Shown here one piece after another: positions 1 to 64,000 of a stretch of 64,000 bases of DNA. The position numbers and the translations under genes are program-made. Numbering within the stretch: the first letter of the stretch is position 1; each line of letters begins with the position of its first letter. The notes beneath the pieces are model-generated. The model was not told the origin of the DNA. It was given only the letters and a program-made list of their open reading frames with translations, and did no database searches. Source of the DNA: Caldithrix abyssi DSM 13497 (lineage in GTDB: Bacteria > Calditrichota > Calditrichia > Calditrichales > Calditrichaceae); the NCBI RefSeq assembly GCF_001886815.1, contig NZ_CP018099.1, positions 1,610,501-1,674,500 of the forward strand, written 5' to 3'.

Positions 1-1911
1 GGGCGTTGCATTGCTTGCCGATGTGCTCACGCTCCAGTTGCCGCTGCTGATTTGATAAGCATACTGACCTGTCCCACCCACATTAGAAGGAGTTTGATCA
101 ATTACCACCCCGTCGTAACGATTTACATTCCCGCCCTGGATGAGTGCCCAGCGCGTTCCGCTGCCCGTACCCAGTTGTAAATCAGACGTGCCGGGATTGA
201 AGTGGACATTTTCAGGTAAGGGCCCCCATTCGCTTTCGAAAGTCGTCTGGTCGCTGCCATTAGCCACCAGCAGAAAACCGCCGGCGGGAACCGTGGTAGA
301 ATAAAGCATAAAAGATTCGTCGCCGCCAAAATCGAAAACATACGCCCCGCTGTTAAATCGACCGTCGGAACCCGGGAGGCAGCGCACGATCTTGGCCTGG
401 GAAAGATCCACCGTTTTCTGCGAGGCGTTGTAAATTTCTAAGAAAGCATTGGTCGCAATATTGCCGTCGCTAATTTCGCTAATGAAGATTTCCGGAATTG
501 AACCTCCCGAGTTTTGAACCCGAACACGGGTAAAATCCAGAAAAGGTGCCAGTCCGGGCGCTCTTGTTTTCTGGCCGTTTATATCCTGCAGTTGCAGGTA
601 ATAATCCAGATATCGCAGATCGGGTGGGAAATTAATCTCGAAAAAGAAAGAATCTTGCCGTCCCTGAGGTTTAATCGACGAATTTTGCCACGAACTTTGA
701 CCGTTAAAGCGGTAGTAAACGTATGAGCTGGCCGTATCAATCGAACTGCCGTTAATTTGATTGAATTCTCCGCGCAGACGCTGTCCGAGCAAGCGAATGG
801 AATCCAGTGGATTGGTAAAAATTCCCGGTCCGTCATTCACATAATCGAGTACAATCAAGCCGGTTTGCGGATCGGATACCAGAATGTTTCGCGAAGGAAG
901 ATAGGGAAAACAGCCCCAGAATCCACGGTACATGGTAGAAGGATTGGGCTGTATGGTGTCGTAAACCGCCACTTCGTTTAAATTGTTCAGGTCGGAGGCA
1001 TCCAGCACGCGCAGGCCATCCAGCCAGTACGACATGTAAATCAGGTCAAAATACCAGCGTGAGTGGTGTAAGCTCGTTTCTCCGATGGTATTAGTGGCCG
1101 TACTGTATTCCGAAATCATGGAAGCAGTGTTCAGGGGATCAATATTCCAAAGCGCCAGATGTCCGCCGATGGTTTCGTGATCTACGCTCAAAATGTCTCC
1201 TCGATCGTTTAACCATCCGCTGTGCGTTTTATCGCCGGTGTTGGTAATGGTGTAAATAAGCTGAATATTAGAAGGATCGGAAACATCCAGAAAGTCAATT
1301 TCTCCTTTCTGAACAAAGCCCACCAGGGTGTCGTTCCTGACAAAAATGTGGTGGTAGGTGCGGTACCAGGTGCCCAGTTCTACAGGATTTAGTGGGTCGG
1401 AAATGTCGAGGGCAATTAAATTCACGTTCGTTCTGTTACTGGTAACATCGGCCATGTAGGCCACAGTATCGGCAATAAATATGACGTACGCCTCGCTAAA
1501 TCCGTTGGCGTATTCGTTTACAACCTGCGCGTTGTACGGATCGTGCGCATCGATGATCTGTAGCGGCCCCGGGCGCATAACGGCATAAATGTAGCCATCG
1601 TAATATTTGGCGTGGTACAATCTATGACCGCCTGCCGGGATGGGCAATGAGCTGGCAATAACAGGATTGGTGGGCGTTGAAACATCGACGATAGCAACGC
1701 CACCTTCGGTCCTGGGTACAATGGCAAATTCGCGTCCCTCGTCTGTGAAGCCCCACGCATCGGCTACGATAAAATCTTCTCCGGCTACAGCGCTGAAAAA
1801 GGTGGTGCTTAAGCGTTGAACATTTTGAATGGTCTGGGCCTTCAGCAGCGCGACAATAAATAGTAAAAGGATCGTTAATAAGTAAAAAAACAAACGTGCT
1901 AACTTAAACAT
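1..1911 (-). CDS. Secreted LVIVD-repeat / lamin-tail-domain protein (3' end outside window)
   Basis: The frame is open from an ATG at 1911 to the left edge, giving 637 codons with the C-terminus missing. A purine-rich ribosome site (GGAGC) lies just upstream of the ATG. Residues 1-26 form a signal peptide with a long Leu-rich core ending in KAQ. Residues from about 60 to 350 carry repeated units of the type 'GGVAIVDVSTPTNP', 'LIALDISDPLNPVELG' and 'GEIDFLDVSDPSN', which match the LVIVD repeat (beta-propeller-like, found in surface proteins). From about residue 460 the sequence 'IPEIFISEISDGN...FLEIYNAS' looks like a lamin-tail domain, often found in exported bacterial proteins. The two complete secreted proteins nearby end in T9SS sorting domains, so this one may too, but its end is not visible. 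Function beyond a cell-surface or secreted role is unknown. Confidence 0.8.
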   Translation of the reverse strand, partial: MFKLARLFFYLLTILLLFIVALLKAQTIQNVQRLSTTFFSAVAGEDFIVADAWGFTDEGREFAIVPRTEGGVAIVDVSTPTNPVIASSLPIPAGGHRLYHAKYYDGYIYAVMRPGPLQIIDAHDPYNAQVVNEYANGFSEAYVIFIADTVAYMADVTSNRTNVNLIALDISDPLNPVELGTWYRTYHHIFVRNDTLVGFVQKGEIDFLDVSDPSNIQLIYTITNTGDKTHSGWLNDRGDILSVDHETIGGHLALWNIDPLNTASMISEYSTATNTIGETSLHHSRWYFDLIYMSYWLDGLRVLDASDLNNLNEVAVYDTIQPNPSTMYRGFWGCFPYLPSRNILVSDPQTGLIVLDYVNDGPGIFTNPLDSIRLLGQRLRGEFNQINGSSIDTASSYVYYRFNGQSSWQNSSIKPQGRQDSFFFEINFPPDLRYLDYYLQLQDINGQKTRAPGLAPFLDFTRVRVQNSGGSIPEIFISEISDGNIATNAFLEIYNASQKTVDLSQAKIVRCLPGSDGRFNSGAYVFDFGGDESFMLYSTTVPAGGFLLVANGSDQTTFESEWGPLPENVHFNPGTSDLQLGTGSGTRWALIQGGNVNRYDGVVIDQTPSNVGGTGQYAYQISSGNWSVSTSASNATP

Positions 1912-1990
1912 TAATGCTCCCTCAATTAATAAGACAAGGAAATAAAATTCAAGAATAGCTACATTGCGTTAGCGCACAGAATTACTGATA

Positions 1991-2034
1991 AAAAAAGTAA
2001 AAAAAAAGCCCCGAAGCTTTGCGGCTTCGGGGCT
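1991..2034 (-). terminator. Rho-independent terminator after the 728-aa secreted protein gene
   Basis: An 11-bp perfect stem (arms 2007-2017 and 2024-2034, AGCCCCGAAGC) encloses a 6-base loop. Read on the minus strand it is followed by a long T-rich run (2006 down to 1991). It lies 31 bases beyond the stop codon at 2065 and separates that gene from the next one downstream. Confidence 0.9.
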
Positions 2035-2064
2035 TTTCGCTTTGTGGGCTGTGGGTGGGTGTGC

Positions 2065-4251
2065 TTATTTCAGGAACATAACGGCTTTAGTTTGTACCGT
2101 GTTCTGAGTTTTCAGCTGATAGAAGTACAGACCGCTGGCTACCTGACGACCGGCGTCATCTTTACCGTTCCAGGTAAATTTTTGCGAACCAGCCTGCAGG
2201 TTTCCGTTGTACAGGGTTTTTACTTTTTGGCCCAGCACGTTGTAGATAATCAGTTTCACAGGGCCGGCTTCGGCCATCTGCACGCGAATGGTCGTGCTCG
2301 GATTAAACGGATTCGGATAGGCATCCAGTAATTGATCCGTTTTCAGCACCAGTCTGTCGGATGGATCAACGATGCCGGTAAGATCAACCGTAACTTCAGC
2401 CTCAAGGTTTTCAACTGTAATGGTACCGGTTGTCTCTTCACCTTCTCTGGTGGAAACCATGTATTCGTAAGTGCCGTCGGATTCTACCGGAACATCAAAG
2501 CTACCGTCGGATTTAACATAGCTGTAGCTCGTCCACTCTTTTTCGCCCTCGGGACGTACGTAAACCAGGTCGCCAGTGTAATCAACTTCGGCGGCTTTGG
2601 CCAGACCTTCGGTTTGTTTTTTCAACCAACCTTTGATCTTGGCCAGCGGCAGACGAGTCGGTTTCTTTTCTTCTAAGATGAAGTTGATGCCAGTTACGTC
2701 AGAGCCCTGGATAAAAATCGGATCGGCGTCTTTCCAGGTTTTGGCATCGTTGTAAATTTCCGGCAGGTAATCAAAACCGCCCCAGGCCGAGAGATAAACC
2801 ACGCTGCCCGTGGGGAATACCGGATCGAACGCATAGTGACCGGTGGAATCGACTTGAGTGGTGATCACGCCGACATTGGTGGCGGTGGTGTAAGCCGTTA
2901 CCTGTCCGGTAGTGATGGGTTCGCCGGCTTCATTCAGCAGCATACCGGAAATGCTGTAACCGTTTTCCGTATCGATGGTATCGAGCGCAAAGTCGATGCC
3001 GGTTACATCTTCGTTAGCATGGTAAACAATGGGATCGGCCGTCATAAAAGTGGCTTCATCCTGATAAAACTGAGCGAAGAAGGTGGAGTCTTTCCAGGCG
3101 AAACCAACCAGAGAATCTTCCTGTAACATGGTGTAGCCTTCAACGCGATAGGTGCCGTCGGCTCCGGTTGTCGTTTCGTAGGCCTGCCACAGGTTGCTCA
3201 TGAAATTGTAGCTTACAAACGCCACGTTGGCGCCTTCTAATGGCAAACCGCTTTGACGGCTGGTTACCGTACCGCTGATGCTAAACGGATAAACATTGGG
3301 TTCGGGCAAATTGAAGTCGATGCCGCTTACATCGCCCTGTACCTCTACCTTGGTCGCTTCTTTGGGTGTGTAAACGCTGTCATAAAATACTGTGTACATG
3401 TAGTCGTCAAAATAAGCGACTAAACGCAACACATAGGTGCCCGGCGCCAGTTCCAGAGAATAATCGCCGGTTGCGCTATCCGGCGTGGCCATGAATGGAC
3501 GCGAAGGATATAACGGATGAGCGAAGATCGTTACCATGTCATATTTGTCTGCGTTAGCCACATGACCGGAAAGGGTCTTCAATTCTTTCAGTTCGAAAGG
3601 CGCCAGAGTGGTGTCGCCGTTAACTTCAAAAGCGGCCCAGTAATTCAAATAGCCGGCATTGTGATCGGCGGGAATGTAAACCACATATTTACCGGTGATC
3701 ATTTCCAGAGAAAATTGTCCCACAGAGTCCGCATGCGCCTGATACGAAGCCCAGATCAACGCGGCTTTAGGAACGCGAAAATAGACTTCAAATTCACGGA
3801 AATCATTCAGGTCAACATCATTCGGTAACTTCAAGAAATACACGTCAGTCTCAACCGGGTTGTTGTTAAAAGTTACAGAGCCATTCACCAGGGCCAGATC
3901 GGTACGCTTGGTTAAATGGATGTTGTGAACAACCGGCAGTTCCTTCACTTCAATATCTTGCTGGAACCCCTCGTAAACAAACGTATCCAGGCTGCTAATG
4001 GTGTAGGTGTAGTTCTTTAAGACGGTTTGAGAATAATAACCATTGGCATCCGTCATGACTAAGGTGCGAAAACCGGTGGTATCGTCCTTAAAGGTAAGCA
4101 GCATTTTGTAGTCGGGAACCGGTACAGAATCTTCGCCAGCGGTTACCTGGCCGGTAATCACCGTGGTAAAATTCTGGGCTTGTGTTAATCCAAAGGCCAT
4201 CATTACAATGAGTAGCCCGCCTAACACGGTAAATAGTTTGGAACGTTTCAT
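2065..4251 (-). CDS. Secreted carboxypeptidase-regulatory-like repeat protein with T9SS type A sorting domain
   Basis: This 728-residue protein starts with a signal peptide (MKRSKLFTVLGGLLIVMMAF, cut near TQAQ). The body is a string of beta-sandwich units of the carboxypeptidase-regulatory/SdrD-B type, with recurrent phrases such as 'GQVTAGEDSVPVPDY', 'SISGTVTSRQSGLPLEGANV' and 'SISGMLLNEAGEPITTGQV'. The last 85 residues carry 'LLDAYPNPFNPSTTIRVQ', 'IYNVLGQKVKTL' and 'VASGLYFYQLKT', the type IX secretion C-terminal sorting domain. It is therefore predicted to be exported and attached to the surface or released. The start is fixed by a perfect AGGAGG seven bases upstream. It has its own terminator downstream and a 206-base non-coding spacer upstream, so it is probably transcribed alone. 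No enzymatic motif was seen; a structural or adhesive role is an inference. Confidence 0.9.
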   Translation of the reverse strand: MKRSKLFTVLGGLLIVMMAFGLTQAQNFTTVITGQVTAGEDSVPVPDYKMLLTFKDDTTGFRTLVMTDANGYYSQTVLKNYTYTISSLDTFVYEGFQQDIEVKELPVVHNIHLTKRTDLALVNGSVTFNNNPVETDVYFLKLPNDVDLNDFREFEVYFRVPKAALIWASYQAHADSVGQFSLEMITGKYVVYIPADHNAGYLNYWAAFEVNGDTTLAPFELKELKTLSGHVANADKYDMVTIFAHPLYPSRPFMATPDSATGDYSLELAPGTYVLRLVAYFDDYMYTVFYDSVYTPKEATKVEVQGDVSGIDFNLPEPNVYPFSISGTVTSRQSGLPLEGANVAFVSYNFMSNLWQAYETTTGADGTYRVEGYTMLQEDSLVGFAWKDSTFFAQFYQDEATFMTADPIVYHANEDVTGIDFALDTIDTENGYSISGMLLNEAGEPITTGQVTAYTTATNVGVITTQVDSTGHYAFDPVFPTGSVVYLSAWGGFDYLPEIYNDAKTWKDADPIFIQGSDVTGINFILEEKKPTRLPLAKIKGWLKKQTEGLAKAAEVDYTGDLVYVRPEGEKEWTSYSYVKSDGSFDVPVESDGTYEYMVSTREGEETTGTITVENLEAEVTVDLTGIVDPSDRLVLKTDQLLDAYPNPFNPSTTIRVQMAEAGPVKLIIYNVLGQKVKTLYNGNLQAGSQKFTWNGKDDAGRQVASGLYFYQLKTQNTVQTKAVMFLK

Positions 4252-4412
4252 AAAACCTCCTTAAGGTTTGTTAAACATTGCTGTTTATTTTCATTTAATT
4301 AATATCAATTATTGTGCCAGAAAATTTAGTTTGTTCGTTGCTTTGTTAAGTTGAATAAAAATAATAAATTGCAGGCAACGGTAAGTAACGATTTCAACCC
4401 CCATGAAAAACG

Positions 4413-4454
4413 TACCATGCATTTTTTACATAGCTACGAAAAAAATGCATGGTA
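4413..4454 (-). terminator. Rho-independent terminator of the kinase-region operon
   Basis: A 15-bp perfect inverted repeat (arms 4413-4427 and 4440-4454, TACCATGCATTTTTT) begins immediately after the stop codon at 4458. On the minus strand it is followed by CGTTTTT. It would end transcription of the lipoprotein/activator/kinase group. The remaining 4252-4412 spacer shows only AT-rich sequence and no promoter I would defend. Confidence 0.8.
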
Positions 4455-4457
4455 TGC

Positions 4458-5237
4458 TCACCATTTCCAGGAAAGTTGCAGCGCCACGCCGTCATTTTTT
4501 ACCCTGGATTTGATGTGAATCTGCCATTCTTTATTTAAATCATAAAAAACGTAAAAATCCCACGCTAAAAAGGCTGCAAATAATAAATTTCTCGCTCTGT
4601 AAAACCGGTTGTAATCGTCGTAGAGCCTGTCAAAGTCCGCTCCCGGTTTAGCAGAAAGATATTGATCCTCTTTCTTTTCCGTCTGAATAGCGGCGTAAAT
4701 CATGCCGCCAATCATGCCCAGACTGATTCCACTGTACATCATTCCTTTCTTCTTAAACTTTTGATGCAAATGCCCGCTTCCAGGTAACAACAAAGTGAGC
4801 ATAGAAGAGGCGAGCGGCAGGGAGGCCGGTTTGACAACGGTGATAATCTGCGGTTTTAAGGGCACAATCGGTTTGTTTTGTTTAATCTGTCTTTTGACGT
4901 GTTCAAAAAACTCAATGATCTTTGGAGAGGTTTCGACCGGGCTTAAAACGAAGTTAGCGTCGCATTTAATGATTTTATGAATTATTTTTTTTGCCTCGAC
5001 CGTATCGGATAAAGCATAAGCCGAGCTAAGCATATATTTTAAAATCTGCAAACTATCTTCTTTAGTAACGTAGGGATCGCTTAAAAGGAAATTGCCTTTT
5101 TCCAGAACTTTATTGTATTCGAACGCATGGAAGTCTTTTTCCAGTTCCTCTATCTGTCGGGCAATGTGGCTCTGAGCCTGCAACTGGCCCAGGAAAAGTA
5201 GTGCAAAAAATAAAAGAGTAAGATTGATGCGATTCAT
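4458..5237 (-). CDS. Exported membrane-associated protein of unknown function, next to kinase
   Basis: This 259-residue protein has an N-terminal signal peptide (MNRINLTLLFFALLFLGQLQAQ). Residues 25-110 are a helical stretch that could be a degenerate TPR-like pair. A hydrophobic C-terminal half follows: 'SSMLTLLLPGSGHLHQKFKKKG', then a Gly-rich membrane segment 'MMYSGISLGMIGGMIYAA', then 'LFAAFLAWDFYVFYDLN'. That layout resembles small envelope proteins of the DUF5683 sort, but I do not recognise the family with certainty. It lies 12 bases downstream of the PEGA kinase gene and is followed at once by a terminator, so it is the last gene of that operon. A role in envelope sensing or as a partner of the kinase's periplasmic part is inference from position only. 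Confidence 0.7.
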   Translation of the reverse strand: MNRINLTLLFFALLFLGQLQAQSHIARQIEELEKDFHAFEYNKVLEKGNFLLSDPYVTKEDSLQILKYMLSSAYALSDTVEAKKIIHKIIKCDANFVLSPVETSPKIIEFFEHVKRQIKQNKPIVPLKPQIITVVKPASLPLASSMLTLLLPGSGHLHQKFKKKGMMYSGISLGMIGGMIYAAIQTEKKEDQYLSAKPGADFDRLYDDYNRFYRARNLLFAAFLAWDFYVFYDLNKEWQIHIKSRVKNDGVALQLSWKW

Positions 5238-5249
5238 GGGCTAACTCCA

Positions 5250-6809
5250 TCATGGGTTATTTTTTAAATCCTGCAGAGCAATTTGTCTTCGAATGCGGGC
5301 TTTAGCGCTGAAATCGATGGTATCTACATAAGAACCATAATACTCATTTCTGATTTCCAGCACATGCTTTTCTCTGGTAACATAAATTGGTTTTTGCAGC
5401 GGCGTTTTGCCGATATATTTGCCGTCGATGTAAACATCGCCCCAGGGAAGCACATGCAGATCAAGGCGAGAAAAGAGCGAATCCAGGATAAATTCGAATT
5501 GGTTGATTTTACCTGCTTTAATTTCAATAGTCTGAGTGTAAATTGGATAAGACGGATTCTGCAGGCCTAAGGTATATGTTCCGGCTTTTAGCTTTAAAGG
5601 TTTGAGCATCGGAGTGGAATCCACCAGTTGATAGTCGAGGTAAATTCGGCACCATGGAATTGTCTTTATAATAACGTCGCCGGTTGCCTGTGCATTCACC
5701 TGTTCATTATTTTGGGGCGGCGTTGTTGCGGGGATTACCGACCTGGCTTCTTTAACATTTGCCTCACTTTGTGGTTGATTATTTTGCGGGGCCCGTTGGC
5801 GGAGGGCGGCAGAATCTAACGGAGGCAGGCTGTCGATTACCGGCGCTGGGTGTTGCGAAAGATTATTGGTGGAATCAGGGATTTTGTTTTCGCGGGTAAA
5901 CCACCAGGCGAATAATAAAATTAACGCCAAAAAGGCAAAAGAAACGATCATGATGGGCTTATTATATGCGCTCTCTTCATCAACTGTAATCTCTTCTTTT
6001 TGGGACGATTCAGTCTTTAAATGGCGCTCAAATTCTTTTAGCACGTCAACGGCCGATTGCGGTCTGGCGCCGGCCTCTTTATTCAGCATGCGCAAAACCA
6101 GATCAACAAACCAATCCGGCAGATCTGTTTTCCGCTTTTTAAGGTCGTCCACCGGTTTGGTAAGTATCTGAGAGAAGATTTCGCCGATACGCGGCGCCTC
6201 AAATGGATGTTGGCCGGTAATCATCTGGTAGTAAATGATGCCCAGAGAAAAGACGTCGCTGGCCGGGGTGACCGGCAAATTGTTGATCTGTTCCGGAGAC
6301 ATGTACAGCGGAGTGCCGAGCAAGGAGCCTTCCATTGTCATGCGGTGCAACGATTTGTGATAGGCAATGCCGAAGTCGGTTAGTTTGACGTTGCGTTCTT
6401 CATCGATCAAGATGTTTTCCGGCTTTAAATCGCGATGGATGTAATTGTTCTGATGGAGTACCGCAACAGCCCGTGCAATTTTGTAGGCCAGGTCTAAAAT
6501 TTCCGGGGCGCTTAAAGGAGTGCGTTCTAAAAATTCCTTTAGATTGCCGCCTTCCACATATTCCATCGAAATGTAGTAGAGGCCGTTCTCTTCGCCAAAA
6601 TCGTAAATAGCAACAATTTGCCGATCATTCAAATCGGCAACAATCTGCGCCTCGCGTTCAAAGCGTTGTAAAAGAGAAGGATCGGCGCTTTTAAAAATCT
6701 TCAGGAATGTTTTACGTTTTAATTTTTTATGCCGGGCAAGGCAGATGGTCGTTGGCCCGTGTTCGGCAATGATTTTTATGATCTCATAATTCCCGATGGA
6801 TTTTAGCAT
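5250..6809 (-). CDS. Transmembrane Ser/Thr protein kinase with two PEGA repeats
   Basis: This 519-residue protein has a Hanks-type kinase domain at about 8-265. The catalytic loop is 'YIHRDLKPENILID' near residue 124, the Mg loop 'LTDFGIAYH' near 146, and the activation segment ends in 'GTPLYMSPEQ'. The Gly-rich loop is degenerate ('IAEHGPTTICLARH'), but the probable ATP lysine 'TFLKIF' is present. A single membrane span (about 285-307, 'IMIVSFAFLALILLFAWWF') is followed by a Pro/Gln-rich linker and two PEGA units (about 378-445 and 450-515, 'WCRIYLDYQLVDSTP' and 'WGDVYIDGKYIGKTP') outside the membrane. Its ATG shares one base with the TAA of the upstream activator gene (TAATG), which suggests translational coupling. 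The substrate is unknown; the activator is an obvious candidate, by inference. Confidence 0.93.
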   Translation of the reverse strand: MLKSIGNYEIIKIIAEHGPTTICLARHKKLKRKTFLKIFKSADPSLLQRFEREAQIVADLNDRQIVAIYDFGEENGLYYISMEYVEGGNLKEFLERTPLSAPEILDLAYKIARAVAVLHQNNYIHRDLKPENILIDEERNVKLTDFGIAYHKSLHRMTMEGSLLGTPLYMSPEQINNLPVTPASDVFSLGIIYYQMITGQHPFEAPRIGEIFSQILTKPVDDLKKRKTDLPDWFVDLVLRMLNKEAGARPQSAVDVLKEFERHLKTESSQKEEITVDEESAYNKPIMIVSFAFLALILLFAWWFTRENKIPDSTNNLSQHPAPVIDSLPPLDSAALRQRAPQNNQPQSEANVKEARSVIPATTPPQNNEQVNAQATGDVIIKTIPWCRIYLDYQLVDSTPMLKPLKLKAGTYTLGLQNPSYPIYTQTIEIKAGKINQFEFILDSLFSRLDLHVLPWGDVYIDGKYIGKTPLQKPIYVTREKHVLEIRNEYYGSYVDTIDFSAKARIRRQIALQDLKNNP

Positions 6810-8305
6810 TATAGTCCGAGTTCCTTTGCTTTTAGTTGCAGAGCTCGTAACGAGATGTTCAGGCTTTTAGCCGCGCGCGTCTTATTGCCGTTAAATTGCT
6901 CGAGGCGGCGTTTAATGATGTAGTTTTTAATCTCTTCCAGGGTGGCCTCAGTTTCCAGCTTTTCAGGTAGCAGATTGTTTGACGATTCAATTTCCAGATC
7001 ATCAAACTGAATGTCTTCGGGCTCGATGATCTGGTTGGCCGCCATAATGCTGGCCCGTTTAAGAATGTTTTCTAACTGACGGACATTTCCGGGCCAGTTG
7101 TATTCCATCAGCTTTTTCAGAGCCGCGCCGCTGATTTGCATATGCGGATTGTCCTTTTCCAGAAAGTGTTTAACCAGAAGCGGAATGTCGGATTTTCGAT
7201 CGCGCAGGGGCGGAACCACAATATGCACCACATTCAGGCGGTAATACAAATCTTCACGGAATTTGCCCTCTTTAATCAGCCTGGTTAAATCCTGATTGGT
7301 GGCGGCTAAGATGCGTACATCGGCATGGCGAATGATGTTTTCGCCCAGGCGTTTAAATTCTTTGTTTTGTAGAACGCGCAGCATTTTAGACTGCAGTTCA
7401 TAGGGCAAATCTCCGATTTCGTCCAGAAAAAGAGTGCCGCCATCAGCCGCCTCAAAAAGACCTATGCGATCAGACGTAGCCCCCGTAAACGCCCCTTTTT
7501 TGTAGCCGAACAATTCGCTTTCCAGAATGGTGGTTGGAATATTGCCAATGTATTGCGCAATAAAGGGCTTGTCGTGTCGGTCGCTCAGATCATGGATGGC
7601 GCGCGCCACCAGTTCTTTCCCCGTGCCGTTTTCACCGGTGATCAGCACCGCGACATCGGTTCGGGCTACTTTATTAATAATGGTAAATAACCGCTGCATG
7701 GGCGGAGATTCGCCCACAAGCGCCGGGATATTCGAGGTCTTTTCCAGACGATTACGCAAAATAATGTTTTCGTTCTCAAACTTTTGTTTGGTTAAAATCT
7801 GTTCCATGGCCAGAGAAGCGATCGCCGAAAATAAGGATAAAAACTGCCGACTTGCCTCGTTAAAGTTCTGGCGGTTTTTTCGGCTGTCAAAATAGAGTAT
7901 GCCATATACCTGATTTTTAATGATTAACGGAAAAGCCAGAATGGAATGGATTTGATTAATAATCACACTCTGCGCATTTTGGTAGGCCGAATCCGTCTGC
8001 GTGTCAAACGAAAGAATCGCTTTTCGCGTTTTTAATATTTGTTGAAAAACGGTTTTGGAAAAATGGATATCCTCCGCATGCTGATCGTCTCGGGTAATAA
8101 TGCTCCTGGGAATAAAACGATCGTTCTTACGATCGTAGAAAATAAACGCTCCCACCTCGGCGCCTGTTTCTTCAATGAGTTGATTCAGCAGCGTGTCCAG
8201 CACGTTTTCTTCATCGCTCATGGCAGACATCTGCCGTGTGAGGCGATAGATCGTTTTAAGATGGTTTTCCGTTAGTTTGTCGTATTTTTCAATGTTATTG
8301 TTCAT
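6809..8305 (-). CDS. GAF-domain sigma54-dependent transcriptional activator
   Basis: This 498-residue protein has a GAF-like sensory domain at about 20-170 ('EETGAEVGAFIFYDRKNDRF', 'QVYGILYFDSR'). An AAA+ ATPase occupies about 195-425: Walker A 'TGENGTGKELVARAIHD' near 222, the sigma54-contact loop 'KKGAFTGA' near 270, Walker B 'GGTLFLDEIGDLP', and the arginine-finger region 'FREDLYYRLNV'. A Fis-type helix-turn-helix ends the protein ('NGNKTRAAKSLNISLRALQL'). It lacks a response-regulator receiver domain, so control is through the GAF ligand or by phosphorylation. It overlaps the lipoprotein gene by 11 bases upstream and the kinase gene by one base downstream, so the three are co-translated. 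I found no convincing -24/-12 promoter in the window, so its targets are open. Confidence 0.93.
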   Translation of the reverse strand: MNNNIEKYDKLTENHLKTIYRLTRQMSAMSDEENVLDTLLNQLIEETGAEVGAFIFYDRKNDRFIPRSIITRDDQHAEDIHFSKTVFQQILKTRKAILSFDTQTDSAYQNAQSVIINQIHSILAFPLIIKNQVYGILYFDSRKNRQNFNEASRQFLSLFSAIASLAMEQILTKQKFENENIILRNRLEKTSNIPALVGESPPMQRLFTIINKVARTDVAVLITGENGTGKELVARAIHDLSDRHDKPFIAQYIGNIPTTILESELFGYKKGAFTGATSDRIGLFEAADGGTLFLDEIGDLPYELQSKMLRVLQNKEFKRLGENIIRHADVRILAATNQDLTRLIKEGKFREDLYYRLNVVHIVVPPLRDRKSDIPLLVKHFLEKDNPHMQISGAALKKLMEYNWPGNVRQLENILKRASIMAANQIIEPEDIQFDDLEIESSNNLLPEKLETEATLEEIKNYIIKRRLEQFNGNKTRAAKSLNISLRALQLKAKELGL

Positions 8306-9272
8306 GGTAAAAAATGATGTAATTTGATTGACAAATGTTCCCCAGTCTGTCTTCCACCTGAAGCTTCCAGTTGTATTGCCCCGGGCTTAAGTTTTTAACG
8401 ATTAAAGACGTTTGACCTTTAGGTATCCCTTTATAAGCAATTTCTTCAAAAGTCGGGAATTTTAACAGAATAATATTAAACACATAACCGTAAGATAATT
8501 CCGGATCCACCCACCTGAACACCACGCTATCCTGAGTCACCGTGCTGATGGTCGGGCTTAATTGCACCAGATTGGCCTGGATGACTCTTTTTATTACATA
8601 CGGCCCTTTGATTACACGATCATCATTGTTATTTTTCACGATTAAATGAAAGTTTAGTTCCGGCGCTGCTTCGGGCGTTAAATCGCTGGAAACGTCTCGC
8701 AAGTCAAATTCGATTTTGAACAGATCGCTGTTGTTTGCATCCCGAACTAAAAGCGTGTCAAAGCCGTAAGTCTCATCCTGTAAGCGCACAGAGCTAATAT
8801 CAATCGGCCCGTCCAGGTCCGTTATCAGGGCTTCCATGTAAATGGAAGTAATGCTGAATTGATCGTAAATGTTGTTGAAAAAGGAAACAAATTTAGTATT
8901 TTCAACGGCCGGTTTCGCATTTAAAAAAATTTCGTAATCATTGGTTTGCTTTCGAGAAAATTTTAATGTATCCGCAAAATACGGTTCTGCAGAAACCATA
9001 AACAGCAAACTATCCACCGCTTTGTGCTCAAATTGTACCACACCCTGCGCATTGGTCGTCCCAAATAGATTCAGGTTTGGTTCAATGACCTGCGCATTGG
9101 CAATGGGGTTAAACGGCGGGTAAAGCTGTTTGACAAACACCCGGCTCACAATCAGTTCAGATTTCTGTTCATAATAATTGCTTGAATTGGGATCAAAAGG
9201 ATTCTCTCGCGGCGCATCACAGGCCAGAATCAGAACAATCATGAGCAAAACTGAAAATCGAGCCAATTTCAT
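8295..9272 (-). CDS. Lipoprotein, Ig-like, of unknown function
   Basis: The chosen ATG at 9272 gives MKLARFSVLLMIVLILAC, a textbook lipoprotein signal with the lipobox Cys at residue 18. GGGA lies nine bases upstream of this ATG; in-frame ATGs at 9278, 9281 and 9302 are less well placed. The mature part begins 'DAPRENPFDPNSSNYY', common in FCB-group lipoproteins. It has a carboxypeptidase-regulatory-like first domain ('PIANAQVIEPNLNLFGTTNAQG') and ends in a fibronectin III-like unit ('YNWKLQVEDRLGNICQSNY'). The 3' end overlaps the activator gene by 11 bases, which ties an envelope lipoprotein to the GAF activator and PEGA kinase. A sensing role is inference. The upstream spacer 9303-9461 is AT-rich with no clear promoter. 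Confidence 0.8.
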   Translation of the reverse strand: MKLARFSVLLMIVLILACDAPRENPFDPNSSNYYEQKSELIVSRVFVKQLYPPFNPIANAQVIEPNLNLFGTTNAQGVVQFEHKAVDSLLFMVSAEPYFADTLKFSRKQTNDYEIFLNAKPAVENTKFVSFFNNIYDQFSITSIYMEALITDLDGPIDISSVRLQDETYGFDTLLVRDANNSDLFKIEFDLRDVSSDLTPEAAPELNFHLIVKNNNDDRVIKGPYVIKRVIQANLVQLSPTISTVTQDSVVFRWVDPELSYGYVFNIILLKFPTFEEIAYKGIPKGQTSLIVKNLSPGQYNWKLQVEDRLGNICQSNYIIFYHEQ

Positions 9273-9461
9273 AAACATCATTCCCGAACATTTAAAGTGC
9301 ATTTACTTTTAAAATTAAGCAAAAAAATTATTACATTGAAATTTAATTTAATCGGTTAAATCTACCTATCGACAGAATATGAAATCGAATTAATTTTAAT
9401 CAAGTAATTTTACAACAATCGATTGCTCCGTTCAGTGAAATTGATCACTTTTAAAAGCGGC

Positions 9462-10211
9462 TCAGGCATAGCTGTTGTTTTTTAATTTAAAAAGTTCTTT
9501 GCCAGACCAATGTTTAATATTGAAGCGGGAGGAACGAACCACCAGCGCCGCTTTATACCCCTGAGGGGCGGGAATTTCTGACAGCTTCCATTGTTGCAGG
9601 GCTTGCGGATCGTGTTCGGTTGATTTTAATACGGCCGGTTCGGAGGGCTTAAGGCTAACAGAGAAGCCCGAAAGGGGGATGGCCAGCCCTTTGCCCCTGG
9701 CCTTGATGTAAGCTTCTTTTCTAGTCCATGCATTAAAAAAACCTTCGGCATAAAGATGAGACGGCAGCGAATTCAGTTGCTCAACTTCATCTGCTGAAAA
9801 AAAGCGGCCGGCCAGTTGAGGCAAATTGAGGTCGGGACGCATCTTTTCAATATCGATGCCTATTTCAAACTTTGGGCTGAGGCCGATTAAGGCCCAGTCG
9901 TAGGAATGCGAAACATTGAAAAAAATGGGATGATTCTCAAGATAGGGCTTTCCGTGGGAATTTAATTTGAACTGTATTTTAGCAGGATCAAGCTGACAGT
10001 AGGCGGCAATTAAAAGACGCAACGCAGCGCGGCTGACGACAAACTGCGCCCGCGCCGACGGCACACGAAATTTTTGCGCCCTGTGCCGTTCGTCCGCGCT
10101 TAAGAACGGCATAAAGCGCTCGCTGTGTTCCACGGGCAGCAGCCAGACATGAATTTCGTTCGCATCCTTAAAACGAAAAGGGCATTGGCGCCACTCGATC
10201 CATTCTGTCAT
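9462..10211 (-). CDS. 4'-phosphopantetheinyl transferase, Sfp type
   Basis: This 249-residue enzyme, the usual length for Sfp/AcpT proteins, transfers phosphopantetheine from CoA to the carrier-protein serines of the NRPS. Family motifs are visible: 'FNVSHSYDWALIGLS' near residue 100, the Mg-binding 'EIGIDIEKMRPDLN' near 116-128, and 'FFNAWTRKEAYIKARGKGL' near 160-178. The last contains the conserved W-x-x-K-E-A-x-x-K pattern. It overlaps the type II thioesterase gene by one base, so the two are translationally coupled. It is the last gene of the biosynthetic block. The cluster thus carries its own activation enzyme. Confidence 0.95.
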   Translation of the reverse strand: MTEWIEWRQCPFRFKDANEIHVWLLPVEHSERFMPFLSADERHRAQKFRVPSARAQFVVSRAALRLLIAAYCQLDPAKIQFKLNSHGKPYLENHPIFFNVSHSYDWALIGLSPKFEIGIDIEKMRPDLNLPQLAGRFFSADEVEQLNSLPSHLYAEGFFNAWTRKEAYIKARGKGLAIPLSGFSVSLKPSEPAVLKSTEHDPQALQQWKLSEIPAPQGYKAALVVRSSRFNIKHWSGKELFKLKNNSYA

Positions 10212-10975
10212 CAGGTGTTCGCTAAATTAAAATGACTGCTGATATCGGTTAATATGGCCTTCAGCAGGTTAACCTTTTGCTGCAATAAATAAAAGTGATC
10301 GCCCGGGAAAAGCCGGATGTTGAAGCTTTGAGTGGTAAAGCTGCGCCACTTTTCCAGGTCTTCGCGCGGCGTAGAAGGATCCTGGATACCGCCCAGCGCC
10401 GTCAGCGGCGTATTCAATAATCCCGAATTTTTATGCGCATAGGTTTCACAGATTTTAAAATCGGCCTTCAGGATGGGAAACATCAAATCCATCAATTCCT
10501 TATTTTCCAGCGCTTCTTTGGGCGTTCCGTTGTACTCTTTAATTTTAGCCAGAAACTGCGGCTTGGGCAGGTGATGGATTTCCGGCTCGTGGCGGGGCGT
10601 GCCCGGCGCGCCGTGGCCGGACACAAAGAGGTGTTCCGCCCGTTTGTTTAATTTATTTTGTAAATAAAGCGCCACTTCAAAGCCCAACAGCGCGCCCATG
10701 CTGTGGCCAAAAATGGCAAAAGGCTTATCCAGGCTGGAAGCAATGCCCCGGGCAATGGGCTCGATGAGTTCATGAATGTCTTCGGCCAACGGCTCGGAAA
10801 GGCGCGTACCGTGGCCAGGCAGTTCTACTGCCCGCAGTTCAACTGATGGGGGAAGAATGGGCGCCCAGCCGCGAAAGCTGTGCGAGCTTCCCCCGGCAAA
10901 TGGAAAACAAAGTAGAATTATTCTGGCCGCCGGACGCGGCGTCGGAATAACAAGCCATTTATTTTGATTCATCAT
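10211..10975 (-). CDS. Type II thioesterase (NRPS editing)
   Basis: This 254-residue alpha/beta hydrolase is typical of free-standing thioesterases that clear mis-primed or stalled carrier proteins. It shows 'ILLCFPFAGGSSHSFRGW' near the N-terminus and the nucleophile elbow 'IFGHSMGAL' (Ser about 91). An Asp follows in 'GGIQDPSTPRED' (about 198) and a His in 'LFPGDHFYL' (about 228). The sequence begins MMNQNK; GAAAGAG lies directly before the tandem ATGs and either may be used. Its position between MbtH and the phosphopantetheinyl transferase, together with the one-base overlap, makes an NRPS-editing role very likely. Confidence 0.95.
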   Translation of the reverse strand: MMNQNKWLVIPTPRPAARIILLCFPFAGGSSHSFRGWAPILPPSVELRAVELPGHGTRLSEPLAEDIHELIEPIARGIASSLDKPFAIFGHSMGALLGFEVALYLQNKLNKRAEHLFVSGHGAPGTPRHEPEIHHLPKPQFLAKIKEYNGTPKEALENKELMDLMFPILKADFKICETYAHKNSGLLNTPLTALGGIQDPSTPREDLEKWRSFTTQSFNIRLFPGDHFYLLQQKVNLLKAILTDISSHFNLANT

Positions 10976-11034
10976 CTCTTTCAGTTCATCTTAAACCATT
11001 TACATTAATTGTGGTGCGCAGGCAAAAGTAAAGA

Positions 11035-11271
11035 TCAGGCTTCATTGCCCGCCTGTTTTTCCAGCTCTTCCATTTTTTTACGTAAGCTCAACGGCCGCAT
11101 ATCGGTCCACACTTCTTTAATATAGGCCAGGCATTCTTCTTTGCTGCCTGTTTTACCCACGTCTTTCCAGCCCAGAGGATTTTCACGGTCGGCCGGCCAG
11201 ATGGAGTATTGTTCTTCATGGTTGATCACCACTTTGTACACGGTTTTATCTTCACGTTCTTCGCGACTCAT
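11035..11271 (-). CDS. MbtH-family NRPS chaperone
   Basis: This 78-residue protein has the MbtH signature: 'VVINHEEQYSIWPADRENP' at about 11-29, 'GWKDVGKTGSKEECLAYIKE', and 'VWTDMRPLSL' near 55. These proteins bind adenylation domains and keep them soluble and active. An ideal AGGAGG sits seven bases upstream of its ATG, overlapping the end of the transporter coding region (12-base spacing). It is the only MbtH gene in the window, so it presumably serves all the adenylation domains here that need one. Confidence 0.96.
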   Translation of the reverse strand: MSREEREDKTVYKVVINHEEQYSIWPADRENPLGWKDVGKTGSKEECLAYIKEVWTDMRPLSLRKKMEELEKQAGNEA

Positions 11272-11283
11272 AATACCTCCTTT

Positions 11284-12675
11284 TTATTTTTCTTCGTCAA
11301 TACCCAATTCTCCTGGTTGTAAATATCGGATTTTATAGAAAACACCTGAGGTTTTCATTTCTTCTTCTTCTTCCCATTTGCTGCGATAAGATAGAAAACG
11401 CTGGTAATGAGGGCTTAAAGAAATGAGCACGACCAGCAGAATAATGATGGAACCCAGAATTACGAACAGCAGTGGTATGTTTTGATCCAGTAAATCGGCG
11501 ATCACGCCGCCCAGCCCCATACCCAGCGGGGCAATGCTGCCGGTAATGGTGGTTACTACGCCGAATACGCGACCGCGAATTTCGGAGGGAGTGGTCATCT
11601 GTACCAGCGAAGTAATATTGACCATCACAAAGCCGCTGAAAAAGCCCTGTAAAAACATCACCGCCATGGCTTGATATTGATTGTGGCAAAAGGCCAGCAT
11701 AACGGTGGACAGCGCTTCGAAAACGGTAAAAATGATCACCAGATTTTTACGCGTGCTGCCTTTTAACTTAAATATGCCTACCACGGCGTAGCCAATGGTG
11801 GTTCCCAGGCCAAAAATGATTAACATGTAGCCGAACCACTGAAAAGAAACACCCAGGTAATCACGCACAAAAAAGGGCAGTAAAATCATCACCGGCGCAG
11901 AGAAAAAAGAGATAAAAATGGAGATGAATACCAGATGCCGCAGGCCTTTACGGCTCCATATATAGTGAAAGCCTTCTTTAATGTCCCGCGTAAAATCTCT
12001 GAACTGATCTTTAAACGTTTTGGCTTTTTCCGGAATCTTTTGCGGAATTTGAATAAAACTCTCGCTAAAGGCTGAAAAGATGAAGGTTAAACCATTGAGC
12101 AGGGTGAGCAGCGGCGCGCCCAGCCAGGCCAGAATTTGAGCGCCCAGCCCCTGTCCGATCAGCCGGCTGATCTGGCGGGAAAATTGGCCCAGCGAATTGG
12201 CCGCCGGAATTTTATCTTTGGGCACAATATCCGGCAACGCGGCGCCAATGGCCGGCATAAAAAAAGAGGTGATGGTGGCCGAGGTTACGCTCACTACCAG
12301 CAATCCAATAAAGATGATGGATCGGTTCTCCGGAAAAAAGTAAAACAGAACAGAAAGCAGAATGATGGTTATGCCGTTTAAAACATCGCTCCACACAATG
12401 ATCGATTTGCGCGAATAACGATCGGCAAAAACGCCGGCAAAGGCGCCCAAAATTACTGGCGGAATCCCTGACGCCATACCTAACAGGCCCACAAGACTGG
12501 TGGAATTAAATGTTTCTGTGACCCAGATAATCATGGCAAATAGAAAAAGCTGCGTGCCGATCCGGCTAACAAACTGTCCTTGAAACAGCAAAAGATAGTT
12601 TCTGTTAAAGAACTTTTGCGGCTCCGAATTAACGCCACGCTCCGCTTCTGTAATAGGCGCTGCCTGAGATTTCAT
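11284..12675 (-). CDS. MFS exporter, probable export of the peptide product
   Basis: This 463-residue protein has about 11-12 hydrophobic segments and the MFS loop 'AGVFADRYSRKSIIVWSDVL' between helices 2 and 3. It begins with a soluble stretch (MKSQAAPITEAERGV). It resembles the MFS_3/EntS-like group of drug and siderophore exporters ('FLFAMIIWVTETFNSTSLVG', 'EIRGRVFGVVTTITGSIAPL'). Its place in the NRPS block between the free sulfotransferase and MbtH suggests export of, or self-resistance to, the peptide. Substrate assignment is by context only. The start has a weak ribosome site (AGAAG). Confidence 0.88.
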   Translation of the reverse strand: MKSQAAPITEAERGVNSEPQKFFNRNYLLLFQGQFVSRIGTQLFLFAMIIWVTETFNSTSLVGLLGMASGIPPVILGAFAGVFADRYSRKSIIVWSDVLNGITIILLSVLFYFFPENRSIIFIGLLVVSVTSATITSFFMPAIGAALPDIVPKDKIPAANSLGQFSRQISRLIGQGLGAQILAWLGAPLLTLLNGLTFIFSAFSESFIQIPQKIPEKAKTFKDQFRDFTRDIKEGFHYIWSRKGLRHLVFISIFISFFSAPVMILLPFFVRDYLGVSFQWFGYMLIIFGLGTTIGYAVVGIFKLKGSTRKNLVIIFTVFEALSTVMLAFCHNQYQAMAVMFLQGFFSGFVMVNITSLVQMTTPSEIRGRVFGVVTTITGSIAPLGMGLGGVIADLLDQNIPLLFVILGSIIILLVVLISLSPHYQRFLSYRSKWEEEEEMKTSGVFYKIRYLQPGELGIDEEK

Positions 12676-12779
12676 ATTGGATTACTTCTACTTTTTGATT
12701 AACTAAATTGCACTAAATATGATAAAAATTTAAACATAATGCTAACATTTTAACGTTAAACACAACCAAAGCCCCTTCC

Positions 12780-13859
12780 CTAACTTTTGTACCCCCAGTT
12801 TTCAAAGGCCATGGCCCATTCCGTTTGAAGCCTTTTTTTCAACCGTTCCGGAAGCGGCTCGTAAATGTTTTTCTGATAGCTCTGATTCTGTTCAAGATAG
12901 TTCCGGAAATTGCCTTCTACTTTTTCAAAATTCGGAAAGGCGTAATAATCGTATATGTTACGTAAAACGCCCATTGGCTCCTGTTCCAGTTGCGAAAAGG
13001 ATACTTCTAATAACTGCCCATCGGGGATCAAAGCTCTGTCTGCAAAGTACGCCTGGTGCATTCTTTGGTAGTGGTCGATAATGTCATCCTCAATGTTGCG
13101 CTGTTTTTTCCCCTGGAACGAAGAACGAACGACCGCCGTGCGGTACATCTTAAAAGTCGAACGATAAACATCGTACGGATGACGATGAATATGAATAAAC
13201 TTGGCTTTGGGGAATAAGTCCAACAACAGTTTAACGCGCGCCGTATTGACCGGCGATTTAAGCAAAAGCTGCTTTTTGTGTTTGTAGGTTATCTTTTTCA
13301 AAAAATAAAGATAGTGCGTTTTCCAGGTATTGATTTCAGACTCTGGCACCTCGCTGAATGTCAAGTACCTTTCGTAATGATCGCGATTTTTGGGGAATAC
13401 CCAGCCCAGAAGCGGGGTCATCAAACTCATTACGCCCACCGCGAACTCTTCTTCGGCGGGGCTGTCGATACGAATTTTAACGTTATCGGTAGGGCGCGTT
13501 GCTGCAACCGCTTTTGCTCGTCTGTGTTCAAAAATATTCTGACGCACCAGAAAGGTGTGCGGATTTCTGCATTCGAAAATATTAGGGGAAACAAAGTTCG
13601 CATCCTGAACCATTAAATTTTGCAACAGTGTGGTGCCGCTTCGCCAGTGCCCCAATATAAAAACCGGCGGCTGATCTAAGGAAGTATCGTTTATCGCTTT
13701 GCCAAATTGAACGTCTTCGCGTTTTTTATCTTTCGTGTTTTTAAAACTATAAATGGTAACAATCCATACTTTAGGCAACGCCGAAAGATGAAATTGACAA
13801 CGATTTTTATTTAATAGATTAAACCAGTCCTTCTTTAAGATTCCAATAATACTGTCCAT
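12780..13859 (-). CDS. Free-standing PAPS-dependent sulfotransferase
   Basis: This protein of about 359 residues carries the 5'-phosphosulfate loop 'VFILGHWRSGTTLLQNLM' and the 3'-phosphate motif 'KFIHIHRHPYDVYRSTFKMY', both diagnostic of PAPS-dependent sulfotransferases (Sulfotransfer_3-like). I chose the ATG at 13859; a TTG at 13901 would add 14 residues but has no ribosome site. It lies directly after the last NRPS gene and before the exporter, so late sulfation of the finished or nearly finished peptide (for example a Tyr or Thr hydroxyl) is a reasonable inference. It is more divergent from the two NRPS-embedded sulfotransferases of this window than those are from each other. The 97-base spacer before it (13902-13998) shows nothing recognisable. 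Confidence 0.88.
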   Translation of the reverse strand: MDSIIGILKKDWFNLLNKNRCQFHLSALPKVWIVTIYSFKNTKDKKREDVQFGKAINDTSLDQPPVFILGHWRSGTTLLQNLMVQDANFVSPNIFECRNPHTFLVRQNIFEHRRAKAVAATRPTDNVKIRIDSPAEEEFAVGVMSLMTPLLGWVFPKNRDHYERYLTFSEVPESEINTWKTHYLYFLKKITYKHKKQLLLKSPVNTARVKLLLDLFPKAKFIHIHRHPYDVYRSTFKMYRTAVVRSSFQGKKQRNIEDDIIDHYQRMHQAYFADRALIPDGQLLEVSFSQLEQEPMGVLRNIYDYYAFPNFEKVEGNFRNYLEQNQSYQKNIYEPLPERLKKRLQTEWAMAFENWGYKS

Positions 13860-13998
13860 TTTTTGGCTTATTCCCCAAAATCCTTTTCTCTCTTTGCTCA
13901 AGAAGAATATTGAATTAAGCTAATATTTAACGATTTTTACCTTCACTGGTTTTGATGTTAAGCAAAAGATAGACGTAAATTCCATTTTTTCATTCTGC

Positions 13999-16900
13999 TT
14001 AAAGATCTTTTAACAACCGGTCAATCTTATCGGCCACAATCTGGACATGAGGCTGCAGCAGCATGGAAATGTGATCACCCGGCACGTCGATGATCCGCAC
14101 CTTTTGCACCATCTTAGCCCAGCCCAGATCGGGCGGATCGGCCTTGGCGTTCTCTTCGGAACGCAACAGAACAATCTCGCCCTCGTACGGTTTTTGGCGG
14201 TAATTAACCCAGGCCATGATTTGTGTTTCGTTGACCAGAATGTAACGTTTAAAATCATTTAATCGCACAAAACGAGGAATGACCTTATGTTTTTTGGCCT
14301 TTTTAATCACAAACTTAAACTGGCTGGCTTCATCCAGTGTGCGCAGGTAATCGATGTCTAACTTAAAGTAACGCTTAAACATATTGACCAGCATCTCGGC
14401 GTTATCGGCCGGTTTTTCGTAGGTGACGTCCGGGCCCTGATCCAGCTGCAGAACAAGGGCCACTTCGTCTCCCATGGCTTTGAACTGCCGGGCCATTTCA
14501 TGTACGATGATTACGCCCAGAGACCAGCTGGAAATTAAATACGGACCGTGTGGTTGTTTTTGTTTAATGGTCTGAATATAGGCGCTTGCCATGTCTTCCA
14601 CGGTTTGATGCAAAGGCATTTTGCCGTCCAGTCCCTGCGCCTGGATGCCGTAAACCGAACGATGAGTCTTTAGCAGTTTGGCCAGTTCGGCGTAGTGATG
14701 CACGCTGCCGCCGGAGGGGTGGACAAAGAACAGCGGCTGACGGTCGTCTCCACTTTTAAGTTTAACCAGCGTGGCGCCAGATTCAAACGGCGCGTCTTCT
14801 TCGATGAGTCGAGCCATGTGTTCGATGGTCGGTTCACGGAAAAAGCTGACCAGGTTCACATCCTTGCCCAGTTTTTGTTCAACCGCCGTCAGCAGCTTCA
14901 TGGCCAGCAGGGAATGGCCGCCTAATTCAAAAAAGCTGTCGGTAACGCCAATGGTGGTAACGCCTAAAACCTCTTTCCAGATGTCCACCAGGCGGGCTTC
15001 CAGCGTGTTGCGCGCCTTTACCGTCTGTTTTACTTCGCCCGATTGATCAAATTGCGGAACCGGCAGGGCGCGGTAGTTAATTTTACCATTGGGCGTTAAA
15101 GGAAATTCATCCAGCAGAATAAAAGCCGCAGGCACCATGTAGTCCGGCAGGATTTTTTTAATTTCTTGCTTAAGAGCTGCCAGGTCAAACTTTTCCCGCT
15201 CTTCCACCAGCAGATAGGCCGCCAGCGCCGTTTCGTTTGTCGTGGTTTTTACGGCGTTAACGGCCGCGCCTTTTACGCCTTTGTGCTGGCGAATGGCGGC
15301 TTCAATTTCGCCCAGTTCCACGCGAAAACCACGGATTTTTACCTGTTTGTCGATTCTGCCCAAAAATTCCAGATTGCCGTCCGGTAAAAAGCGCACCAGG
15401 TCGCCGGTTCTGTACAGCCGTTCTCCTGGCTTTTCAGAAAAGGGATTGGGCACAAAACGTTCGGCTGTTAAATCCGGGCGATTTAAATAGCCGCGCGCCA
15501 GGCCGGGCCCGCCGATGTACAACTCGCCCGGCACGCCAATGGGCTGGTGAATCATGGCCCGATTTAAAACGTAAACCTGCACGTTGTGTATGGGATGGCC
15601 AATGGGCACCGTATTGCCTTTCAACGGCTCCTCAACGTTGTACACTGTGGCGCAAACCGTGTTCTCTGTGGGGCCGTAGCCATTGACAAAACGACGGCCC
15701 TGAGCCCATTTATTGGCAATCTCCGGCGTGCAGGCTTCGCCGGCGCTGGTAATATTTTTAAGGTGCGGAAAATCCTGCGGATTGAGCACGTTAAGCAGCG
15801 ACGGGGGCAGGGTTACATTGGTGATTTTGTACGATTTTAAGGCGTTTACCAGTCCGGTGCCGGAGAGCAATGTTTGACGATCGATCAGATAGAGAGTGGC
15901 GCCGTTGATCAGCGTGTTAAAAATTTCTTCTACCGAAGCGTCAAAACTGAACGATGCAAATTGCAGCGTACGGCTTTGCGCGTTAACCCCGTAAAATCCG
16001 CCCAGAGAAAATACCAGATTAACCAGCCCACGATGCTGGAGCATCACTCCTTTGGGCCTACCGGTAGAGCCGGATGTGTAAATGATGTACGCCAGGTTCT
16101 GCGGTCGATTGACGATTTGCGGGTTGTCGGCCGGTTTGGCTTTTAAAACGGATTCGATCTCTTCCTGAATTATCAACTGACCGCTAAAATCGGAAAATTT
16201 CTCTTTGAGCTGCTGGCTGGTGATCAACCATTTTGCCCGGCTGTCTTTTAACATGTAGTTCAGTCGATCCGACGGGTATTCCGGATCGATGGGCAGATAG
16301 GCCCCGCCGGCTTTTAAAACCGCTAAAAGGCTGATGATCATTTGCTGCCCGCGTTCCAGTGAGATGGCCACGATTTTTTCCGGCCCTACGCCGATCTCTC
16401 TCAGGTAATGGGCCAGTCGATTGGCGCGGATATTCAATTGTTCAAAGGTTAAACGCTCGTTTTCGTAAACCACGGCCGTTTTGTCCGGCGTGCGGGCAGC
16501 GCGTTGTTCAAACAGCGTTTGAATGCAAACATCCAGCGGCGGCTCCGATGGAATCCGATTCCATTCTCTGGTGAAGAGCTTCAACTCCTGTTCGGTAATC
16601 AAAGATAGAGTAGAAACGGGCTTTTGCGGGCTTTGCAAAACATCTTCCAGCAATTTTTGAAAATGGTTGTGCAAACGCTCAATGGTCTCTTTGCGAAACA
16701 GATCGGTGTTGTACTCAAACTCGGCAAACAAACCGTCTTCCGTTTCCATGACCACCAGCGACAGATCGTACTTGGCTATTTTTTGTTCGGGAATGATCGG
16801 CTCCAGACGCACATCGCTTAACTGAACGGGCTGCACCGGCGTGTTTTGCATGACAAACATGACCTGAAAGATGGGCGCATGGCTCATGTCGCGCTCCGGC

Positions 16901-19900
16901 TGCAGAATTTCAACCAGATTTTCAAACGGCAGGTCCTGATGCGCGTAAGCCTCCAGCGTATTTTTGCGCACGCGTTGCAGCAGGGTTACAAAATCGGGAT
17001 CATCGTCAAACTCGCCTTTTAACACCAGATTGTTGACAAAAAAGCCGATCAGGTTTTCCAGCTCGGTCTGGCGGCGGTTGGCGATGGGCGAACCGACCAG
17101 GATGGAATCCTGCCCGCTGTAGCGGTGGAGCAGCGCCTCAAAGGCAGCCAGCAGCGTCATAAACAGCGTGGCGCCGTTCTCTCGCGAAAAGGCTTTCAGC
17201 CGCTCCAGCAGTTCTTTGGGATAAAGCCGGTCTAAGCTGGAACCGTTAAAGGTCTGAACCGCCGGCCTGGGAAAATCGGTGGGCAGGTTCAGCGGCTCGG
17301 GGTTAAGCCCGATGGTTGATTTCCAGTAATCGATTTGCTCCTGTAGCACGTCGCCGCTCAGCCATTCGCGCTGCCAGACGGCAAAATCGGCGTACTGAAT
17401 GGGCAAATCGGGCAGCGGGGGAATCATCTCTTTTAAGTAGCTTTCGTAAACCTGCGCAAATTCGCGAATGAGGATGCTCACCGACCAGCCGTCGGAAATG
17501 ATGTGGTGCATGTTAAACAGAACCACGTGCTGGTCGTCGGCCAGTTTAAGCACCTTAACGCGGAACAGGGGCCCGATTTCCAGATCGAACGGTTCCATGG
17601 CGTCTTCGGTAGCCAGGCGCAGCGCTTCCCGTTCGCGTTCTTTTTCCGGCAGATGGGTTAAATCCACCACCGCCGGTTTGATGCTAAGCGTCTCTTTGAT
17701 GACCTGCACCGGCGTACCGTTTTTATTGGCAAAGGTCGTGCGCAGGGTTTCGTGACGCTCCACCAAAAAGTTTAAGGTCTTTTCGAACACCGGCAAATTG
17801 AAGCGACCGCTAATTTTTAAAGCCGTGGGAATGTTGTAAGTGGCATTGTCCGGCGCAAGCTGATCCAGAAACCACAAACGCTGCTGAGCAAAAGAGAGCG
17901 GAATGTCCTGATCGCGCGGTATGCGCTTAAACGGCGGCAACTGCGGTCCTTTTTGCTTTAAACGCTGCTCCTCAATAACGGTTACCAGCTGGGCGACGGT
18001 GGGATTTTCAAAAATGCTGATTAAAGGAATTTCCACGTTAAATTCATCGCGGATGCGCGAGGCCAGCTGCGTGGCCAGCAGAGAATGTCCGCCCAGGTTA
18101 AAGAAGCTTTCGGTAACGCTGACTTTTTCCAGATTCAAAATTCCAGCAAAAATGGCGGCCAGCGCTTCTTCTTCCGAAGTGCGCGGCGCCACGTATTTTT
18201 CGGCCTGCAGCGCCTCATAATCGGGCGCGGGCAGGGCGCGACGATCGATTTTGCCGTTGGGCGTAAGCGGAAAGGCTTCCAGAAACAAAATGGCCTGCGG
18301 CGTCATGTAGTCCGGCAGCGATTTTTTGCAAAACGCTTTTAACGCTTCGGCGTCCGGTTCTTCCTCCCCAGAAGCCACGCAATAGGCGGCAAGCAGTTTT
18401 TGACCGGGCTGATCCTCGCGCACCAGCACAACGGCATCTTCCACCTGCGGATGCTGCATCAGCACATTTTCGATTTCTTCCAGTTCGATGCGGAAACCGC
18501 GAATTTTAACCTGAAAATCGATGCGTCCTAAAAACTCAATGTTGCCGTCCGGCAGAAAACGCGCCAGATCGCCGGTTTTGTAAAGACGCTGACCGGGCTT
18601 TCGGGCAAAGGGATGGGGCACAAAGCGCTCGGCGGTTAAATCGGGGCGATTTAAATAGCCGCGGGCCAGATTGACGCCGCCAATGTACAGTTCGCCCGGC
18701 ACGCCTACCGGCAGTACCATCATCTCTTTATTTAGAATGTACAGCTCAACATTGCCAATGGGTCGGCCAATAGGCACTGCGCTGCCTTTGGGCTTTTCGG
18801 TCACAAAATAACGGGAAGCGCAAACCGTATTTTCCGTTGGCCCGTAAGCGTTTAAAAAGCGGAGGTGTTTATGCCATTTTTGCGCCAGTTGCACCGAGCA
18901 GGCCTCGCCGGCAGAAATTAGAGTTTTTAGCGACGGCACTTCCTGCGGATTGATCAGCGAAGAGACCGAAGGCGGCAGGGTGATCACAGAAATCTGGTAA
19001 CGGTTGATGGCCTTAGCCACGTCCAGCATTTCGTCGCGGTCAATCAGGTAAAGGGCGGCGCCGCTGACCAGTGTGGTAAAAATTTCGGAAACCGAAGCGT
19101 CAAAGCTGAAGCTGGCAAACTGCAGCACGCGACTTTCCGGCTGCAGAGCGAAATCTTTAATCTGCTCCAGCGTCAAATTAACCAGACCGCAGTGCGCCAG
19201 CATGGCGCCTTTGGGCTGGCCGGTGGAGCCCGAAGTGTAAATCATGTAGGCCAGATTTTCCGCTTCGTTGATAATGGGCGGATTTTCTGACGGTTGCCCG
19301 GCAAGCTCTTTTTCCAGAGCTTCAAAGGTCAAAATTTGAACATCGTACGCTTCAAACAGCGGTTTTAGTTTTTCCTGCGTCAACAACAGGGGCGGACGGG
19401 CGTCCTGCACAATGTAGGCGATGCGCTCCGGCGGGTAGGCGGGATCTACCGGCAGGTAAACGCCGCCGGCCTTCAGGATGGCCAGCAGGCCGATGACCAT
19501 TTCTGGCGAACGTTCCACCGAAATGGCCACGGGAATTTCCACTTTAATGCCCCGCGCGCGTAAGTAGTGCGCCAGTCGATTGGCCTTTTCATTCAACGCT
19601 TTAAAGGTTAAGGTTTGATCTTTGTACACCAGCGCCGGTCGACCGGCAAATTGTTCAACGGTCTGTTCGAACAGCGCTTGAATAACTGCCTGTTCCGGCA
19701 GGGCAGCGTCCGTCTGGTTCCACTCTTCTACGATCTGTTTCTTTTCCTGGCCGCTAACCAGTTCCAGACGAGCCAGCGGTTGAGCGGGCTTTTCGACCAA
19801 TTGCTTTAACAAAATTTCAAAATGGCGCGCCATGCGTTCAATGGTGCTCTTCTCAAAAAGATCGGTATTGTACTCAAATTCGTAAAAATAGCCCTCAGGA

Positions 19901-22900
19901 CTTTCGGCCATGACCAGCGTCAGGTCGAATTTGGCCGTGCGTTCTTCGGCTTCTAACACTTCCAGACGAATGGTGGGAAATTCCATGCTCTGGCTGCCGG
20001 GCGGGGTGTTTTGCAGCACGAACATTACCTGAAAAAGCGGCGAATGGCTCATATCGCGTTCCGGCTGTAGCACCTCTACCAGTTGTTCGAACGGCAGATC
20101 CTGATGGGCGTAGGCGCCCAGGGTGGTTTCGCGCACCTGCGCCAGCAGTTCTTCAAAGGTGTTTACCAGATTAAAATCGGAGCGCAGCACCAGGGTGTTG
20201 ACAAAGAAGCCGATTAAATCTTCGGTGGCGCGGTAGTTGCGATTGGCAATGGGCGAACCGACCAGAATTTCGTCCTGATTGGCGTAGTGGTGCAACAGAG
20301 TTTGAAAGACGGCCAGCAAAGCCATGAAGGGCGTTACCGAGTACTGCTGCGCCAGGCGATTCAATTTTCCAGAGATGTCTTCAGGCAATTGACCGGCCAC
20401 CGCATCGCCGTTAAAGGTTTGCACCGGCGGGCGCGGATGATCCAGCGGCAGGTTTAACACCGGCGGATTAATACCGATCTTTTCTTTCCAGTAATTGAGC
20501 TGTTCTTGCAAAACATCGTCTTTAAGCCAGCTGCGTTGCCAGGCTGCAAAGTCGGCATATTGAATGGGCAACTCCGGCAGCGGCGAAGGCAGCCCCTTGC
20601 TGAACGCCTCGTAAAGCGCGCCCACTTCGCGCATGAACACGCTGGTGGACCAGCCGTCGGAGATGATGTGGTGCATGGTGAACATGAAAATAAAATCGTG
20701 TTCGGACAGTTTTACCAGTTGCAAACGGAACAGCGGCCAGCGATCCAGCTTAAACGGTTGCATGGCGTCCCGGTTCAGCAGCCGACGCACTTTTTCATCC
20801 CGATCGCTTTCGTTTTGCAGATCGATAATCGGCAGTTCGAAGGACACGTCATCCAGAATCTTTTGCGCCGGCTGACCGTTGTTGTTCACAAAAATGGTGC
20901 GCAACACTTCGTGACGACGGATGATTTCATTAACGGCCTTCTCTAATGCCTGAACATTAAGCTGGCCCTTAATGCGCACGGCGGCCGGAATGTTGTAAAA
21001 AGGGCTGTCCGGTGAAAGTTGATCTAAAAACCAGAGACGCTGCTGGGCAAATGAGAGCGGCAACTGGCCGCTGCGCGGCTGGCGCGTCAGCGGCGGTATT
21101 TTAACGCCTGTGGTTTGCAATCGTGCTTGCTCGATCTTTAAGGTGAGTTCGGCAATGGTCGGAGCCTCAAACAGATCTTTCAGCGGCAGTTCCACGCCAA
21201 AGGCCTCGCGAATGCGCGACATCAACTGCGTGGCCAGCAGCGAGTGCCCGCCCAGCTCAAAAAAGTTGTTGTGCACGCCCACCTGCGGCAGGTGTAAAAT
21301 TTCTTGCCAGATGCCGGCTAATATTTCTTCGTCCGGCGTGCGCGGCGCGACCCATTCTTCTTGTTTTTCACTCTGCGCGTAATCGGGACGGGGCAGGGCT
21401 TTGCGGTCGATTTTGCCGTTGGGCGTCAGCGGAAAACGTTCTAACAGCACAAACCAGCCGGGCACCATGTAATCGGGTAATCGTTCTTTTAAAAAGGCCC
21501 GTAAACTTGCCTCGTCAAAGGTCTCTTTGTCGGCGGGAATGATGTAAGCCACCAGACGCGGATCGTTGGCAAAATCGCTGCGCACTACCGCCACCGCGTC
21601 CTGCACCTGATCGTTTTCCTGCAAAACATTTTCGATTTCGCCCAGTTCGATGCGGTAACCGCGGATTTTAACCTGATGATCCACGCGGCCGATGAATTCT
21701 AATTGTCCATTTTTCAGGTAACGCACCAGGTCGCCGGTTTTGTAAAGGCGCGCGCCGGGCTCATTGGAGAAAGGATATGGAATAAAACGTTCGGCCGTCA
21801 GGTCCGGGCGCTTCAGGTAGCCGCGCGCCACGCCTATCCCGCCGATGTACAGTTCGCCGGGCACGCCAATGGGCGTTGGCTGCAGATGGTCGTCCAGTAC
21901 GTAAACGCGCGTGTTGAAGATGGCCTGTCCGATGGGCACAGAGCCGCTTCCGTGCCACTGGCGAGCTTCGAATACCACACAGCCGACCACGGTTTCGGTA
22001 GGACCGTACTCGTTAAACAGCAGAGTCTCCGGCGCGTGCTGCTGCCAGAACTCAATCTGGTCGGCGGTCAGGTTTTCGCCGCCAATGATGAAGGCGTGCG
22101 TTAAATCGGCCGCTTCGTGAGGCGGAATTTGCTTGCTCAATAGTTCCAGATGGGCCGGCGTTATCTTAATTAAACTGAAATTGCGGTAGCGCAGCAGGGC
22201 CTCTCCCAGGGCGTCGATTTCCGTGTCGTCCGGCAGCAGGTAAACCGTTTTGCCGGTAATAAGCGGCGAGTAGATGGCCGTTACCGTGGCGTCGAAGGCC
22301 AGGGTGGAATGCACCAGCGAACCGATTCCCTTTTGCACCGGATAGGTGGAAACGATCCAGTTAAGGTAGTTGGACAGTCCCTGATGGTGGATCAGCGTGC
22401 CCTTGGGGCGGCCGGTGGAACCGGAAGTGTAGATCACGTAACAAAGGTTTTGCGGTTCAATGGCCAGGCCAGGATTGGCCTCGCTGCCGGTGGCAATGGC
22501 CAGCCAGTCGGTGTCTATTTTGATGAGCGCCGCCTGATGAGCGGGTAATTTTACGGCGGACTGTTCGCTGGTAATGATCAGTTTTAGACCGGCGTCTTCA
22601 ATCATGAATTTAAGCCGTTCCTGCGGATAATTTACATCCAGCGGCACGTAAGCAGCGCCGGCTTTTAAAATGCCTAAAAGCGCCGCTAACATTTGCGGCG
22701 AGCGTTCCACAGCCACGCCGATCAGTTGATCGCGCTGTACGCCGCGCGCTAACAGATAATGGGCCAGTTGATTGGCGCGTTGATTGAGTTCGGCGTAAGT
22801 CCACCGCTGTCCTTCCATCTCCACGGCTATGGCCTCGGGGCTGGCGGCGGCCTGACGCTCGAACATGTCCACCACGGTGCCAGTGAGAACGGGCAGCGCC

Positions 22901-25900
22901 TGTTTGCCGTTCCAGGCTTCCAGCAGTAAACGTTTTTCTTCCGCAGGGAGGAAGTCAATACGGTCAACGGGCGTGTCGGGTTGTTGAACCAGCGCTTCGG
23001 CCAACCGCGTAAAGTGCCGCACAAAGCGCTCAATGGTGTCTTCGTCGAACAGATCGGTGTTGAATTCCAGCGCGCCGCTGAAGTGGTCGGCTTCTTCTAA
23101 CATAAAGAGCGTCATGTCGAATTTAGCGGTTTTGCTGTGCGCTTCGATGGGCTGCAGCTGCAGTTCGGAATGCGGCGCCTGCATTTCGGAGCGGCCAGAA
23201 GTTTGCAGCGCGAACATCACCTGAAAGATGGGGGAATGACTCAAATTACGTTCCGGCTGCAGGGCGTCGACCAACTTTTCAAATGGCAGATCCTGGTGGG
23301 CATAGGCGGCAAGGGCCGTTTCGCGTACCTGTTTGAGTAGCTGTAAAAAGGAAGGCCGATCTTCAAAACGCGTGCGGATGGCCAGCGTATTTACAAAAAA
23401 GCCGATCAGGTTTTCGATTTCCGGATGATTTCGATTGGCAATGGGCGTGCCGATGACGATGTCGTCCTGGCCAGAGTAGCGGTACAACATGGTTTGAAAC
23501 AACGCCAGCAGGGTCATGAATTCCGTGGCGCCTACTTTATGTGCCAGCTTTTTTAAAGCGCTGGATACTTCCGGCGACAGGTGGAAGGTTTTGTAAGAGC
23601 CGTTAAAGGTTTGCACGGCCGGACGCGGCCGATCAGTCGGCAGTTCCAGCACCGGCGGGGCGCCGGCTAATTGTTCTTTCCAGAATTCGATCTCTTTTTC
23701 CAGTACTTCGCCTTTTAACCAGTTACGTTGCCAGTAGGCGAAATCGGCGTATTGAATTTGCAGCGGCGGCAGGGGCGAATCGTCCCCGCGGCTAAAAGCG
23801 TCGTAAATGATGGCCATTTCGCGTAGCAAGACGTTGGTGGACCAATTGTCGCCGATGATGTGGTGCATGATTAAGATGATAACGTGTTCGTTGATGCCCG
23901 TGCGCACCAGCTCCAGGTGAAAGAGCGGCAGACGGTCAATGGCAATGGAACGCCAGGCCTGCTCGTTAACCAGACGTTCCACTTCGGCCTGGCGCTCGGC
24001 AGGGGGCAAATGCGTTAAATCGGTAACGGGAATTTTTACTTCAAACGGTTCGTGAATGACCTGCGCGGGTTCGCCGTCGCGGTTGTGGAAGGTAGTGCGC
24101 AGCGCCTCGTGACGCTTAATCACCTCGTTCAGGCTGCGTTGCAACACGTCCACTTTAAGGGGCCCGACAATGCGGTAGGTCTCCGGTAAATTGTAAAAGG
24201 GGCTGTCCGGCTCGAGCTGGGCCAGAAACCACAGACGCTGCTGGGCAAAAGAGAGCGGCAGCTCCTGATCGCGGCTGACCGGCACGATGGGCGGTATTTG
24301 AATGCCCTCGCTGGCCAGCTTTTGTTGATCGATGGCCATGGCCAGGCCGCCGACGGTTGGTTTTTCAAAAACGTGGCGCAACGGCAAATCGATGCCAAAA
24401 CGTTCTTTAATGCGCGAAACCAGCTGCGTGGCCAGCAGAGAGTGTCCGCCTAATTCGAAGAAATTGTGGTTCGATCCCACTTTTTCCACCGACAGCAGTT
24501 GACTGTAAATTTCCGCCAGAACTTCTTCGGTTGGCGTGCGCGGCGCCTCGTATTCCATTTCGATGGTTTCCAGCAAAAGCTTTTGATCCGGTCGGGGAAG
24601 GGCGCGGCGATTGACCTTGCCGTTGGGCGTTAGAGGCATCTCTTCCAGCTCCACAAAAGCGGAAGGCACCATGTACTCCGGCAAACGATCCAGCAGAAAA
24701 TGGCGTAGTTCTTTGTTGGTCAGCGACTTTCCGGCGGCGGGCACAAAGTAGCCGATCAATTTTTTGTCGCCTGGCGTGTCTTCGCGCAGCACAACCGCGG
24801 CGCTCTGGATGTCCGGATGCTCGTTCAGGGCCGTTTCGATTTCGCCCAGTTCCACTCGGAAGCCGCGAATTTTAACCTGATCGTCGGCGCGCCCTAAAAA
24901 TTCAATGTTGCCGTCCGGCAGGTAGCGGGCCACATCGCCGGTTTTGTACATGCGCGCGCCGGGCTGGCTGCTGAAGGGATCGGGTAAAAAGCGCTCGGCG
25001 GTTAAATCGGGACGGTTAAAGTAGCCGCGGGCCAGCCCCATGCCGCCCACGTACAATTCGCCGCGTACGCCAATGGGCACGGGTTGTAAAAATTCGTCTA
25101 AAATATAAACAGTCATGTTTTCGAAGGGTTTGCCAATGGGCACCAGCCGGTCGCCGGGCATGTTCAGTTCCCGGCTTTCAAAATAGGTGCTGTCGATGGT
25201 GGCTTCGGTCAGACCGAATGAGTTGATTAGCCGTGTTTCAGGACCGGTAAAGCCTAAAAACTTTTTATACTCGCTGACGTACCAGATGTCGGAGCCGGCG
25301 ATCAAATTGCGGAAAAAGTCCAGCTTCTGGTTGGTTTCTTCCAGGTACTGGATTAAATTGCGCAGCACGGCCGGCACAAACTCGGCAATGGTAACCTGTT
25401 GGCTACGCATCAGATCGTAAAGTTCGGCTGCTTCCAGTAAAATTTCGCGCGGCGTAAGCACCAGTTTTCCGCCGGAACAAAGTCCGCGCGTCCAGTCGCC
25501 GGAGAATACGTCAAAGGAAAAACTGGCCATTTGCAAGTGCGAACGCGCCCGGGTGCGCAGTTCGTAGGCTGTTTCCCAGGCCAGATAGGCGTTAACCAGC
25601 GAGCGATGTTGAATCATGGTTCCTTTTGCTTTGCCGGTAGAGCCCGAAGTGTAAATCATGTAAACCAGATTTTCCGGCGTAACCGGAAAAGCCGGGTTGT
25701 CATCCGGCAATTGGGTAAATTGTGCCCGGTCTTCGTCCATTAAAAGGACGCGCCCCTCAAAGTGGGGAAGCAGGTCTTTTAAACTACTCTGGGTGATTAA
25801 AAAGGTAACGCCGGCGTCTTCTAACATGTAGTTAAGCCGCTCTTCCGGGTAAGAAGGATCAAGCGGCAAATAGGCGCCGCCGGCCTTAAGTACGCCAAGC

Positions 25901-27549
25901 ACGGCCACCAGCAGATGAGCCTGACGCTCGAGCATCACGCCCACCACGGTTTCCGGACGAACGCCCTGTCGGTGCAGCAGACGCGCCAGTTGGTTGGCCT
26001 GCCTGTTGAGCTGGTCGTAGGTCAGCGTCTGATCGGGCGCCACCACAGCCGGAGCGTCTGGCGTTTCGGCCGCTCTTTTTTCAAACAGATGGTGAATGCA
26101 AAGGTGCGGATCGCGGGGCGCCTGGGTGGCGTTCCATTCCACTAAAATGCGCTGCCGTTCGTCCGGCGCAAGAAAGTTCACATTCAGCACACGCTGCTCA
26201 GGATCTTCCACCAGCGCTTCGCACAATTGTTTAAAATGGCGTCCCAAGCGCTGAATGGTGGAGCGGTCAAACAGGTCGGTGTTGTATTCGATGTCGACGA
26301 TCAGGCCGCTGCTGCCTTCTGTAATGGAAAAGGTCAAATCGTGTGTGGAAGTGCCCATGTCCACGTCAATCTGTTCAAAGGAAATATCTCCCACGCGCGT
26401 GCCTTTCATGGGCGCGTTTTGCAGAATGAGCATCACCTGAAACAGGGGCGGGTAGCTCATGTCTCGCGCGGGCTGCAGGGCGTCAACCAGATACTCGAAA
26501 GGCAAATCCTGATGATCGTAAGCGTTTAAGGTAATGTTTTTTTCGCGTTGCAAAAATTCGCGAAAGGTGGGGTTGTCGTCCAGGCGGCTGCGCAACACCA
26601 GGGTATTGATGAACAGTCCGATCAGCGGTTCGATTTCTGCACGGTTGCGATTGGCAATGGGCGTGCCAATGCTGATGTCTTTTTGGCCGGAGTAGCGGGC
26701 TAATAGCGTTTTTAAAGCCGCGGAAAGCACCATGAACAGAGTGCCGCCTTCGCGCCGCGCCAGTTGATTCAGTTTGTTGGTCAATTCAGCCGGAAAGATC
26801 ACGCGTTCCGACGAACCGACGTTCGATTGAATTTGCGGTCGCGGTCGGTCGGTCGGTAATTCTAAGGGGGGGGGATTGTCGCCCAATTGCTCTTTCCAGA
26901 ATTGGAGTTGTTCCTCCAGAACTTCGCCCTGTAAATATTCTCGTTGCCATTCGGCAAAGTCGGCGTATTGAATTTCCAGTTCGGGCAGGGGATTGGGCAA
27001 TCCCTGACTGAAGGCGGCGTATATGGCCGTGATTTCTTTGACCAGCACGCCGATCGACCAGCCGTCGGAAATGATGTGGTGCATGGTGATCAGTACCACA
27101 TGGTCGTTTTCGCCGGCTTTCAGAATTTTTACGCGGAACAACGGCCCTTTGGCCAGATCAAAGGGCGTGCGCGCCTCGACCGTGGCCAGTCGTTTAATTT
27201 CCGCGTCTTTTTTGTCTGCGGCAAGGGATGTCAGGTCGACCAGAGGAATTTCCAGCTTCATCTCCGGATGGATGATTTGCATGGGCTCGCCGTTTTGCGC
27301 CCAGAAAGTGGTGCGTAAAATTTCGTGGCGCTCGATGATTTCGTTAATGACCTTTTTAAAAATTTGCACATCAAAGGCCCCGCGCACGCGAATGGCCAGC
27401 GGAATGTTGTAATATGGACTGCCAGGCTCAAACTGATCTAAAAACCAGAAACGACGCTGCCCGAAGGAAGAAGGAAACACGTAAACTTCGTCTTCGTCAA
27501 AAGGCGTTGAATCGAATGCTTCAAATTCTGTAGTCTGGTCAACGGACAT
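13999..27549 (-). CDS. NRPS, four modules plus thioesterase (C-A-PCP)x4-TE; terminal synthetase
   Basis: This 4516-residue protein is the last synthetase of the line. Condensation domains begin near 22, 1095, 2160 and 3213. Carrier serines (GGHS) lie near 1036, 2102, 3155 and 4212. The thioesterase starts near 4275, with Ser about 4343 in 'ISSWSLGV', an Asp in 'LQLDQGPD' and a His in 'VPGDHISML'. Adenylation pockets read by hand against GrsA are DVGEIGSIDK (an exact ornithine code), DATKIGEVGK (Asn/Asp-like), DASTIAAVCK (Tyr-like) and DAETTAGVCK (aromatic-like, unresolved). The second condensation motif is HHIIGDNW instead of HHxxxDG. The N-terminus is acidic ('DSTPFDEDEVY') and may dock with the basic tail of the preceding synthetase. 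The start has AAGGAAAG seven bases upstream. The thioesterase releases the peptide; hydrolysis or cyclisation cannot be told. Confidence 0.97.
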   Translation of the reverse strand: MSVDQTTEFEAFDSTPFDEDEVYVFPSSFGQRRFWFLDQFEPGSPYYNIPLAIRVRGAFDVQIFKKVINEIIERHEILRTTFWAQNGEPMQIIHPEMKLEIPLVDLTSLAADKKDAEIKRLATVEARTPFDLAKGPLFRVKILKAGENDHVVLITMHHIISDGWSIGVLVKEITAIYAAFSQGLPNPLPELEIQYADFAEWQREYLQGEVLEEQLQFWKEQLGDNPPPLELPTDRPRPQIQSNVGSSERVIFPAELTNKLNQLARREGGTLFMVLSAALKTLLARYSGQKDISIGTPIANRNRAEIEPLIGLFINTLVLRSRLDDNPTFREFLQREKNITLNAYDHQDLPFEYLVDALQPARDMSYPPLFQVMLILQNAPMKGTRVGDISFEQIDVDMGTSTHDLTFSITEGSSGLIVDIEYNTDLFDRSTIQRLGRHFKQLCEALVEDPEQRVLNVNFLAPDERQRILVEWNATQAPRDPHLCIHHLFEKRAAETPDAPAVVAPDQTLTYDQLNRQANQLARLLHRQGVRPETVVGVMLERQAHLLVAVLGVLKAGGAYLPLDPSYPEERLNYMLEDAGVTFLITQSSLKDLLPHFEGRVLLMDEDRAQFTQLPDDNPAFPVTPENLVYMIYTSGSTGKAKGTMIQHRSLVNAYLAWETAYELRTRARSHLQMASFSFDVFSGDWTRGLCSGGKLVLTPREILLEAAELYDLMRSQQVTIAEFVPAVLRNLIQYLEETNQKLDFFRNLIAGSDIWYVSEYKKFLGFTGPETRLINSFGLTEATIDSTYFESRELNMPGDRLVPIGKPFENMTVYILDEFLQPVPIGVRGELYVGGMGLARGYFNRPDLTAERFLPDPFSSQPGARMYKTGDVARYLPDGNIEFLGRADDQVKIRGFRVELGEIETALNEHPDIQSAAVVLREDTPGDKKLIGYFVPAAGKSLTNKELRHFLLDRLPEYMVPSAFVELEEMPLTPNGKVNRRALPRPDQKLLLETIEMEYEAPRTPTEEVLAEIYSQLLSVEKVGSNHNFFELGGHSLLATQLVSRIKERFGIDLPLRHVFEKPTVGGLAMAIDQQKLASEGIQIPPIVPVSRDQELPLSFAQQRLWFLAQLEPDSPFYNLPETYRIVGPLKVDVLQRSLNEVIKRHEALRTTFHNRDGEPAQVIHEPFEVKIPVTDLTHLPPAERQAEVERLVNEQAWRSIAIDRLPLFHLELVRTGINEHVIILIMHHIIGDNWSTNVLLREMAIIYDAFSRGDDSPLPPLQIQYADFAYWQRNWLKGEVLEKEIEFWKEQLAGAPPVLELPTDRPRPAVQTFNGSYKTFHLSPEVSSALKKLAHKVGATEFMTLLALFQTMLYRYSGQDDIVIGTPIANRNHPEIENLIGFFVNTLAIRTRFEDRPSFLQLLKQVRETALAAYAHQDLPFEKLVDALQPERNLSHSPIFQVMFALQTSGRSEMQAPHSELQLQPIEAHSKTAKFDMTLFMLEEADHFSGALEFNTDLFDEDTIERFVRHFTRLAEALVQQPDTPVDRIDFLPAEEKRLLLEAWNGKQALPVLTGTVVDMFERQAAASPEAIAVEMEGQRWTYAELNQRANQLAHYLLARGVQRDQLIGVAVERSPQMLAALLGILKAGAAYVPLDVNYPQERLKFMIEDAGLKLIITSEQSAVKLPAHQAALIKIDTDWLAIATGSEANPGLAIEPQNLCYVIYTSGSTGRPKGTLIHHQGLSNYLNWIVSTYPVQKGIGSLVHSTLAFDATVTAIYSPLITGKTVYLLPDDTEIDALGEALLRYRNFSLIKITPAHLELLSKQIPPHEAADLTHAFIIGGENLTADQIEFWQQHAPETLLFNEYGPTETVVGCVVFEARQWHGSGSVPIGQAIFNTRVYVLDDHLQPTPIGVPGELYIGGIGVARGYLKRPDLTAERFIPYPFSNEPGARLYKTGDLVRYLKNGQLEFIGRVDHQVKIRGYRIELGEIENVLQENDQVQDAVAVVRSDFANDPRLVAYIIPADKETFDEASLRAFLKERLPDYMVPGWFVLLERFPLTPNGKIDRKALPRPDYAQSEKQEEWVAPRTPDEEILAGIWQEILHLPQVGVHNNFFELGGHSLLATQLMSRIREAFGVELPLKDLFEAPTIAELTLKIEQARLQTTGVKIPPLTRQPRSGQLPLSFAQQRLWFLDQLSPDSPFYNIPAAVRIKGQLNVQALEKAVNEIIRRHEVLRTIFVNNNGQPAQKILDDVSFELPIIDLQNESDRDEKVRRLLNRDAMQPFKLDRWPLFRLQLVKLSEHDFIFMFTMHHIISDGWSTSVFMREVGALYEAFSKGLPSPLPELPIQYADFAAWQRSWLKDDVLQEQLNYWKEKIGINPPVLNLPLDHPRPPVQTFNGDAVAGQLPEDISGKLNRLAQQYSVTPFMALLAVFQTLLHHYANQDEILVGSPIANRNYRATEDLIGFFVNTLVLRSDFNLVNTFEELLAQVRETTLGAYAHQDLPFEQLVEVLQPERDMSHSPLFQVMFVLQNTPPGSQSMEFPTIRLEVLEAEERTAKFDLTLVMAESPEGYFYEFEYNTDLFEKSTIERMARHFEILLKQLVEKPAQPLARLELVSGQEKKQIVEEWNQTDAALPEQAVIQALFEQTVEQFAGRPALVYKDQTLTFKALNEKANRLAHYLRARGIKVEIPVAISVERSPEMVIGLLAILKAGGVYLPVDPAYPPERIAYIVQDARPPLLLTQEKLKPLFEAYDVQILTFEALEKELAGQPSENPPIINEAENLAYMIYTSGSTGQPKGAMLAHCGLVNLTLEQIKDFALQPESRVLQFASFSFDASVSEIFTTLVSGAALYLIDRDEMLDVAKAINRYQISVITLPPSVSSLINPQEVPSLKTLISAGEACSVQLAQKWHKHLRFLNAYGPTENTVCASRYFVTEKPKGSAVPIGRPIGNVELYILNKEMMVLPVGVPGELYIGGVNLARGYLNRPDLTAERFVPHPFARKPGQRLYKTGDLARFLPDGNIEFLGRIDFQVKIRGFRIELEEIENVLMQHPQVEDAVVLVREDQPGQKLLAAYCVASGEEEPDAEALKAFCKKSLPDYMTPQAILFLEAFPLTPNGKIDRRALPAPDYEALQAEKYVAPRTSEEEALAAIFAGILNLEKVSVTESFFNLGGHSLLATQLASRIRDEFNVEIPLISIFENPTVAQLVTVIEEQRLKQKGPQLPPFKRIPRDQDIPLSFAQQRLWFLDQLAPDNATYNIPTALKISGRFNLPVFEKTLNFLVERHETLRTTFANKNGTPVQVIKETLSIKPAVVDLTHLPEKEREREALRLATEDAMEPFDLEIGPLFRVKVLKLADDQHVVLFNMHHIISDGWSVSILIREFAQVYESYLKEMIPPLPDLPIQYADFAVWQREWLSGDVLQEQIDYWKSTIGLNPEPLNLPTDFPRPAVQTFNGSSLDRLYPKELLERLKAFSRENGATLFMTLLAAFEALLHRYSGQDSILVGSPIANRRQTELENLIGFFVNNLVLKGEFDDDPDFVTLLQRVRKNTLEAYAHQDLPFENLVEILQPERDMSHAPIFQVMFVMQNTPVQPVQLSDVRLEPIIPEQKIAKYDLSLVVMETEDGLFAEFEYNTDLFRKETIERLHNHFQKLLEDVLQSPQKPVSTLSLITEQELKLFTREWNRIPSEPPLDVCIQTLFEQRAARTPDKTAVVYENERLTFEQLNIRANRLAHYLREIGVGPEKIVAISLERGQQMIISLLAVLKAGGAYLPIDPEYPSDRLNYMLKDSRAKWLITSQQLKEKFSDFSGQLIIQEEIESVLKAKPADNPQIVNRPQNLAYIIYTSGSTGRPKGVMLQHRGLVNLVFSLGGFYGVNAQSRTLQFASFSFDASVEEIFNTLINGATLYLIDRQTLLSGTGLVNALKSYKITNVTLPPSLLNVLNPQDFPHLKNITSAGEACTPEIANKWAQGRRFVNGYGPTENTVCATVYNVEEPLKGNTVPIGHPIHNVQVYVLNRAMIHQPIGVPGELYIGGPGLARGYLNRPDLTAERFVPNPFSEKPGERLYRTGDLVRFLPDGNLEFLGRIDKQVKIRGFRVELGEIEAAIRQHKGVKGAAVNAVKTTTNETALAAYLLVEEREKFDLAALKQEIKKILPDYMVPAAFILLDEFPLTPNGKINYRALPVPQFDQSGEVKQTVKARNTLEARLVDIWKEVLGVTTIGVTDSFFELGGHSLLAMKLLTAVEQKLGKDVNLVSFFREPTIEHMARLIEEDAPFESGATLVKLKSGDDRQPLFFVHPSGGSVHHYAELAKLLKTHRSVYGIQAQGLDGKMPLHQTVEDMASAYIQTIKQKQPHGPYLISSWSLGVIIVHEMARQFKAMGDEVALVLQLDQGPDVTYEKPADNAEMLVNMFKRYFKLDIDYLRTLDEASQFKFVIKKAKKHKVIPRFVRLNDFKRYILVNETQIMAWVNYRQKPYEGEIVLLRSEENAKADPPDLGWAKMVQKVRIIDVPGDHISMLLQPHVQIVADKIDRLLKDL

Positions 27550-27583
27550 TTATCTTTCCTTTTTTAAATGTTTTTTTTTATTT

Positions 27584-27654
27584 TAGCCCTCATCCCCAAC
27601 CCCTTCTCCCAAAGATTGGGAGAAGGGGCAATTAAGGTCAAGGCATTGCGTAAA
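27584..27654. repeat. Palindromic intergenic repeat, copy 1
   Basis: This copy has 13-bp complementary arms (27600-27612 and 27616-27628, CCCCTTCTCCCAA / TTGGGAGAAGGGG) around a tiny loop, preceded by TAGCCCTCATCCCCAA. A conserved tail runs into AAGGCATTGCGTAAA. It lies 35 bases upstream of the terminal NRPS start. The 633-base stretch 27550-28182 holds four such units and no other gene. Confidence 0.9.
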
Positions 27655-27712
27655 AGGTAACGATTCTTTTCGTTGAGCGAAATTCCTGCTCACTTTATCA
27701 GGTTTTTTTATT

Positions 27713-27784
27713 TAGCCCTCATCCCCAACCTCTTCTCCCAGAAACTGGGAGAAGGGGCAAATTAGATCAAGGCATTGCGCAAAA
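27713..27784. repeat. Palindromic intergenic repeat, copy 2
   Basis: Same unit as copy 1 with compensating changes around the loop (TCTCCCAG / CTGGGAGA) and one change in the left arm. The tail GATCAAGGCATTGCGCAAA is conserved and is followed by an ACTGAACGAAATCTTTTCC block shared with later copies. Confidence 0.88.
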
Positions 27785-27909
27785 CTAAAGTTTTTATTTA
27801 CTGAACGAAATCTTTTCCTCCTTAACCACTCGGTGGTGGCAAAAACTGTTTTTAATCTATGGCGCTCCATTTTTCATGCCAAACTACTTTGTGGAGTTGT
27901 TTCTCTTTT

Positions 27910-27980
27910 TAGCCCTCATCCCCAACCCCTTCTCCCAAAGATTGGGAGAAGGGGCAATTAAGGTCAAGGCATTGCGTAAA
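27910..27980. repeat. Palindromic intergenic repeat, copy 3
   Basis: Identical to copy 1 through the hairpin and the GTCAAGGCATTGCGTAAA tail (about 70 bases). It is followed by TTGAACGAGATCTTTTCC, so the repeated unit is longer than the hairpin, about 110 bases. Confidence 0.9.
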
Positions 27981-28014
27981 GTTGTAAAGTTTGCCCTCCT
28001 TGAACGAGATCTTT

Positions 28015-28100
28015 TCCCCCTCTCCCACTTTGTGTGGGGGAGGGGGATTAAGGGGGTGGGGGCAAATTTCGGGCAATTTAATCAAAGCATTGCGTAAAAT
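28015..28100. repeat. Palindromic intergenic repeat, copy 4 (variant hairpin)
   Basis: The hairpin core differs (CCCCCTCTCCCAC, then GTGGGGGAGGGGG), but the downstream tail (AAAGCATTGCGTAAAATTCAAAG, then CCTTGAACGAAA) matches the other copies. It is a diverged member of the family. Confidence 0.75.
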
Positions 28101-28182
28101 TCAAAGTTTTCCCTTGAACGAAACTCTTTCCCAATTTGTTGGATTGTTACCGAATTTAAGTAACACGCCTTAAAAACTTTAA

Positions 28183-28572
28183 CTAATCTTTCGTCTTGAA
28201 AAGACATTCTTCTATTTTATTGAAAACCTCATCAATATTGTTAAGTATTTCTTCATTTTTAAATCTTAGTATTTTAAACTGTTTTAATTGGATTATTTCT
28301 TTTCTATGTTTATCGTATTCTTTTTGTTTTTCGTGAATTCCCCCGTCAATTTCAATGATCAGTTTGGCTTTTGGGCAAATGAAATCGCAGATAAAAAATT
28401 TCTGCCTTTGATTATATTCGTAAAAGACTGGCTTTTGTCGTCTGAATTTCAGTCCTTTAAAATTTTTATTTCTTACATGTTGCCAAAAAATTTTTTCAGC
28501 ATCAGTTTGATTCTTTCTCAAATGTCTTGCTGTTTGTAAAGCCAATTTTCTGACTTCGGGTTTAATTCTCAT
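28183..28572 (-). CDS. DUF559-type (Vsr-like) endonuclease-domain protein inside the repeat cluster
   Basis: With the ATG at 28572 the protein is 129 residues and begins 'MRIKPEVRKLALQTARHLRK'. Longer readings to 28581 or 28719 only translate repeat DNA ('LAPSPNFWEKGLG'). The body matches DUF559: 'RHLRKNQTDAEKIFWQHVRN', 'KFRRQKPVFYEY', 'FICDFICPKAKLIIEIDGG', 'YDKHRKEIIQLKQFKILRF'. The Asp and the E-x-D pair in the third block are the likely PD-(D/E)xK metal ligands, related to very-short-patch repair nucleases. Its coding sequence starts exactly at the edge of repeat copy 5 and ends about 80 bases from copy 4. Codon use looks more AT-rich than the flanking NRPS genes. It has no evident role in peptide synthesis; a link to repeat mobility is inference. 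Confidence 0.85.
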   Translation of the reverse strand: MRIKPEVRKLALQTARHLRKNQTDAEKIFWQHVRNKNFKGLKFRRQKPVFYEYNQRQKFFICDFICPKAKLIIEIDGGIHEKQKEYDKHRKEIIQLKQFKILRFKNEEILNNIDEVFNKIEECLFKTKD

Positions 28573-28642
28573 AGCCCTCATCCCCAACCCCTTCTCCCAA
28601 AAATTGGGAGAAGGGGCAAGTAAGGTCAAGGCATTGTGTAAA
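28572..28642. repeat. Palindromic intergenic repeat, copy 5
   Basis: TAGCCCTCATCCCCAACCCC, then TTCTCCCAA / TTGGGAGAAGGGG arms and the tail GGTCAAGGCATTGTGTAAA. It abuts the ATG of the DUF559 gene, so the gene's leader is repeat sequence. Confidence 0.9.
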
Positions 28643-28675
28643 GTCGTAAGTTTTCCCACTTTGGACGAATTTATT

Positions 28676-28714
28676 TCCCTCTCTCCCACTTTGTGGGGAT
28701 TAAGGGGGCGGGGA
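28676..28714. repeat. Palindromic intergenic repeat, copy 6 (partial)
   Basis: A shortened variant like copy 4 (CCCTCTCTCCCACTTTGTGG, then GATTAAGGGGGCGGGG). It ends eight bases from the stop codon of the NRPS gene that ends at 28722. Confidence 0.65.
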
Positions 28715-28721
28715 AACACCC

Positions 28722-31700
28722 CTACCGCAGTTGATCCTTCTTCATTTTTCTTCTCTCTCTGGCCACACGCTTAATCTGCGGCGCGGCTTTGGCCGGTTGT
28801 TGTTTTGCTTTTTCCACCTCTTCGGCCAGCCCTGCAACGGTCGGTTTTTCAAACAGTTTGATTAACGGCATTTCAACGCCAAAGGTTGTGCGCAGTCGCG
28901 ACATAAATTGCGTGGCCAGTAGCGAATGGCCGCCCAGTTCAAAAAAGTTGTCGTGGATGCCCACTTTTTCGATATTCAGCAGTTCGCCGACAATTTGCGT
29001 CAATTTTTCTTCCACATCGTTACGCGGCGCAATGTATTCCGCCTGAACGGCCGAACGATCCAATTGCGGTTTGGGCAGCGCCCTGCGGTCGATTTTGCCG
29101 TTGGGCGTTAGCGGCATGGCATCCAGAAAAACATAAGCCGAAGGCACCATGTAGTCAGGCAGTTCTTTACTTATCTGATCGCGAATCTGACTGATTTCGG
29201 GCTGAGGTTCATCGCACACCAGATAGGCCACCAATCGTTTGTCTCCGGGAATGTCTTCGCGAGCCATGACCACCACATCTTTAACCTGCGGCACTTCGCG
29301 CAGTACGGCTTCGATTTCGCCCAGTTCGATGCGGAAACCGCGTACCTTCACCTGCAAGTCGATGCGTCCTAAAAATTGGATGTTGCCGTCTTCCTGGTAG
29401 CGAACCAGATCGCCGGTGCGGTACAGGCGGTCGCCCTGTCGTCCGCTGAAGGGATCAGGCACAAATTTTTCAGCAGTGAGGTCGGCGCGGTTTAGATAAC
29501 CGCGCGCCAGACCAACACCGCCAACGCATAGTTCCCCGGGAACTCCCACAGGGACAGGTAGCAAGTTTTGATCCAGTATGTAAAGTTCAAAGTTGCCAAT
29601 GGGTTTGCCGATCGGCGGATCATTTTCCTGCGCCGGATCGGCATTGTACATGGAAGCGCAAACCGTGGTTTCGGTCGGCCCGTAGGCGTTGACGAACTGA
29701 CGCCCCACGCCCCAGATTTTGACCAGCTCCTGCGGACACTTTTCACCGGCGGTAATGATGGTTTTCAACGCCGGCAGTGGTTCGTGCGGAAAAACGGCCA
29801 GAACCGAAGGCGGCAGGGTAACGGTGGTTACCTCTTTTTCTTTCATCTTTTGCACCAGCAAATCGCCGGATGCCAGAATCTGGCGGTCAACCAGGATCAA
29901 TGCCGCGCCGTTTAGCAGGGCCATCACGGTCTCCCAGACAGAGGCGTCAAAGCTCAGTGACGAAAACTGCAGAATGCGGCTTTGCGCAGTAATGTTAAAG
30001 GCCTTACGCTGTTCGTTAGCAAGATTCAACAATCCGCGATGGGGCAGCAGAGTACCCTTGGGTTTGCCGGTTGAGCCCGAGGTATAAATCACATACGCCA
30101 GATTCAAGGGCGTGGTAATGTTCGGAAGATTTTCTTCCGGCTGAGGTTCAATTTGCGCCCATTGACTGTCTAAGGCCAGGGTCTGCGCCCCAAAGTTTTG
30201 CAATCGCTCCTGCAAGGGCTGTTGGGTCAGCACGATTTTAAGTTGCGAATCGTGGATCATGTACTGCAGGCGTTCGTCCGGATAGGCCGGGTCGAGCGGT
30301 AAAAAGGCTGCACCCGCTTTAAGGGCGGCCATGATGCCCACGATCATCTCCAGCGAACGTTCCAGGCAAATGCCCACACGATCGTCCGGTTTGATGTTTA
30401 ATGCGCGCAGGTAGTGGGCCAGCTTATTGGCCTTGCGGTTTAGTTCTTCGTAAGAGAGTGTTTGACCGTTGTGTTCCACGGCCAGTAATTGGGGCTGCTC
30501 CTGCGCCCATTGCTCAAACTTTTGATGCGCGCACAAATGGCGGTCAAACGGCGTTGCTGTCTGATTCCAGTCGTGCAGCAAGGTTTTCAGTTCGTCTTCG
30601 GAAAGATAATTGATTAAATCGATCGGTTGATCCGCATCTTCGGTTACGGCGCGTAAAAAGTTGAGCAGGTGCTGTTGCATGCGTCGGATGGTCGATTCTT
30701 TGAACAGGTCGGTATTGAATTCAAAATCGAAATTGAAATGGTCGCCCGCTTCGGTAACGATCAAACTCAGGTCAAACTTGGCCGAACCGGCTTCTTCTTC
30801 GGCCGAACGCATGGTCAGGCCGGGCAATTCAAAGCGCGCTTCCGGTAGGTTTTGCATGACGAACATCACCTGAAAGAGCGGCGAATGACTCATCTCGCGT
30901 TTGGTGACCAGCGCATCCACAATCTGTTCAAACGGCACGTTCTGATGGGCGTAAGCGTTCAGCGTGTTTTCACGGATTTGCTGCAGCAGTTCGCTAAATT
31001 CCAGCCGTTCGCTGAAATCGCCTTTAATGACGATGTTGTTGACGAAAAAGCCAATGAGTTTTTCCGTTTCTGAACGATTACGATTGGCGATGGGCGAACC
31101 CACCAGAATTTCATCCTGTCGGCTGTAGCGGTGCAGCAGCGACTGAAAGGCGGCCAGCAGGGTCATGAACACGGTTACATTGTTTTCCCGGCTAAGTTCT
31201 TTAATCTTTTGCGAAAGCTGCGGATCAACTTTAACAGAAATGGTTTTGCCGTTAAAGGTTTGCACGGCCGGACGCGGGAAATCGGTTGGCAGTTCCAGAA
31301 CAGGCGGATCCATGCCCAGGGTTTGTTTCCAGAAATCCAGTTCCTTTTGCAGTGTTTCGCCCTTTAACCAGTTTTGCTGCCACACGGCGTAATCCACGTA
31401 CTGAATTTCCAGCTCCGGCAGACGCGCTTCTTTGCCTTCCACAATGTGTTTGTAAAAAGTGGCAATTTCTTGCATAAAGATGCCCATGGACCAGCCGTCG
31501 GAGATGATGTGGTGCATGGTTAATAAAATAACGTGCTCCTGTTCGTTCAGGCGGATCAACTGCGCGCGGAACAGGGGACCGGTTTTTAAATCAAAGGGTT
31601 TGCGATTTTCTTCCAGCGTCAATTTTTTAAGCTGCTGCTTTTGCTCTTCTTCGGGCAGTCCGCTCAAATCGGTGACCGGCAGTTTAACCGGCTGCGCTTC

Positions 31701-34700
31701 ATGGATGACTACAAACGGTTTGCCGTTTTCGTCGTCAAAGGTGGTGCGCAGGGTTTCGTGGCGTCGCACCACCTCGCTCAAACTTTTTTCCAGCGCTTCC
31801 ACGTTCAAATCGCCAATCAGGCGTACGGCGCCCGGAATGTTGTAAAAGGAGCTGCCTGGTTGTAGCTGATCCAAAAACCACAGACGCTGCTGCGCAAAAG
31901 AGAGCGGCAACTTTCCGCTGCGGTCGGCCTTTTCGATGGGCGGCGCCTGCAACTGGCCTTCGCCGGCCTTGTACGCCTGCAGGCGCATGGAAAGCTGGCG
32001 CACGGTGGGAAAGGCAAAAATCTCCTTTAAAGGAATTTCCACATCAAAGGCATCGCGAATTCTGGAAACCAGTTGTGTGGCCAGTAAAGAATGTCCGCCC
32101 AGATCGAAAAAGTTGCTGCTTACGCCGACGCGCTCGACTTTTAAGATATCTTCCCAGATGGAAGCCAGTAATTCTTCTTCCGGCGTGGAGGGCGCCACGT
32201 ATTCTTGAGCAATGCGGTCGGCCTCTTCCGGATCGGGCAGAGCGCGGCGATTAACTTTACCGTTGGGCGTTAACGGGAATTTCTCCATCTGCACATAAGC
32301 GGCCGGCGTCATGTATTCCGGCAAATGACCTTTGATGAATTCATGAATTTCACTGCCGTCAACGGACTGGCCTTCTTCCGGAACAAAGTAGGCGACCAGG
32401 TATTTGTCGTCGGGATTGTTGCCTCTGGCCGTTACCACGGCATCCTTAACCGCCGGGTGTTTGAGAATCTGGGCTTCAATTTCGCCTAATTCAATACGAA
32501 AGCCGCGAATTTTAACCTGGAAATCGACGCGCCCGATGAATTCGATCTGTCCGTCTGGCAGGTAGCGGGCCAGATCGCCCGTTTTGTACAGCCGCGCGCC
32601 CGGCTCGCTGCTAAAAGGATCGGGTATGAATTTTTCTGCCGTTAAGTCGGGACGGCTCCAATAGCCGCGTGAAACTCCGGCGCCGCCGATGTGAATTTCG
32701 CCGGGAACCCCAACCGGAACCGGTTTGAGTCGAGCGTCTAACAGGTAAATTTTGGCGTTGGCGATGGGCCTTCCGATGGGCGCGCTTACCGTATCGTTTT
32801 CATGCCGCTCATCCACCGTTCCCCAGATGGCGCCGATTGTGCCTTCTGTTGGGCCGTAACCGTTAACAAAATGGAATTTGTTTTTGAAGCGTCTGGCCAG
32901 CTCCCAGGGGCAAACGTCGCCGACTGAGATGATGGTTTCTATGGATTGCAGGCGCTCTTCGGGCAGTAAGGTTAACAGCGAAGGCGGAAAGGTGGCGGTT
33001 GTCACGCGTTTGCGGTTTAAAAAATCGACCAGTTTATCGATGGAAAGCAGCGTTTCCCGCTCGATCATTTGCACGGTTGCGCCGCCGGTCAGGGCGGAAA
33101 AAATCTCGCTGGCGGCCGCGTCAAAACTAAACGATGCTATTTGCAACATGGTCTTGCCCGGACCGAGATTAAAATCGGTTACCATGTTTTGCAAGAAGTT
33201 GATCATGCCGCGATGCTGCAGCATCACGCCCTTCGGCTTGCCGGTAGAGCCGGAGGTGTAAATAATGAACGCCAGATTTTGCGGCGCATTCACATGTTCC
33301 GGATTATCTGTGGGCTGCGCTTCGATTTGCGCTTTGTCTTTCCACAATGAGATGAGTTGCAGATTTTGTTTTGAGAAGCGGTCAAACAGGCCGTCTTCTG
33401 TAATTAACAGGCGGATACCGGAATCTTCAATCATGTAATCGATGCGTTCCTGCGGATAGTCGGGATCGATGGGCAGGTAAGCGCCGCCCGATTTTAAAAC
33501 AGCCAGGGCGGCAATGACCGTTTCCAACGAACGGTTGAGAGAAATACCCACAATGGTTTCGGGTTTAACGCCTTTCTGCCGCAGAAAGTGGGCCAGTTGA
33601 TTGGCCTTTTGATTAAGCTGCTGGTAAGTCAGCGTTTGATCCTGGAAATCAACGGCAATGGCCTGCGGCTGTTTGGCGGCCTGCGCTTCAAAAAGCTGCT
33701 GGATGGTTTTGTCCTGCGGAAAGGGCTTTTTCGTTCCGCTCCACTCGTTTAAAAGTTTTTCCTTTTCCCGGGCGTTGACCAGCTCAATATCGGCCAGTGT
33801 TTGTTGCGGATTAAAGACGATCTGTTCCATCACGCGTTCAAAATGATCGTGCAAACGTTCGATGGTTTGCCGATCAAAGCGATTGGCGTCGTAGGCGATG
33901 TCCAGCGTTAAAGTCTGTCCCGGCGCCGTAACAATGGTCAATGGGTAATTTGTCTTTTCGACGGATCGGACATCTTTAATTTGCAAAGAAGCGCTGGATT
34001 GCGAAAGAGTCTCGCTTACAGGGTAGTTTTCAAAAACCAGTAGCGCTTCAAACAAGGGCTGGGCGCCGGGAACGTCGCTCCATTTGTGGATGTTGACCAG
34101 CGGCGTGTATTCGTATTGGCGCATTTCCGCGTTTTGTAACTGCAGAGTCTGGAGCCAGTCTTTAACTTTTACTTGCTCGTCGATTTGAACGCGGATGGGA
34201 AGCGTGTTAATAAACAACCCGACCATGCCTTCGATGCCGGGAATTTCCGTTGGCCGGCCAGATACCGTGGAGCCGAAAAGCACATCGTTCTCAGAACTGT
34301 ATCGGGCAAGAATGAGCGCCAGCGCGCCCTGAAACAGGGTGTTGAGCGTAACCTGATATTCTCTGGTAAACTGTTCCGCCCGGGCGGAGAGCTCTTTGCC
34401 GTACTCTCTTCTTATTTTGGGGTATTCATTGCCAGGTCGGTCGGTTTTGCGATCGACCACCAGCGGGGTGGGCGCGTAAAAGCCGGCCAGTTTTTTTCGC
34501 CAGAAGGCTTCGGCCTTTTGCATGTCCTGCGCTTTTAACCAGGCGATGTAATCGCGGAAAGGCCGGGCTGCAGGCAGGTGTACCGCTTGATTTTTTTCGT
34601 AACCTTCATAAAGCTGAAATAGCTCTTTTAAGATAATGGCAAAGCCCCAGCCGTCAAAGAGCAGGTGGTGGTGACTCCAGAGAAAGAAGACTTCGTTTTC

Positions 34701-35093
34701 GTTTAAACGGATCAATTTTATGCGCATCAGGGGCGCTTCGTTCAGATCAAATCCCTTTTGACGCTCCGTGTCGATTAGCGCGTCGATTTGAGCCTTTTGT
34801 TGATCTTTGGGCAGGTTGCTCCAATCCTGCACGTCAAAGGGCAGCTCAACTTCGTGATAAACGACCTGCAGGGGCTCTTCCAGGTCTTCCCAGACAAACG
34901 CGCTGCGCAGTACATCGTGCCTTTGCAGTAAGGCATCCCAGGCCTTTTTAAATGCCTCGATATTCAAATTGCCCACAAACGTGCAGGCCAGCTGTTCGGT
35001 GTAAACTTCGCTTTCTGGAGCAAAAAGCGTGTGAAACAGCATTCCTTGCTGCATAGGAGAAAGCGGGTAGATGTCTTTAATGTTTTCGCTCAT
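28722..35093 (-). CDS. NRPS, two modules C-A-PCP-C-A-PCP
   Basis: The protein is about 2123 residues. I prefer the ATG at 35093 because AAGGA sits 11 bases upstream; the ATG at 35105 has AAAGG directly against it. It opens with 'IKDIYPLSPMQQGMLFH', the acceptor/condensation type that follows a synthetase ending in an epimerase, with active site 'HHHLLFDGWG'. Carrier serines lie near 1001 and 2056 and the second condensation domain begins near 1062. Hand-read pockets are DASTIVGIGK (no match I know) and DAWTIAAVCK (Phe). It ends in a strongly basic tail ('RVARERRKMKKDQLR') that may dock with the acidic N-terminus of the four-module synthetase. It has no epimerase or thioesterase. It acts after the synthetase encoded at 37249-45147. 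Confidence 0.96.
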   Translation of the reverse strand: MSENIKDIYPLSPMQQGMLFHTLFAPESEVYTEQLACTFVGNLNIEAFKKAWDALLQRHDVLRSAFVWEDLEEPLQVVYHEVELPFDVQDWSNLPKDQQKAQIDALIDTERQKGFDLNEAPLMRIKLIRLNENEVFFLWSHHHLLFDGWGFAIILKELFQLYEGYEKNQAVHLPAARPFRDYIAWLKAQDMQKAEAFWRKKLAGFYAPTPLVVDRKTDRPGNEYPKIRREYGKELSARAEQFTREYQVTLNTLFQGALALILARYSSENDVLFGSTVSGRPTEIPGIEGMVGLFINTLPIRVQIDEQVKVKDWLQTLQLQNAEMRQYEYTPLVNIHKWSDVPGAQPLFEALLVFENYPVSETLSQSSASLQIKDVRSVEKTNYPLTIVTAPGQTLTLDIAYDANRFDRQTIERLHDHFERVMEQIVFNPQQTLADIELVNAREKEKLLNEWSGTKKPFPQDKTIQQLFEAQAAKQPQAIAVDFQDQTLTYQQLNQKANQLAHFLRQKGVKPETIVGISLNRSLETVIAALAVLKSGGAYLPIDPDYPQERIDYMIEDSGIRLLITEDGLFDRFSKQNLQLISLWKDKAQIEAQPTDNPEHVNAPQNLAFIIYTSGSTGKPKGVMLQHRGMINFLQNMVTDFNLGPGKTMLQIASFSFDAAASEIFSALTGGATVQMIERETLLSIDKLVDFLNRKRVTTATFPPSLLTLLPEERLQSIETIISVGDVCPWELARRFKNKFHFVNGYGPTEGTIGAIWGTVDERHENDTVSAPIGRPIANAKIYLLDARLKPVPVGVPGEIHIGGAGVSRGYWSRPDLTAEKFIPDPFSSEPGARLYKTGDLARYLPDGQIEFIGRVDFQVKIRGFRIELGEIEAQILKHPAVKDAVVTARGNNPDDKYLVAYFVPEEGQSVDGSEIHEFIKGHLPEYMTPAAYVQMEKFPLTPNGKVNRRALPDPEEADRIAQEYVAPSTPEEELLASIWEDILKVERVGVSSNFFDLGGHSLLATQLVSRIRDAFDVEIPLKEIFAFPTVRQLSMRLQAYKAGEGQLQAPPIEKADRSGKLPLSFAQQRLWFLDQLQPGSSFYNIPGAVRLIGDLNVEALEKSLSEVVRRHETLRTTFDDENGKPFVVIHEAQPVKLPVTDLSGLPEEEQKQQLKKLTLEENRKPFDLKTGPLFRAQLIRLNEQEHVILLTMHHIISDGWSMGIFMQEIATFYKHIVEGKEARLPELEIQYVDYAVWQQNWLKGETLQKELDFWKQTLGMDPPVLELPTDFPRPAVQTFNGKTISVKVDPQLSQKIKELSRENNVTVFMTLLAAFQSLLHRYSRQDEILVGSPIANRNRSETEKLIGFFVNNIVIKGDFSERLEFSELLQQIRENTLNAYAHQNVPFEQIVDALVTKREMSHSPLFQVMFVMQNLPEARFELPGLTMRSAEEEAGSAKFDLSLIVTEAGDHFNFDFEFNTDLFKESTIRRMQQHLLNFLRAVTEDADQPIDLINYLSEDELKTLLHDWNQTATPFDRHLCAHQKFEQWAQEQPQLLAVEHNGQTLSYEELNRKANKLAHYLRALNIKPDDRVGICLERSLEMIVGIMAALKAGAAFLPLDPAYPDERLQYMIHDSQLKIVLTQQPLQERLQNFGAQTLALDSQWAQIEPQPEENLPNITTPLNLAYVIYTSGSTGKPKGTLLPHRGLLNLANEQRKAFNITAQSRILQFSSLSFDASVWETVMALLNGAALILVDRQILASGDLLVQKMKEKEVTTVTLPPSVLAVFPHEPLPALKTIITAGEKCPQELVKIWGVGRQFVNAYGPTETTVCASMYNADPAQENDPPIGKPIGNFELYILDQNLLPVPVGVPGELCVGGVGLARGYLNRADLTAEKFVPDPFSGRQGDRLYRTGDLVRYQEDGNIQFLGRIDLQVKVRGFRIELGEIEAVLREVPQVKDVVVMAREDIPGDKRLVAYLVCDEPQPEISQIRDQISKELPDYMVPSAYVFLDAMPLTPNGKIDRRALPKPQLDRSAVQAEYIAPRNDVEEKLTQIVGELLNIEKVGIHDNFFELGGHSLLATQFMSRLRTTFGVEMPLIKLFEKPTVAGLAEEVEKAKQQPAKAAPQIKRVARERRKMKKDQLR

Positions 35094-35131
35094 CTGAACT
35101 GCCATCCTTTTTTTCAGAATATTTATGTTAA

Positions 35132-35166
35132 AAAGTTCAGGCTCTTCTCTTAAGAACCTGAACTTT
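35132..35166 (-). terminator. Rho-independent terminator of the T9SS-cargo gene
   Basis: A 10-bp perfect stem (35132-35141 and 35157-35166, AAAGTTCAGG / CCTGAACTTT) has an AAGAG-rich loop. On the minus strand it is followed by TTTTTAAC. It lies 74 bases past the stop codon at 35240 and 27 bases before the 35105 start codon of the next NRPS. Confidence 0.8.
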
Positions 35167-35239
35167 CCATTTTAAATCAGAAATAACATTCGCAAGTTTG
35201 AAAACAAATTTTTAACAGCCCACCAAAATTTCTGTTTTT

Positions 35240-37168
35240 TCAGCGCACCAGTACCATCTTTTTGATGACCATAGTGTTTTCGGCCGAAATCCGATAAAGA
35301 TAAATGCCGGCAGGCCAGCGGGCGGCGTCAACTTTCACCGTATGAAAACCGGCGGACAGGCCGCTCAGCCGTTTGCTGAAAACGCGCTGACCAAGGATAT
35401 TAAAGATTTCGATTTGAACATCGCTCGATTTGGTCAGGCCAAAGGCCAGATGGGTTGACGGATTAAACGGGTTCGGAAAATTTTGCAGCACGGTAAATTG
35501 ATCGGGAATGGCCGTCGAACGCAGATCGAGAGCGCTGGTTCCGCTCACGCGGATGGTAATGGTGTCCTGATCGCTGGCGCCGCTGTCGTCCGTCAGGGTG
35601 GTGAACAGATAAAAATCACCGTTTATTTCGTGGGAGTAAATGGTCAGCGTATCGGTCGTCTGGTCGTAGGCGTAGCTGATGGCCGGATCATTGACCGAAA
35701 AGCTCCAGGTCAGCAGCGAATCGGGCGTATCCACATCGTAGGCGTAATCCATCATGTACAGTTTGGTCGAATCGTTGGTGGTCATATTAATCACATCTGG
35801 CAGATTGACGATTTCCGGAGGATCGTTGCGATTGTCAACAGTTACGAAAACCGTGGCTGTATCGCGTCCGCCGTTGCCATCGGTTACCACATATTCAAAA
35901 GAATCGGTGCCGTGGAAATCGACGTTCGGCGTGTAAGTAACCATGCTGTCGTTATCAATAACGACCGTTCCGTTGTTCGTGGTTAAAATGCGGTCGATAT
36001 GTAGCGAGTCGTTGTCTGCGTCGCTGTCATTGGCGGTCAGATTGATGGAAACGCTTTGTTCTTCGATGGTATTGCTGCTATCATTGACGGCGACCGGTAT
36101 TTGATTGTCTCCCAACATCGTAAAGGTTCCAGTGGTGGTGTCCGATTTTCCGCCCTCGTCGGTTACGATGAAGGTGATGGTTTCTGTGCCGTTCCAGTTA
36201 GGATTGGGCGTTGAAACCTGCGCCTGGTTGCTGTCCTGGATAGTGACGATCAGATCGATGGTTTCCGTGGTCCAGATCAACAGGGTGTCGGGCGTAAGGT
36301 CGTCAAACACGTAACTGTTCAGATCAATAACCGCAAAAGATTCGCCTTCGTTGATGGTTTGCCCGGTGATGGGCGAGGCCACCGGCGGATCGTTTTCCTG
36401 ATCGGGAGAAATGCCCGGTTGCAGATGAAAATGGAACCAGTGGTTAAATTTGCCTTTTGTATGGTAATCGCCATCGCCTCCAACCAGCGAGCTCCAGGGC
36501 CAGCTGGCAAAAGTACCGCCAACATCCCTGGTAAAACCGTATTCATCGTCCCAGTAAATATCGCTTTCCCATTGACCGTCAACCGAATAGCCCAGAATGT
36601 TGATGTCCGTTGGGAAATTGAGCGAATCTAACGGCAGACGAAGTTCGTAATATCCGTCGATGTAATTCAAATTAGCCAGGGAAGTGTCAATGTCGCCTCT
36701 AAAAAACCATCGAGCTGAGTCGCTGTCGTAGTAGTAAAAGGAAGCGTAAACCGAGTCCTTTTTGTAATAGCGTGGAATGATTCTGTAATCGGCAAAGAAT
36801 GGTAATTCCCAGCTTTGTTCATCAAACCACCAGGGCTGTGAGGTATTGATCTGGATGAAATAAGAACCGGTCTGGTCGGTGCCCAGCCCTGATTTTGGAT
36901 TGTCAGGATGGGGATCGGTGTCGATGTACCAGAACGAATCGTAACGACCGCGCGCCGTATCGTTCGGCGTCGCTAAAAAGGGGCTGGATAATCCCAGGTA
37001 AAGGTACTGATCATCCCAGGTGCAATAGGCCAAAACGGTATCGGTGCTGGTTATAAAATCTTCGTCCGGCGCAAAGGCATTTTGCCCGTTAAACGGTAGC
37101 GTATGGTAGGTGGTGGCCAGAATAGCTGTGGCCAGACCTAATATTAAAATGACAATCCTTGTTTTCAT
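35240..37168 (-). CDS. Secreted T9SS type A protein with CBM9/DOMON-like and Ig-like domains, between NRPS genes
   Basis: With the ATG at 37168 (GGAGG nine bases upstream) the protein is 642 residues. It begins with the signal peptide MKTRIVILILGLATAILATT. The first 220 residues resemble a carbohydrate-binding family 9/DOMON fold ('VLAYCTWDDQYLYLGLS', 'YDSFWYIDTDPHPDNPKSGL'). Then come cadherin-like or tandem-Ig units: 'NSYVFDDLTPDTLLIWT', 'NDSSNTIEEQSVSINLTAND', 'TYTPNVDFHGTDSFEYVVTD'. It ends in a T9SS sorting domain ('QNFPNPFNPSTHLAFGL', 'WPAGIYLYRISA'). It is thus an exported surface or secreted protein. It has no domain linked to peptide synthesis and carries its own promoter-like sequence and terminator. 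It looks like an independent transcription unit lodged between two NRPS genes. Confidence 0.9.
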   Translation of the reverse strand: MKTRIVILILGLATAILATTYHTLPFNGQNAFAPDEDFITSTDTVLAYCTWDDQYLYLGLSSPFLATPNDTARGRYDSFWYIDTDPHPDNPKSGLGTDQTGSYFIQINTSQPWWFDEQSWELPFFADYRIIPRYYKKDSVYASFYYYDSDSARWFFRGDIDTSLANLNYIDGYYELRLPLDSLNFPTDINILGYSVDGQWESDIYWDDEYGFTRDVGGTFASWPWSSLVGGDGDYHTKGKFNHWFHFHLQPGISPDQENDPPVASPITGQTINEGESFAVIDLNSYVFDDLTPDTLLIWTTETIDLIVTIQDSNQAQVSTPNPNWNGTETITFIVTDEGGKSDTTTGTFTMLGDNQIPVAVNDSSNTIEEQSVSINLTANDSDADNDSLHIDRILTTNNGTVVIDNDSMVTYTPNVDFHGTDSFEYVVTDGNGGRDTATVFVTVDNRNDPPEIVNLPDVINMTTNDSTKLYMMDYAYDVDTPDSLLTWSFSVNDPAISYAYDQTTDTLTIYSHEINGDFYLFTTLTDDSGASDQDTITIRVSGTSALDLRSTAIPDQFTVLQNFPNPFNPSTHLAFGLTKSSDVQIEIFNILGQRVFSKRLSGLSAGFHTVKVDAARWPAGIYLYRISAENTMVIKKMVLVR

Positions 37169-37198
37169 AATGTAAGGCCTCCGCATAATGTTTTTTTT

Positions 37199-37207
37199 AT
37201 TATAGCA
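37199..37207 (-). promoter_or_regulatory. Extended -10 promoter for the T9SS-cargo gene
   Basis: On the minus strand the sequence is TGCTATAAT, a perfect TATAAT with the TG extension, 31 bases upstream of the start codon at 37168. The -35 region is weak (CACTTT at 17-bp spacing), as is usual for extended -10 promoters. It lies between the preceding NRPS stop (37249) and the gene it would serve. Confidence 0.55.
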
Positions 37208-37248
37208 TAAATCCTTTTAAAAAAGTGTGATTAAGTTGCAATATCGGC

Positions 37249-40200
37249 CTATTTTTTCTTTTTTTTGCCCTTTTGTAACTGTGAAAGCACTTTGTCCAGC
37301 TTCTTATTGTCCAGGTTGGCCAGTTCAAAATCCGAGGCGGTTACGCCGCCGGCTTCAGGCGACTGGCAGTGTTCGATTAAGCGGATTAACTCTTCTTTGT
37401 AAATGGAAACGAATGAAGCGATGGTTTCATTTTTAAACCGCCTGTCGCTGAAGTTAAAGGAAAAATTAAGTTGGCCGCCGGTGATCGCGCAGGTCACATC
37501 GATCTGGCTGGCGCGCAACTCCTCCGGATGGCGCTCAGGGCCTTTGTTCTCGCGCGCAGGTTTGAAGATGGAACCTTCGGGCAGAGCCTGGTCGAACTGC
37601 CCCAGATAGTTAAAGGTAAGATCGGCGCGATCCAGACCGTCTAACTGCCGCCGCAGAGAAGGATCGGGATGCAGGTAACGCAGAATGCCGTAGCCAATAC
37701 CGTTGCTCGGAATCTGGCGAATCTGTTCTTTAATGGTTTTGATGGCCTCGCCGGGTTCAGAGGTTCTTTCCAGATTCAGATAAACCGGATAAAGCGAAGT
37801 GAACCAGCCGATGGTCCTGGAGTGATCAACGCCGGGCACGATGTTTTCCCGGCCGTGGCCTTCCATGTTCAAAAGCATGGAACGCCGGCCGTTCCAGCGG
37901 GCAAACGCTCTTACCAGCGCCGTGAGTAAGATGTCGTTAATTTCTGTTTTGTAAACCGGCGGCACGTCTTTGAGCAGCGCTTCGGTTTGTTCTTTGCTTA
38001 GCGAATCGTAAACGCCGGCCGCAAATTTCTCAAGATTCTCGCCCTGCGGAAAATCGGCTTGAATTTTCGGAATCTCTTTTGTGGCAATGGATTTCCAGTA
38101 ATCCAGCTCTTTAAGCAGAGGTTCGCTTTGGGCAAATTCCTTTAATTTTAGAGCCCATTCTTTAAAAGAAGTTGTTTTGGGCGGCAATTGAATTTCTTTG
38201 CCCTGCGCCGCCAGTTGATAGGCCATTTGCAGGTCTTCCAGCAGAATACGCCACGATACGCCGTCCATGGCCAGGTGATGAACGGTGATCAGGATTCGAT
38301 GGGGCAGCGCTCCGGTGTTAAAGTAAGCAATGCGTATTAAGGGCGCTCTGTTCAGGTCGAACGAAGCCTGGAGTTTAGCCGCCTCGTTTTCGATGGCTTT
38401 TTTCTGATCTTCGGCGTTTAGATTTTGCAAATCAAAATAGAAGAAAGGCGGCTCATCGGGCATTTCCGTAAAAAGTTGTTCGGGCGATTTCTGCTTTAAA
38501 TTGAGCTGCAAACGCAGGGCATCGTGGTGCGCCAGCAGGGCGGCGGTCACCTGTTTTAAAAGCTCGGCGTCCAGCTTTTGATGTACTTCCAGAAGCAGCG
38601 ATTGATTCCAGTGCTCCGGATGTTTGAAGTTTTGCTCCACAAACCAGCGCTGGATGGGCGTGAGAGGGGCGGCGCCGGTTACCAGGCCCTGTTCGGCGTG
38701 AATGACCTCCGCTTCCTGTGCAACGGCCGCCAACTGGCGAATGGTCTGGTATTGAAAGATTTGCATGGGCGTGATTTGCAAACCGCGTTGTCTGGCGCGG
38801 GCAATGATTTGAATACTTAAAATGGAATCGCCGCCTAATTCAAAAAAGTTGTCTTCCACGCTGATTGGTTTGATGCCCAGTACCGATTGCCAGACATCGG
38901 ACAAAATCTCTTCTTTTTCATTGGCCGGCGGAACATATTCTCGTTGCTTTTCAACAACCATCTCCGGCGAAAAAGGCAGGGCACGGCGGTCGATTTTGCC
39001 GCTGGGCAGGTATGGAAAAGCGTCTAACACGATGAAAGATGACGGAACCATGTATTCCGGTAATTTTTGTTTGAGCTCGTTTTTAAGTTGAGCAATCTCT
39101 GCATTTTCTTTATCGCGAAGAATGACGTAGGCAATTAAGCGTTTGTTGTTCGGCTGCACCTCGCGTGCCACCACGGCCGCTTCTTTAACCAGCGGAGATT
39201 CCAGCAAAGCGTGCTCGATCTCATCCAGCTCCACGCGAAAACCGCGAATTTTTACCTGATTATCCACGCGGCCGATGAATTCGATGTTGCCATCGTCGCG
39301 CATACGAACCAGATCGCCTGTGCGGTACATGCGTTCGCCCGGATTGGTTGCAAAGGGATCGGCCACAAAGCGTTCGGCCGTCAGGTCTTCACGATTCAGG
39401 TACCCCATGGCCACGCCCAGGCCGCCAATGCACAATTCGCCGGGAATGCCAGGGGGAACCGGCTGCAGGTTGGCGTCGAGCACGTAAGCGCGTGTATTGG
39501 CAATCGGTTTGCCGATGGGAATTTCGCATAATTGTTCAACCTCTTCCACGCTGGTTGGGCATTCAAAAGCGGTAGAAACAATGGTGGTTTCTGTTGGGCC
39601 GTAGGTGTTCAGCGTGCGAATGCGCCCGCCGCCCAGTTCCAGCCACTCTTTGTAGCGTTCGCTGGCCAGCTTGTCGCCGCCTAAAATCAGCAAACGCAAA
39701 CTTTGCGGAATCGGCCGCTGCAGTTGTTTTAATTCGGCCAGCAACTGATGCCAGTAAGCGGTTGGCAAATCTACAATAGTGATGTTTTGTTCTTCGATTA
39801 AATTCAATAGTTGTTCGCCGGAAATGAGCGTTTCGTTGCCGCGCAACACAAGGGTGGCGCCGCTTTGTAAAGTGGGGTAAATTTCCTCCCCGGCCGCGTC
39901 AAAATTGATGGTGGCAAACTGCAGCATGCGATCGTGTTCGCTCAGTTCGAACAGCTCGGCCATGGCCAGATTGTGGTTGACCACGGAACGATGGCTGACC
40001 ATCACGCCCTTGGGCTGCCCGGTGGAACCGGAGGTGTAAATAACATAAGCGGCTTGCTCGGGCGAAACCGAAGGCAGGTCTTTGACTGGCGTTGTCTGCC
40101 AGTCCGCATTTTCGTCTAACGCCAGCAAGGGGACATCTTCAAAATTTACGCGCTCTTTTAAAGAAGATTCGGTAATCAAAAGAGAAATGGCCGCATCGCG

Positions 40201-43200
40201 CACCATGAATTCCAGCCGTTCGCGCGGATAGTTGACGTCCAGCGGAACATAAGCCGCGCCGCTTTTCAAAATGGCCAGCAGGCTTACGATCAAACGGGGA
40301 GAGCGGGAGAGACTGATGCCCACACGCTTGCCTTTACCGATTCCCTGTTTGACCAAAAAGGCGGCCAGGGCGCTGGAAAGACGATTGAGCTCTCCGTAGC
40401 TCATCCGCTCCTGCCCGCTGATCAGGGCCGTTTTTTGCGGATGCGCTTCGGCCTGCACCTCGATCAGATGGTGAATGGCCATCTCCGGAATTTCTCTCGC
40501 CGCCTCCTGCCAGACGCCCTTCAGCGCCTTTAGTTCCTCCTCCGAAACAAGCGATATTTGTTTAAGCGTTTTTTGCGGATGGGAAATCACTTGCTCAACG
40601 ATGAATAAAAAGTGATCGATAAAGCGCCGCATGGTTTGCGCTTTAAACAGATCAGTGTTGTATTCCAGGCTGCCGTTGATGCCGTCTTCCACTTCTGTTA
40701 AGGCCAGCGTTAATTCGAACTGGGAAAGGCCGTTTTCGACCGACATGGGTTCGATGGTAATATCGGAAATCTGTTGCGCCCCGGCAGGCAGATTCTGCAG
40801 CATAAACATGACCTGAAAAAGCGGTGTGTGGGCCACGTCCCGATCGGGCTGAATGGCGTCCACCACCTTTTCGAATGGTAAATCCTGGTGCGCAAAAGCG
40901 CCAAGGGCATAGTCTTTAATCTGCTGCAGAAAATCGTTAACGCTCTGGCTGTTGTCCAGGTCGCCGCGCATGACCAGCGTGTTGACAAAAAAGCCGATCA
41001 GCTTTTCGATTTCCGAACGCGTGCGGTTAGCGACCGGCGTTCCGACGCTGATATCCTGCTGGGCGGTGTACTTATTGAGCAGCAGCATAAAGGCTGACAG
41101 CAGAGTCATGAAAAGCGTCAGATCGTGTTCCTGAGAAAACTCGCGAATCTTTTTGCTCAGGGCCGGATCAATCTTAAAATGTAAATGCGCGCCGTTGTAA
41201 GAGAGCGTTGCCGGCCGCGGAAAATCGGTGGGCAATTGTAAGGGCGGCGAACCGTGTCCTAATTTTTCTTTCCAGAAATTCAGATGTTCTTCTAATACCT
41301 CGCCCTGGAGCCACTGGCGCTGCCAGGCGGCAAAATCGACGTACTGTATTTCCAGCTCGGGCAACGGCGAAGGTTGGCCCTGGCTGAAAGCGCGGTACAG
41401 GGCGCCCACCTCGTTCATTAAAATACCCATCGACCAGCCATCGCTGATAATATGATGCATGTTCAGAATGATGACGTATTCTTCGGGATTGATTTCCAGC
41501 GTCTTCACGCGCACCAGCGGACCGCTTTCCAGGTTAAAAGGCGTTCGCGCTTCGGCAACGATGCAGTCCTCAACGCTTTTTTCGCCGCTTATCTTTTGCC
41601 GTTCGATTTTAATCGGCGATTGTTCTAAAATTTCCACTTTCGGCCTGCCGTCAACCGTTTTAAATACCGTGCGCAGGGTTTCGTGACGGCGGGCGATCTC
41701 GTCCATAACCTGTTGCAACAACTCCACCTTTAAAGGGCCTTTTACGCGGAAGGCGGCAGGGATGTTGTAAGACGCGTCGTCCGGCTGCATCTGGTAAAGG
41801 AACCACAGACGCTGTTGGGCAAAGGAAAGGGGCAGCTCGCCGGATCGATCAATCGGTTTGATGGGCGGCTCTTCTATGCCCGTGCTTTTTCTTTTAAGGT
41901 GGTCTATGGCCTGCCCCAGTTCGCTAACCACCGGATGTTCGAATAAAGTTTTTAACGGCAGGTCAACGCCCAGCGCATCTCGAATGCGCGAAATGAGCTG
42001 CGTGGCCAGCAGCGAATGTCCGCCCAATTCAAAAAAGTGGTCGTTGGAACCGACTTTAGAAATGTTGAGAATTTCGCCGAAAATTTTAGCCAGAGCTTCC
42101 TCAGTGGGCGTTTTGGGAGGCTCGTACTCCCGTTGCAGATCAATGCGGTGCGTCAGCGGATCGGGCAGGGCGCGGCGATCGATTTTGCCGTTGGGCGTTA
42201 GCGGAAATTCATCAAGCGCCACAAAAGCGGAAGGCACCATGTATTCCGGCAGGCTTTCCCGTAAATATTCTCTTAGCTGCTGGCCGTTGACCTGCTGCCC
42301 CTTAACGGGAACAATGTAAGCGGCGATCAGGTTATTGCCCTGAGGATCGCGGGCTGTGGTTACCAGGCAGGCGCGAACCGCAGGATGTCTGGCCAGCAGG
42401 GTTTCGATTTCGCCCAGTTCAATGCGAAAGCCGCGGATCTTGATCTGGTTATCGATGCGGCCGATGTATTCAATGTCGCCATTTGGCAGGAAGCGCCCCA
42501 GGTCTCCGGAACGGTAGAGCCGGGCGTTGGGCTGATCGGAGAATGGATGAGGCACAAATTTTGTTGCGGTTAGCTCTTCGCGCTTCAGATAACCGCGAGC
42601 CAGTCCGGCGCCGCCCACGTGAATTTCACCGGGGATGCCGATGGGCTGCGGCTGGAAGTACTGATCCAGAATGTAAACCTGCAGGTCGGGAATGGGCTCG
42701 CCAATCACGCTGCCCCGCGCCTCTTCCACGTCTTTTAAGGTAAGAGGTCGATAGGTAACGTGTACGGTGGTTTCGGTAATGCCGTACATGTTAATCAACT
42801 GAGGTTGTTGATCGCCGTGCTTTTCGAACCAGGGACGCAGGCTGTTTAATTCCAGCGCTTCGCCGCCAAAAATAATGTAACGTAAATGGGTGGCGTAGGG
42901 CGGCTGGCCGATTAATTCTTCGGCGTGCATGAGCTGTTTAAAAGCGGAAGGCGTTTGATTTAAAACCGTCACCTTTTCATCCAGCAGCAAACGGTAAAAT
43001 TGTTCCGGCGAGCGGCTGATTAACTGCGGCACAATGACCAGCCGTCCGCCGTAGAGCAGCGCTCCCCAGATTTCCCAAACCGAAAAATCGAAAGCATAGC
43101 TGTGAAAAAGGGTCCACACGTCGCTTTCGTTAAAGCGGAACCAGTGGTCGGTGGCCTGAAAAAGACGAACGACATTGTAATGCGTAATTAAGGTGCCTTT

Positions 43201-45147
43201 GGGTTTGCCGGTGGAGCCGGAAGTGTAAATCACGTAAATCAGGTTTTGCGGCCCAACTTTTGTTTGCGGATTGTCGGCGGATCTCTTTTCGATTGCCGGC
43301 CACTCTTCATCCAGTAAAACGGTTTTTTTGCCCTGCAAATTCAGATTGTCTTTTAACGCCGATTGTGTTAAAACGATCTTTGCTTCGGCGTCTTCTAACA
43401 TAAAGGCGATGCGCTCCGGCGGGTAAACCGGATCGATGGGCAGGTAGGCGGCGCCTGCTTTTAAAACGGCTAAAATAGCCACAAGCAAATGCGGCGCCCG
43501 TTCGGAGTAAATGGCGATTAAATCGTCGGGTTGTACGTCGTGTTCCAGCAAATAGTGCGCCAGTTGATTGGCGCGGCGATTTAATTCGCCGTAGGTAATA
43601 TGTTGTCCTTCAAAGGTCAGCGCGGGCCGATCGGCAAATTTTTCAGCCTGCTCTTCAAACCATTGATGGATGCACTTTCCCGGCGGAAAGACGGGCCCCC
43701 TGGGGATCCATTCGTCCAGCAGCAGCTTCTTCTCCCGTTCGGTCAGTAAGTCGAGCCGCGTTACGGGCACGTCAGGTTGTTCCACGGCGGCGCGCAGGAT
43801 TTGCTGAAAATGCGTCAGCATGCGGTCGATGGTGTCTGGTTCAAACAAATCGGTGTCAAATTCCACGTCAAGGGCAAACTCGTCCGCCAGCTCGGCCACG
43901 GTAAGGGTCAAATCGAACTTGGCGTTTTCGTTGCGTAAAGGCAGCGGCTCCACCTTAAGATCGGGCAGCTGTAAGGCGCCGTCCAGCGCGTTCTGGTAAA
44001 CGAACATCACCTGGAACAAAGGCGTGTGGCTCATGCTGCGTTCCGGCTGTAATTCTTCCACCAGCATCTCAAAGGGTAAATCCTGGTTGGAAAAGGCTTC
44101 CAGAGCCATGCTTCGCGTGCGTTCCAGAATTTCTTTAAACGACGGTTCGCCGGAAAGATCGTTACGCAAAACCAGGGTGTTTACAAAAAAACCGATCAGC
44201 CCTTCGGTTTCGGCCCGATTACGGTTGGCGATGGGCGTACCGACGCAGATGTCTTCCTGATTGGAATAACGGTAAAGCAGGGCGTAAAAGGCGCTGAGCA
44301 GAGTCATGAAAAGCGTGGTGTTATTTTGCTGCGCCAGACGACGCACTCTTTCCACGATTTCGCCTTTCAACGCAGCCTGGCGATGACTGCCGCGGTAGGT
44401 TTTAATGGCTGGCCGCGGATGGTCGGTGGGCAGCTCCAGCACCGGCAGGCTGCCGGATAGCTTTTGCTTCCAGTACGGCAGTTGCTTCTCTTTTATTTCG
44501 CCTTCCAGTTTCTTTTTTTGCCAGACCGCAAAATCGGCGTACTGAATTTTAAGCGGCGGTAAAGAGGGCGGTTCATTTTTTACAAATTGATTGTACAATT
44601 GGCTGAATTCATTGACAAAAATGCCCACCGACCAGCCATCGGAAATGATGTGGTGCATGATGATGCTTAAAACGTGTGCATCTTTTTGCAAACGAATTAA
44701 ATGGACGCGCAGCAGGGGACCTTTGCTCAAATCAAATGGTCGGCTGTTTTCGGCTTTGAGTATTTCGTTTAACTTTTTCTCTCGCTCCGCTTCGGGCAAA
44801 TTGGAAAGATCGCTTTCCTCTAACTGAAAAGGACTTTTGGGTGAAACAACCTGCATGGGCGTGCCGTTAATAGTCGTGAAAGTAGTGCGTAAAATTTCGT
44901 GGCGGTCAATGATGGTTTGCAGACTTTGTATTAGGGCAGATTTGTTCAATTTGCCAATCAACTTGACGGCAGCCGGAATGTGGTAAGCCGTGCTTTCCGG
45001 TTCCAATTGTTGCAAAAACCACAGACGCTGCTGGGCGTAAGAGAGCGGAAAAGCGTTGGCCGCTCGCCCTTCTTTTTTGAGTTTAAGCTCTAACAGTTTA
45101 CGTTTTTCCGGCGATAGTTTGGCTAACAGTTTTTCGATATCGGTCAT
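37249..45147 (-). CDS. NRPS, two modules with epimerase, C-A-PCP-C-A-PCP-E
   Basis: This 2632-residue protein starts with a short basic helix ('LLAKLSPEKRKLLELKLKK') and an LCL-type condensation domain (HHIISDGWS). Carrier serines lie near 1044 (GGHS) and 2107. The second reads GGDS, the form that precedes epimerases. The epimerase spans about 2155-2600 ('VHHLAMDGVSWRIL', 'EGHGRENIV', 'RTIGWFTSLYPV', 'NYLGQFD'). Hand-read pockets are DFWNIGMVHK, an exact Thr code, and DAEDIGTIVK, an acidic pocket that may take a basic residue. The second residue should be delivered in the D form. The C-terminus ('GGVTASDFELANLDNKKLDK') looks like a communication-mediating donor and would pair with the next synthetase, encoded at 28722. 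AAGGAAAA precedes the ATG. Confidence 0.97.
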   Translation of the reverse strand: MTDIEKLLAKLSPEKRKLLELKLKKEGRAANAFPLSYAQQRLWFLQQLEPESTAYHIPAAVKLIGKLNKSALIQSLQTIIDRHEILRTTFTTINGTPMQVVSPKSPFQLEESDLSNLPEAEREKKLNEILKAENSRPFDLSKGPLLRVHLIRLQKDAHVLSIIMHHIISDGWSVGIFVNEFSQLYNQFVKNEPPSLPPLKIQYADFAVWQKKKLEGEIKEKQLPYWKQKLSGSLPVLELPTDHPRPAIKTYRGSHRQAALKGEIVERVRRLAQQNNTTLFMTLLSAFYALLYRYSNQEDICVGTPIANRNRAETEGLIGFFVNTLVLRNDLSGEPSFKEILERTRSMALEAFSNQDLPFEMLVEELQPERSMSHTPLFQVMFVYQNALDGALQLPDLKVEPLPLRNENAKFDLTLTVAELADEFALDVEFDTDLFEPDTIDRMLTHFQQILRAAVEQPDVPVTRLDLLTEREKKLLLDEWIPRGPVFPPGKCIHQWFEEQAEKFADRPALTFEGQHITYGELNRRANQLAHYLLEHDVQPDDLIAIYSERAPHLLVAILAVLKAGAAYLPIDPVYPPERIAFMLEDAEAKIVLTQSALKDNLNLQGKKTVLLDEEWPAIEKRSADNPQTKVGPQNLIYVIYTSGSTGKPKGTLITHYNVVRLFQATDHWFRFNESDVWTLFHSYAFDFSVWEIWGALLYGGRLVIVPQLISRSPEQFYRLLLDEKVTVLNQTPSAFKQLMHAEELIGQPPYATHLRYIIFGGEALELNSLRPWFEKHGDQQPQLINMYGITETTVHVTYRPLTLKDVEEARGSVIGEPIPDLQVYILDQYFQPQPIGIPGEIHVGGAGLARGYLKREELTATKFVPHPFSDQPNARLYRSGDLGRFLPNGDIEYIGRIDNQIKIRGFRIELGEIETLLARHPAVRACLVTTARDPQGNNLIAAYIVPVKGQQVNGQQLREYLRESLPEYMVPSAFVALDEFPLTPNGKIDRRALPDPLTHRIDLQREYEPPKTPTEEALAKIFGEILNISKVGSNDHFFELGGHSLLATQLISRIRDALGVDLPLKTLFEHPVVSELGQAIDHLKRKSTGIEEPPIKPIDRSGELPLSFAQQRLWFLYQMQPDDASYNIPAAFRVKGPLKVELLQQVMDEIARRHETLRTVFKTVDGRPKVEILEQSPIKIERQKISGEKSVEDCIVAEARTPFNLESGPLVRVKTLEINPEEYVIILNMHHIISDGWSMGILMNEVGALYRAFSQGQPSPLPELEIQYVDFAAWQRQWLQGEVLEEHLNFWKEKLGHGSPPLQLPTDFPRPATLSYNGAHLHFKIDPALSKKIREFSQEHDLTLFMTLLSAFMLLLNKYTAQQDISVGTPVANRTRSEIEKLIGFFVNTLVMRGDLDNSQSVNDFLQQIKDYALGAFAHQDLPFEKVVDAIQPDRDVAHTPLFQVMFMLQNLPAGAQQISDITIEPMSVENGLSQFELTLALTEVEDGINGSLEYNTDLFKAQTMRRFIDHFLFIVEQVISHPQKTLKQISLVSEEELKALKGVWQEAAREIPEMAIHHLIEVQAEAHPQKTALISGQERMSYGELNRLSSALAAFLVKQGIGKGKRVGISLSRSPRLIVSLLAILKSGAAYVPLDVNYPRERLEFMVRDAAISLLITESSLKERVNFEDVPLLALDENADWQTTPVKDLPSVSPEQAAYVIYTSGSTGQPKGVMVSHRSVVNHNLAMAELFELSEHDRMLQFATINFDAAGEEIYPTLQSGATLVLRGNETLISGEQLLNLIEEQNITIVDLPTAYWHQLLAELKQLQRPIPQSLRLLILGGDKLASERYKEWLELGGGRIRTLNTYGPTETTIVSTAFECPTSVEEVEQLCEIPIGKPIANTRAYVLDANLQPVPPGIPGELCIGGLGVAMGYLNREDLTAERFVADPFATNPGERMYRTGDLVRMRDDGNIEFIGRVDNQVKIRGFRVELDEIEHALLESPLVKEAAVVAREVQPNNKRLIAYVILRDKENAEIAQLKNELKQKLPEYMVPSSFIVLDAFPYLPSGKIDRRALPFSPEMVVEKQREYVPPANEKEEILSDVWQSVLGIKPISVEDNFFELGGDSILSIQIIARARQRGLQITPMQIFQYQTIRQLAAVAQEAEVIHAEQGLVTGAAPLTPIQRWFVEQNFKHPEHWNQSLLLEVHQKLDAELLKQVTAALLAHHDALRLQLNLKQKSPEQLFTEMPDEPPFFYFDLQNLNAEDQKKAIENEAAKLQASFDLNRAPLIRIAYFNTGALPHRILITVHHLAMDGVSWRILLEDLQMAYQLAAQGKEIQLPPKTTSFKEWALKLKEFAQSEPLLKELDYWKSIATKEIPKIQADFPQGENLEKFAAGVYDSLSKEQTEALLKDVPPVYKTEINDILLTALVRAFARWNGRRSMLLNMEGHGRENIVPGVDHSRTIGWFTSLYPVYLNLERTSEPGEAIKTIKEQIRQIPSNGIGYGILRYLHPDPSLRRQLDGLDRADLTFNYLGQFDQALPEGSIFKPARENKGPERHPEELRASQIDVTCAITGGQLNFSFNFSDRRFKNETIASFVSIYKEELIRLIEHCQSPEAGGVTASDFELANLDNKKLDKVLSQLQKGKKKKK

Positions 45148-45168
45148 GGTTTTCCTTAATAAATTAAA

Positions 45169-45193
45169 AATTACGAATTACGAATTACGAATT
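45169..45193. repeat. Left inverted repeat of the four-helix-bundle cassette
   Basis: 25 bases (AATTACG repeated three times, then AATT), a 7-bp-period direct repeat that is the exact reverse complement of 45677-45701. It lies 22 bases upstream of the NRPS start codon at 45147. Confidence 0.85.
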
Positions 45194-45282
45194 TTTCCGA
45201 TTCTTCAGGTAATTCAATCCACCAAAATAATATTACATTATTTTTAAATTCCAGGGCATTTTAAAAAACATTTCCCTTTGTG

Positions 45283-45639
45283 TTAAAGTTTTTTTTGTAT
45301 TGTTAATTGAATAGAACCTAAAATCCGTAATAATTCATCGCAATCTTCGAGTAATTGTTTAGCCGTCTCTGCATTTAGATAACCACTGTCTCGCAATAGT
45401 CGAATCCAGTAGTGGGTCTCTCTGCTTTCTTTGTAAGCAATTGAAAGTTTGGCATAAAAATCTTTTTTTGATTGGCCCCCAATTGCTTCTTCAATATTGG
45501 CCCCTATTGATGTTCCGCTTCTTAATAGTTGTTTAGAAAGTAAAAATTCTCTTTTCTCCTCTTGAAGAAATTTGTAAATGTTAATAATCTTTAATGCGAA
45601 CTGGTAACTTTTATTACGAATTAAATTATTCTCTTTCAT
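45283..45639 (-). CDS. Four-helix-bundle protein (S23/IVP family)
   Basis: This 118-residue protein is recognisable by 'KSYQFALKIINIYKFLQ', 'LLSKQLLRSGTSIGANIEEA' and 'YKESRETHYWIRLLRDSGYL', the hallmark segments of the four-helix-bundle family. That family was named from ORFs in 23S rRNA intervening sequences and is related to Avd, the accessory protein of diversity-generating retroelements. Family members are widespread and mostly of unknown function. There is no rRNA gene or reverse transcriptase in this window. The gene is bounded by exact 25-bp inverted repeats and fills the gap between two NRPS genes, so it looks like an inserted small cassette. AGG lies about ten bases before the ATG. 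Downstream, 45194-45282 is AT-rich without a clear terminator. Confidence 0.88.
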   Translation of the reverse strand: MKENNLIRNKSYQFALKIINIYKFLQEEKREFLLSKQLLRSGTSIGANIEEAIGGQSKKDFYAKLSIAYKESRETHYWIRLLRDSGYLNAETAKQLLEDCDELLRILGSIQLTIQKKL

Positions 45640-45676
45640 GTTTAAATACCTACTTTTACACTGAATTCAAAATCGT

Positions 45677-45701
45677 AATTCGTAATTCGTAATTCGTAAT
45701 T
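45677..45701. repeat. Right inverted repeat of the four-helix-bundle cassette
   Basis: 25 bases (AATTCGT repeated three times, then AATT), the exact reverse complement of 45169-45193; an imperfect extra unit precedes it. It lies 13 bases past the stop codon of the NRPS gene that ends at 45715. The two repeats delimit a 533-bp cassette. Confidence 0.85.
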
Positions 45702-45714
45702 TAAATTGAACGCT

Positions 45715-48700
45715 TTAATCTCCATCATTTTCATGTTCCTCATCTAAAAGCCGCTTTACTTCTTCATCGGAGAGTTGATCCAGCTCAGTGAGCAGCTCTT
45801 CCAGGCTCTTTTCTTCACGCTCGACGCGAGTAATGGTTTCTTCTGCAGGAGCCGATTGTTGTTCTTCAATCGCTTTGGCCAGCTCGGCAACGGTTGGTTT
45901 TTCAAATAAAATGCGCAATGGTAACTCAACGTTGAATTTGTCTCTGATGCGCGACATGAATTTGGTAGCCAGCAGCGAATGGCCGCCCAGATCAAAGAAA
46001 TTGTCGTGGACCCCTACTTTCTGGAGATTTAAAAGTTCGCCGACGATTTCCACCAGCGTCTGTTCGCTTTCGTTACGGGGCGCCACATACGCGCTGCTCA
46101 CGTCGCGCTGTTGATCCGGTTTGGGTAAGGCCTTGCGATCCACCTTGCCGTTTGGCGTCAAAGGCATCTTTTCCAGATGCACAAACACGGCGGGTACCAT
46201 GTAGTCCGGCAGCTGTTCTTTTAAATAGGATTTGAGTTCGCCGGAGACCAGCGAAGCGCCGTCTTCCGTTACGTAGTAGGCAACCAGCAGCTGATGGCCG
46301 GGCGTGTCTTCGCGCACCAGCGCGGCGGCATCCCGAATTTTGGGATGGCCGGTTAAAATGGCTTCGATTTCGCCTAATTCGATGCGAAAGCCGCGCAGTT
46401 TGACCTGGTGGTCAATGCGGCCTAAAAATTCCAGATTGCCGTCCGATCGCCAGCGCACCAGATCGCCGCTGCGGTACATGCGTTCGCCTGCTTTTTCGCT
46501 AAAGGGATTGGCCACAAAGCGTTCGGCCGATAGCGCGGGTCGATTCAAATAACCGCGAGCCAGCCCTACGCCGGCAATGCACAATTCGCCGGGCACGCCA
46601 ACCGGTACGGGCATTAAATGTTGATCAACCACGTACAGTTGAAAATTGTCAATTGGTTTGCCGATGGGCGGCTCAATGGGCGCCTGCGGATCGGTTTCGT
46701 ACATGGATGCGCAGACCGTGGTCTCCGTTGGGCCGTAAGCGTTTACAAATTGCCTGCCTTTCCCCCAGCGCTGCACCAGATCGCTGGTGCATTTTTCGCC
46801 GGCGGTAATGATGGTTTTGAGCTCTGGTAGCGGCTCTTCCGGAAGAACGGCCAGCACCGATGGCGGCAGCGTAACGGTGGTGATTTTCTGATCTTTAAGT
46901 ACGGCGTGTAAGCCCTGGCCGGTAACCAGATTTTCCTGACTGGTGTACACCAGCGTAGCGCCATTGAGCAAGGCCATCACCGTTTCCCAGACCGAAGCGT
47001 CGAAGCTGAGCGATGAGAACTGCAAAATGCGACTTTGCCGGCGGATGTTAAAGGCCGCTTGCTGCGCCTGAAAAAGATTACACAGTCCGCGATGACCTAA
47101 AAGCGTGCCTTTGGGCTTTCCGGTAGAACCCGAGGTGTAAATAACGTAGGCCAGATTGTCCGGATCAATCGGCAGGTTTAAATTTTGCTCCGAGTGTTTT
47201 TCCATCAACGCCTCATCCCGATCGAGTAAAATCGCTTTTGTTTTGTCAAGGGGAAGCATTTCCGCCAGTTTTTGATCGGTGATGACAAATCGCAAACCGG
47301 AATCTTCGATCATGTAAGCGATGCGATCGCGCGGATAGGCCGGATCGATATTTAAAAATCCGCCGCCTGCCTTTAAAATACCCAGGATGGCCACGGCCAC
47401 ATTTAGAGAACGAGGCAGACTGATGCCCACGATCTGGTCGGTCTGCAAACCGCTTTCTTTAAGGTAGCGCGCCAGTTGATTGGCTTTGCGGTTTAACTGA
47501 TCGTAGCTGAGGATTTGATCTTCGTATTGCACGGCGGGCTGTTCGGGCTGCTTTGCGGCCAGTTCTTCAAACAGGGCGTGAACCGTTTTGTCGGCCGGAA
47601 AGGGACGCGCCGTGTTGTTCCATTCTTTAAAGAGCCAGTTCTTTTCCTGCTCCGTCAAAAAGTCGATGTAATCGATTTTATGGTCGGGATGGGCGGTGGC
47701 CTGACGCAGCAGATTTTCGAAGTGTTGCATCATGCGGCGGATGGTGGCTTCTTCGAAAAGATCGGTATTGTATTCCCAGAAGCAAACCAGCCCGTTGTCG
47801 CCCTGTCCGGTGTACAGAGTCAAATCGTATTTAGAGGTCGGGTTTTCCGGCGGAAAGGATTCGATGGTGATGTGTTTCAGTTTAAGTTGTTCCGAGGGCA
47901 TGTTTTGCAAGATGAACGCCACCTGAAAGATGGGCGAGTGGCTCATATCGCGTTCTGGCTGCAGGGCTTCCACTAATTTTTCGAAAGGCAAATCCTGATG
48001 GGCGTAAGCCTGCAGCGTGTTTTCGCGCACCTGTTTGACCAGCGTCTTAAAGTCGAGGTCGTGTTCAAATTCGGCTTTAAAAACCAGCGTGTTCACAAAA
48101 AAGCCGATTAGATTTTCGATTTCTGAACGGTTGCGATTGGCGATAGGCGAACCGATCAGAATTTTATCCTGGCCGGAATAACGGTGCATCAAAGATTGAA
48201 AAGCGGCCAGCAAAGTCATGAACAGGGTTACGCCCTGCTTCTGGCTGAATTTTACCACCTGCTGAGAAAGATCGGCGGGCAGGTCGTAGCGCAAAGAACG
48301 GCCGTTAAAGGTTTGCATGGCCGGCCGCGGATGATCGGTGGACAGCTCCAGTACCGGCGGATTTTCGCCGATGTACTCCTGCCAGAATTGGAGATGTTTT
48401 TCTAATACTTCGCCCTGCAGCCAGTTTTGCTGCCACACGGCAAAGTCCGCGTACTGAATGGCCAGCGGAGATAGCGGCGAGGGCTTGTCCTCGCTTAACG
48501 CGTTGTAAATGGCGGCCATCTCGCGGACTAAAATGCCCGTTGACCAGCCGTCGGTGATGATGTGGTGCATGTTGAATAACACCAGATGGTCGTTGTCATT
48601 GAGTTTTAAAAGAAGAATGCGAAACAGCGGTCCTTTTTCCAGATCGAACGGTTTTAAAGCATCGGCACGGGCCAGCTCGCGCGCCTTGCGCAGCGCTTGT

Positions 48701-51700
48701 TCTTCCGGCATATCGCTTAAATCGACCGTAGGAATGGCGACTTCCATTTGCTCATGAATGACCTGGATAGCGTCGCCGCGCCGTTCTTCAAAGGTGGTGC
48801 GTAAAATTTCATGGCGCCGGACAATTTCTTCAATGCTCTGTTTTAATCGTTCAACGTTCAGGTGGCCTTTTAAGCGCACTGCCGAGGGGATGTTGTAGTT
48901 GGCCGAGCCCTCAGACAGCCTGTCTAAAAACCACAATCGTTGCTGGGCAAAAGAAAGCGGCAGGTCTTTGTCGCGCGGCGCCGGCGTAATGGGCGGAGCC
49001 TGTAAACCATGTTCCTGCGACTTCAGCTCTTCGATTTTTAAAGCCAGATCGGCCAGTACCGGCGTTTCGAATATTTGACGCAGGGGCAGTTCCACGCCAA
49101 AAGCATCCCGCACTCGAGAAACCATTTGTGTGGCCAGCAGGGAGTGCCCGCCTAAATCGAAAAAGTTGTCAAAGGCGCCCACCTCTTTAATTTTTAAAAC
49201 GTCCTGCCAGAGTGTGGCCAGCAGCTCTTCCGCTGCATTGCGCGGGGCGATTTTTTCACCGCCGCCTGCAACATCCGATTCCTGTGGTCGGGGAAGACGT
49301 CGATGGAAGATTTTTCCGCTGGCCGTTAAGGGAAAAGAATCCAGAAAGACAAAGGCCGTGGGCAGCATGTATTCCGGCAGATGTTCGCGTAAAAAGTCAC
49401 GCAGCTCCAGCCGATCGACCGCCTGGCCGTCGCGCGTAATGCAGTAGGCCGCAAGGTAGGGATTACCCGGTTGATCTTCACGCAAAAGCGCCACAGCATC
49501 TTTGATTTGCGGATGATTACGAAGCGCGTTTTCAATTTCACCTAATTCGATGCGAAAACCGCGTAATTTCACCTGGGCGTCAACTCGCCCCAAAAATTCC
49601 AGCATGCCGTCCGGGCGCCAGCGAACCAGGTCGCCGGTCTTGTACATGCGTTGGCCGCCCATTTCCGAAAAGGGATCGGGCATAAAGGCCTGTGCCGTAA
49701 GGTCGGCACGCTTTAAATACCCGCGCGCCAAATTTTCTCCGCTTACGTGCAGTTCGCCGGGAGCGCCGATGGGCGTTGGCTGCAGATTGCGGTTTAAAAC
49801 GTAAAACTTTGTATTGGCCAGGGCGCGCCCGATGGTCGGCCGGGGACCGCTGCCCTGAATTTTGGTGATGGAGGCGTCTACCGTGCATTCGGTAGGCCCG
49901 TACATGTTAAAAAAGACAATGCGTTCCTGCCGTCCAATGGCGCGCCACAGGGTTTCGTCCAGAGCCTCGCCGCCGGTGGTAAAGGCTTTGGGCCAGCGAG
50001 CTCCTTCATCCAGTAACCCGGCTTCGAGCATTAATTTAAGCTGAGAAGGCACGCCATCGGCCAGATCGATTTTGTTTTTTCGGAAAAACTGAACCATGGC
50101 CTGGCCATCGCCGCGGATTTCTTCGGGGATGATGTGTAAAGTGTGGCCGTGCATCATCATAATGATGCGCTGCATGGACGCGTCGAATATCAGCGGGGCG
50201 TTCAGGCTGATGTTTGCCTGCTTAAAATTCAGCGGCTGGTAAATAAAATGCTGCAAATTGGCCGCCAGATTCATGACCGAACGATGGTTAATCATTACGC
50301 CCTTCGGTTTGCCGGTGGAGCCGGATGTGTAAATAATGTAGGCCAGATTCTGCGGCCGCACTTTAACCTGCGGATTGTCCTCAGCCTGCTGCCGCAGCGG
50401 GCTCTGATCGTCATCTAAAACCAGCAAGGCAGCGGGCAGGTCTTCCAGCTTTTGCCGATGAGCTTTTAATGTTAGTAAAAATTTCATTTCCGTATCCTGA
50501 ACGGAAAAGAGCAATCGTTCCTGCGGATAGTCCGGCGAGAGCGGCACGTAAGCGGCGCCGGCCTTTAAAATGCCCAGCAGGCCGACGATCATCTCTATTG
50601 AACGATCCATGCACAACCCGACCGTGTCTTCCGGCTTTACGCCCTGTTGAATGAGAAAATGTGCAAGCTGATTGGCCTTAGCGTTTAATTGGGCAAAGGT
50701 CAGCGACTGCTGTTGAAAGACAACGGCTGGCCGCTCGGGCTGCTGTTCGACCGTTTGCTCAAATTTTTGATGGATGGTTATTTGATCTTCAAAGGGAATT
50801 TGCAGTGCGTTCCATTCCTGCAGGATGCGCTGTTTTTGCGCCTGGTTCAAGGCGGGAATCTCTTTAATGCGCAGACGCGGATTTTGCACAAAAGACTGTA
50901 AAATCAATTTTAATTGATCGATTAACAGATCGATTTGCTCTTTATCCACGCGGGCGTTTTCGTAGGCTAATTTTAAGGACAGCACATTGGAAAAGGCGGC
51001 AATCAAGGACAGGGGGTAGTTGCTCTTTTCGAAGGAGTGAAAATCGGAGAATTGAATGCTGGCCTGCACGCGCTGCATGGCCGAATCGACCGGGTAGTTC
51101 TCAAACACGACAATCGTATCAAAAAGGGGCATTTCGCGCGGCAATTCGAGCCAGCCCTGAATTTCCACCAGCGGCGTAAATTCGACGTCCCGAGTGGCGG
51201 CCGCCTGTTTTTGCAGGTCTTTTAACAGGTCGAGAATGGTTGTCCGCTGGTCAAAGCGCACGCGCACCGGCAGCGTGTTGATAAACATACCAACCATGTT
51301 TTCCACGCCGTGCAACTGCGGCGGGCGGCCGGAAACCGTGGCGCCGAAAACCACGTCCTCGTTGTTCAGATAGTGCGAGAGCAAGATGCCCCACGCTGCC
51401 TGAATTAGATTATTCACCGTAATCTGGTTTTCGCGAGCCAGGTTCTGCAGCTTTTCGGAAAAATCCTCTGAAAATTCAATGATTTCGTGCGCTCGAAAAT
51501 CGTTTTGCGTCTCGTCGTCTCTGGCGTGAATGAAGGGCAGGGCAGCCGGCGTAAAATCCTGCAGTAACGATTGCCAGTATTCCCGCGCCCTGTTTAAATC
51601 CTGTTTTTGCAGCCAGGTAATGTAATCTTTGTAAGGGCGTACGGGCGGCAGTTGGAGCGGCTGTTTGTTCACCGCGGCTTCGTAAACGGTAAAGGCCTCT

Positions 51701-52182
51701 TTTAAAATGATGGGCATGGACCAGCCGTCGGCCAGCAGGTGATGAAACGACCAGATAAACTGGTACAAATCATCCTTCAAACGGATTAAATGGAATCGGA
51801 GTAGGGGAGCTTTGGCCAGGTTAAAGCCCTGTTTCCGGTCGGCTTCGGCGTATTCAGTTAGTTTTTGTGTCTGCTGATTTTCAGGCAAAGAACGCCAGTC
51901 GTGCTGGATCAATTCAATGGGTACCTGGCGGTGCACCACCTGCAGCATTTTGTCCACTTTTTTCCAGACAAAGGAAGTGCGCAGAGCGCTGTGGCGATTG
52001 ACCACGGTTTGCCAGGCTTTCTTTAAAAGTTCCGGATCAATCTGTCCGTGCAATTTAACCGAAAACTGCTCAAAGTAAGTAGCCGCTTCCGGATTGTAAA
52101 TATAGTGGAAGAGCATGCCCTGTTGCAGGGGCGACAATGGGTAGATGGCTTCTATGTTTTTTTGTTTGTTTTGTATTCCCAT
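45715..52182 (-). CDS. NRPS, two modules C-A-PCP-C-A-PCP
   Basis: This 2155-residue protein begins 'IEAIYPLSPLQQGMLFHYIY', the acceptor/condensation type expected after an epimerase-ended synthetase, with active site 'FHHLLADGWS'. Carrier serines lie near 1013 and 2068 and the second condensation domain begins near 1070. Hand-read pockets are DAQDTGMVDK, close to the Gln code DAQDLGVVDK, and DAWTIAAVCK (Phe). The tail is an acidic helix ('LEELLTELDQLSDEEVKRLL', then DEEHENDGD) suited to the basic N-terminal helix of the next synthetase (37249-45147). No epimerase or thioesterase is present. AGG stands five bases before the ATG, and only 24 bases separate it from the vapC stop codon, so some expression from the toxin-antitoxin promoter is possible. 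Confidence 0.96.
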   Translation of the reverse strand: MGIQNKQKNIEAIYPLSPLQQGMLFHYIYNPEAATYFEQFSVKLHGQIDPELLKKAWQTVVNRHSALRTSFVWKKVDKMLQVVHRQVPIELIQHDWRSLPENQQTQKLTEYAEADRKQGFNLAKAPLLRFHLIRLKDDLYQFIWSFHHLLADGWSMPIILKEAFTVYEAAVNKQPLQLPPVRPYKDYITWLQKQDLNRAREYWQSLLQDFTPAALPFIHARDDETQNDFRAHEIIEFSEDFSEKLQNLARENQITVNNLIQAAWGILLSHYLNNEDVVFGATVSGRPPQLHGVENMVGMFINTLPVRVRFDQRTTILDLLKDLQKQAAATRDVEFTPLVEIQGWLELPREMPLFDTIVVFENYPVDSAMQRVQASIQFSDFHSFEKSNYPLSLIAAFSNVLSLKLAYENARVDKEQIDLLIDQLKLILQSFVQNPRLRIKEIPALNQAQKQRILQEWNALQIPFEDQITIHQKFEQTVEQQPERPAVVFQQQSLTFAQLNAKANQLAHFLIQQGVKPEDTVGLCMDRSIEMIVGLLGILKAGAAYVPLSPDYPQERLLFSVQDTEMKFLLTLKAHRQKLEDLPAALLVLDDDQSPLRQQAEDNPQVKVRPQNLAYIIYTSGSTGKPKGVMINHRSVMNLAANLQHFIYQPLNFKQANISLNAPLIFDASMQRIIMMMHGHTLHIIPEEIRGDGQAMVQFFRKNKIDLADGVPSQLKLMLEAGLLDEGARWPKAFTTGGEALDETLWRAIGRQERIVFFNMYGPTECTVDASITKIQGSGPRPTIGRALANTKFYVLNRNLQPTPIGAPGELHVSGENLARGYLKRADLTAQAFMPDPFSEMGGQRMYKTGDLVRWRPDGMLEFLGRVDAQVKLRGFRIELGEIENALRNHPQIKDAVALLREDQPGNPYLAAYCITRDGQAVDRLELRDFLREHLPEYMLPTAFVFLDSFPLTASGKIFHRRLPRPQESDVAGGGEKIAPRNAAEELLATLWQDVLKIKEVGAFDNFFDLGGHSLLATQMVSRVRDAFGVELPLRQIFETPVLADLALKIEELKSQEHGLQAPPITPAPRDKDLPLSFAQQRLWFLDRLSEGSANYNIPSAVRLKGHLNVERLKQSIEEIVRRHEILRTTFEERRGDAIQVIHEQMEVAIPTVDLSDMPEEQALRKARELARADALKPFDLEKGPLFRILLLKLNDNDHLVLFNMHHIITDGWSTGILVREMAAIYNALSEDKPSPLSPLAIQYADFAVWQQNWLQGEVLEKHLQFWQEYIGENPPVLELSTDHPRPAMQTFNGRSLRYDLPADLSQQVVKFSQKQGVTLFMTLLAAFQSLMHRYSGQDKILIGSPIANRNRSEIENLIGFFVNTLVFKAEFEHDLDFKTLVKQVRENTLQAYAHQDLPFEKLVEALQPERDMSHSPIFQVAFILQNMPSEQLKLKHITIESFPPENPTSKYDLTLYTGQGDNGLVCFWEYNTDLFEEATIRRMMQHFENLLRQATAHPDHKIDYIDFLTEQEKNWLFKEWNNTARPFPADKTVHALFEELAAKQPEQPAVQYEDQILSYDQLNRKANQLARYLKESGLQTDQIVGISLPRSLNVAVAILGILKAGGGFLNIDPAYPRDRIAYMIEDSGLRFVITDQKLAEMLPLDKTKAILLDRDEALMEKHSEQNLNLPIDPDNLAYVIYTSGSTGKPKGTLLGHRGLCNLFQAQQAAFNIRRQSRILQFSSLSFDASVWETVMALLNGATLVYTSQENLVTGQGLHAVLKDQKITTVTLPPSVLAVLPEEPLPELKTIITAGEKCTSDLVQRWGKGRQFVNAYGPTETTVCASMYETDPQAPIEPPIGKPIDNFQLYVVDQHLMPVPVGVPGELCIAGVGLARGYLNRPALSAERFVANPFSEKAGERMYRSGDLVRWRSDGNLEFLGRIDHQVKLRGFRIELGEIEAILTGHPKIRDAAALVREDTPGHQLLVAYYVTEDGASLVSGELKSYLKEQLPDYMVPAVFVHLEKMPLTPNGKVDRKALPKPDQQRDVSSAYVAPRNESEQTLVEIVGELLNLQKVGVHDNFFDLGGHSLLATKFMSRIRDKFNVELPLRILFEKPTVAELAKAIEEQQSAPAEETITRVEREEKSLEELLTELDQLSDEEVKRLLDEEHENDGD

Positions 52183-52206
52183 AGGTACCTGTTCCCTTTA
52201 CACAAA

Positions 52207-52596
52207 TTAGAGATTTGTTTCTAATGCGTCGAAATATTTAAAATGTTTATCCAGAGTTAAAACTTTTGCTCCCCTTCTAATGGCTATGGCGGCAATTAGA
52301 CAATCGATCGGAGGTACTGTAATCCCTTTTTTCTTTAAATCATTAAACATTTTACCTGCTAATCTGTAATCTTCTCTTTCAGAATTACTAAAAGGTAAAA
52401 GATTGAGAATTTCTGAAATTTGTTTTTGTTCATTTAATCGAAGTCCGGATAGAATTTCCATTTCTACTGGTCCACAAAGCAGTACCATGTTTTCATCAAT
52501 TAATTTTTCCATTAAATCAAAAATTTCACCTTTACCATGGCGAAAATATTCAATCCAGACCGAGGTGTCAATTATAAAAATATTTTCTTTTTTCAT
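52207..52596 (-). CDS. vapC: VapC-type PIN-domain toxin (ribonuclease)
   Basis: This 129-residue PIN-domain protein has the acidic metal-binding residues in place: Asp in 'FIIDTSVWIEYFR' (residue 10), Glu in 'CGPVEMEILSGL' (about 45), Asp in 'TVPPIDCLIAAIAIRRGA' (about 100) and Asp in 'VLTLDKHF' (about 117). VapC toxins cleave specific RNAs, often initiator tRNA or the rRNA sarcin-ricin loop; the target here is unknown. Its ATG overlaps the TGA of the antitoxin gene (ATGA), the usual coupling. It stands between two NRPS genes with no link to peptide synthesis. Confidence 0.93.
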   Translation of the reverse strand: MKKENIFIIDTSVWIEYFRHGKGEIFDLMEKLIDENMVLLCGPVEMEILSGLRLNEQKQISEILNLLPFSNSEREDYRLAGKMFNDLKKKGITVPPIDCLIAAIAIRRGAKVLTLDKHFKYFDALETNL

Positions 52597-52802
52597 GGAA
52601 GGTCCTTTAAATCCTCAGCTCGTTGTTTTTCCAGATCCATTTCGATCTTTAACTTACCTCGTAATGATTTTAGCTTTTTGATTTTCTGCATACGAATCCA
52701 ATCCTTTAATGCTTCAGAAACTGCTTTCGTTTTTGATTTGGTTTGAGAGTAGGATAAAAGTTCTTTCATGATTTCATCTGGAATATTGATGGTTGTACGC
52801 AT
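52593..52802 (-). CDS. vapB: VapB-type ribbon-helix-helix antitoxin
   Basis: This 69-residue protein starts 'MRTTINIPDEIMKELLSYSQ', a ribbon-helix-helix DNA-binding start, then 'SKTKAVSEALKDWIRMQKIK'. The charged C-terminus ('GKLKIEMDLEKQRAEDL') is of the type that binds the PIN toxin. It should neutralise the toxin and repress its own promoter through the palindrome 15 bases upstream. AGGAG is placed six bases before the ATG. Confidence 0.92.
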   Translation of the reverse strand: MRTTINIPDEIMKELLSYSQTKSKTKAVSEALKDWIRMQKIKKLKSLRGKLKIEMDLEKQRAEDLKDLP

Positions 52803-52816
52803 TTTTTACTCCTGTT

Positions 52817-52847
52817 TTGCATATAAAATCATTAATAATATATGCAA
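52817..52847. promoter_or_regulatory. Probable VapB operator palindrome
   Basis: Perfect 9-bp arms TTGCATATA (52817-52825) and TATATGCAA (52839-52847) are separated by 13 AT-rich bases, directly upstream of the antitoxin ribosome site. The centre-to-centre spacing of about two helical turns suits binding by two ribbon-helix-helix dimers on the same face. Function is inferred from position and symmetry. Confidence 0.65.
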
Positions 52848-52891
52848 TAATTATTCATCAAATCAATAAAAAATAATCATTCAATTCGAGC

Positions 52892-55800
52892 TTATTCTAA
52901 TTCCTCTAACAATGCATCCAGGTCTTCATCATCAATGCCTGCCTCTTTGAAGTCGGAGGCCGTGTAGCCGCCCGCTTCCGGAGAGAGACAGTGTTCGATT
53001 AAGGTCTTCAACTCTTCAGTAAAAAGCTTGGCAAAGCGTTCAACGGTCTCCTTTTTAAATTGCTCTGCGCTAAAAGAGAAATTCATGTTCAGGACATTGT
53101 TAACCACATTTCCACCGATTTCAATAAGATGAATGCGCTGATTTTCAGGAGCCCGTTCCGGAGCTAAGGCCGGGATTGGTTCTCCCAGATCACCGGCTTG
53201 ATTGTTTTCCTGCTCAAACTGGCCCAGGTAATTAAAGCCAATGGGCGCCGGCTGATCGGGAATTAAAGCATTGGCGTCTTTTCTTAAATACCTGAGGAGA
53301 CCGTAGCCAATCCCATGGTTTGGAACGGCGCGGTACTGTTCCTTCACCTGGCGAATCAAATCCGACGGTTGCCAGGTACTGTCATATTTTAAGCGCAAGG
53401 GATGGCTGACCGTAAACCAGCCCACCGTTCTGGAGATATTGACATCTTCAAACAGGTCTTCGCGGCCGTGGCCTTCTAAATCGAGCAGCAGATCAGACTG
53501 GCCGCTCCAGCGGTAGTAGGCGCGTAGCAGGGCTGCCAGCAGCAGTTCGTTGATTTGCGTGTTGTAGGCCGCCGGCGCTTCTCGCAGCAGCTGTTCGGTC
53601 TCTTCTTTGCCCAGAGCCACTTTAACACTGTCGGCGGTTTGCTCCACATTTTTCCCGACTGGATTGTCCACTGGCAGACTGATTGGCGGCCCTTCGATTT
53701 GCTGCCGCCAGAAATCCAGTTCGCGGGCCACCTCTTCGCTTTGCGCGTACTGCTGCAATTTTTCCGCCCAGTATTTAAAGGAAGTTGTTTTGGGCGAAAG
53801 AATGACCTCTTTTCCGGCCAGCAACTGGTTGTAGGCCTGTAAAATATCTTCGCTTAAAATGCGCCAGGAAACCGTGTCCACAATCAGATGGTGGATGGTG
53901 ATCTGCAAAAGGTCGTGTTCGTCGGTTTGAAAATAGTCAAAACGAATGAGCGGCCCAATGCTCAGGTCAAAGCCGGACTGGGCCTTAAGAGCTTCGTTTT
54001 GTAATTTTTCATTTAACGTGTTTCCGCTGAGTCCGCGTAAATCATGAATGAAAAACGGGTTTTGCGCGGCCTGTGCCGGGATTTCGGCTACAATTTTCCC
54101 GTCCTGCTGCACAAAGGTAGCGCGCAGCACATCGTGATGTTCAAGAATTTTGCTGGTAATCTGGCTGAGAATTTCCGTGTTTAGCGGCTCACGCAGTCGA
54201 ATCGTTAACGATTGATTCCAGTACGCCGGTTGGTTCAGGTTCAAATCAAAAAACCAGTTTTGAATGGGTGTTAGCGGAAAAGAGCCGCTCACCAGCCCCT
54301 GCTCGGCCTGAATGGCGATGCCCTCTTCGGCTACCGAGGCCAGCCCTTCGATGGTTGGGTATTCGAACAACTGACGCGGCGAAATCTTTAAACCTTTTTG
54401 ATTGGCGCGGGCAATGACCTGAATGCTCAAAATGGAGTCGCCGCCCAGCTCAAAAAAGTTGTCTTTTACGCCGATTTTGGGCAGTTTTAAGACCTCCTGC
54501 CAGATTTCAGCGAGCATTTTTTCCCGCTCGTTGCGCGGCGCCACGTAGTTCTTTTCCAGACGGTCTTCGGAAATTTGCGGCTCTGGCAGTCGCTTACGAT
54601 CAATCTTACCGGTGGCCGTAACCGGGAATTTTTCCAGCGCCACAAAATAAGAAGGAATCATGTAATCGGGCAGGGTGCGGGCCAGAAAATCTCTCAGCTC
54701 GGCAATAGTCAGGGAGGCGTCCTGTTCGGGAATAAGGTAGGCCACCAGTTTATCGGCGCCTTCCAGCGATCTGGCCAGCACAATGGCCTCTTTAACGCCC
54801 GGATGTTGTTCCAGCGCATTTTCAATCTCGCCTAATTCAATGCGGAAGCCGCGAATTTTAACCTGAAAGTCAACGCGGCCGGCAAAAACGACTTCGCCCT
54901 GCTGGTTAAAATAACCCAGGTCGCCCGTTCGGTAAAGCCGTTGCCCGGGTTCGCTGCTGAAAGGATCCGGTACAAAGCGCTCGGCCGTTAAATCTGGCCG
55001 GTTTAAATAGCCGCGCGTTACGCCCGCGCCGCCGATGTAAATTTCGCCTGCCACGCCTGTGGGAACGGGATTCATAGCCGTGTCCAGAATGTAAACACGG
55101 ACATTGTTAATGGCCTGACCAATAGGCAGAGCATTGTGCGCAAAATTTTTCGTTGCATCCAGTAATGTTTTGTAATAGAGGCTGGTTATGGTGGCTTCGG
55201 TCGGCCCATACATGTTCATAAAAACCACCGGCTTACGTGTCAGTGTACCGGCAAGTTGAAATTTTTGGATGGATGGCGCTTCGCCGCCTACCAGCATCAT
55301 GCGCACGGAGTCCGGAATCGAAAGGTTGTTTTCGTTTAGATAATCGATGAAATAGTGCCACATGGGAACCGGCAGGTGCAAAATGCTGATCTGGTGCCGT
55401 TTGATGATGTTGACCAGGTCGGCTCCGGTCATTTCTGTAGCCGAAGGGGCCAGCGCCAGAGCCGCTCCGCTGAGCAGCGTGGGGTAAATCTCTTCTGCTG
55501 CCGCGTCAAAACTGATGGAGATGTACTGCAACATGCGGTCTTCCGGCGTAAGCTGGTAAATCTCTTTAATGGCCAGCGCATGATTGACCAGCGAACGATG
55601 TTCCACCATCACGGCCTTGGGCTTGCCGGTCGAGCCGGATGTGTAGATCAGATAGGCCAGATTTTCGGGCTCAATATGGCGCCGCGGATTTTCAGCAGAT
55701 TCGGCGTCAAAAGGCAGGGCGGCGTCGTCGAGCGCCAACGTCGTACCGTTATGGCCGGCAAAACGCTGGGCCAGAGATTTTTGCGTTAAAACAAGTTTTA

Positions 55801-58800
55801 CGCCGGAGTCGTTTAAAATGTAATCGATTCTCTCCTGCGGATAATGGGGATCGATAGGCAGGTAAGCCGCGCCGCTTTTCAAAACGCCCAACAGGCCCAC
55901 AAAAAGTTCAGGCGAACGCTCCAGGGCAATGGCCACCACATCTTCCTGCCCGATGCCTGCGTGATTGAGATAGTGGGCCAGTTGATTGGCGCGCCGATTG
56001 AGCTGATCGTAAGTTAGTGCAGCATCTTCCGTTAAAATGGCGGGATGCTGCGCTTCGTTTTTGACCAGCTCTTCAAAAAGAGCGACCACGTTAACGTGTT
56101 CGGAGACGGGCTTGCGACTGAACCGATCGTAACCGCTCAGGATGCGTTCCCTTTCGGCTTCGCTCAACAGATTTAAGGCGCGTACCGGTTTTTGTTCGTC
56201 CTGAGCAATATCGCGCAGCAAGTTGGTAAAATGCTCGATGAATTTTTCGATGGTTTGCGCTTTGAACAACGCCGTGTTGTATTCCACCATGCCCCTGAAT
56301 TGATCTTCATCTTCAATCATGGCCAGACTCAGGTCAAACTTGGATGTGCCGGTTTCCACCTGTAAGGGCTCAATTTCCAGATTGGAAAGCGCCATCTTCT
56401 TTAAAGGATTTTGCTGGTAAATAAACATTACCTGAAAAAGGGGCGTGTAGCTGGTATCGCGCTCTAAATTCAAAGCGTCAATTATTTTTTCGAAGGGCGC
56501 GTCCTGGTTGGCCAGGGAATCCTGAACCATTTTTTGCACCTGCTCTAACAGTTCGTCGAAAGAGGGATTGCCTTCTAATTCAAAACGTAAAGGAATGGAA
56601 TTGACAAAAAAGCCAATCAGGTTCTCAATTTCTTTGCGTGTCCGACCGGAAACCGGCGTGCCAATGACCAGATCGTCCTGCCCGGAATAGCGGTGCAGTA
56701 AAATGGAAAAGGCGGAAAGCAGAACCACGTAAGGCGTTGTTCTGTGACGATTGGCTATTGCTTTGATTTTAGCGCTGAGTTCCGCAGGCAGTTCCAGGTA
56801 CGTTTTACTGCCTTTGAAAGACTGCACTTTAGGTCTTGGGAAATCGGTTGGTAATTTTAATAGTTGGGGCGCGCCCGAAAGTTGATTTTGCCAGAAACGG
56901 AGTTGTTTTTGTAAAACTTCGCTTTCCAGCCACTGGCGTTGCCATTTAGCGTAAGCGCTGTACTGAAAGGGCAACGGCGGTAATTGCGCTTCCTTGCCCT
57001 GCAACAGGGCCTGGTAAAAGGCGCTGACCTCTTTAATCATGATTTCCAGCGAAAGACCATCGGAAATGATGTGGTGCATGTTCAAAATAAAAATGGCTTC
57101 GTCGTCTTGCAGCTGGATTAAACGCGCGCGGAAAAGCGGCGCCTGACTCAATTTAAACGGCGTACTGGCTTCGTTTTTAATCAGCGTTTCAATCTGCCGG
57201 TTCTGTTCTTCAGGCGACAGCTGACTTAAGTCAAGCCATTCAATGGGCGTATGGAGGCGGGGAAGAATTTCCACCTCAGGTTGACCGTTAACGGTTTTAA
57301 ACGCCGTGCGTAAATTTTCATGACGCTCAACCACTTTGTTGATGGCTTTTTCCAGTAAATGACGTTTAATTGGCCCCTTGATGCGTACCGTCATGGGCAT
57401 GTTGTAAAAGGGGTTGTCCGGCTCTAATTGATCCAGGAACCACAAGCGTTGCTGGGCAAAAGACATCTGTGGTTTTTCGTCTGGTTTCAATGGCTCAATA
57501 GGACGGATGACTTTACCGATGGAATATTCCAATTCTTTGCGTTTTTCGTAACCCAATTCTTCCACCAGCTGCCAGGTTAAATCACTCAGGTAATCTTCGG
57601 TGAGCGTGCGTTTCCAGCTGTAGGCCCGATCCGCGCTGATGCCTTTGTGTTCATGAAAGCGCACATCGCCCAGCATTTTGGAAAGATCGTTTAATCCATC
57701 GAGCATGCGTTTGTGGCTGTTTTTTTGCGGTTCTAACATATCCGGGTGCAAATCAATGCCCAGAAAATCGCACACGCTCTGAATGGTTTTTTCCGGCTCC
57801 TGCACCAGGTCTTCGTAGTAAAGGCGGAATTGCCGTTCCGGCGGAATTTCCTGTAAAAAGGTCAAAATGTTGCGATGGCTGATGAGCCAGACCAGTTCCG
57901 CCAGTTGACGTGAATTGAACGGGTGTTCCTGAGTAAAGAACGGCGGATAAAAAACGTGCAGGCGCGCCTTTTCGAAAGAGGGGATGACGCCGTACGGATG
58001 GCGGATCAGATGAATGTAGATGGCGTTTTCGAAGTAGGCTTCGGCGCGGCGTAAAATATCGGCGCTCAGGGCGTAGTTGGGCGTTTTGTCCACAAAAAGG
58101 CGGTCGCCCAGCCATTCCTGCATGACGCGGTAAAAATCTTTAACAGAGTAGTCTTTTTCTTCGAATTCGGCCATGATTTTACGCGCTTCGTCGGCGTCGC
58201 ACTCTTTAATTTCCATGATAGCGCGGATCGTTCCGTCCAGCCAGAAATCGTCGCGGCCGGTCAGGTTGTTCTTACGCTCCTGCAGGGTATTAAAGTTCAG
58301 TAGCTGCAGTTCGGGCGGCGCAAACAGTTTAGGATGACCGCCCAGAATGGCGCGCGTTAAGGTCGATCCGGAGCGCGGCGCCGAGATCACGAACACAGCC
58401 GGCGGATTTTTCGGCCCTCTGACGCTGATGTGCGGCCCGGGCGTTTTGATGATGTTCTGGAAAAAGGCGGCCTGTTCTTCAGAAATCCGCTCTTTTTCTT
58501 CGCGCTTTTCCACTTTTTCGCCGGTGATGCGGTAAACGGCGTCCGGATAATCTTTTTTCAGCAGTTCGCAAAGCCCGGCGATGGTGGGCGCGTCGTAAAT
58601 GGCCACGATGTAAACGTATTCGCCCAGGGCGTCCTGCAAGCGATTGACAAAGGTGGCCGCCTGAATGGAGCTGCCGCCAAGCTGAAAAAAGTTGTCGTGG
58701 ATGCCAATCTGTTCCATGCCCAGAATGTCTTTCCACATGTCGTACAAAAATTTTTCCAGCCTGGTGGTGGGAGGTACGTAATTTTCGCCCACGGCGCCCA

Positions 58801-61800
58801 CGCCTTCTTTAAACGGATCGGGCAGGGCTTTTCGATCTACCTTGCCGGTGGGCGTGAGCGGAATGGCTTTTAACGTCACAAAAAAAGATGGAATCATGTA
58901 GTCCGGCAGTCTTTCCGCCAGCCAGTGGCGCACCGTTTCTTCGGAAAAATCGTCTTTGTTTTGCGGAACAATGTAAGCCACCAGCTTCTTTTCCGAGCCG
59001 TTTTGCTCCTGAGCGAAAACGACGCATTGTTTGACGGAAGGATGGCGCTCGATGGCGGCTTCGATTTCGCCCAGTTCGATTCTAAAGCCGCGAATTTTAA
59101 CCTGGAAATCAACGCGCCCGGCAAAAATGATTTCGCCGTTGGAATTAAAACGACCCAGATCGCCGGTGCGGTACATGCGCGCGCCCGGTTCCTTGCTGAA
59201 AGGATCCGGCAAAAAGCGCTCGGCCGTCAAATCCGGCCGATTTAAGTAGCCGTGAGTCACGCCAAATCCGCCGATGTAGATTTCTCCCAGAACGCCCTGC
59301 GGAACCGGCTGCAGTGCGCGGTCGAGCAAGTACACGCGGTCGTTTGGGATGGGTTTGCCGATGGGAATAAAATTGTATTCAAAGGATTTTTCTTCATCCA
59401 TTTCGGTGTGGAAAAATGTACTGGCAATGGTGGTTTCGGTCGGGCCGTAAAGGTTGACAAAAACGGCCTTTTTGTTTTGCAACAGACGGGCGGCCTGGCG
59501 GAATTTTTGAATGGACGGCTGTTCGCCGCCGGCCAGCATCATGCGAATCGATTGCGGAATCTCTTCGCCCCGTTCGCTCAGAAAGTCGATAAAATAATGC
59601 CAGACGGGCACCGGCACATGCATGATGTTGATCTGTTCTTTTTGAATTAAATTTAAAAGATCGAAACCGCTTAATTCGCTGGCATGACCCGGAAGCACTA
59701 ACGAGGCGCCGCTCATGAGCGCCGGATAAATTTCTTCGGCGGCTGCGTCAAAACTGATGGAGATGTACTGCAGAATCTTTTCGCCTGCTGTAAATTCGTA
59801 TTCGTTGCACATGGTCCGAGTGTGGTTCAAAAGCGAGCGGTGGGGCACCATTACGGCTTTGGGCTTGCCGGTCGATCCGGATGTGTAAATTAAGTAGGCC
59901 AGCGCATTCTGGGGCACAGGCACTTGCGGGTTTTCGGTCGAAAATTGGGCCAGCAATGGCTGGTTGGCGTCGATAGGCAGAATGTCGGCGCCTGATTCCT
60001 TAAAATATTCGGCCAGGTTTTCCTCGGTTAAAATAAGCCTTAGCTTCGAATCGTCCAGAATGTAGCGAATGCGTTCCTGCGGATAATTGGGATCGATAGG
60101 AAGATAGGCGGCCCCAGCCTTAAGGATGCCCAGCAGGGCCATAAACAATCGGTTCGAACGGTTAATGGCCAGTCCCACAATATCGCCAGGTCCGATATTT
60201 TGTGAGATCAAATAATGAGCAATCTGATTGGCGCGCCGATTGAGTTCGGCATAAGTTAGCTTTTCCGGAGATTGGCTGAAATCGGATTTAGAATAATCGA
60301 TTAAGGCAATGGCCTGGGGTGATTCTTCAACCCTTAGTTCGAACCGCTGATGAACGCACACGCCTGCGGGCAGCGGCTCCTGCCTGCCCCTGCTCCAGTT
60401 TTCCAGAATGTGGTTTTGTTCAACGGCATCCAGAATGGGCAGTTGCCAGCTTCTGGTATCCGGATTCTGGATGGCCTGACGCGTTAAGTTTTTAAAATAT
60501 TTTATGAAGCGTTCGACGGTCTCTTTTTTGAACAGATCGCTTTTGTAACCAAACGAACCCCGGATCAGGCCGTCGGTGATGTTGATGGACAGCACCAGGT
60601 CAAACTTGATGGAGCCCGTTTCCAGTTCCAGCGGCTCCACTTCCAGCGGGCCAAAGCGTCCCTTTTGTAAAGAGACTTCCTGAAAGTCGAACAGCACATT
60701 GCTCAAAGGATTGTCGCTGGTGTCCCGATCAGGGAAGAGTTTGTTGATCAGTATTTCCAGCGGAATGGTTGCATGGCCCACGGCCTGGGTAATCGTTTGC
60801 CGCACGCGGTTCAGATAATCCCTGAAGGTCAAATGGTCGGCCACTTCGTTTTTAAGAATCACCACATTGATGAACAGGCCGATCAGGTTGGCCAGCTCCG
60901 GTTTGTCGCGGTTGGCAACCGGCGTTCCGATGCGAATATCCGTTCGGTTGGTGAGCTTGGCCAGTAAAAGCGAAAAAACGGCTTCTAAAAAGACGAAGGG
61001 CGTTATTTTTTCCTGCTTGCAAAATTCAAGCACTCTGGCGCTTAATTCGCTTCCCAGATCAAACGGCAGATGAAAGCCGCGGTTGGTGACGCTGGAGGAA
61101 GGCGAAAAATCGTAAGGCAGTTCCAGCCTGCCCTGCGGCTCGTCCAGTTGTTTTTCCCAGTAGGCAATCTGTTCCTGTCCTTCGGCGCTGTTGATGAATT
61201 TTTCCTGCCAGTAAGCGTAGTCAAAATACTGGATGGGTAGGGGGGGCGATGCGGGATTCTGACCGCTGGCATAGGCCTGGTAAGCGGAGAGCAGCTCTCG
61301 TACGAACACGCCAACCGACCAGGCATCGGCGACGATATGGTGAAATGTAGTGCAGAGTACGTGGTCGTTTTCTTTGATTTTAATGAGCTTAACGCGTAGC
61401 AACAAATCCCTGGAGATGTCGAAGGGCCGGGTGGCTTCTTCGTGGATGAGTTTTTGTAATCGTTCCTCTTTCTCAGATTCATTGTCGAACGTTAATTCAG
61501 TCAGCGGCACATCCAGTTCAACAAAAGGCCTAATCGTCTGTTTGGGGCGCCCTTTTTCAGTCTTAAAATTGGCGCGTAAAATTTGGTGGCGCTGCACGAT
61601 GTGATTCAGCGCTTTTTTAAAGGCTTCAATATTAAGCGCCCCTTTTATGCGCACGGCGGACGGAATGTTGTTGATGGCCAGTCCGGCGTTCAGCTGCTCC
61701 AGCACCCAAAAACCTTTCTGGCTGTGCGAAAGAGGAAAGTCGCTGGCGTCCGGACGTACGTTAATGGCGGCGCGCGGAGCGCTTTTTTGGGCTTTGCGTA

Positions 61801-61870
61801 ATTTGGCTAAAAGTAACTCTCTTTTTTCAGGGGAAAGGCCTGCCAGTCGTTTCTTTAAATCATCAGACAT
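52892..61870 (-). CDS. NRPS with embedded sulfotransferase, C-A-PCP-ST-C-A-PCP-E
   Basis: This 2992-residue protein has a basic N-terminal helix ('KKRLAGLSPEKRELLLAKLR') and an atypical first condensation domain (HHIVADAW in place of HHxxxDG). An adenylation domain follows, then a carrier with GGSS (Ser about 1066). A PAPS-dependent sulfotransferase sits at about 1155-1445 ('ISAPRSGSTLTRAIL', 'IYIHLIRHPYGVIPSFEKAR'). After it come a second condensation domain, adenylation domain and carrier (GGDS, about 2478), and an epimerase at about 2530-2980 ('IHHLIVDTVSWRIL', 'EGHGREDLF'). Hand-read pockets are DAEHLGLIAK and DAEHLGMITK, near-twins with an unusual Glu/His pair; I know no match. The sulfotransferase probably acts on the residue held by the neighbouring carrier, while the second residue becomes D. 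GGAG lies about ten bases before the ATG. Confidence 0.96.
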   Translation of the reverse strand: MSDDLKKRLAGLSPEKRELLLAKLRKAQKSAPRAAINVRPDASDFPLSHSQKGFWVLEQLNAGLAINNIPSAVRIKGALNIEAFKKALNHIVQRHQILRANFKTEKGRPKQTIRPFVELDVPLTELTFDNESEKEERLQKLIHEEATRPFDISRDLLLRVKLIKIKENDHVLCTTFHHIVADAWSVGVFVRELLSAYQAYASGQNPASPPLPIQYFDYAYWQEKFINSAEGQEQIAYWEKQLDEPQGRLELPYDFSPSSSVTNRGFHLPFDLGSELSARVLEFCKQEKITPFVFLEAVFSLLLAKLTNRTDIRIGTPVANRDKPELANLIGLFINVVILKNEVADHLTFRDYLNRVRQTITQAVGHATIPLEILINKLFPDRDTSDNPLSNVLFDFQEVSLQKGRFGPLEVEPLELETGSIKFDLVLSINITDGLIRGSFGYKSDLFKKETVERFIKYFKNLTRQAIQNPDTRSWQLPILDAVEQNHILENWSRGRQEPLPAGVCVHQRFELRVEESPQAIALIDYSKSDFSQSPEKLTYAELNRRANQIAHYLISQNIGPGDIVGLAINRSNRLFMALLGILKAGAAYLPIDPNYPQERIRYILDDSKLRLILTEENLAEYFKESGADILPIDANQPLLAQFSTENPQVPVPQNALAYLIYTSGSTGKPKAVMVPHRSLLNHTRTMCNEYEFTAGEKILQYISISFDAAAEEIYPALMSGASLVLPGHASELSGFDLLNLIQKEQINIMHVPVPVWHYFIDFLSERGEEIPQSIRMMLAGGEQPSIQKFRQAARLLQNKKAVFVNLYGPTETTIASTFFHTEMDEEKSFEYNFIPIGKPIPNDRVYLLDRALQPVPQGVLGEIYIGGFGVTHGYLNRPDLTAERFLPDPFSKEPGARMYRTGDLGRFNSNGEIIFAGRVDFQVKIRGFRIELGEIEAAIERHPSVKQCVVFAQEQNGSEKKLVAYIVPQNKDDFSEETVRHWLAERLPDYMIPSFFVTLKAIPLTPTGKVDRKALPDPFKEGVGAVGENYVPPTTRLEKFLYDMWKDILGMEQIGIHDNFFQLGGSSIQAATFVNRLQDALGEYVYIVAIYDAPTIAGLCELLKKDYPDAVYRITGEKVEKREEKERISEEQAAFFQNIIKTPGPHISVRGPKNPPAVFVISAPRSGSTLTRAILGGHPKLFAPPELQLLNFNTLQERKNNLTGRDDFWLDGTIRAIMEIKECDADEARKIMAEFEEKDYSVKDFYRVMQEWLGDRLFVDKTPNYALSADILRRAEAYFENAIYIHLIRHPYGVIPSFEKARLHVFYPPFFTQEHPFNSRQLAELVWLISHRNILTFLQEIPPERQFRLYYEDLVQEPEKTIQSVCDFLGIDLHPDMLEPQKNSHKRMLDGLNDLSKMLGDVRFHEHKGISADRAYSWKRTLTEDYLSDLTWQLVEELGYEKRKELEYSIGKVIRPIEPLKPDEKPQMSFAQQRLWFLDQLEPDNPFYNMPMTVRIKGPIKRHLLEKAINKVVERHENLRTAFKTVNGQPEVEILPRLHTPIEWLDLSQLSPEEQNRQIETLIKNEASTPFKLSQAPLFRARLIQLQDDEAIFILNMHHIISDGLSLEIMIKEVSAFYQALLQGKEAQLPPLPFQYSAYAKWQRQWLESEVLQKQLRFWQNQLSGAPQLLKLPTDFPRPKVQSFKGSKTYLELPAELSAKIKAIANRHRTTPYVVLLSAFSILLHRYSGQDDLVIGTPVSGRTRKEIENLIGFFVNSIPLRFELEGNPSFDELLEQVQKMVQDSLANQDAPFEKIIDALNLERDTSYTPLFQVMFIYQQNPLKKMALSNLEIEPLQVETGTSKFDLSLAMIEDEDQFRGMVEYNTALFKAQTIEKFIEHFTNLLRDIAQDEQKPVRALNLLSEAERERILSGYDRFSRKPVSEHVNVVALFEELVKNEAQHPAILTEDAALTYDQLNRRANQLAHYLNHAGIGQEDVVAIALERSPELFVGLLGVLKSGAAYLPIDPHYPQERIDYILNDSGVKLVLTQKSLAQRFAGHNGTTLALDDAALPFDAESAENPRRHIEPENLAYLIYTSGSTGKPKAVMVEHRSLVNHALAIKEIYQLTPEDRMLQYISISFDAAAEEIYPTLLSGAALALAPSATEMTGADLVNIIKRHQISILHLPVPMWHYFIDYLNENNLSIPDSVRMMLVGGEAPSIQKFQLAGTLTRKPVVFMNMYGPTEATITSLYYKTLLDATKNFAHNALPIGQAINNVRVYILDTAMNPVPTGVAGEIYIGGAGVTRGYLNRPDLTAERFVPDPFSSEPGQRLYRTGDLGYFNQQGEVVFAGRVDFQVKIRGFRIELGEIENALEQHPGVKEAIVLARSLEGADKLVAYLIPEQDASLTIAELRDFLARTLPDYMIPSYFVALEKFPVTATGKIDRKRLPEPQISEDRLEKNYVAPRNEREKMLAEIWQEVLKLPKIGVKDNFFELGGDSILSIQVIARANQKGLKISPRQLFEYPTIEGLASVAEEGIAIQAEQGLVSGSFPLTPIQNWFFDLNLNQPAYWNQSLTIRLREPLNTEILSQITSKILEHHDVLRATFVQQDGKIVAEIPAQAAQNPFFIHDLRGLSGNTLNEKLQNEALKAQSGFDLSIGPLIRFDYFQTDEHDLLQITIHHLIVDTVSWRILSEDILQAYNQLLAGKEVILSPKTTSFKYWAEKLQQYAQSEEVARELDFWRQQIEGPPISLPVDNPVGKNVEQTADSVKVALGKEETEQLLREAPAAYNTQINELLLAALLRAYYRWSGQSDLLLDLEGHGREDLFEDVNISRTVGWFTVSHPLRLKYDSTWQPSDLIRQVKEQYRAVPNHGIGYGLLRYLRKDANALIPDQPAPIGFNYLGQFEQENNQAGDLGEPIPALAPERAPENQRIHLIEIGGNVVNNVLNMNFSFSAEQFKKETVERFAKLFTEELKTLIEHCLSPEAGGYTASDFKEAGIDDEDLDALLEELE
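57535..58405 (-). other. Embedded sulfotransferase domain between PCP and C
   Basis: About 290 residues inside the 2992-residue synthetase. The 5'-phosphosulfate loop is S-A-P-R-S-G-S-T and is followed by 'HPKLFAPPELQLLNFNTLQE'. Further on come 'LFVDKTPNYALSADILRRAE' and the 3'-phosphate motif R-H-P-Y-G-V-I-P-S-F. 'FAPPE' and 'VDKTP.YA' are features I recall from the sulfotransferase domains of the polyketide synthases CurM and Ols. It replaces nothing: all the usual domains around it remain. Confidence 0.9.
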
Positions 61871-61902
61871 CTATTTTCTACTCCTGTCCTTTCGTGTGCA
61901 TG

Positions 61903-64000
61903 TTAAAAATATCCGAGCTTTCTGGCCACCTCGATGGACATTTCGCTTAAAAAGTCTTTATGGTGGAAATTTTTCCAGCGCGTGGCCGCTCTGGGATCGA
62001 TTTTGCGATACAGGTAAAATTTGTAATCGCCCACCATTTGCCTATTTTTTTGCATGCCGCTGGTCATTTTATCGCCGTGATAGGGTTCTAACATCTCCGG
62101 CTCAAAAGGCAGCTTTAAAAACTGGCACAATTGGCGAATTTCTCTTTCCGGATTTTGGAGCAGATCTTCATATTTTAGTACATATTTTCGCTGTTCCGGA
62201 ATTTGACTTAAAAAGTTTATGATATTCAGATGGCTAACTAACCAGATGAGTTCGGCCAGCTGTCGTCGGGTAAAAGGATGTTCGAATTTAAAAAAGTTCT
62301 GATCCAGCCTGGCCTCCAGAAAGGAGTAAATTGTGGCGTACGGATGGCGCTGAAGATGAATGTACAGCGTGTTTTCAAATTCTTCTTCCGCACGGTTTAA
62401 AATGTTTAGATCGATGGCATAAGCGGGCGTTTTATCCACAAATAGCTGTGGATTGATCTTCATTTGCAGGCGCCTGTAAAATTCATGGGTGGAGATGTTC
62501 TGCCGGAGATAGGCGTCGTAAATTTCCTGCGCTTCCGTTTCATCGCAGTGAAAGACTTCCATTAACGTTCTGGGGATGGCTTCATTCCAGAGGAGCAGCC
62601 CGCTTTTTTCAAAAAACTCGTGTCGTTCTTTTAAAAAGTTAAAGGAGAGAAGATCCATTTCCGGCGGGGCAAAGAGCCGGGAGTGGCCTTGCAAAATGAC
62701 GCGCAGCAAGGTTGAGCCCGAGCGCGGCGGAGAGAAGATAAAAATGGCCTGCTTGTTTTTTTGTGGGGCGGTAGAAGAATCAACACGTAAGGGCACAATA
62801 ATTTTTTTAAACCGCTCCAGCGCCTCTTCCGTAAGTACAGGTTCGTTTGCAATGGCCCGCCATCTTTCTTCGGCGCAATCCTGTGGTAAAGGCGGTACCT
62901 TGCCGAATTTTTTTTCAACGAAATCGGAGAAATATTCCTGCATGAACAGGGCAAATTGTTCGACCGTGGGCGCGTAAAGCAAAACGCCGGGCGGCGGCAG
63001 GTGATGAAAGTCATCGATCAGTTGTTGAATAAAGCGCTGCGCTTTTTGATCGTCTCCGCCCCGGGCAAAAAAGTTGTCGGTAACAGAAAGTTCATCCACC
63101 TGCAGAACCTGCTTCCACAATTCTAAAATGTATTTTTCCACTTCATTTCTAGGCGGTATGATGGATGGATTGGCTTCAGGCTGCGTCATGGAAGCAGACT
63201 CGTCGTTTTCGCCTTCTTCTAACAGTTTGCTTACTTCTTCGTCGCTTAAATCTTCCAGTTCGGCCAGTAAGGATTCCAATTCTTCCGGGCTTTCCTGTTC
63301 CAGTTGCGCTTCGGCGATCTGGTTGGCAATGCCGTCAATGGTGGGATACTCGAAAAAAGTTCTGAGGGGCAGATTAACGCCAAACTCTTCCTGAATTTTT
63401 GAAACCACCTGCGTGGCCATCATGGAGTGGCCGCCCAGTTCAAAAAAGTTATCGAACACGCCAACCTGTTCAATGTTTAAAATTTCGCGCACGATTCTCG
63501 CCAACTTTTCTTCCGATTCGGTGCGCGGCGCAACAAACGGCGCGGAAGAACGAATCCTGGAAAAATCAGGTCTGGGCAGGGCATGGCGGTTGATTTTACC
63601 GGCCGGAGTGAGGGGGATTTTTTCCAGCCGGATAAAAAGAGCGGGAATCATGTACTCAGGTAAAAATTGACGTAATTTTTCTCTCAATAATTCCTGCTTT
63701 AGTTCCTGGCCGTCTTCGGCTTCGTAATAGGCCACCAGAGTTTTGTCGCGTCGCTCCACATCAAAGGCCTGCACCACGGCCTGTTTGATGCCCGGCAGTT
63801 CGTTGAGAATGGATTCGATTTCACCCAATTCAATACGAAAACCGCGGATTTTTAACTGATGGTCCACCCGTCCTAAAAATTCAATGTTGCCGTCCGCCAG
63901 AAAACGCACGCGATCGCCGGTTTTGTAAACGCGCCCTCGTTCCGGTTTTAAGGGATTGAGGACAAAACGTTCTTTTGTTAAATCGTCGCGTTTTAAATAG
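61903..64000 (-). CDS. NRPS 3' part: A(partial)-PCP-degenerate PCP-sulfotransferase; 5' end outside window
   Basis: The frame is open from the right edge (first full codon at 63999), giving 698 visible residues. They begin inside an adenylation domain just before its A8 region ('YKTGDRVRFLADGNIEFLGR'). A normal carrier follows ('DNFFELGGHSMMATQVVSKI', Ser near base 63424), then an acidic helix ('SLLAELEDLSDEEVSKLLEE'). A second carrier-like domain has no phosphopantetheine serine ('NFFARGGDDQKAQRF'). A C-terminal sulfotransferase ends the protein ('FSPPRSGSTLLRVILQGH', 'LYIHLQRHPYATIYSFLEAR'). The stop is 32 bases before the next synthetase start, so both are surely co-transcribed. The pocket residues that would show its substrate lie outside the window. 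It is the most upstream synthetase seen; more may precede it. Confidence 0.95.
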   Translation of the reverse strand, partial: YLKRDDLTKERFVLNPLKPERGRVYKTGDRVRFLADGNIEFLGRVDHQLKIRGFRIELGEIESILNELPGIKQAVVQAFDVERRDKTLVAYYEAEDGQELKQELLREKLRQFLPEYMIPALFIRLEKIPLTPAGKINRHALPRPDFSRIRSSAPFVAPRTESEEKLARIVREILNIEQVGVFDNFFELGGHSMMATQVVSKIQEEFGVNLPLRTFFEYPTIDGIANQIAEAQLEQESPEELESLLAELEDLSDEEVSKLLEEGENDESASMTQPEANPSIIPPRNEVEKYILELWKQVLQVDELSVTDNFFARGGDDQKAQRFIQQLIDDFHHLPPPGVLLYAPTVEQFALFMQEYFSDFVEKKFGKVPPLPQDCAEERWRAIANEPVLTEEALERFKKIIVPLRVDSSTAPQKNKQAIFIFSPPRSGSTLLRVILQGHSRLFAPPEMDLLSFNFLKERHEFFEKSGLLLWNEAIPRTLMEVFHCDETEAQEIYDAYLRQNISTHEFYRRLQMKINPQLFVDKTPAYAIDLNILNRAEEEFENTLYIHLQRHPYATIYSFLEARLDQNFFKFEHPFTRRQLAELIWLVSHLNIINFLSQIPEQRKYVLKYEDLLQNPEREIRQLCQFLKLPFEPEMLEPYHGDKMTSGMQKNRQMVGDYKFYLYRKIDPRAATRWKNFHHKDFLSEMSIEVARKLGYF
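61906..62765 (-). other. C-terminal sulfotransferase domain of the upstream NRPS
   Basis: About 285 residues with S-P-P-R-S-G-S-T, 'LFAPPEMDLLSFNFLKE', 'LFVDKTPAYAIDLNILN', R-H-P-Y-A-T-I-Y-S-F and 'RRQLAELIWLVSHLNI'. It aligns along its whole length with the embedded sulfotransferase of the next synthetase, so the two are close paralogues. Confidence 0.9.
62940..63165 (-). other. Serine-less carrier-like domain
   Basis: It has the length and helix pattern of a carrier protein: 'EVEKYILELWKQVLQVDELS', then 'TDNFFARGGDDQKAQRF', then 'YAPTVEQFALFMQEYF'. The position of the modified serine is Asp (codon GAT at 63049-63051, after GGC GGA GAC). It cannot be phosphopantetheinylated. It joins a normal carrier to the terminal sulfotransferase and may serve as a recruiting or spacing domain. 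Confidence 0.85.

Follow-up and report, generated by a model that had tools for sequence, protein, structure and literature searches.

The window, the whole 64,000-nucleotide stretch that was analysed (G000:C1:1610501-1674500), carries very large minus-strand NRPS genes. Between two of them lies a cassette at 27587-28713. One NRPS gene (13999-27549, minus strand, a 4516-aa ORF) starts downstream of the cassette, and the other (28722-35105, minus strand, a 2127-aa ORF) ends just upstream of it; both are given as context only. The single gene of the cassette (28183-28572, minus strand) encodes a 129-aa nuclease of the PD-(D/E)XK, EDxHD-like type. The protein belongs to DUF559 (Pfam PF04480; E=1.4e-33), scoring 115.5 bits where the curated cut-off is 20.6. 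Two bases separate its ATG (28572-28570) from a repeat copy; an alternative in-frame ATG (28581-28579) lies within the repeat tag. The gene is located in neither an intron nor an intein.

Two of the repeat units at this locus are complete. They have a doublet architecture of 140-150 bp in which tag, hairpin, spacer, hairpin and tag follow one another in inverted arrangement. The doublet at 27913-28062 (plus strand) consists of tag CCCTCATCCCC, a hairpin at 27926-27954, a spacer of about 60 nt that reads AAGGCATTGCGTAAA...TTGAACGA, a second hairpin at 28016-28046 and the inverted tag GGGGGTGGGGG at 28052-28062. Its fold had a z-score of -5.9, and 0 of 200 shuffles were equally stable. The doublet upstream of the gene (28575-28713, plus strand) is more degenerate, with a tag at 28575-28585, a hairpin at 28588-28616, a spacer, a second hairpin and a tag at 28704-28713. 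Two truncated units on the plus strand, at 27587-27700 (tag 27587-27597, hairpin 27600-27628, spacer) and 27716-27826 (tag, hairpin 27729-27757, spacer), have lost the second hairpin. Alignment of the copies revealed a spacer-only fragment downstream of the gene at about 28071-28150 (plus strand). Stem and tag of the window unit read GGGAGAAGGGG-TT-GGGGATGAGGG.

An earlier sequence-only reading had placed repeats on both sides of a DUF559 gene whose ATG abuts one copy, and the unit positions (27587, 27716, 27913 and 28575) confirmed this. It had counted at least four good and two variant copies; the analysis gave four units and the spacer-only fragment. The unit of about 110 bp that it described is real, but is part of the larger doublet, and what it called the tail is the spacer. 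Its description of the repeat as dispersed did not hold for the exact unit, whose pattern had 4 matches in the 4.98-Mb genome, all within the cassette region; a 153-nt DNA search of the genome gave only weak matches outside the cassette. It is a generic relative of the unit (GAGAGGGG-N-AGGGGGTGAG) that is dispersed, with 31 exact copies. The genome also contains dispersed hairpin families of the form CCCCCTCTCCCAGA...TCTGGGAGAGGGGG plus GGGGGTGAGGG (for example in L017-L028 and L033-L040), with no DUF559 gene in the stretches read. Elsewhere in the window, at 45160-45703, 35-nt AT-rich inverted arms (AAATTACGAATTACGAATTACGAATT) lie ~470 nt apart and possibly belong to a MITE.

BoxC, PIT and the intrastrand triplex motif (TM) are one and the same repeat (Holder et al. 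2015, PMC4666352), with the E. coli TM consensus CCCTCNCCC-N3-6-GGGNGAGGG-N3-GGGNGAGGG (PMC4666352). In 117 units, the third block agreed with the purine arm under the G-G, A-A/T code at 82% of positions (0.822), versus 52% (0.523) and at most 60% when tags were shuffled among units. On 12 distinct stem types, the triplex code gave 50/60 versus 32.6 expected (p=5e-5). Stems vary by family (CCCCTCTCCC, CCCCTTCTCTT, CCCCTCCCT, CCCCCTT), and the tag changes in step. This match of G-rich tag and stem under the triplex code places the units at DUF559 loci, judged by their letters, in the BoxC/PIT/TM class. Triplex formation itself is inferred. It has been demonstrated for the E. coli motif only, and in vitro; Holder et al. 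detected a stable triplex neither in vivo nor in duplex DNA (PMC4666352). In E. coli, the DUF559 gene is ycjD, and it adjoins the triplex motif at 1,351,204. The repeat next to ycjD in locus L156 is identical in sequence to the published motif TMECO no. 9 (PMC4666352 Table 1; MG1655 1,351,204-1,351,239). The TM repeat is found at a median of 19 places per E. coli genome. BoxC/TM copy number varies widely among the E. coli strains listed, from 15-31 in many to 3 in an ST131 strain.

A hairpin that abuts a start codon could be a regulatory element, either a terminator or a translation control of the DUF559 gene, and the G-rich tag next to the ATG could be a Shine-Dalgarno sequence. This view is opposed by the presence of units on both sides of the gene, in tandem, in reading frames and far from the gene, and by the published absence of promoter and terminator activity of the motif (PMC4666352). 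As the sole role of the units we consider it very improbable. The plain terminator idea was dropped altogether, given units on either side of the gene and within reading frames and the published finding that the motif lacks terminator activity.

Twelve residues are invariant over 35 diverse DUF559 members, D63, E74, D76 and H80 among them. An AlphaFold model of the window protein (pLDDT 85) matched, in this order, 3hrl (DUF559, N. gonorrhoeae), 3r3p (the I-Bth0305I homing endonuclease) and then PvuRts1I/AbaSI. Homology to I-Bth0305I was supported by a profile search (E=0.002) and by Foldseek (probability 1.00, E=2.3e-3). According to the predicted model, I-Bth0305I is the nearest functional fold of the window protein. 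The Vsr-like fold suggested from the sequence alone was correct as to the PD-(D/E)XK superfamily; by fold matches, the protein is better described as I-Bth0305I/PvuRts1I-like, and E. coli Vsr was not among the best fold matches listed.

To survey other DUF559 genes, 50 loci from the phylum of the window were fetched with flanks of up to 10 kb, and hairpins with C4/G4 arms were scored. DUF559 was present in 30 of 40 genomes of the phylum, often in several copies per genome and often decayed. Hairpin density was 4.5/kb within 125 bp of the gene, 1.4/kb at 125-250 bp and 0.19/kb at 3-10 kb. The enrichment within 125 bp was ~20-fold, and the background level was reached beyond about 1 kb. When only non-ORF DNA was considered, the densities were 3.86 versus 0.51/kb (7.5-fold). 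ParE, a small accessory gene, was used as control in the same genomes; a hairpin was found within 300 bp of 43 of 50 DUF559 loci versus 3 of 30 ParE loci (Fisher p=9e-12). By the unit criterion, 57 of 66 loci from this phylum and further phyla were positive, as were nine further loci from Alphaproteobacteria/Deinococcus (9/9, with a ten-fold density contrast), giving 66 of 75 chromosomal or plasmid loci in at least eight phyla. C-rich palindromes were present at every inspected DUF559 locus of Cyanobacteria, Proteobacteria, Deinococcota, Bacteroidetes, Cloacimonadota, WOR-1, Saganbacteria and Ignavibacteria. Phage-borne DUF559 relatives, identified in a viral-contig scan with a narrower DUF559 subfamily, had units in 0 of 20 cases.

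DUF559 genes and hairpin units are systematically associated; we regard this as near certain. The sequence-only reading had asked whether other DUF559 genes are flanked by such repeats, and the 66 loci with C-rich hairpin units show that they are. It would have been refuted by repeats with no enrichment near DUF559 genes or by relatives of the gene lying far from repeats, and the ~20-fold enrichment and the 66/75 loci at which relatives adjoin units contradict both. The association could still be one of chance or composition if G/C-rich hairpins were simply common between genes, and such hairpins do also occur without DUF559 in these genomes. That cause was refuted by the ParE, phage and intergenic controls, by the decay of hairpin density with distance and by replication of the association in independent records, and it retains negligible weight.

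Tags of the flanking units pointed toward the gene in 45 cases, away from it in 25 and both ways in 15, with direct pairs being common, as in the window. The split of 45 versus 25 indicates that there is no strict terminal-inverted-repeat rule. Copy number of a unit type differed greatly among genomes. There were only two copies in G020, one on either side of its DUF559 gene, 36 dispersed copies in G022, and 58 copies of one unit type in G010, in which DUF559 was not detected (genome ~89% complete). Whether one unit type goes with one DUF559 cluster at the level of genomes was also examined; the result was unconvincing, and no such association is claimed. At locus L102 (G034:C2), the DUF559 gene lies between long near-identical direct repeats (alignment score 155) with two hairpins each.

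In a Mantel test run on units only, between loci of different genomes, unit similarity rose with DUF559 protein similarity (r=0.294, p=0.0005, permutation maximum 0.140). The DUF559 subfamily of the KPIDNYIVDFYC type had mostly CCCCCTT...AAGGGGG-nTA-GGGGGTTGT and variants, and the subfamily with a long insert (..FFIADFYC..) had longer stems and tags such as GGGGATGAG or GGGGGTGAG. The sequence of the unit demonstrably tracks the DUF559 subfamily.

PF04480 detected two further loci in the window genome. The DUF559 gene at 3774873-3775216 is frameshifted and close to purF, and a six-copy tandem array of 173-bp repeats with a different C-rich palindrome lies downstream of it. At 4109113-4109418, the DUF559 domain lies inside an intein-like (Hint) protein, the intein assignment being below the Pfam cut-off; at the 5' end, the N-terminal stretch of this protein is an in-frame array of translated palindromic CCCCCTTAATCCCCCCGCTTGCGGGG-type repeats. 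All three DUF559 genes of this genome are thus linked to a palindrome family of their own. In another member of the genus (L106, G003:C240), a DUF559 gene with 51% aa identity is found just upstream of an NRPS start. Its palindrome family differs from that of the window, and a shared locus and repeated insertion are both possible.

The comparison of empty and occupied sites, which the sequence-only reading had proposed for related strains, yielded three pairs, all between diverged species, in which gene and repeats were absent together. Three restriction-modification genes carry repeat-DUF559-repeat in frame, and their homologues are uninterrupted and without repeats. The hsdR genes of L094 and L097 contain an in-frame cassette, which in L094 reads TTCCCCTCC-hairpin-...-GGGGTGGT / DUF559 / ACCACCCC-...-GGAGGGGAA; hsdR of G003, from the same genus as the window genome, is uninterrupted and has no such unit. 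A Pseudanabaena methyltransferase carries an in-frame cassette with a repeat doublet on each side. Its homologues in Aulosira and Azospirillum are uninterrupted; at the junction in Pseudanabaena, some twelve host residues are changed or lacking. The third pair, the methyltransferases of G026 and G029, has only 42% identity. The joint absence of gene and repeats indicates a cassette with its own ends, not one homing into existing repeats. All of these pairs compare diverged species, so that for any one of them taken singly the empty side may instead have lost its cassette. No target-site duplication was seen in the occupied/empty pairs, among which only diverged pairs were compared.

Elsewhere, DUF559 genes lie in or beside normally compact housekeeping operons, namely between transhydrogenase subunit genes (L226), between a GatB/YqeY-domain gene and dnaG (L229), and between paaD and paaZ (L230), and several lie beside or inside restriction-modification or PglX genes. 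Mobility of the cassette is likely on these comparisons, which are of sequence alone. A separate 30-nt palindrome (CCGCCTGCGCGTGGAAGCACGCGGGCAGG), of a gene-less type, is in frame in hsdR of L094 and absent from that of L097. E. coli ycjD was also considered as an empty site and rejected: the inspected genomes without ycjD carry the eefRABCD operon there, which points to a swap and not to a clean empty site.

DUF559 may be a passenger or homing gene that inserts into, or rides along with, repeats spread by replication slippage, recombination or another enzyme. The repeat-rich genome in which no DUF559 was detected (G010), the orphan families dispersed in the window genome and the kinship to homing endonucleases are compatible with a passenger. 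In the empty hosts the repeats are missing along with the gene, indicating that both arrived together, and the unit tracks the DUF559 subfamily; these two observations make a passenger unlikely in our judgment, though not dismissible. The protein may also be a host repair or defence nuclease that acts on triplex or mismatched/modified DNA, with the repeats as by-product or sensor. That DUF559 proteins can be active in vivo is known from Caulobacter, where cells lacking the ScmA methylase need the DUF559 protein VsrA for their SOS response; its authors tie VsrA to cytosine methylation (PMC12907096). Fold similarity to PvuRts1I/AbaSI and the proximity of several DUF559 genes to restriction-modification or PglX genes would also suit a host function. 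Such a function is decidedly unlikely: in-frame cassettes, several decayed copies per genome, a patchy distribution and insertion in unrelated operons look selfish.

We favor the interpretation that 27587-28713 is a mobile cassette composed of a lone DUF559 nuclease gene and intrastrand-triplex palindromes (BoxC/PIT/TM), the nuclease's own role being inferred (probability roughly 0.6). DUF559 cassettes would on this view be selfish elements, comparable to RAYTs with their REPs but of unrelated chemistry. Mobilization of triplex repeats by the nuclease is an inference, as none of the DUF559 proteins has been shown to cut a unit. Once single-stranded, a unit would form a hairpin to which the G-rich tag contributes the third strand. 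The nuclease would recognize the unit, folded or duplex, and cut at or beside it, and repair or recombination would then place the whole cassette, or just the repeat, in new positions. Repeats without a gene would stand to the cassette as REPs do to RAYTs, as its non-autonomous derivatives, and the upstream unit may also supply a ribosome-binding site. Against the mobile-cassette interpretation stand, besides the lack of demonstrated cutting, that the exact unit of the window is not dispersed, that G010 has its 58 copies without a detected DUF559, that the diverged pairs revealed no target-site duplication and the Pseudanabaena junction has altered or lost host residues, that orientation is not strict, that Holder et al. 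saw no stable triplex outside their in vitro single-strand setting, and that VsrA is linked by its authors to cytosine methylation.

It is conceivable, with a little less than even confidence, that DUF559 proteins are dedicated mobility enzymes of BoxC/PIT/TM repeats across bacteria, which would recognize the folded triplex or hairpin, cut there, and spread both their own gene and gene-less repeats, also in frame through host genes. YcjD activity would in that case underlie the BoxC-linked genome instability of E. coli. No report of a link between DUF559 and triplex repeats was found in the open-licence literature; earlier reports elsewhere are not excluded. The pairing suggests an unrecognized kind of mobile element. 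It provides a specific candidate enzyme for BoxC/TM repeats, for which a relative of solved structure (3hrl) and, in K-12, the gene ycjD are at hand. If the interpretation is true, it describes a type of mobile element built from triplex-forming ends and a single nuclease of restriction fold. It would then also suggest how palindromes may come to be inserted in frame in proteins, and would give a role to many proteins annotated only as 'endonuclease domain-containing'.

The units share with the published BoxC/PIT/TM motifs a C-rich arm, loop, G-rich arm, short spacer and third purine-type block, and both include inverted pairs. For the published motifs, no mobility function was ever found nearby (PMC4666352), whereas a DUF559 nuclease gene is the constant neighbor here; the window family is, in addition, local and not dispersed. 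EDxHD homing endonucleases (I-Bth0305I; PMC3943268) are nearest in predicted functional fold. An intein of Thermosynechococcus has previously been described with DUF559 (PMC9403480), and one copy of the window genome (4109113) is in an intein-like protein. The cassettes differ in being neither introns nor inteins and in having their own palindromic ends, which are absent from empty sites. Vsr and Caulobacter VsrA, the latter a DUF559 protein (PMC12907096), share the PD-(D/E)XK superfamily; however, no methyltransferase adjoins the window gene, whose immediate neighbors are NRPS genes. Rickettsia palindromic elements (RPE; PMC2229807) are likewise palindromes of ~100-150 bp found in frame in protein genes, with an unknown mobility mechanism (no sequence comparison was made). 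RPEs have no known partner gene, and the units here are C/G-run palindromes with a putative triplex tag.

The parallel with REP elements and their RAYT transposase, drawn by the sequence-only reading, proved apt as an analogy but not as membership. RAYT is an HUH (Y1) tyrosine transposase, whereas the window gene has only DUF559, of the PD-(D/E)XK fold. REPs have a GTAG/GTGG head, and the units here carry a G-run tag such as GGGGATGAGGG, the presumed triplex third strand. Two inverted flanking repeats are not constant here (45 toward, 25 away, 15 both). The two systems nevertheless resemble each other (REP/REPIN-RAYT; PMC2817692) in a nuclease gene flanked by hairpins with conserved tags, in inverted doublets, in dispersed copies without the gene, and in a repeat sequence that tracks the enzyme (Mantel r=0.294).

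Follow-up and report, generated by a model that had tools for sequence, protein, structure and literature searches.

We propose that Caldithrix abyssi encodes a hybrid lipopeptide assembly line in which PAPS-dependent sulfotransferase (ST) domains, fused into consecutive nonribosomal peptide synthetases (NRPSs), O-sulfonate the carrier-bound chain, with the sulfate kept in the product; we put the probability of this reading at about 0.6. It is favored by the CurM/Ols-type fold of both domains, their intact PAPS and core residues, an APS kinase gene (required for PAPS) in the genome, and purifying selection on both domains; by class-wide conservation, co-occurrence with a free ST, and an ST lineage that tracks pocket class; and by the preference for Ser/Thr pockets at ST modules outside the class. 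Retention of the sulfate is favored because described on-line NRPS counterparts keep theirs (PMC6520454, PMC2533009). Against O-sulfonation stand the Ile/Val and Lys/Arg-like pockets accompanying two of the ST classes (ST-I and ST-III), the lack of a working carrier beside one of the two domains, and replacement by Tyr, in that same domain, of a His found in CurM and Ols. Among the roles offered by an earlier sequence-only reading of this DNA, on-line O-sulfation emerges as the best.

The host genome is a single contig of 4.98 Mb, and the biosynthetic cluster runs along its minus strand from genome position 1695366, past the right end of the 64,000-nucleotide window (the whole stretch of DNA analysed), to about window position 9462; the NRPS, ST and tailoring features located below all lie on this strand, in window coordinates. 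In order of synthesis, the line begins with a 3868-aa FAAL-ACP-KS-AT-(DH, ER and KR-like region)-ACP-C-A-PCP protein, a 603-aa carnitine-acyltransferase-like protein whose gene separates the cluster's two PKS genes (L009:10381-12192, window-equivalent 71381-73192), and a 1554-aa KS-AT-KR-ACP protein encoded outside the window, just upstream of the first ST-bearing NRPS. The 1563-aa C-A-PCP-PCP*-ST and 2992-aa C-A-PCP-ST-C-A-PCP-E proteins come fourth and fifth, followed by NRPSs of 2155, 2632, 2127 and 4516 aa, the last of which (13999..27549) has four modules and ends in an ordinary TE; after the NRPS genes come the free ST and then genes for an MFS exporter, a type II TE and a PPTase (9462..12675). 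Our reading of the first PKS module is that its DH has Pro in place of His and its ER and KR motifs are broken, and that the KR of the 1554-aa protein is intact (GGLGRIG, Ser and Tyr present); the likeliest hydroxyl early in the chain would therefore be the one made by this KR. We saw no gene for a hydroxylase among those examined in the cluster, and Rfam gave no matches. Interspersed with the NRPS genes are a gene for a secreted protein that has an Ig domain and a C-terminal tail of sorting type (35240-37186), a DUF559 gene (28183-28719) and a PIN-domain gene (52207-52596). Below the cluster, positions 2065-9302 encode a sigma-54 regulator, a Ser/Thr kinase and secreted proteins; similarly sized genes also come after the cluster in two other genomes (G011 and G016).

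The fused STs lie in consecutive NRPS proteins, as the sequence-only reading had it, and both match PF13469 far beyond chance (E-values 1.6e-26 for ST-a and 2.5e-33 for ST-b). ST-b (57536..58408; aa 1155-1445; class ST-II) is internal to the 2992-aa NRPS (52892..61870; Pfam and domain map), between PCP and C. Its module comprises a C domain (60404..61744), an A domain with code DAEHLGLIAK (58841..60343) and a PCP with its serine intact (GGSS; 58541..58771); directly after ST-b come a C domain (56138..57478), an A domain with the twin code DAEHLGMITK (54605..56077), and the PCP and epimerization-type domain that end the bimodule (52976..54520), the protein's last C domain being assigned to this type by its HHLIVDTVSWR motif. 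ST-a (61906..62757; aa 1280-1563; class ST-I) forms the C-terminus of the 1563-aa NRPS, whose 3′ part occupies 61903..64000 and whose gene continues to window-equivalent 66594. This protein has an intact PCP1 (GGHS; 63319..63510) in a module with code DAENIGAITK, and then PCP* (62920..63153), a degenerate ST-linked carrier that reads GGDD, has no phosphopantetheine serine, and directly precedes ST-a. Both STs are thus fused to a carrier within a megasynthase, the one adjacent to ST-a being degenerate. The sequence-only reading had overlooked this second carrier, the KS-AT-KR-ACP protein upstream and the wide distribution of such STs.

Judged by sequence and predicted fold, ST-a and ST-b are assembly-line STs of the CurM/Ols type. 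They are 44% identical to each other, and their closest solved structures are the STs of CurM (curacin A, PDB 4gbm) and Ols (olefin synthase, PDB 4gox), at 34-40% identity and E-values of 1e-52 to 1e-68 (4gbm: 1.7e-63 for ST-b, 8e-68 for ST-a). AlphaFold models of PCP-ST and PCP*-ST (pLDDT 91.5 and 92.1) gave 4gbm and 4gox as top Foldseek matches, with TMt 0.93 for ST-b and 0.92 for ST-a; the proposed comparison with CurM and Ols thereby placed both domains in that group. Human TPST1 and TPST2 follow far behind as the next structural neighbors, sharing the RSG(T/S)T loop but only about 13-20% identity, and acting outside any assembly line. The PAPS motifs claimed for each domain held up on checking: both domains, like those of the relatives, retain the P-loop, the PPE Glu, the VDK Lys, the RHP Arg, and Ser, Asp, Phe and Trp positions, the PPE Glu lying at what we take to be the position of the TPST catalytic Glu. 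Loss of catalytic residues, which the sequence-only reading had named as evidence against its proposal, was not found at the PAPS and core positions checked. A His common to CurM and Ols is Tyr in ST-a, Arg in two relatives, and His in the ST-a of another genome of the class (G001).

The CurM and Ols STs prepare a decarboxylative elimination (PMC3903477, PMC6274090), and this kinship is one argument that the sulfate is instead a leaving group, the ST activating a β-hydroxyl (of Ser/Thr or KR-made) for elimination to a dehydro-residue or alkene before the next condensation; enrichment of Ser/Thr pockets at ST modules outside the class is another. Like CurM, Ols and the ST-TE of haliamide HlaB, the present line places an ST behind a carrier in a megasynthase, and it too has a FAAL and a KS-AT-KR-ACP protein. 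However, theirs are terminal KR-ACP-ST-TE units, whereas the present STs belong to NRPS modules and the chain continues. No decarboxylating TE follows either domain, a C domain following ST-b and the protein end following ST-a; neither a lyase domain nor a CurM-type decarboxylating TE was matched; and the cluster's terminal TE, like the TEs of two PCP-ST-TE relatives, matches ordinary NRPS TEs. Described in-line NRPS STs keep their sulfate, and a free ST accompanies the cluster. We consider an eliminated sulfate, one of the roles floated earlier and one for which no positive evidence emerged here, quite unlikely.

The nearest described NRPS counterparts of the fused domains are the STs built into the synthetases for cyanopeptolin and dysinosin. 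The Planktothrix cyanopeptolin synthetase (oci) has an ST domain (PMC2533009), as does dysinosin DysB, whose product bears a sulfated glyceric acid with the sulfate kept (PMC6520454); sulfazecin SulN likewise sulfonates a PCP-bound peptide, on diaminopropionate (PMC11298585). These published on-line cases run counter to the earlier assumption that NRPS sulfation is mainly late tailoring. Locus L064, which we examined in detail, encodes an FkbM-methyltransferase, FkbH and PCP-ST-C-A-PCP-E, matching the described DysB domain set, and ST-b shares about 50% identity with the L064-type ST, more than with CurM. The order PCP-ST-C-A-PCP-E, common to L064 and cyanobacterial relatives, links DysB and cyanopeptolin to the present bimodule; 12 cyanobacterial loci end in it, one of them split across two ORFs. 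In those systems, however, the ST lies at the loading end with FkbH and glyceric acid, whereas here STs occupy elongation modules, are repeated up to three times, and in one case lack a working carrier. FkbH/glyceric acid loading before the ST carrier is absent: C-A-PCP precedes ST-b, and no FkbH shows up in P0001 or P0002. As far as the open-access literature searched shows, in-line NRPS STs have been described at loading ends, and the internal, repeated ones and the copy behind a dead carrier are new; they would carry on-line sulfation beyond loading-end cases into elongation modules.

Of 40 sampled genomes of the class Calditrichia, 21 carry fused STs. On contigs long enough, the plan is constant, with KS-AT-KR-ACP leading to a C-A-PCP module of near-invariant code (DAENIGAITK) and then to one to three C-A-PCP-ST-C-A-PCP-E bimodules; the bimodules are usually repeated in genomes of the class, and the dedicated, repeated ST use suspected from this one genome is borne out. 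On a tree the domains form three classes, ST-I (including ST-a), ST-II (including ST-b) and ST-III. ST lineage is associated with pocket class (14 changes versus at least 27 in 100 shuffles), an association to which common descent within proteins contributes.

Under O-sulfonation of the growing chain on its carrier, with PAPS as donor, ST-b would act on the residue that its own module loads. The twin A pockets noticed in the sequence-only reading are indeed present, and both DAEHLGLIAK and DAEHLGMITK resemble codes of ApnA A1 (anabaenopeptin), the best single-domain solved match of the A domain in the ST-b module. With codes such as DVEDIGAIEK or DVESIGAIAK, variants of ApnA A1 select Arg, alone or together with Tyr or Lys (PMC5311044), and S243H moves ApnA A1 specificity to 4-azidophenylalanine (PMC11253843); in our alignment, His occupies the S243 position of the DAEH pockets. 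The ST-b pocket would accordingly be of Arg/Tyr/Lys type, with Tyr the option that could be sulfated at oxygen, and Arg or Lys only at nitrogen. Searching the literature for the exact A codes returned no paper, although tables with spaced letters would escape such a search. The DAEH pocket is also paired with ST-II domains in Chloroflexota (L062, L067).

These basic options suggest N-sulfonation, a SulN-like sulfamate on Arg, Lys or a diamino acid: the pockets beside ST-II and ST-III resemble the Arg/Lys/Tyr-activating ApnA A1 codes (PMC5311044), and SulN sets a precedent on carrier-bound diaminopropionate (PMC11298585). SulN resembles the present domains in sulfonating on the assembly line (a prediction here), but it is a free enzyme that acts in trans and makes an N-sulfonate, whereas ST-a and ST-b are fused; CurM/Ols and glycerate STs sulfonate oxygen, ST-I domains accompany Ile/Val and Ser pockets, and ST modules outside the class favor Ser/Thr. 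We regard N-sulfonation as very unlikely. O-sulfonation has its own difficulty in that the pockets of ST-I modules are often of Ile/Val type and those of ST-III modules Lys/Arg-like, so that the residue of the module itself offers no hydroxyl, although ST-I is also found with Ser pockets. The Ile/Val pockets, which occur both with ST-I and in one group of Chloroflexota, indicate that the module's own residue is not always the target; wherever the upstream sequence is long enough, a KR-PKS module lies two modules back.

The 1563-aa protein offers a natural experiment, a decayed carrier beside a constrained ST. Among the relatives examined, C-A-PCP-PCP*-ST replaces the first bimodule in this genome and G001 alone. 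PCP* still fits the profile of ST-linked PCPs better than that of ordinary ones (61 versus 36 bits; 62 versus 47 in G001), and its serine site reads GGDD here and GGTP in G001, whereas other ST-linked carriers keep the serine. When the two genomes are compared, identity and Ka/Ks are 46% and 0.33 for PCP*, 70% and about 0.14 for ST-a, and 86-87% and 0.06-0.10 for working PCPs, the Ka/Ks ratios being rough because synonymous sites are near saturation. From this anatomy and selection, a former bimodule appears to have lost its residues and kept its ST, and an ST still needed after loss of its cassette's own module suggests that the target lies elsewhere on the chain and is not a residue of that module. 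The substrate would then be held on PCP1, and ST-a would most probably act on the KR-made β-hydroxyl, or else on the residue of the DAENIGAITK module. That ST-a is instead a non-catalytic structural leftover beside a still active ST-b would fit the dead carrier in both genomes and the change of the CurM His to Tyr, but ST-a has diverged far less than PCP*, its other checked active-site positions are kept, and the His is present in the ST-a of G001; we think this unlikely. Relative to known systems, the novelty is a C-terminal ST behind a serine-less carrier, with the ST yet under constraint.

The third, free enzyme of the sequence-only reading is present at the cluster end (12780..13901 from a TTG start or 12780..13859 from an ATG start; PF13469 score 6e-36); this enzyme, P0003, accompanies the cluster but belongs to another subfamily. 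Its match to ST-b is short and weak, and we rejected it as a third copy of the fused domain, since it represents a different, distant ST subfamily. Of the 21 genomes with fused STs, 20 have an orthologue, as against 2 of the 19 that lack them (Fisher p 4e-8); in at least five it shares a contig with the cluster. The enzyme may add a further, late sulfate.

Outside the class, a scan of GTDB genomes returned 75 loci in many phyla, most of them NRPSs with PCP-ST; this paralogous cassette offers a hook for finding sulfated lipopeptides. Outside Calditrichota, Ser/Thr pockets were found in 11 of 29 ST-bearing modules versus 4 of 42 other modules (p 0.005, or 0.04 once one clade is collapsed). It seems improbable that PCP-ST is a general NRPS editing unit, forming a sulfate ester on-line to prepare elimination or some other displacement that yields a dehydro-residue or alkene from Ser, Thr or a ketide β-hydroxyl, with ST-a a carrier-independent version serving a neighboring carrier. 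Five proteobacterial loci (L086:5500-13983 from Delftia, L082, L098 from Thalassomonas, L103 and L063) have the form C-A(Thr)-PCP-ST-C-A(Gly)-PCP-TE, which in three cases comes immediately after a KS-AT-KR-ACP protein; such a compact two-residue system is an apt test case for NRPS ST function. Three NRPS proteins end in ST-TE (L081:5536-10860, L077:5671-10716 and L118:6286-10683), a domain order that recalls CurM; we rejected such PCP-ST-TE relatives as NRPS versions of CurM, both TEs tested being of the ordinary type. Tandem PCP-ST-PCP-ST occurs in Melioribacteraceae (L116:3-9026), and a similar arrangement, split between L110:1425-6065 and the next ORF, in Bacteroidota. Tandem STs at genome position 1793969 were rejected as a further NRPS, the ORF being glycosyltransferase/TPR-like and adjoining flagellar genes; at L012:7963-13521, flagellar genes adjoin a protein of 1852 aa that combines two PF13469 ST domains with glycosyltransferase-like regions.
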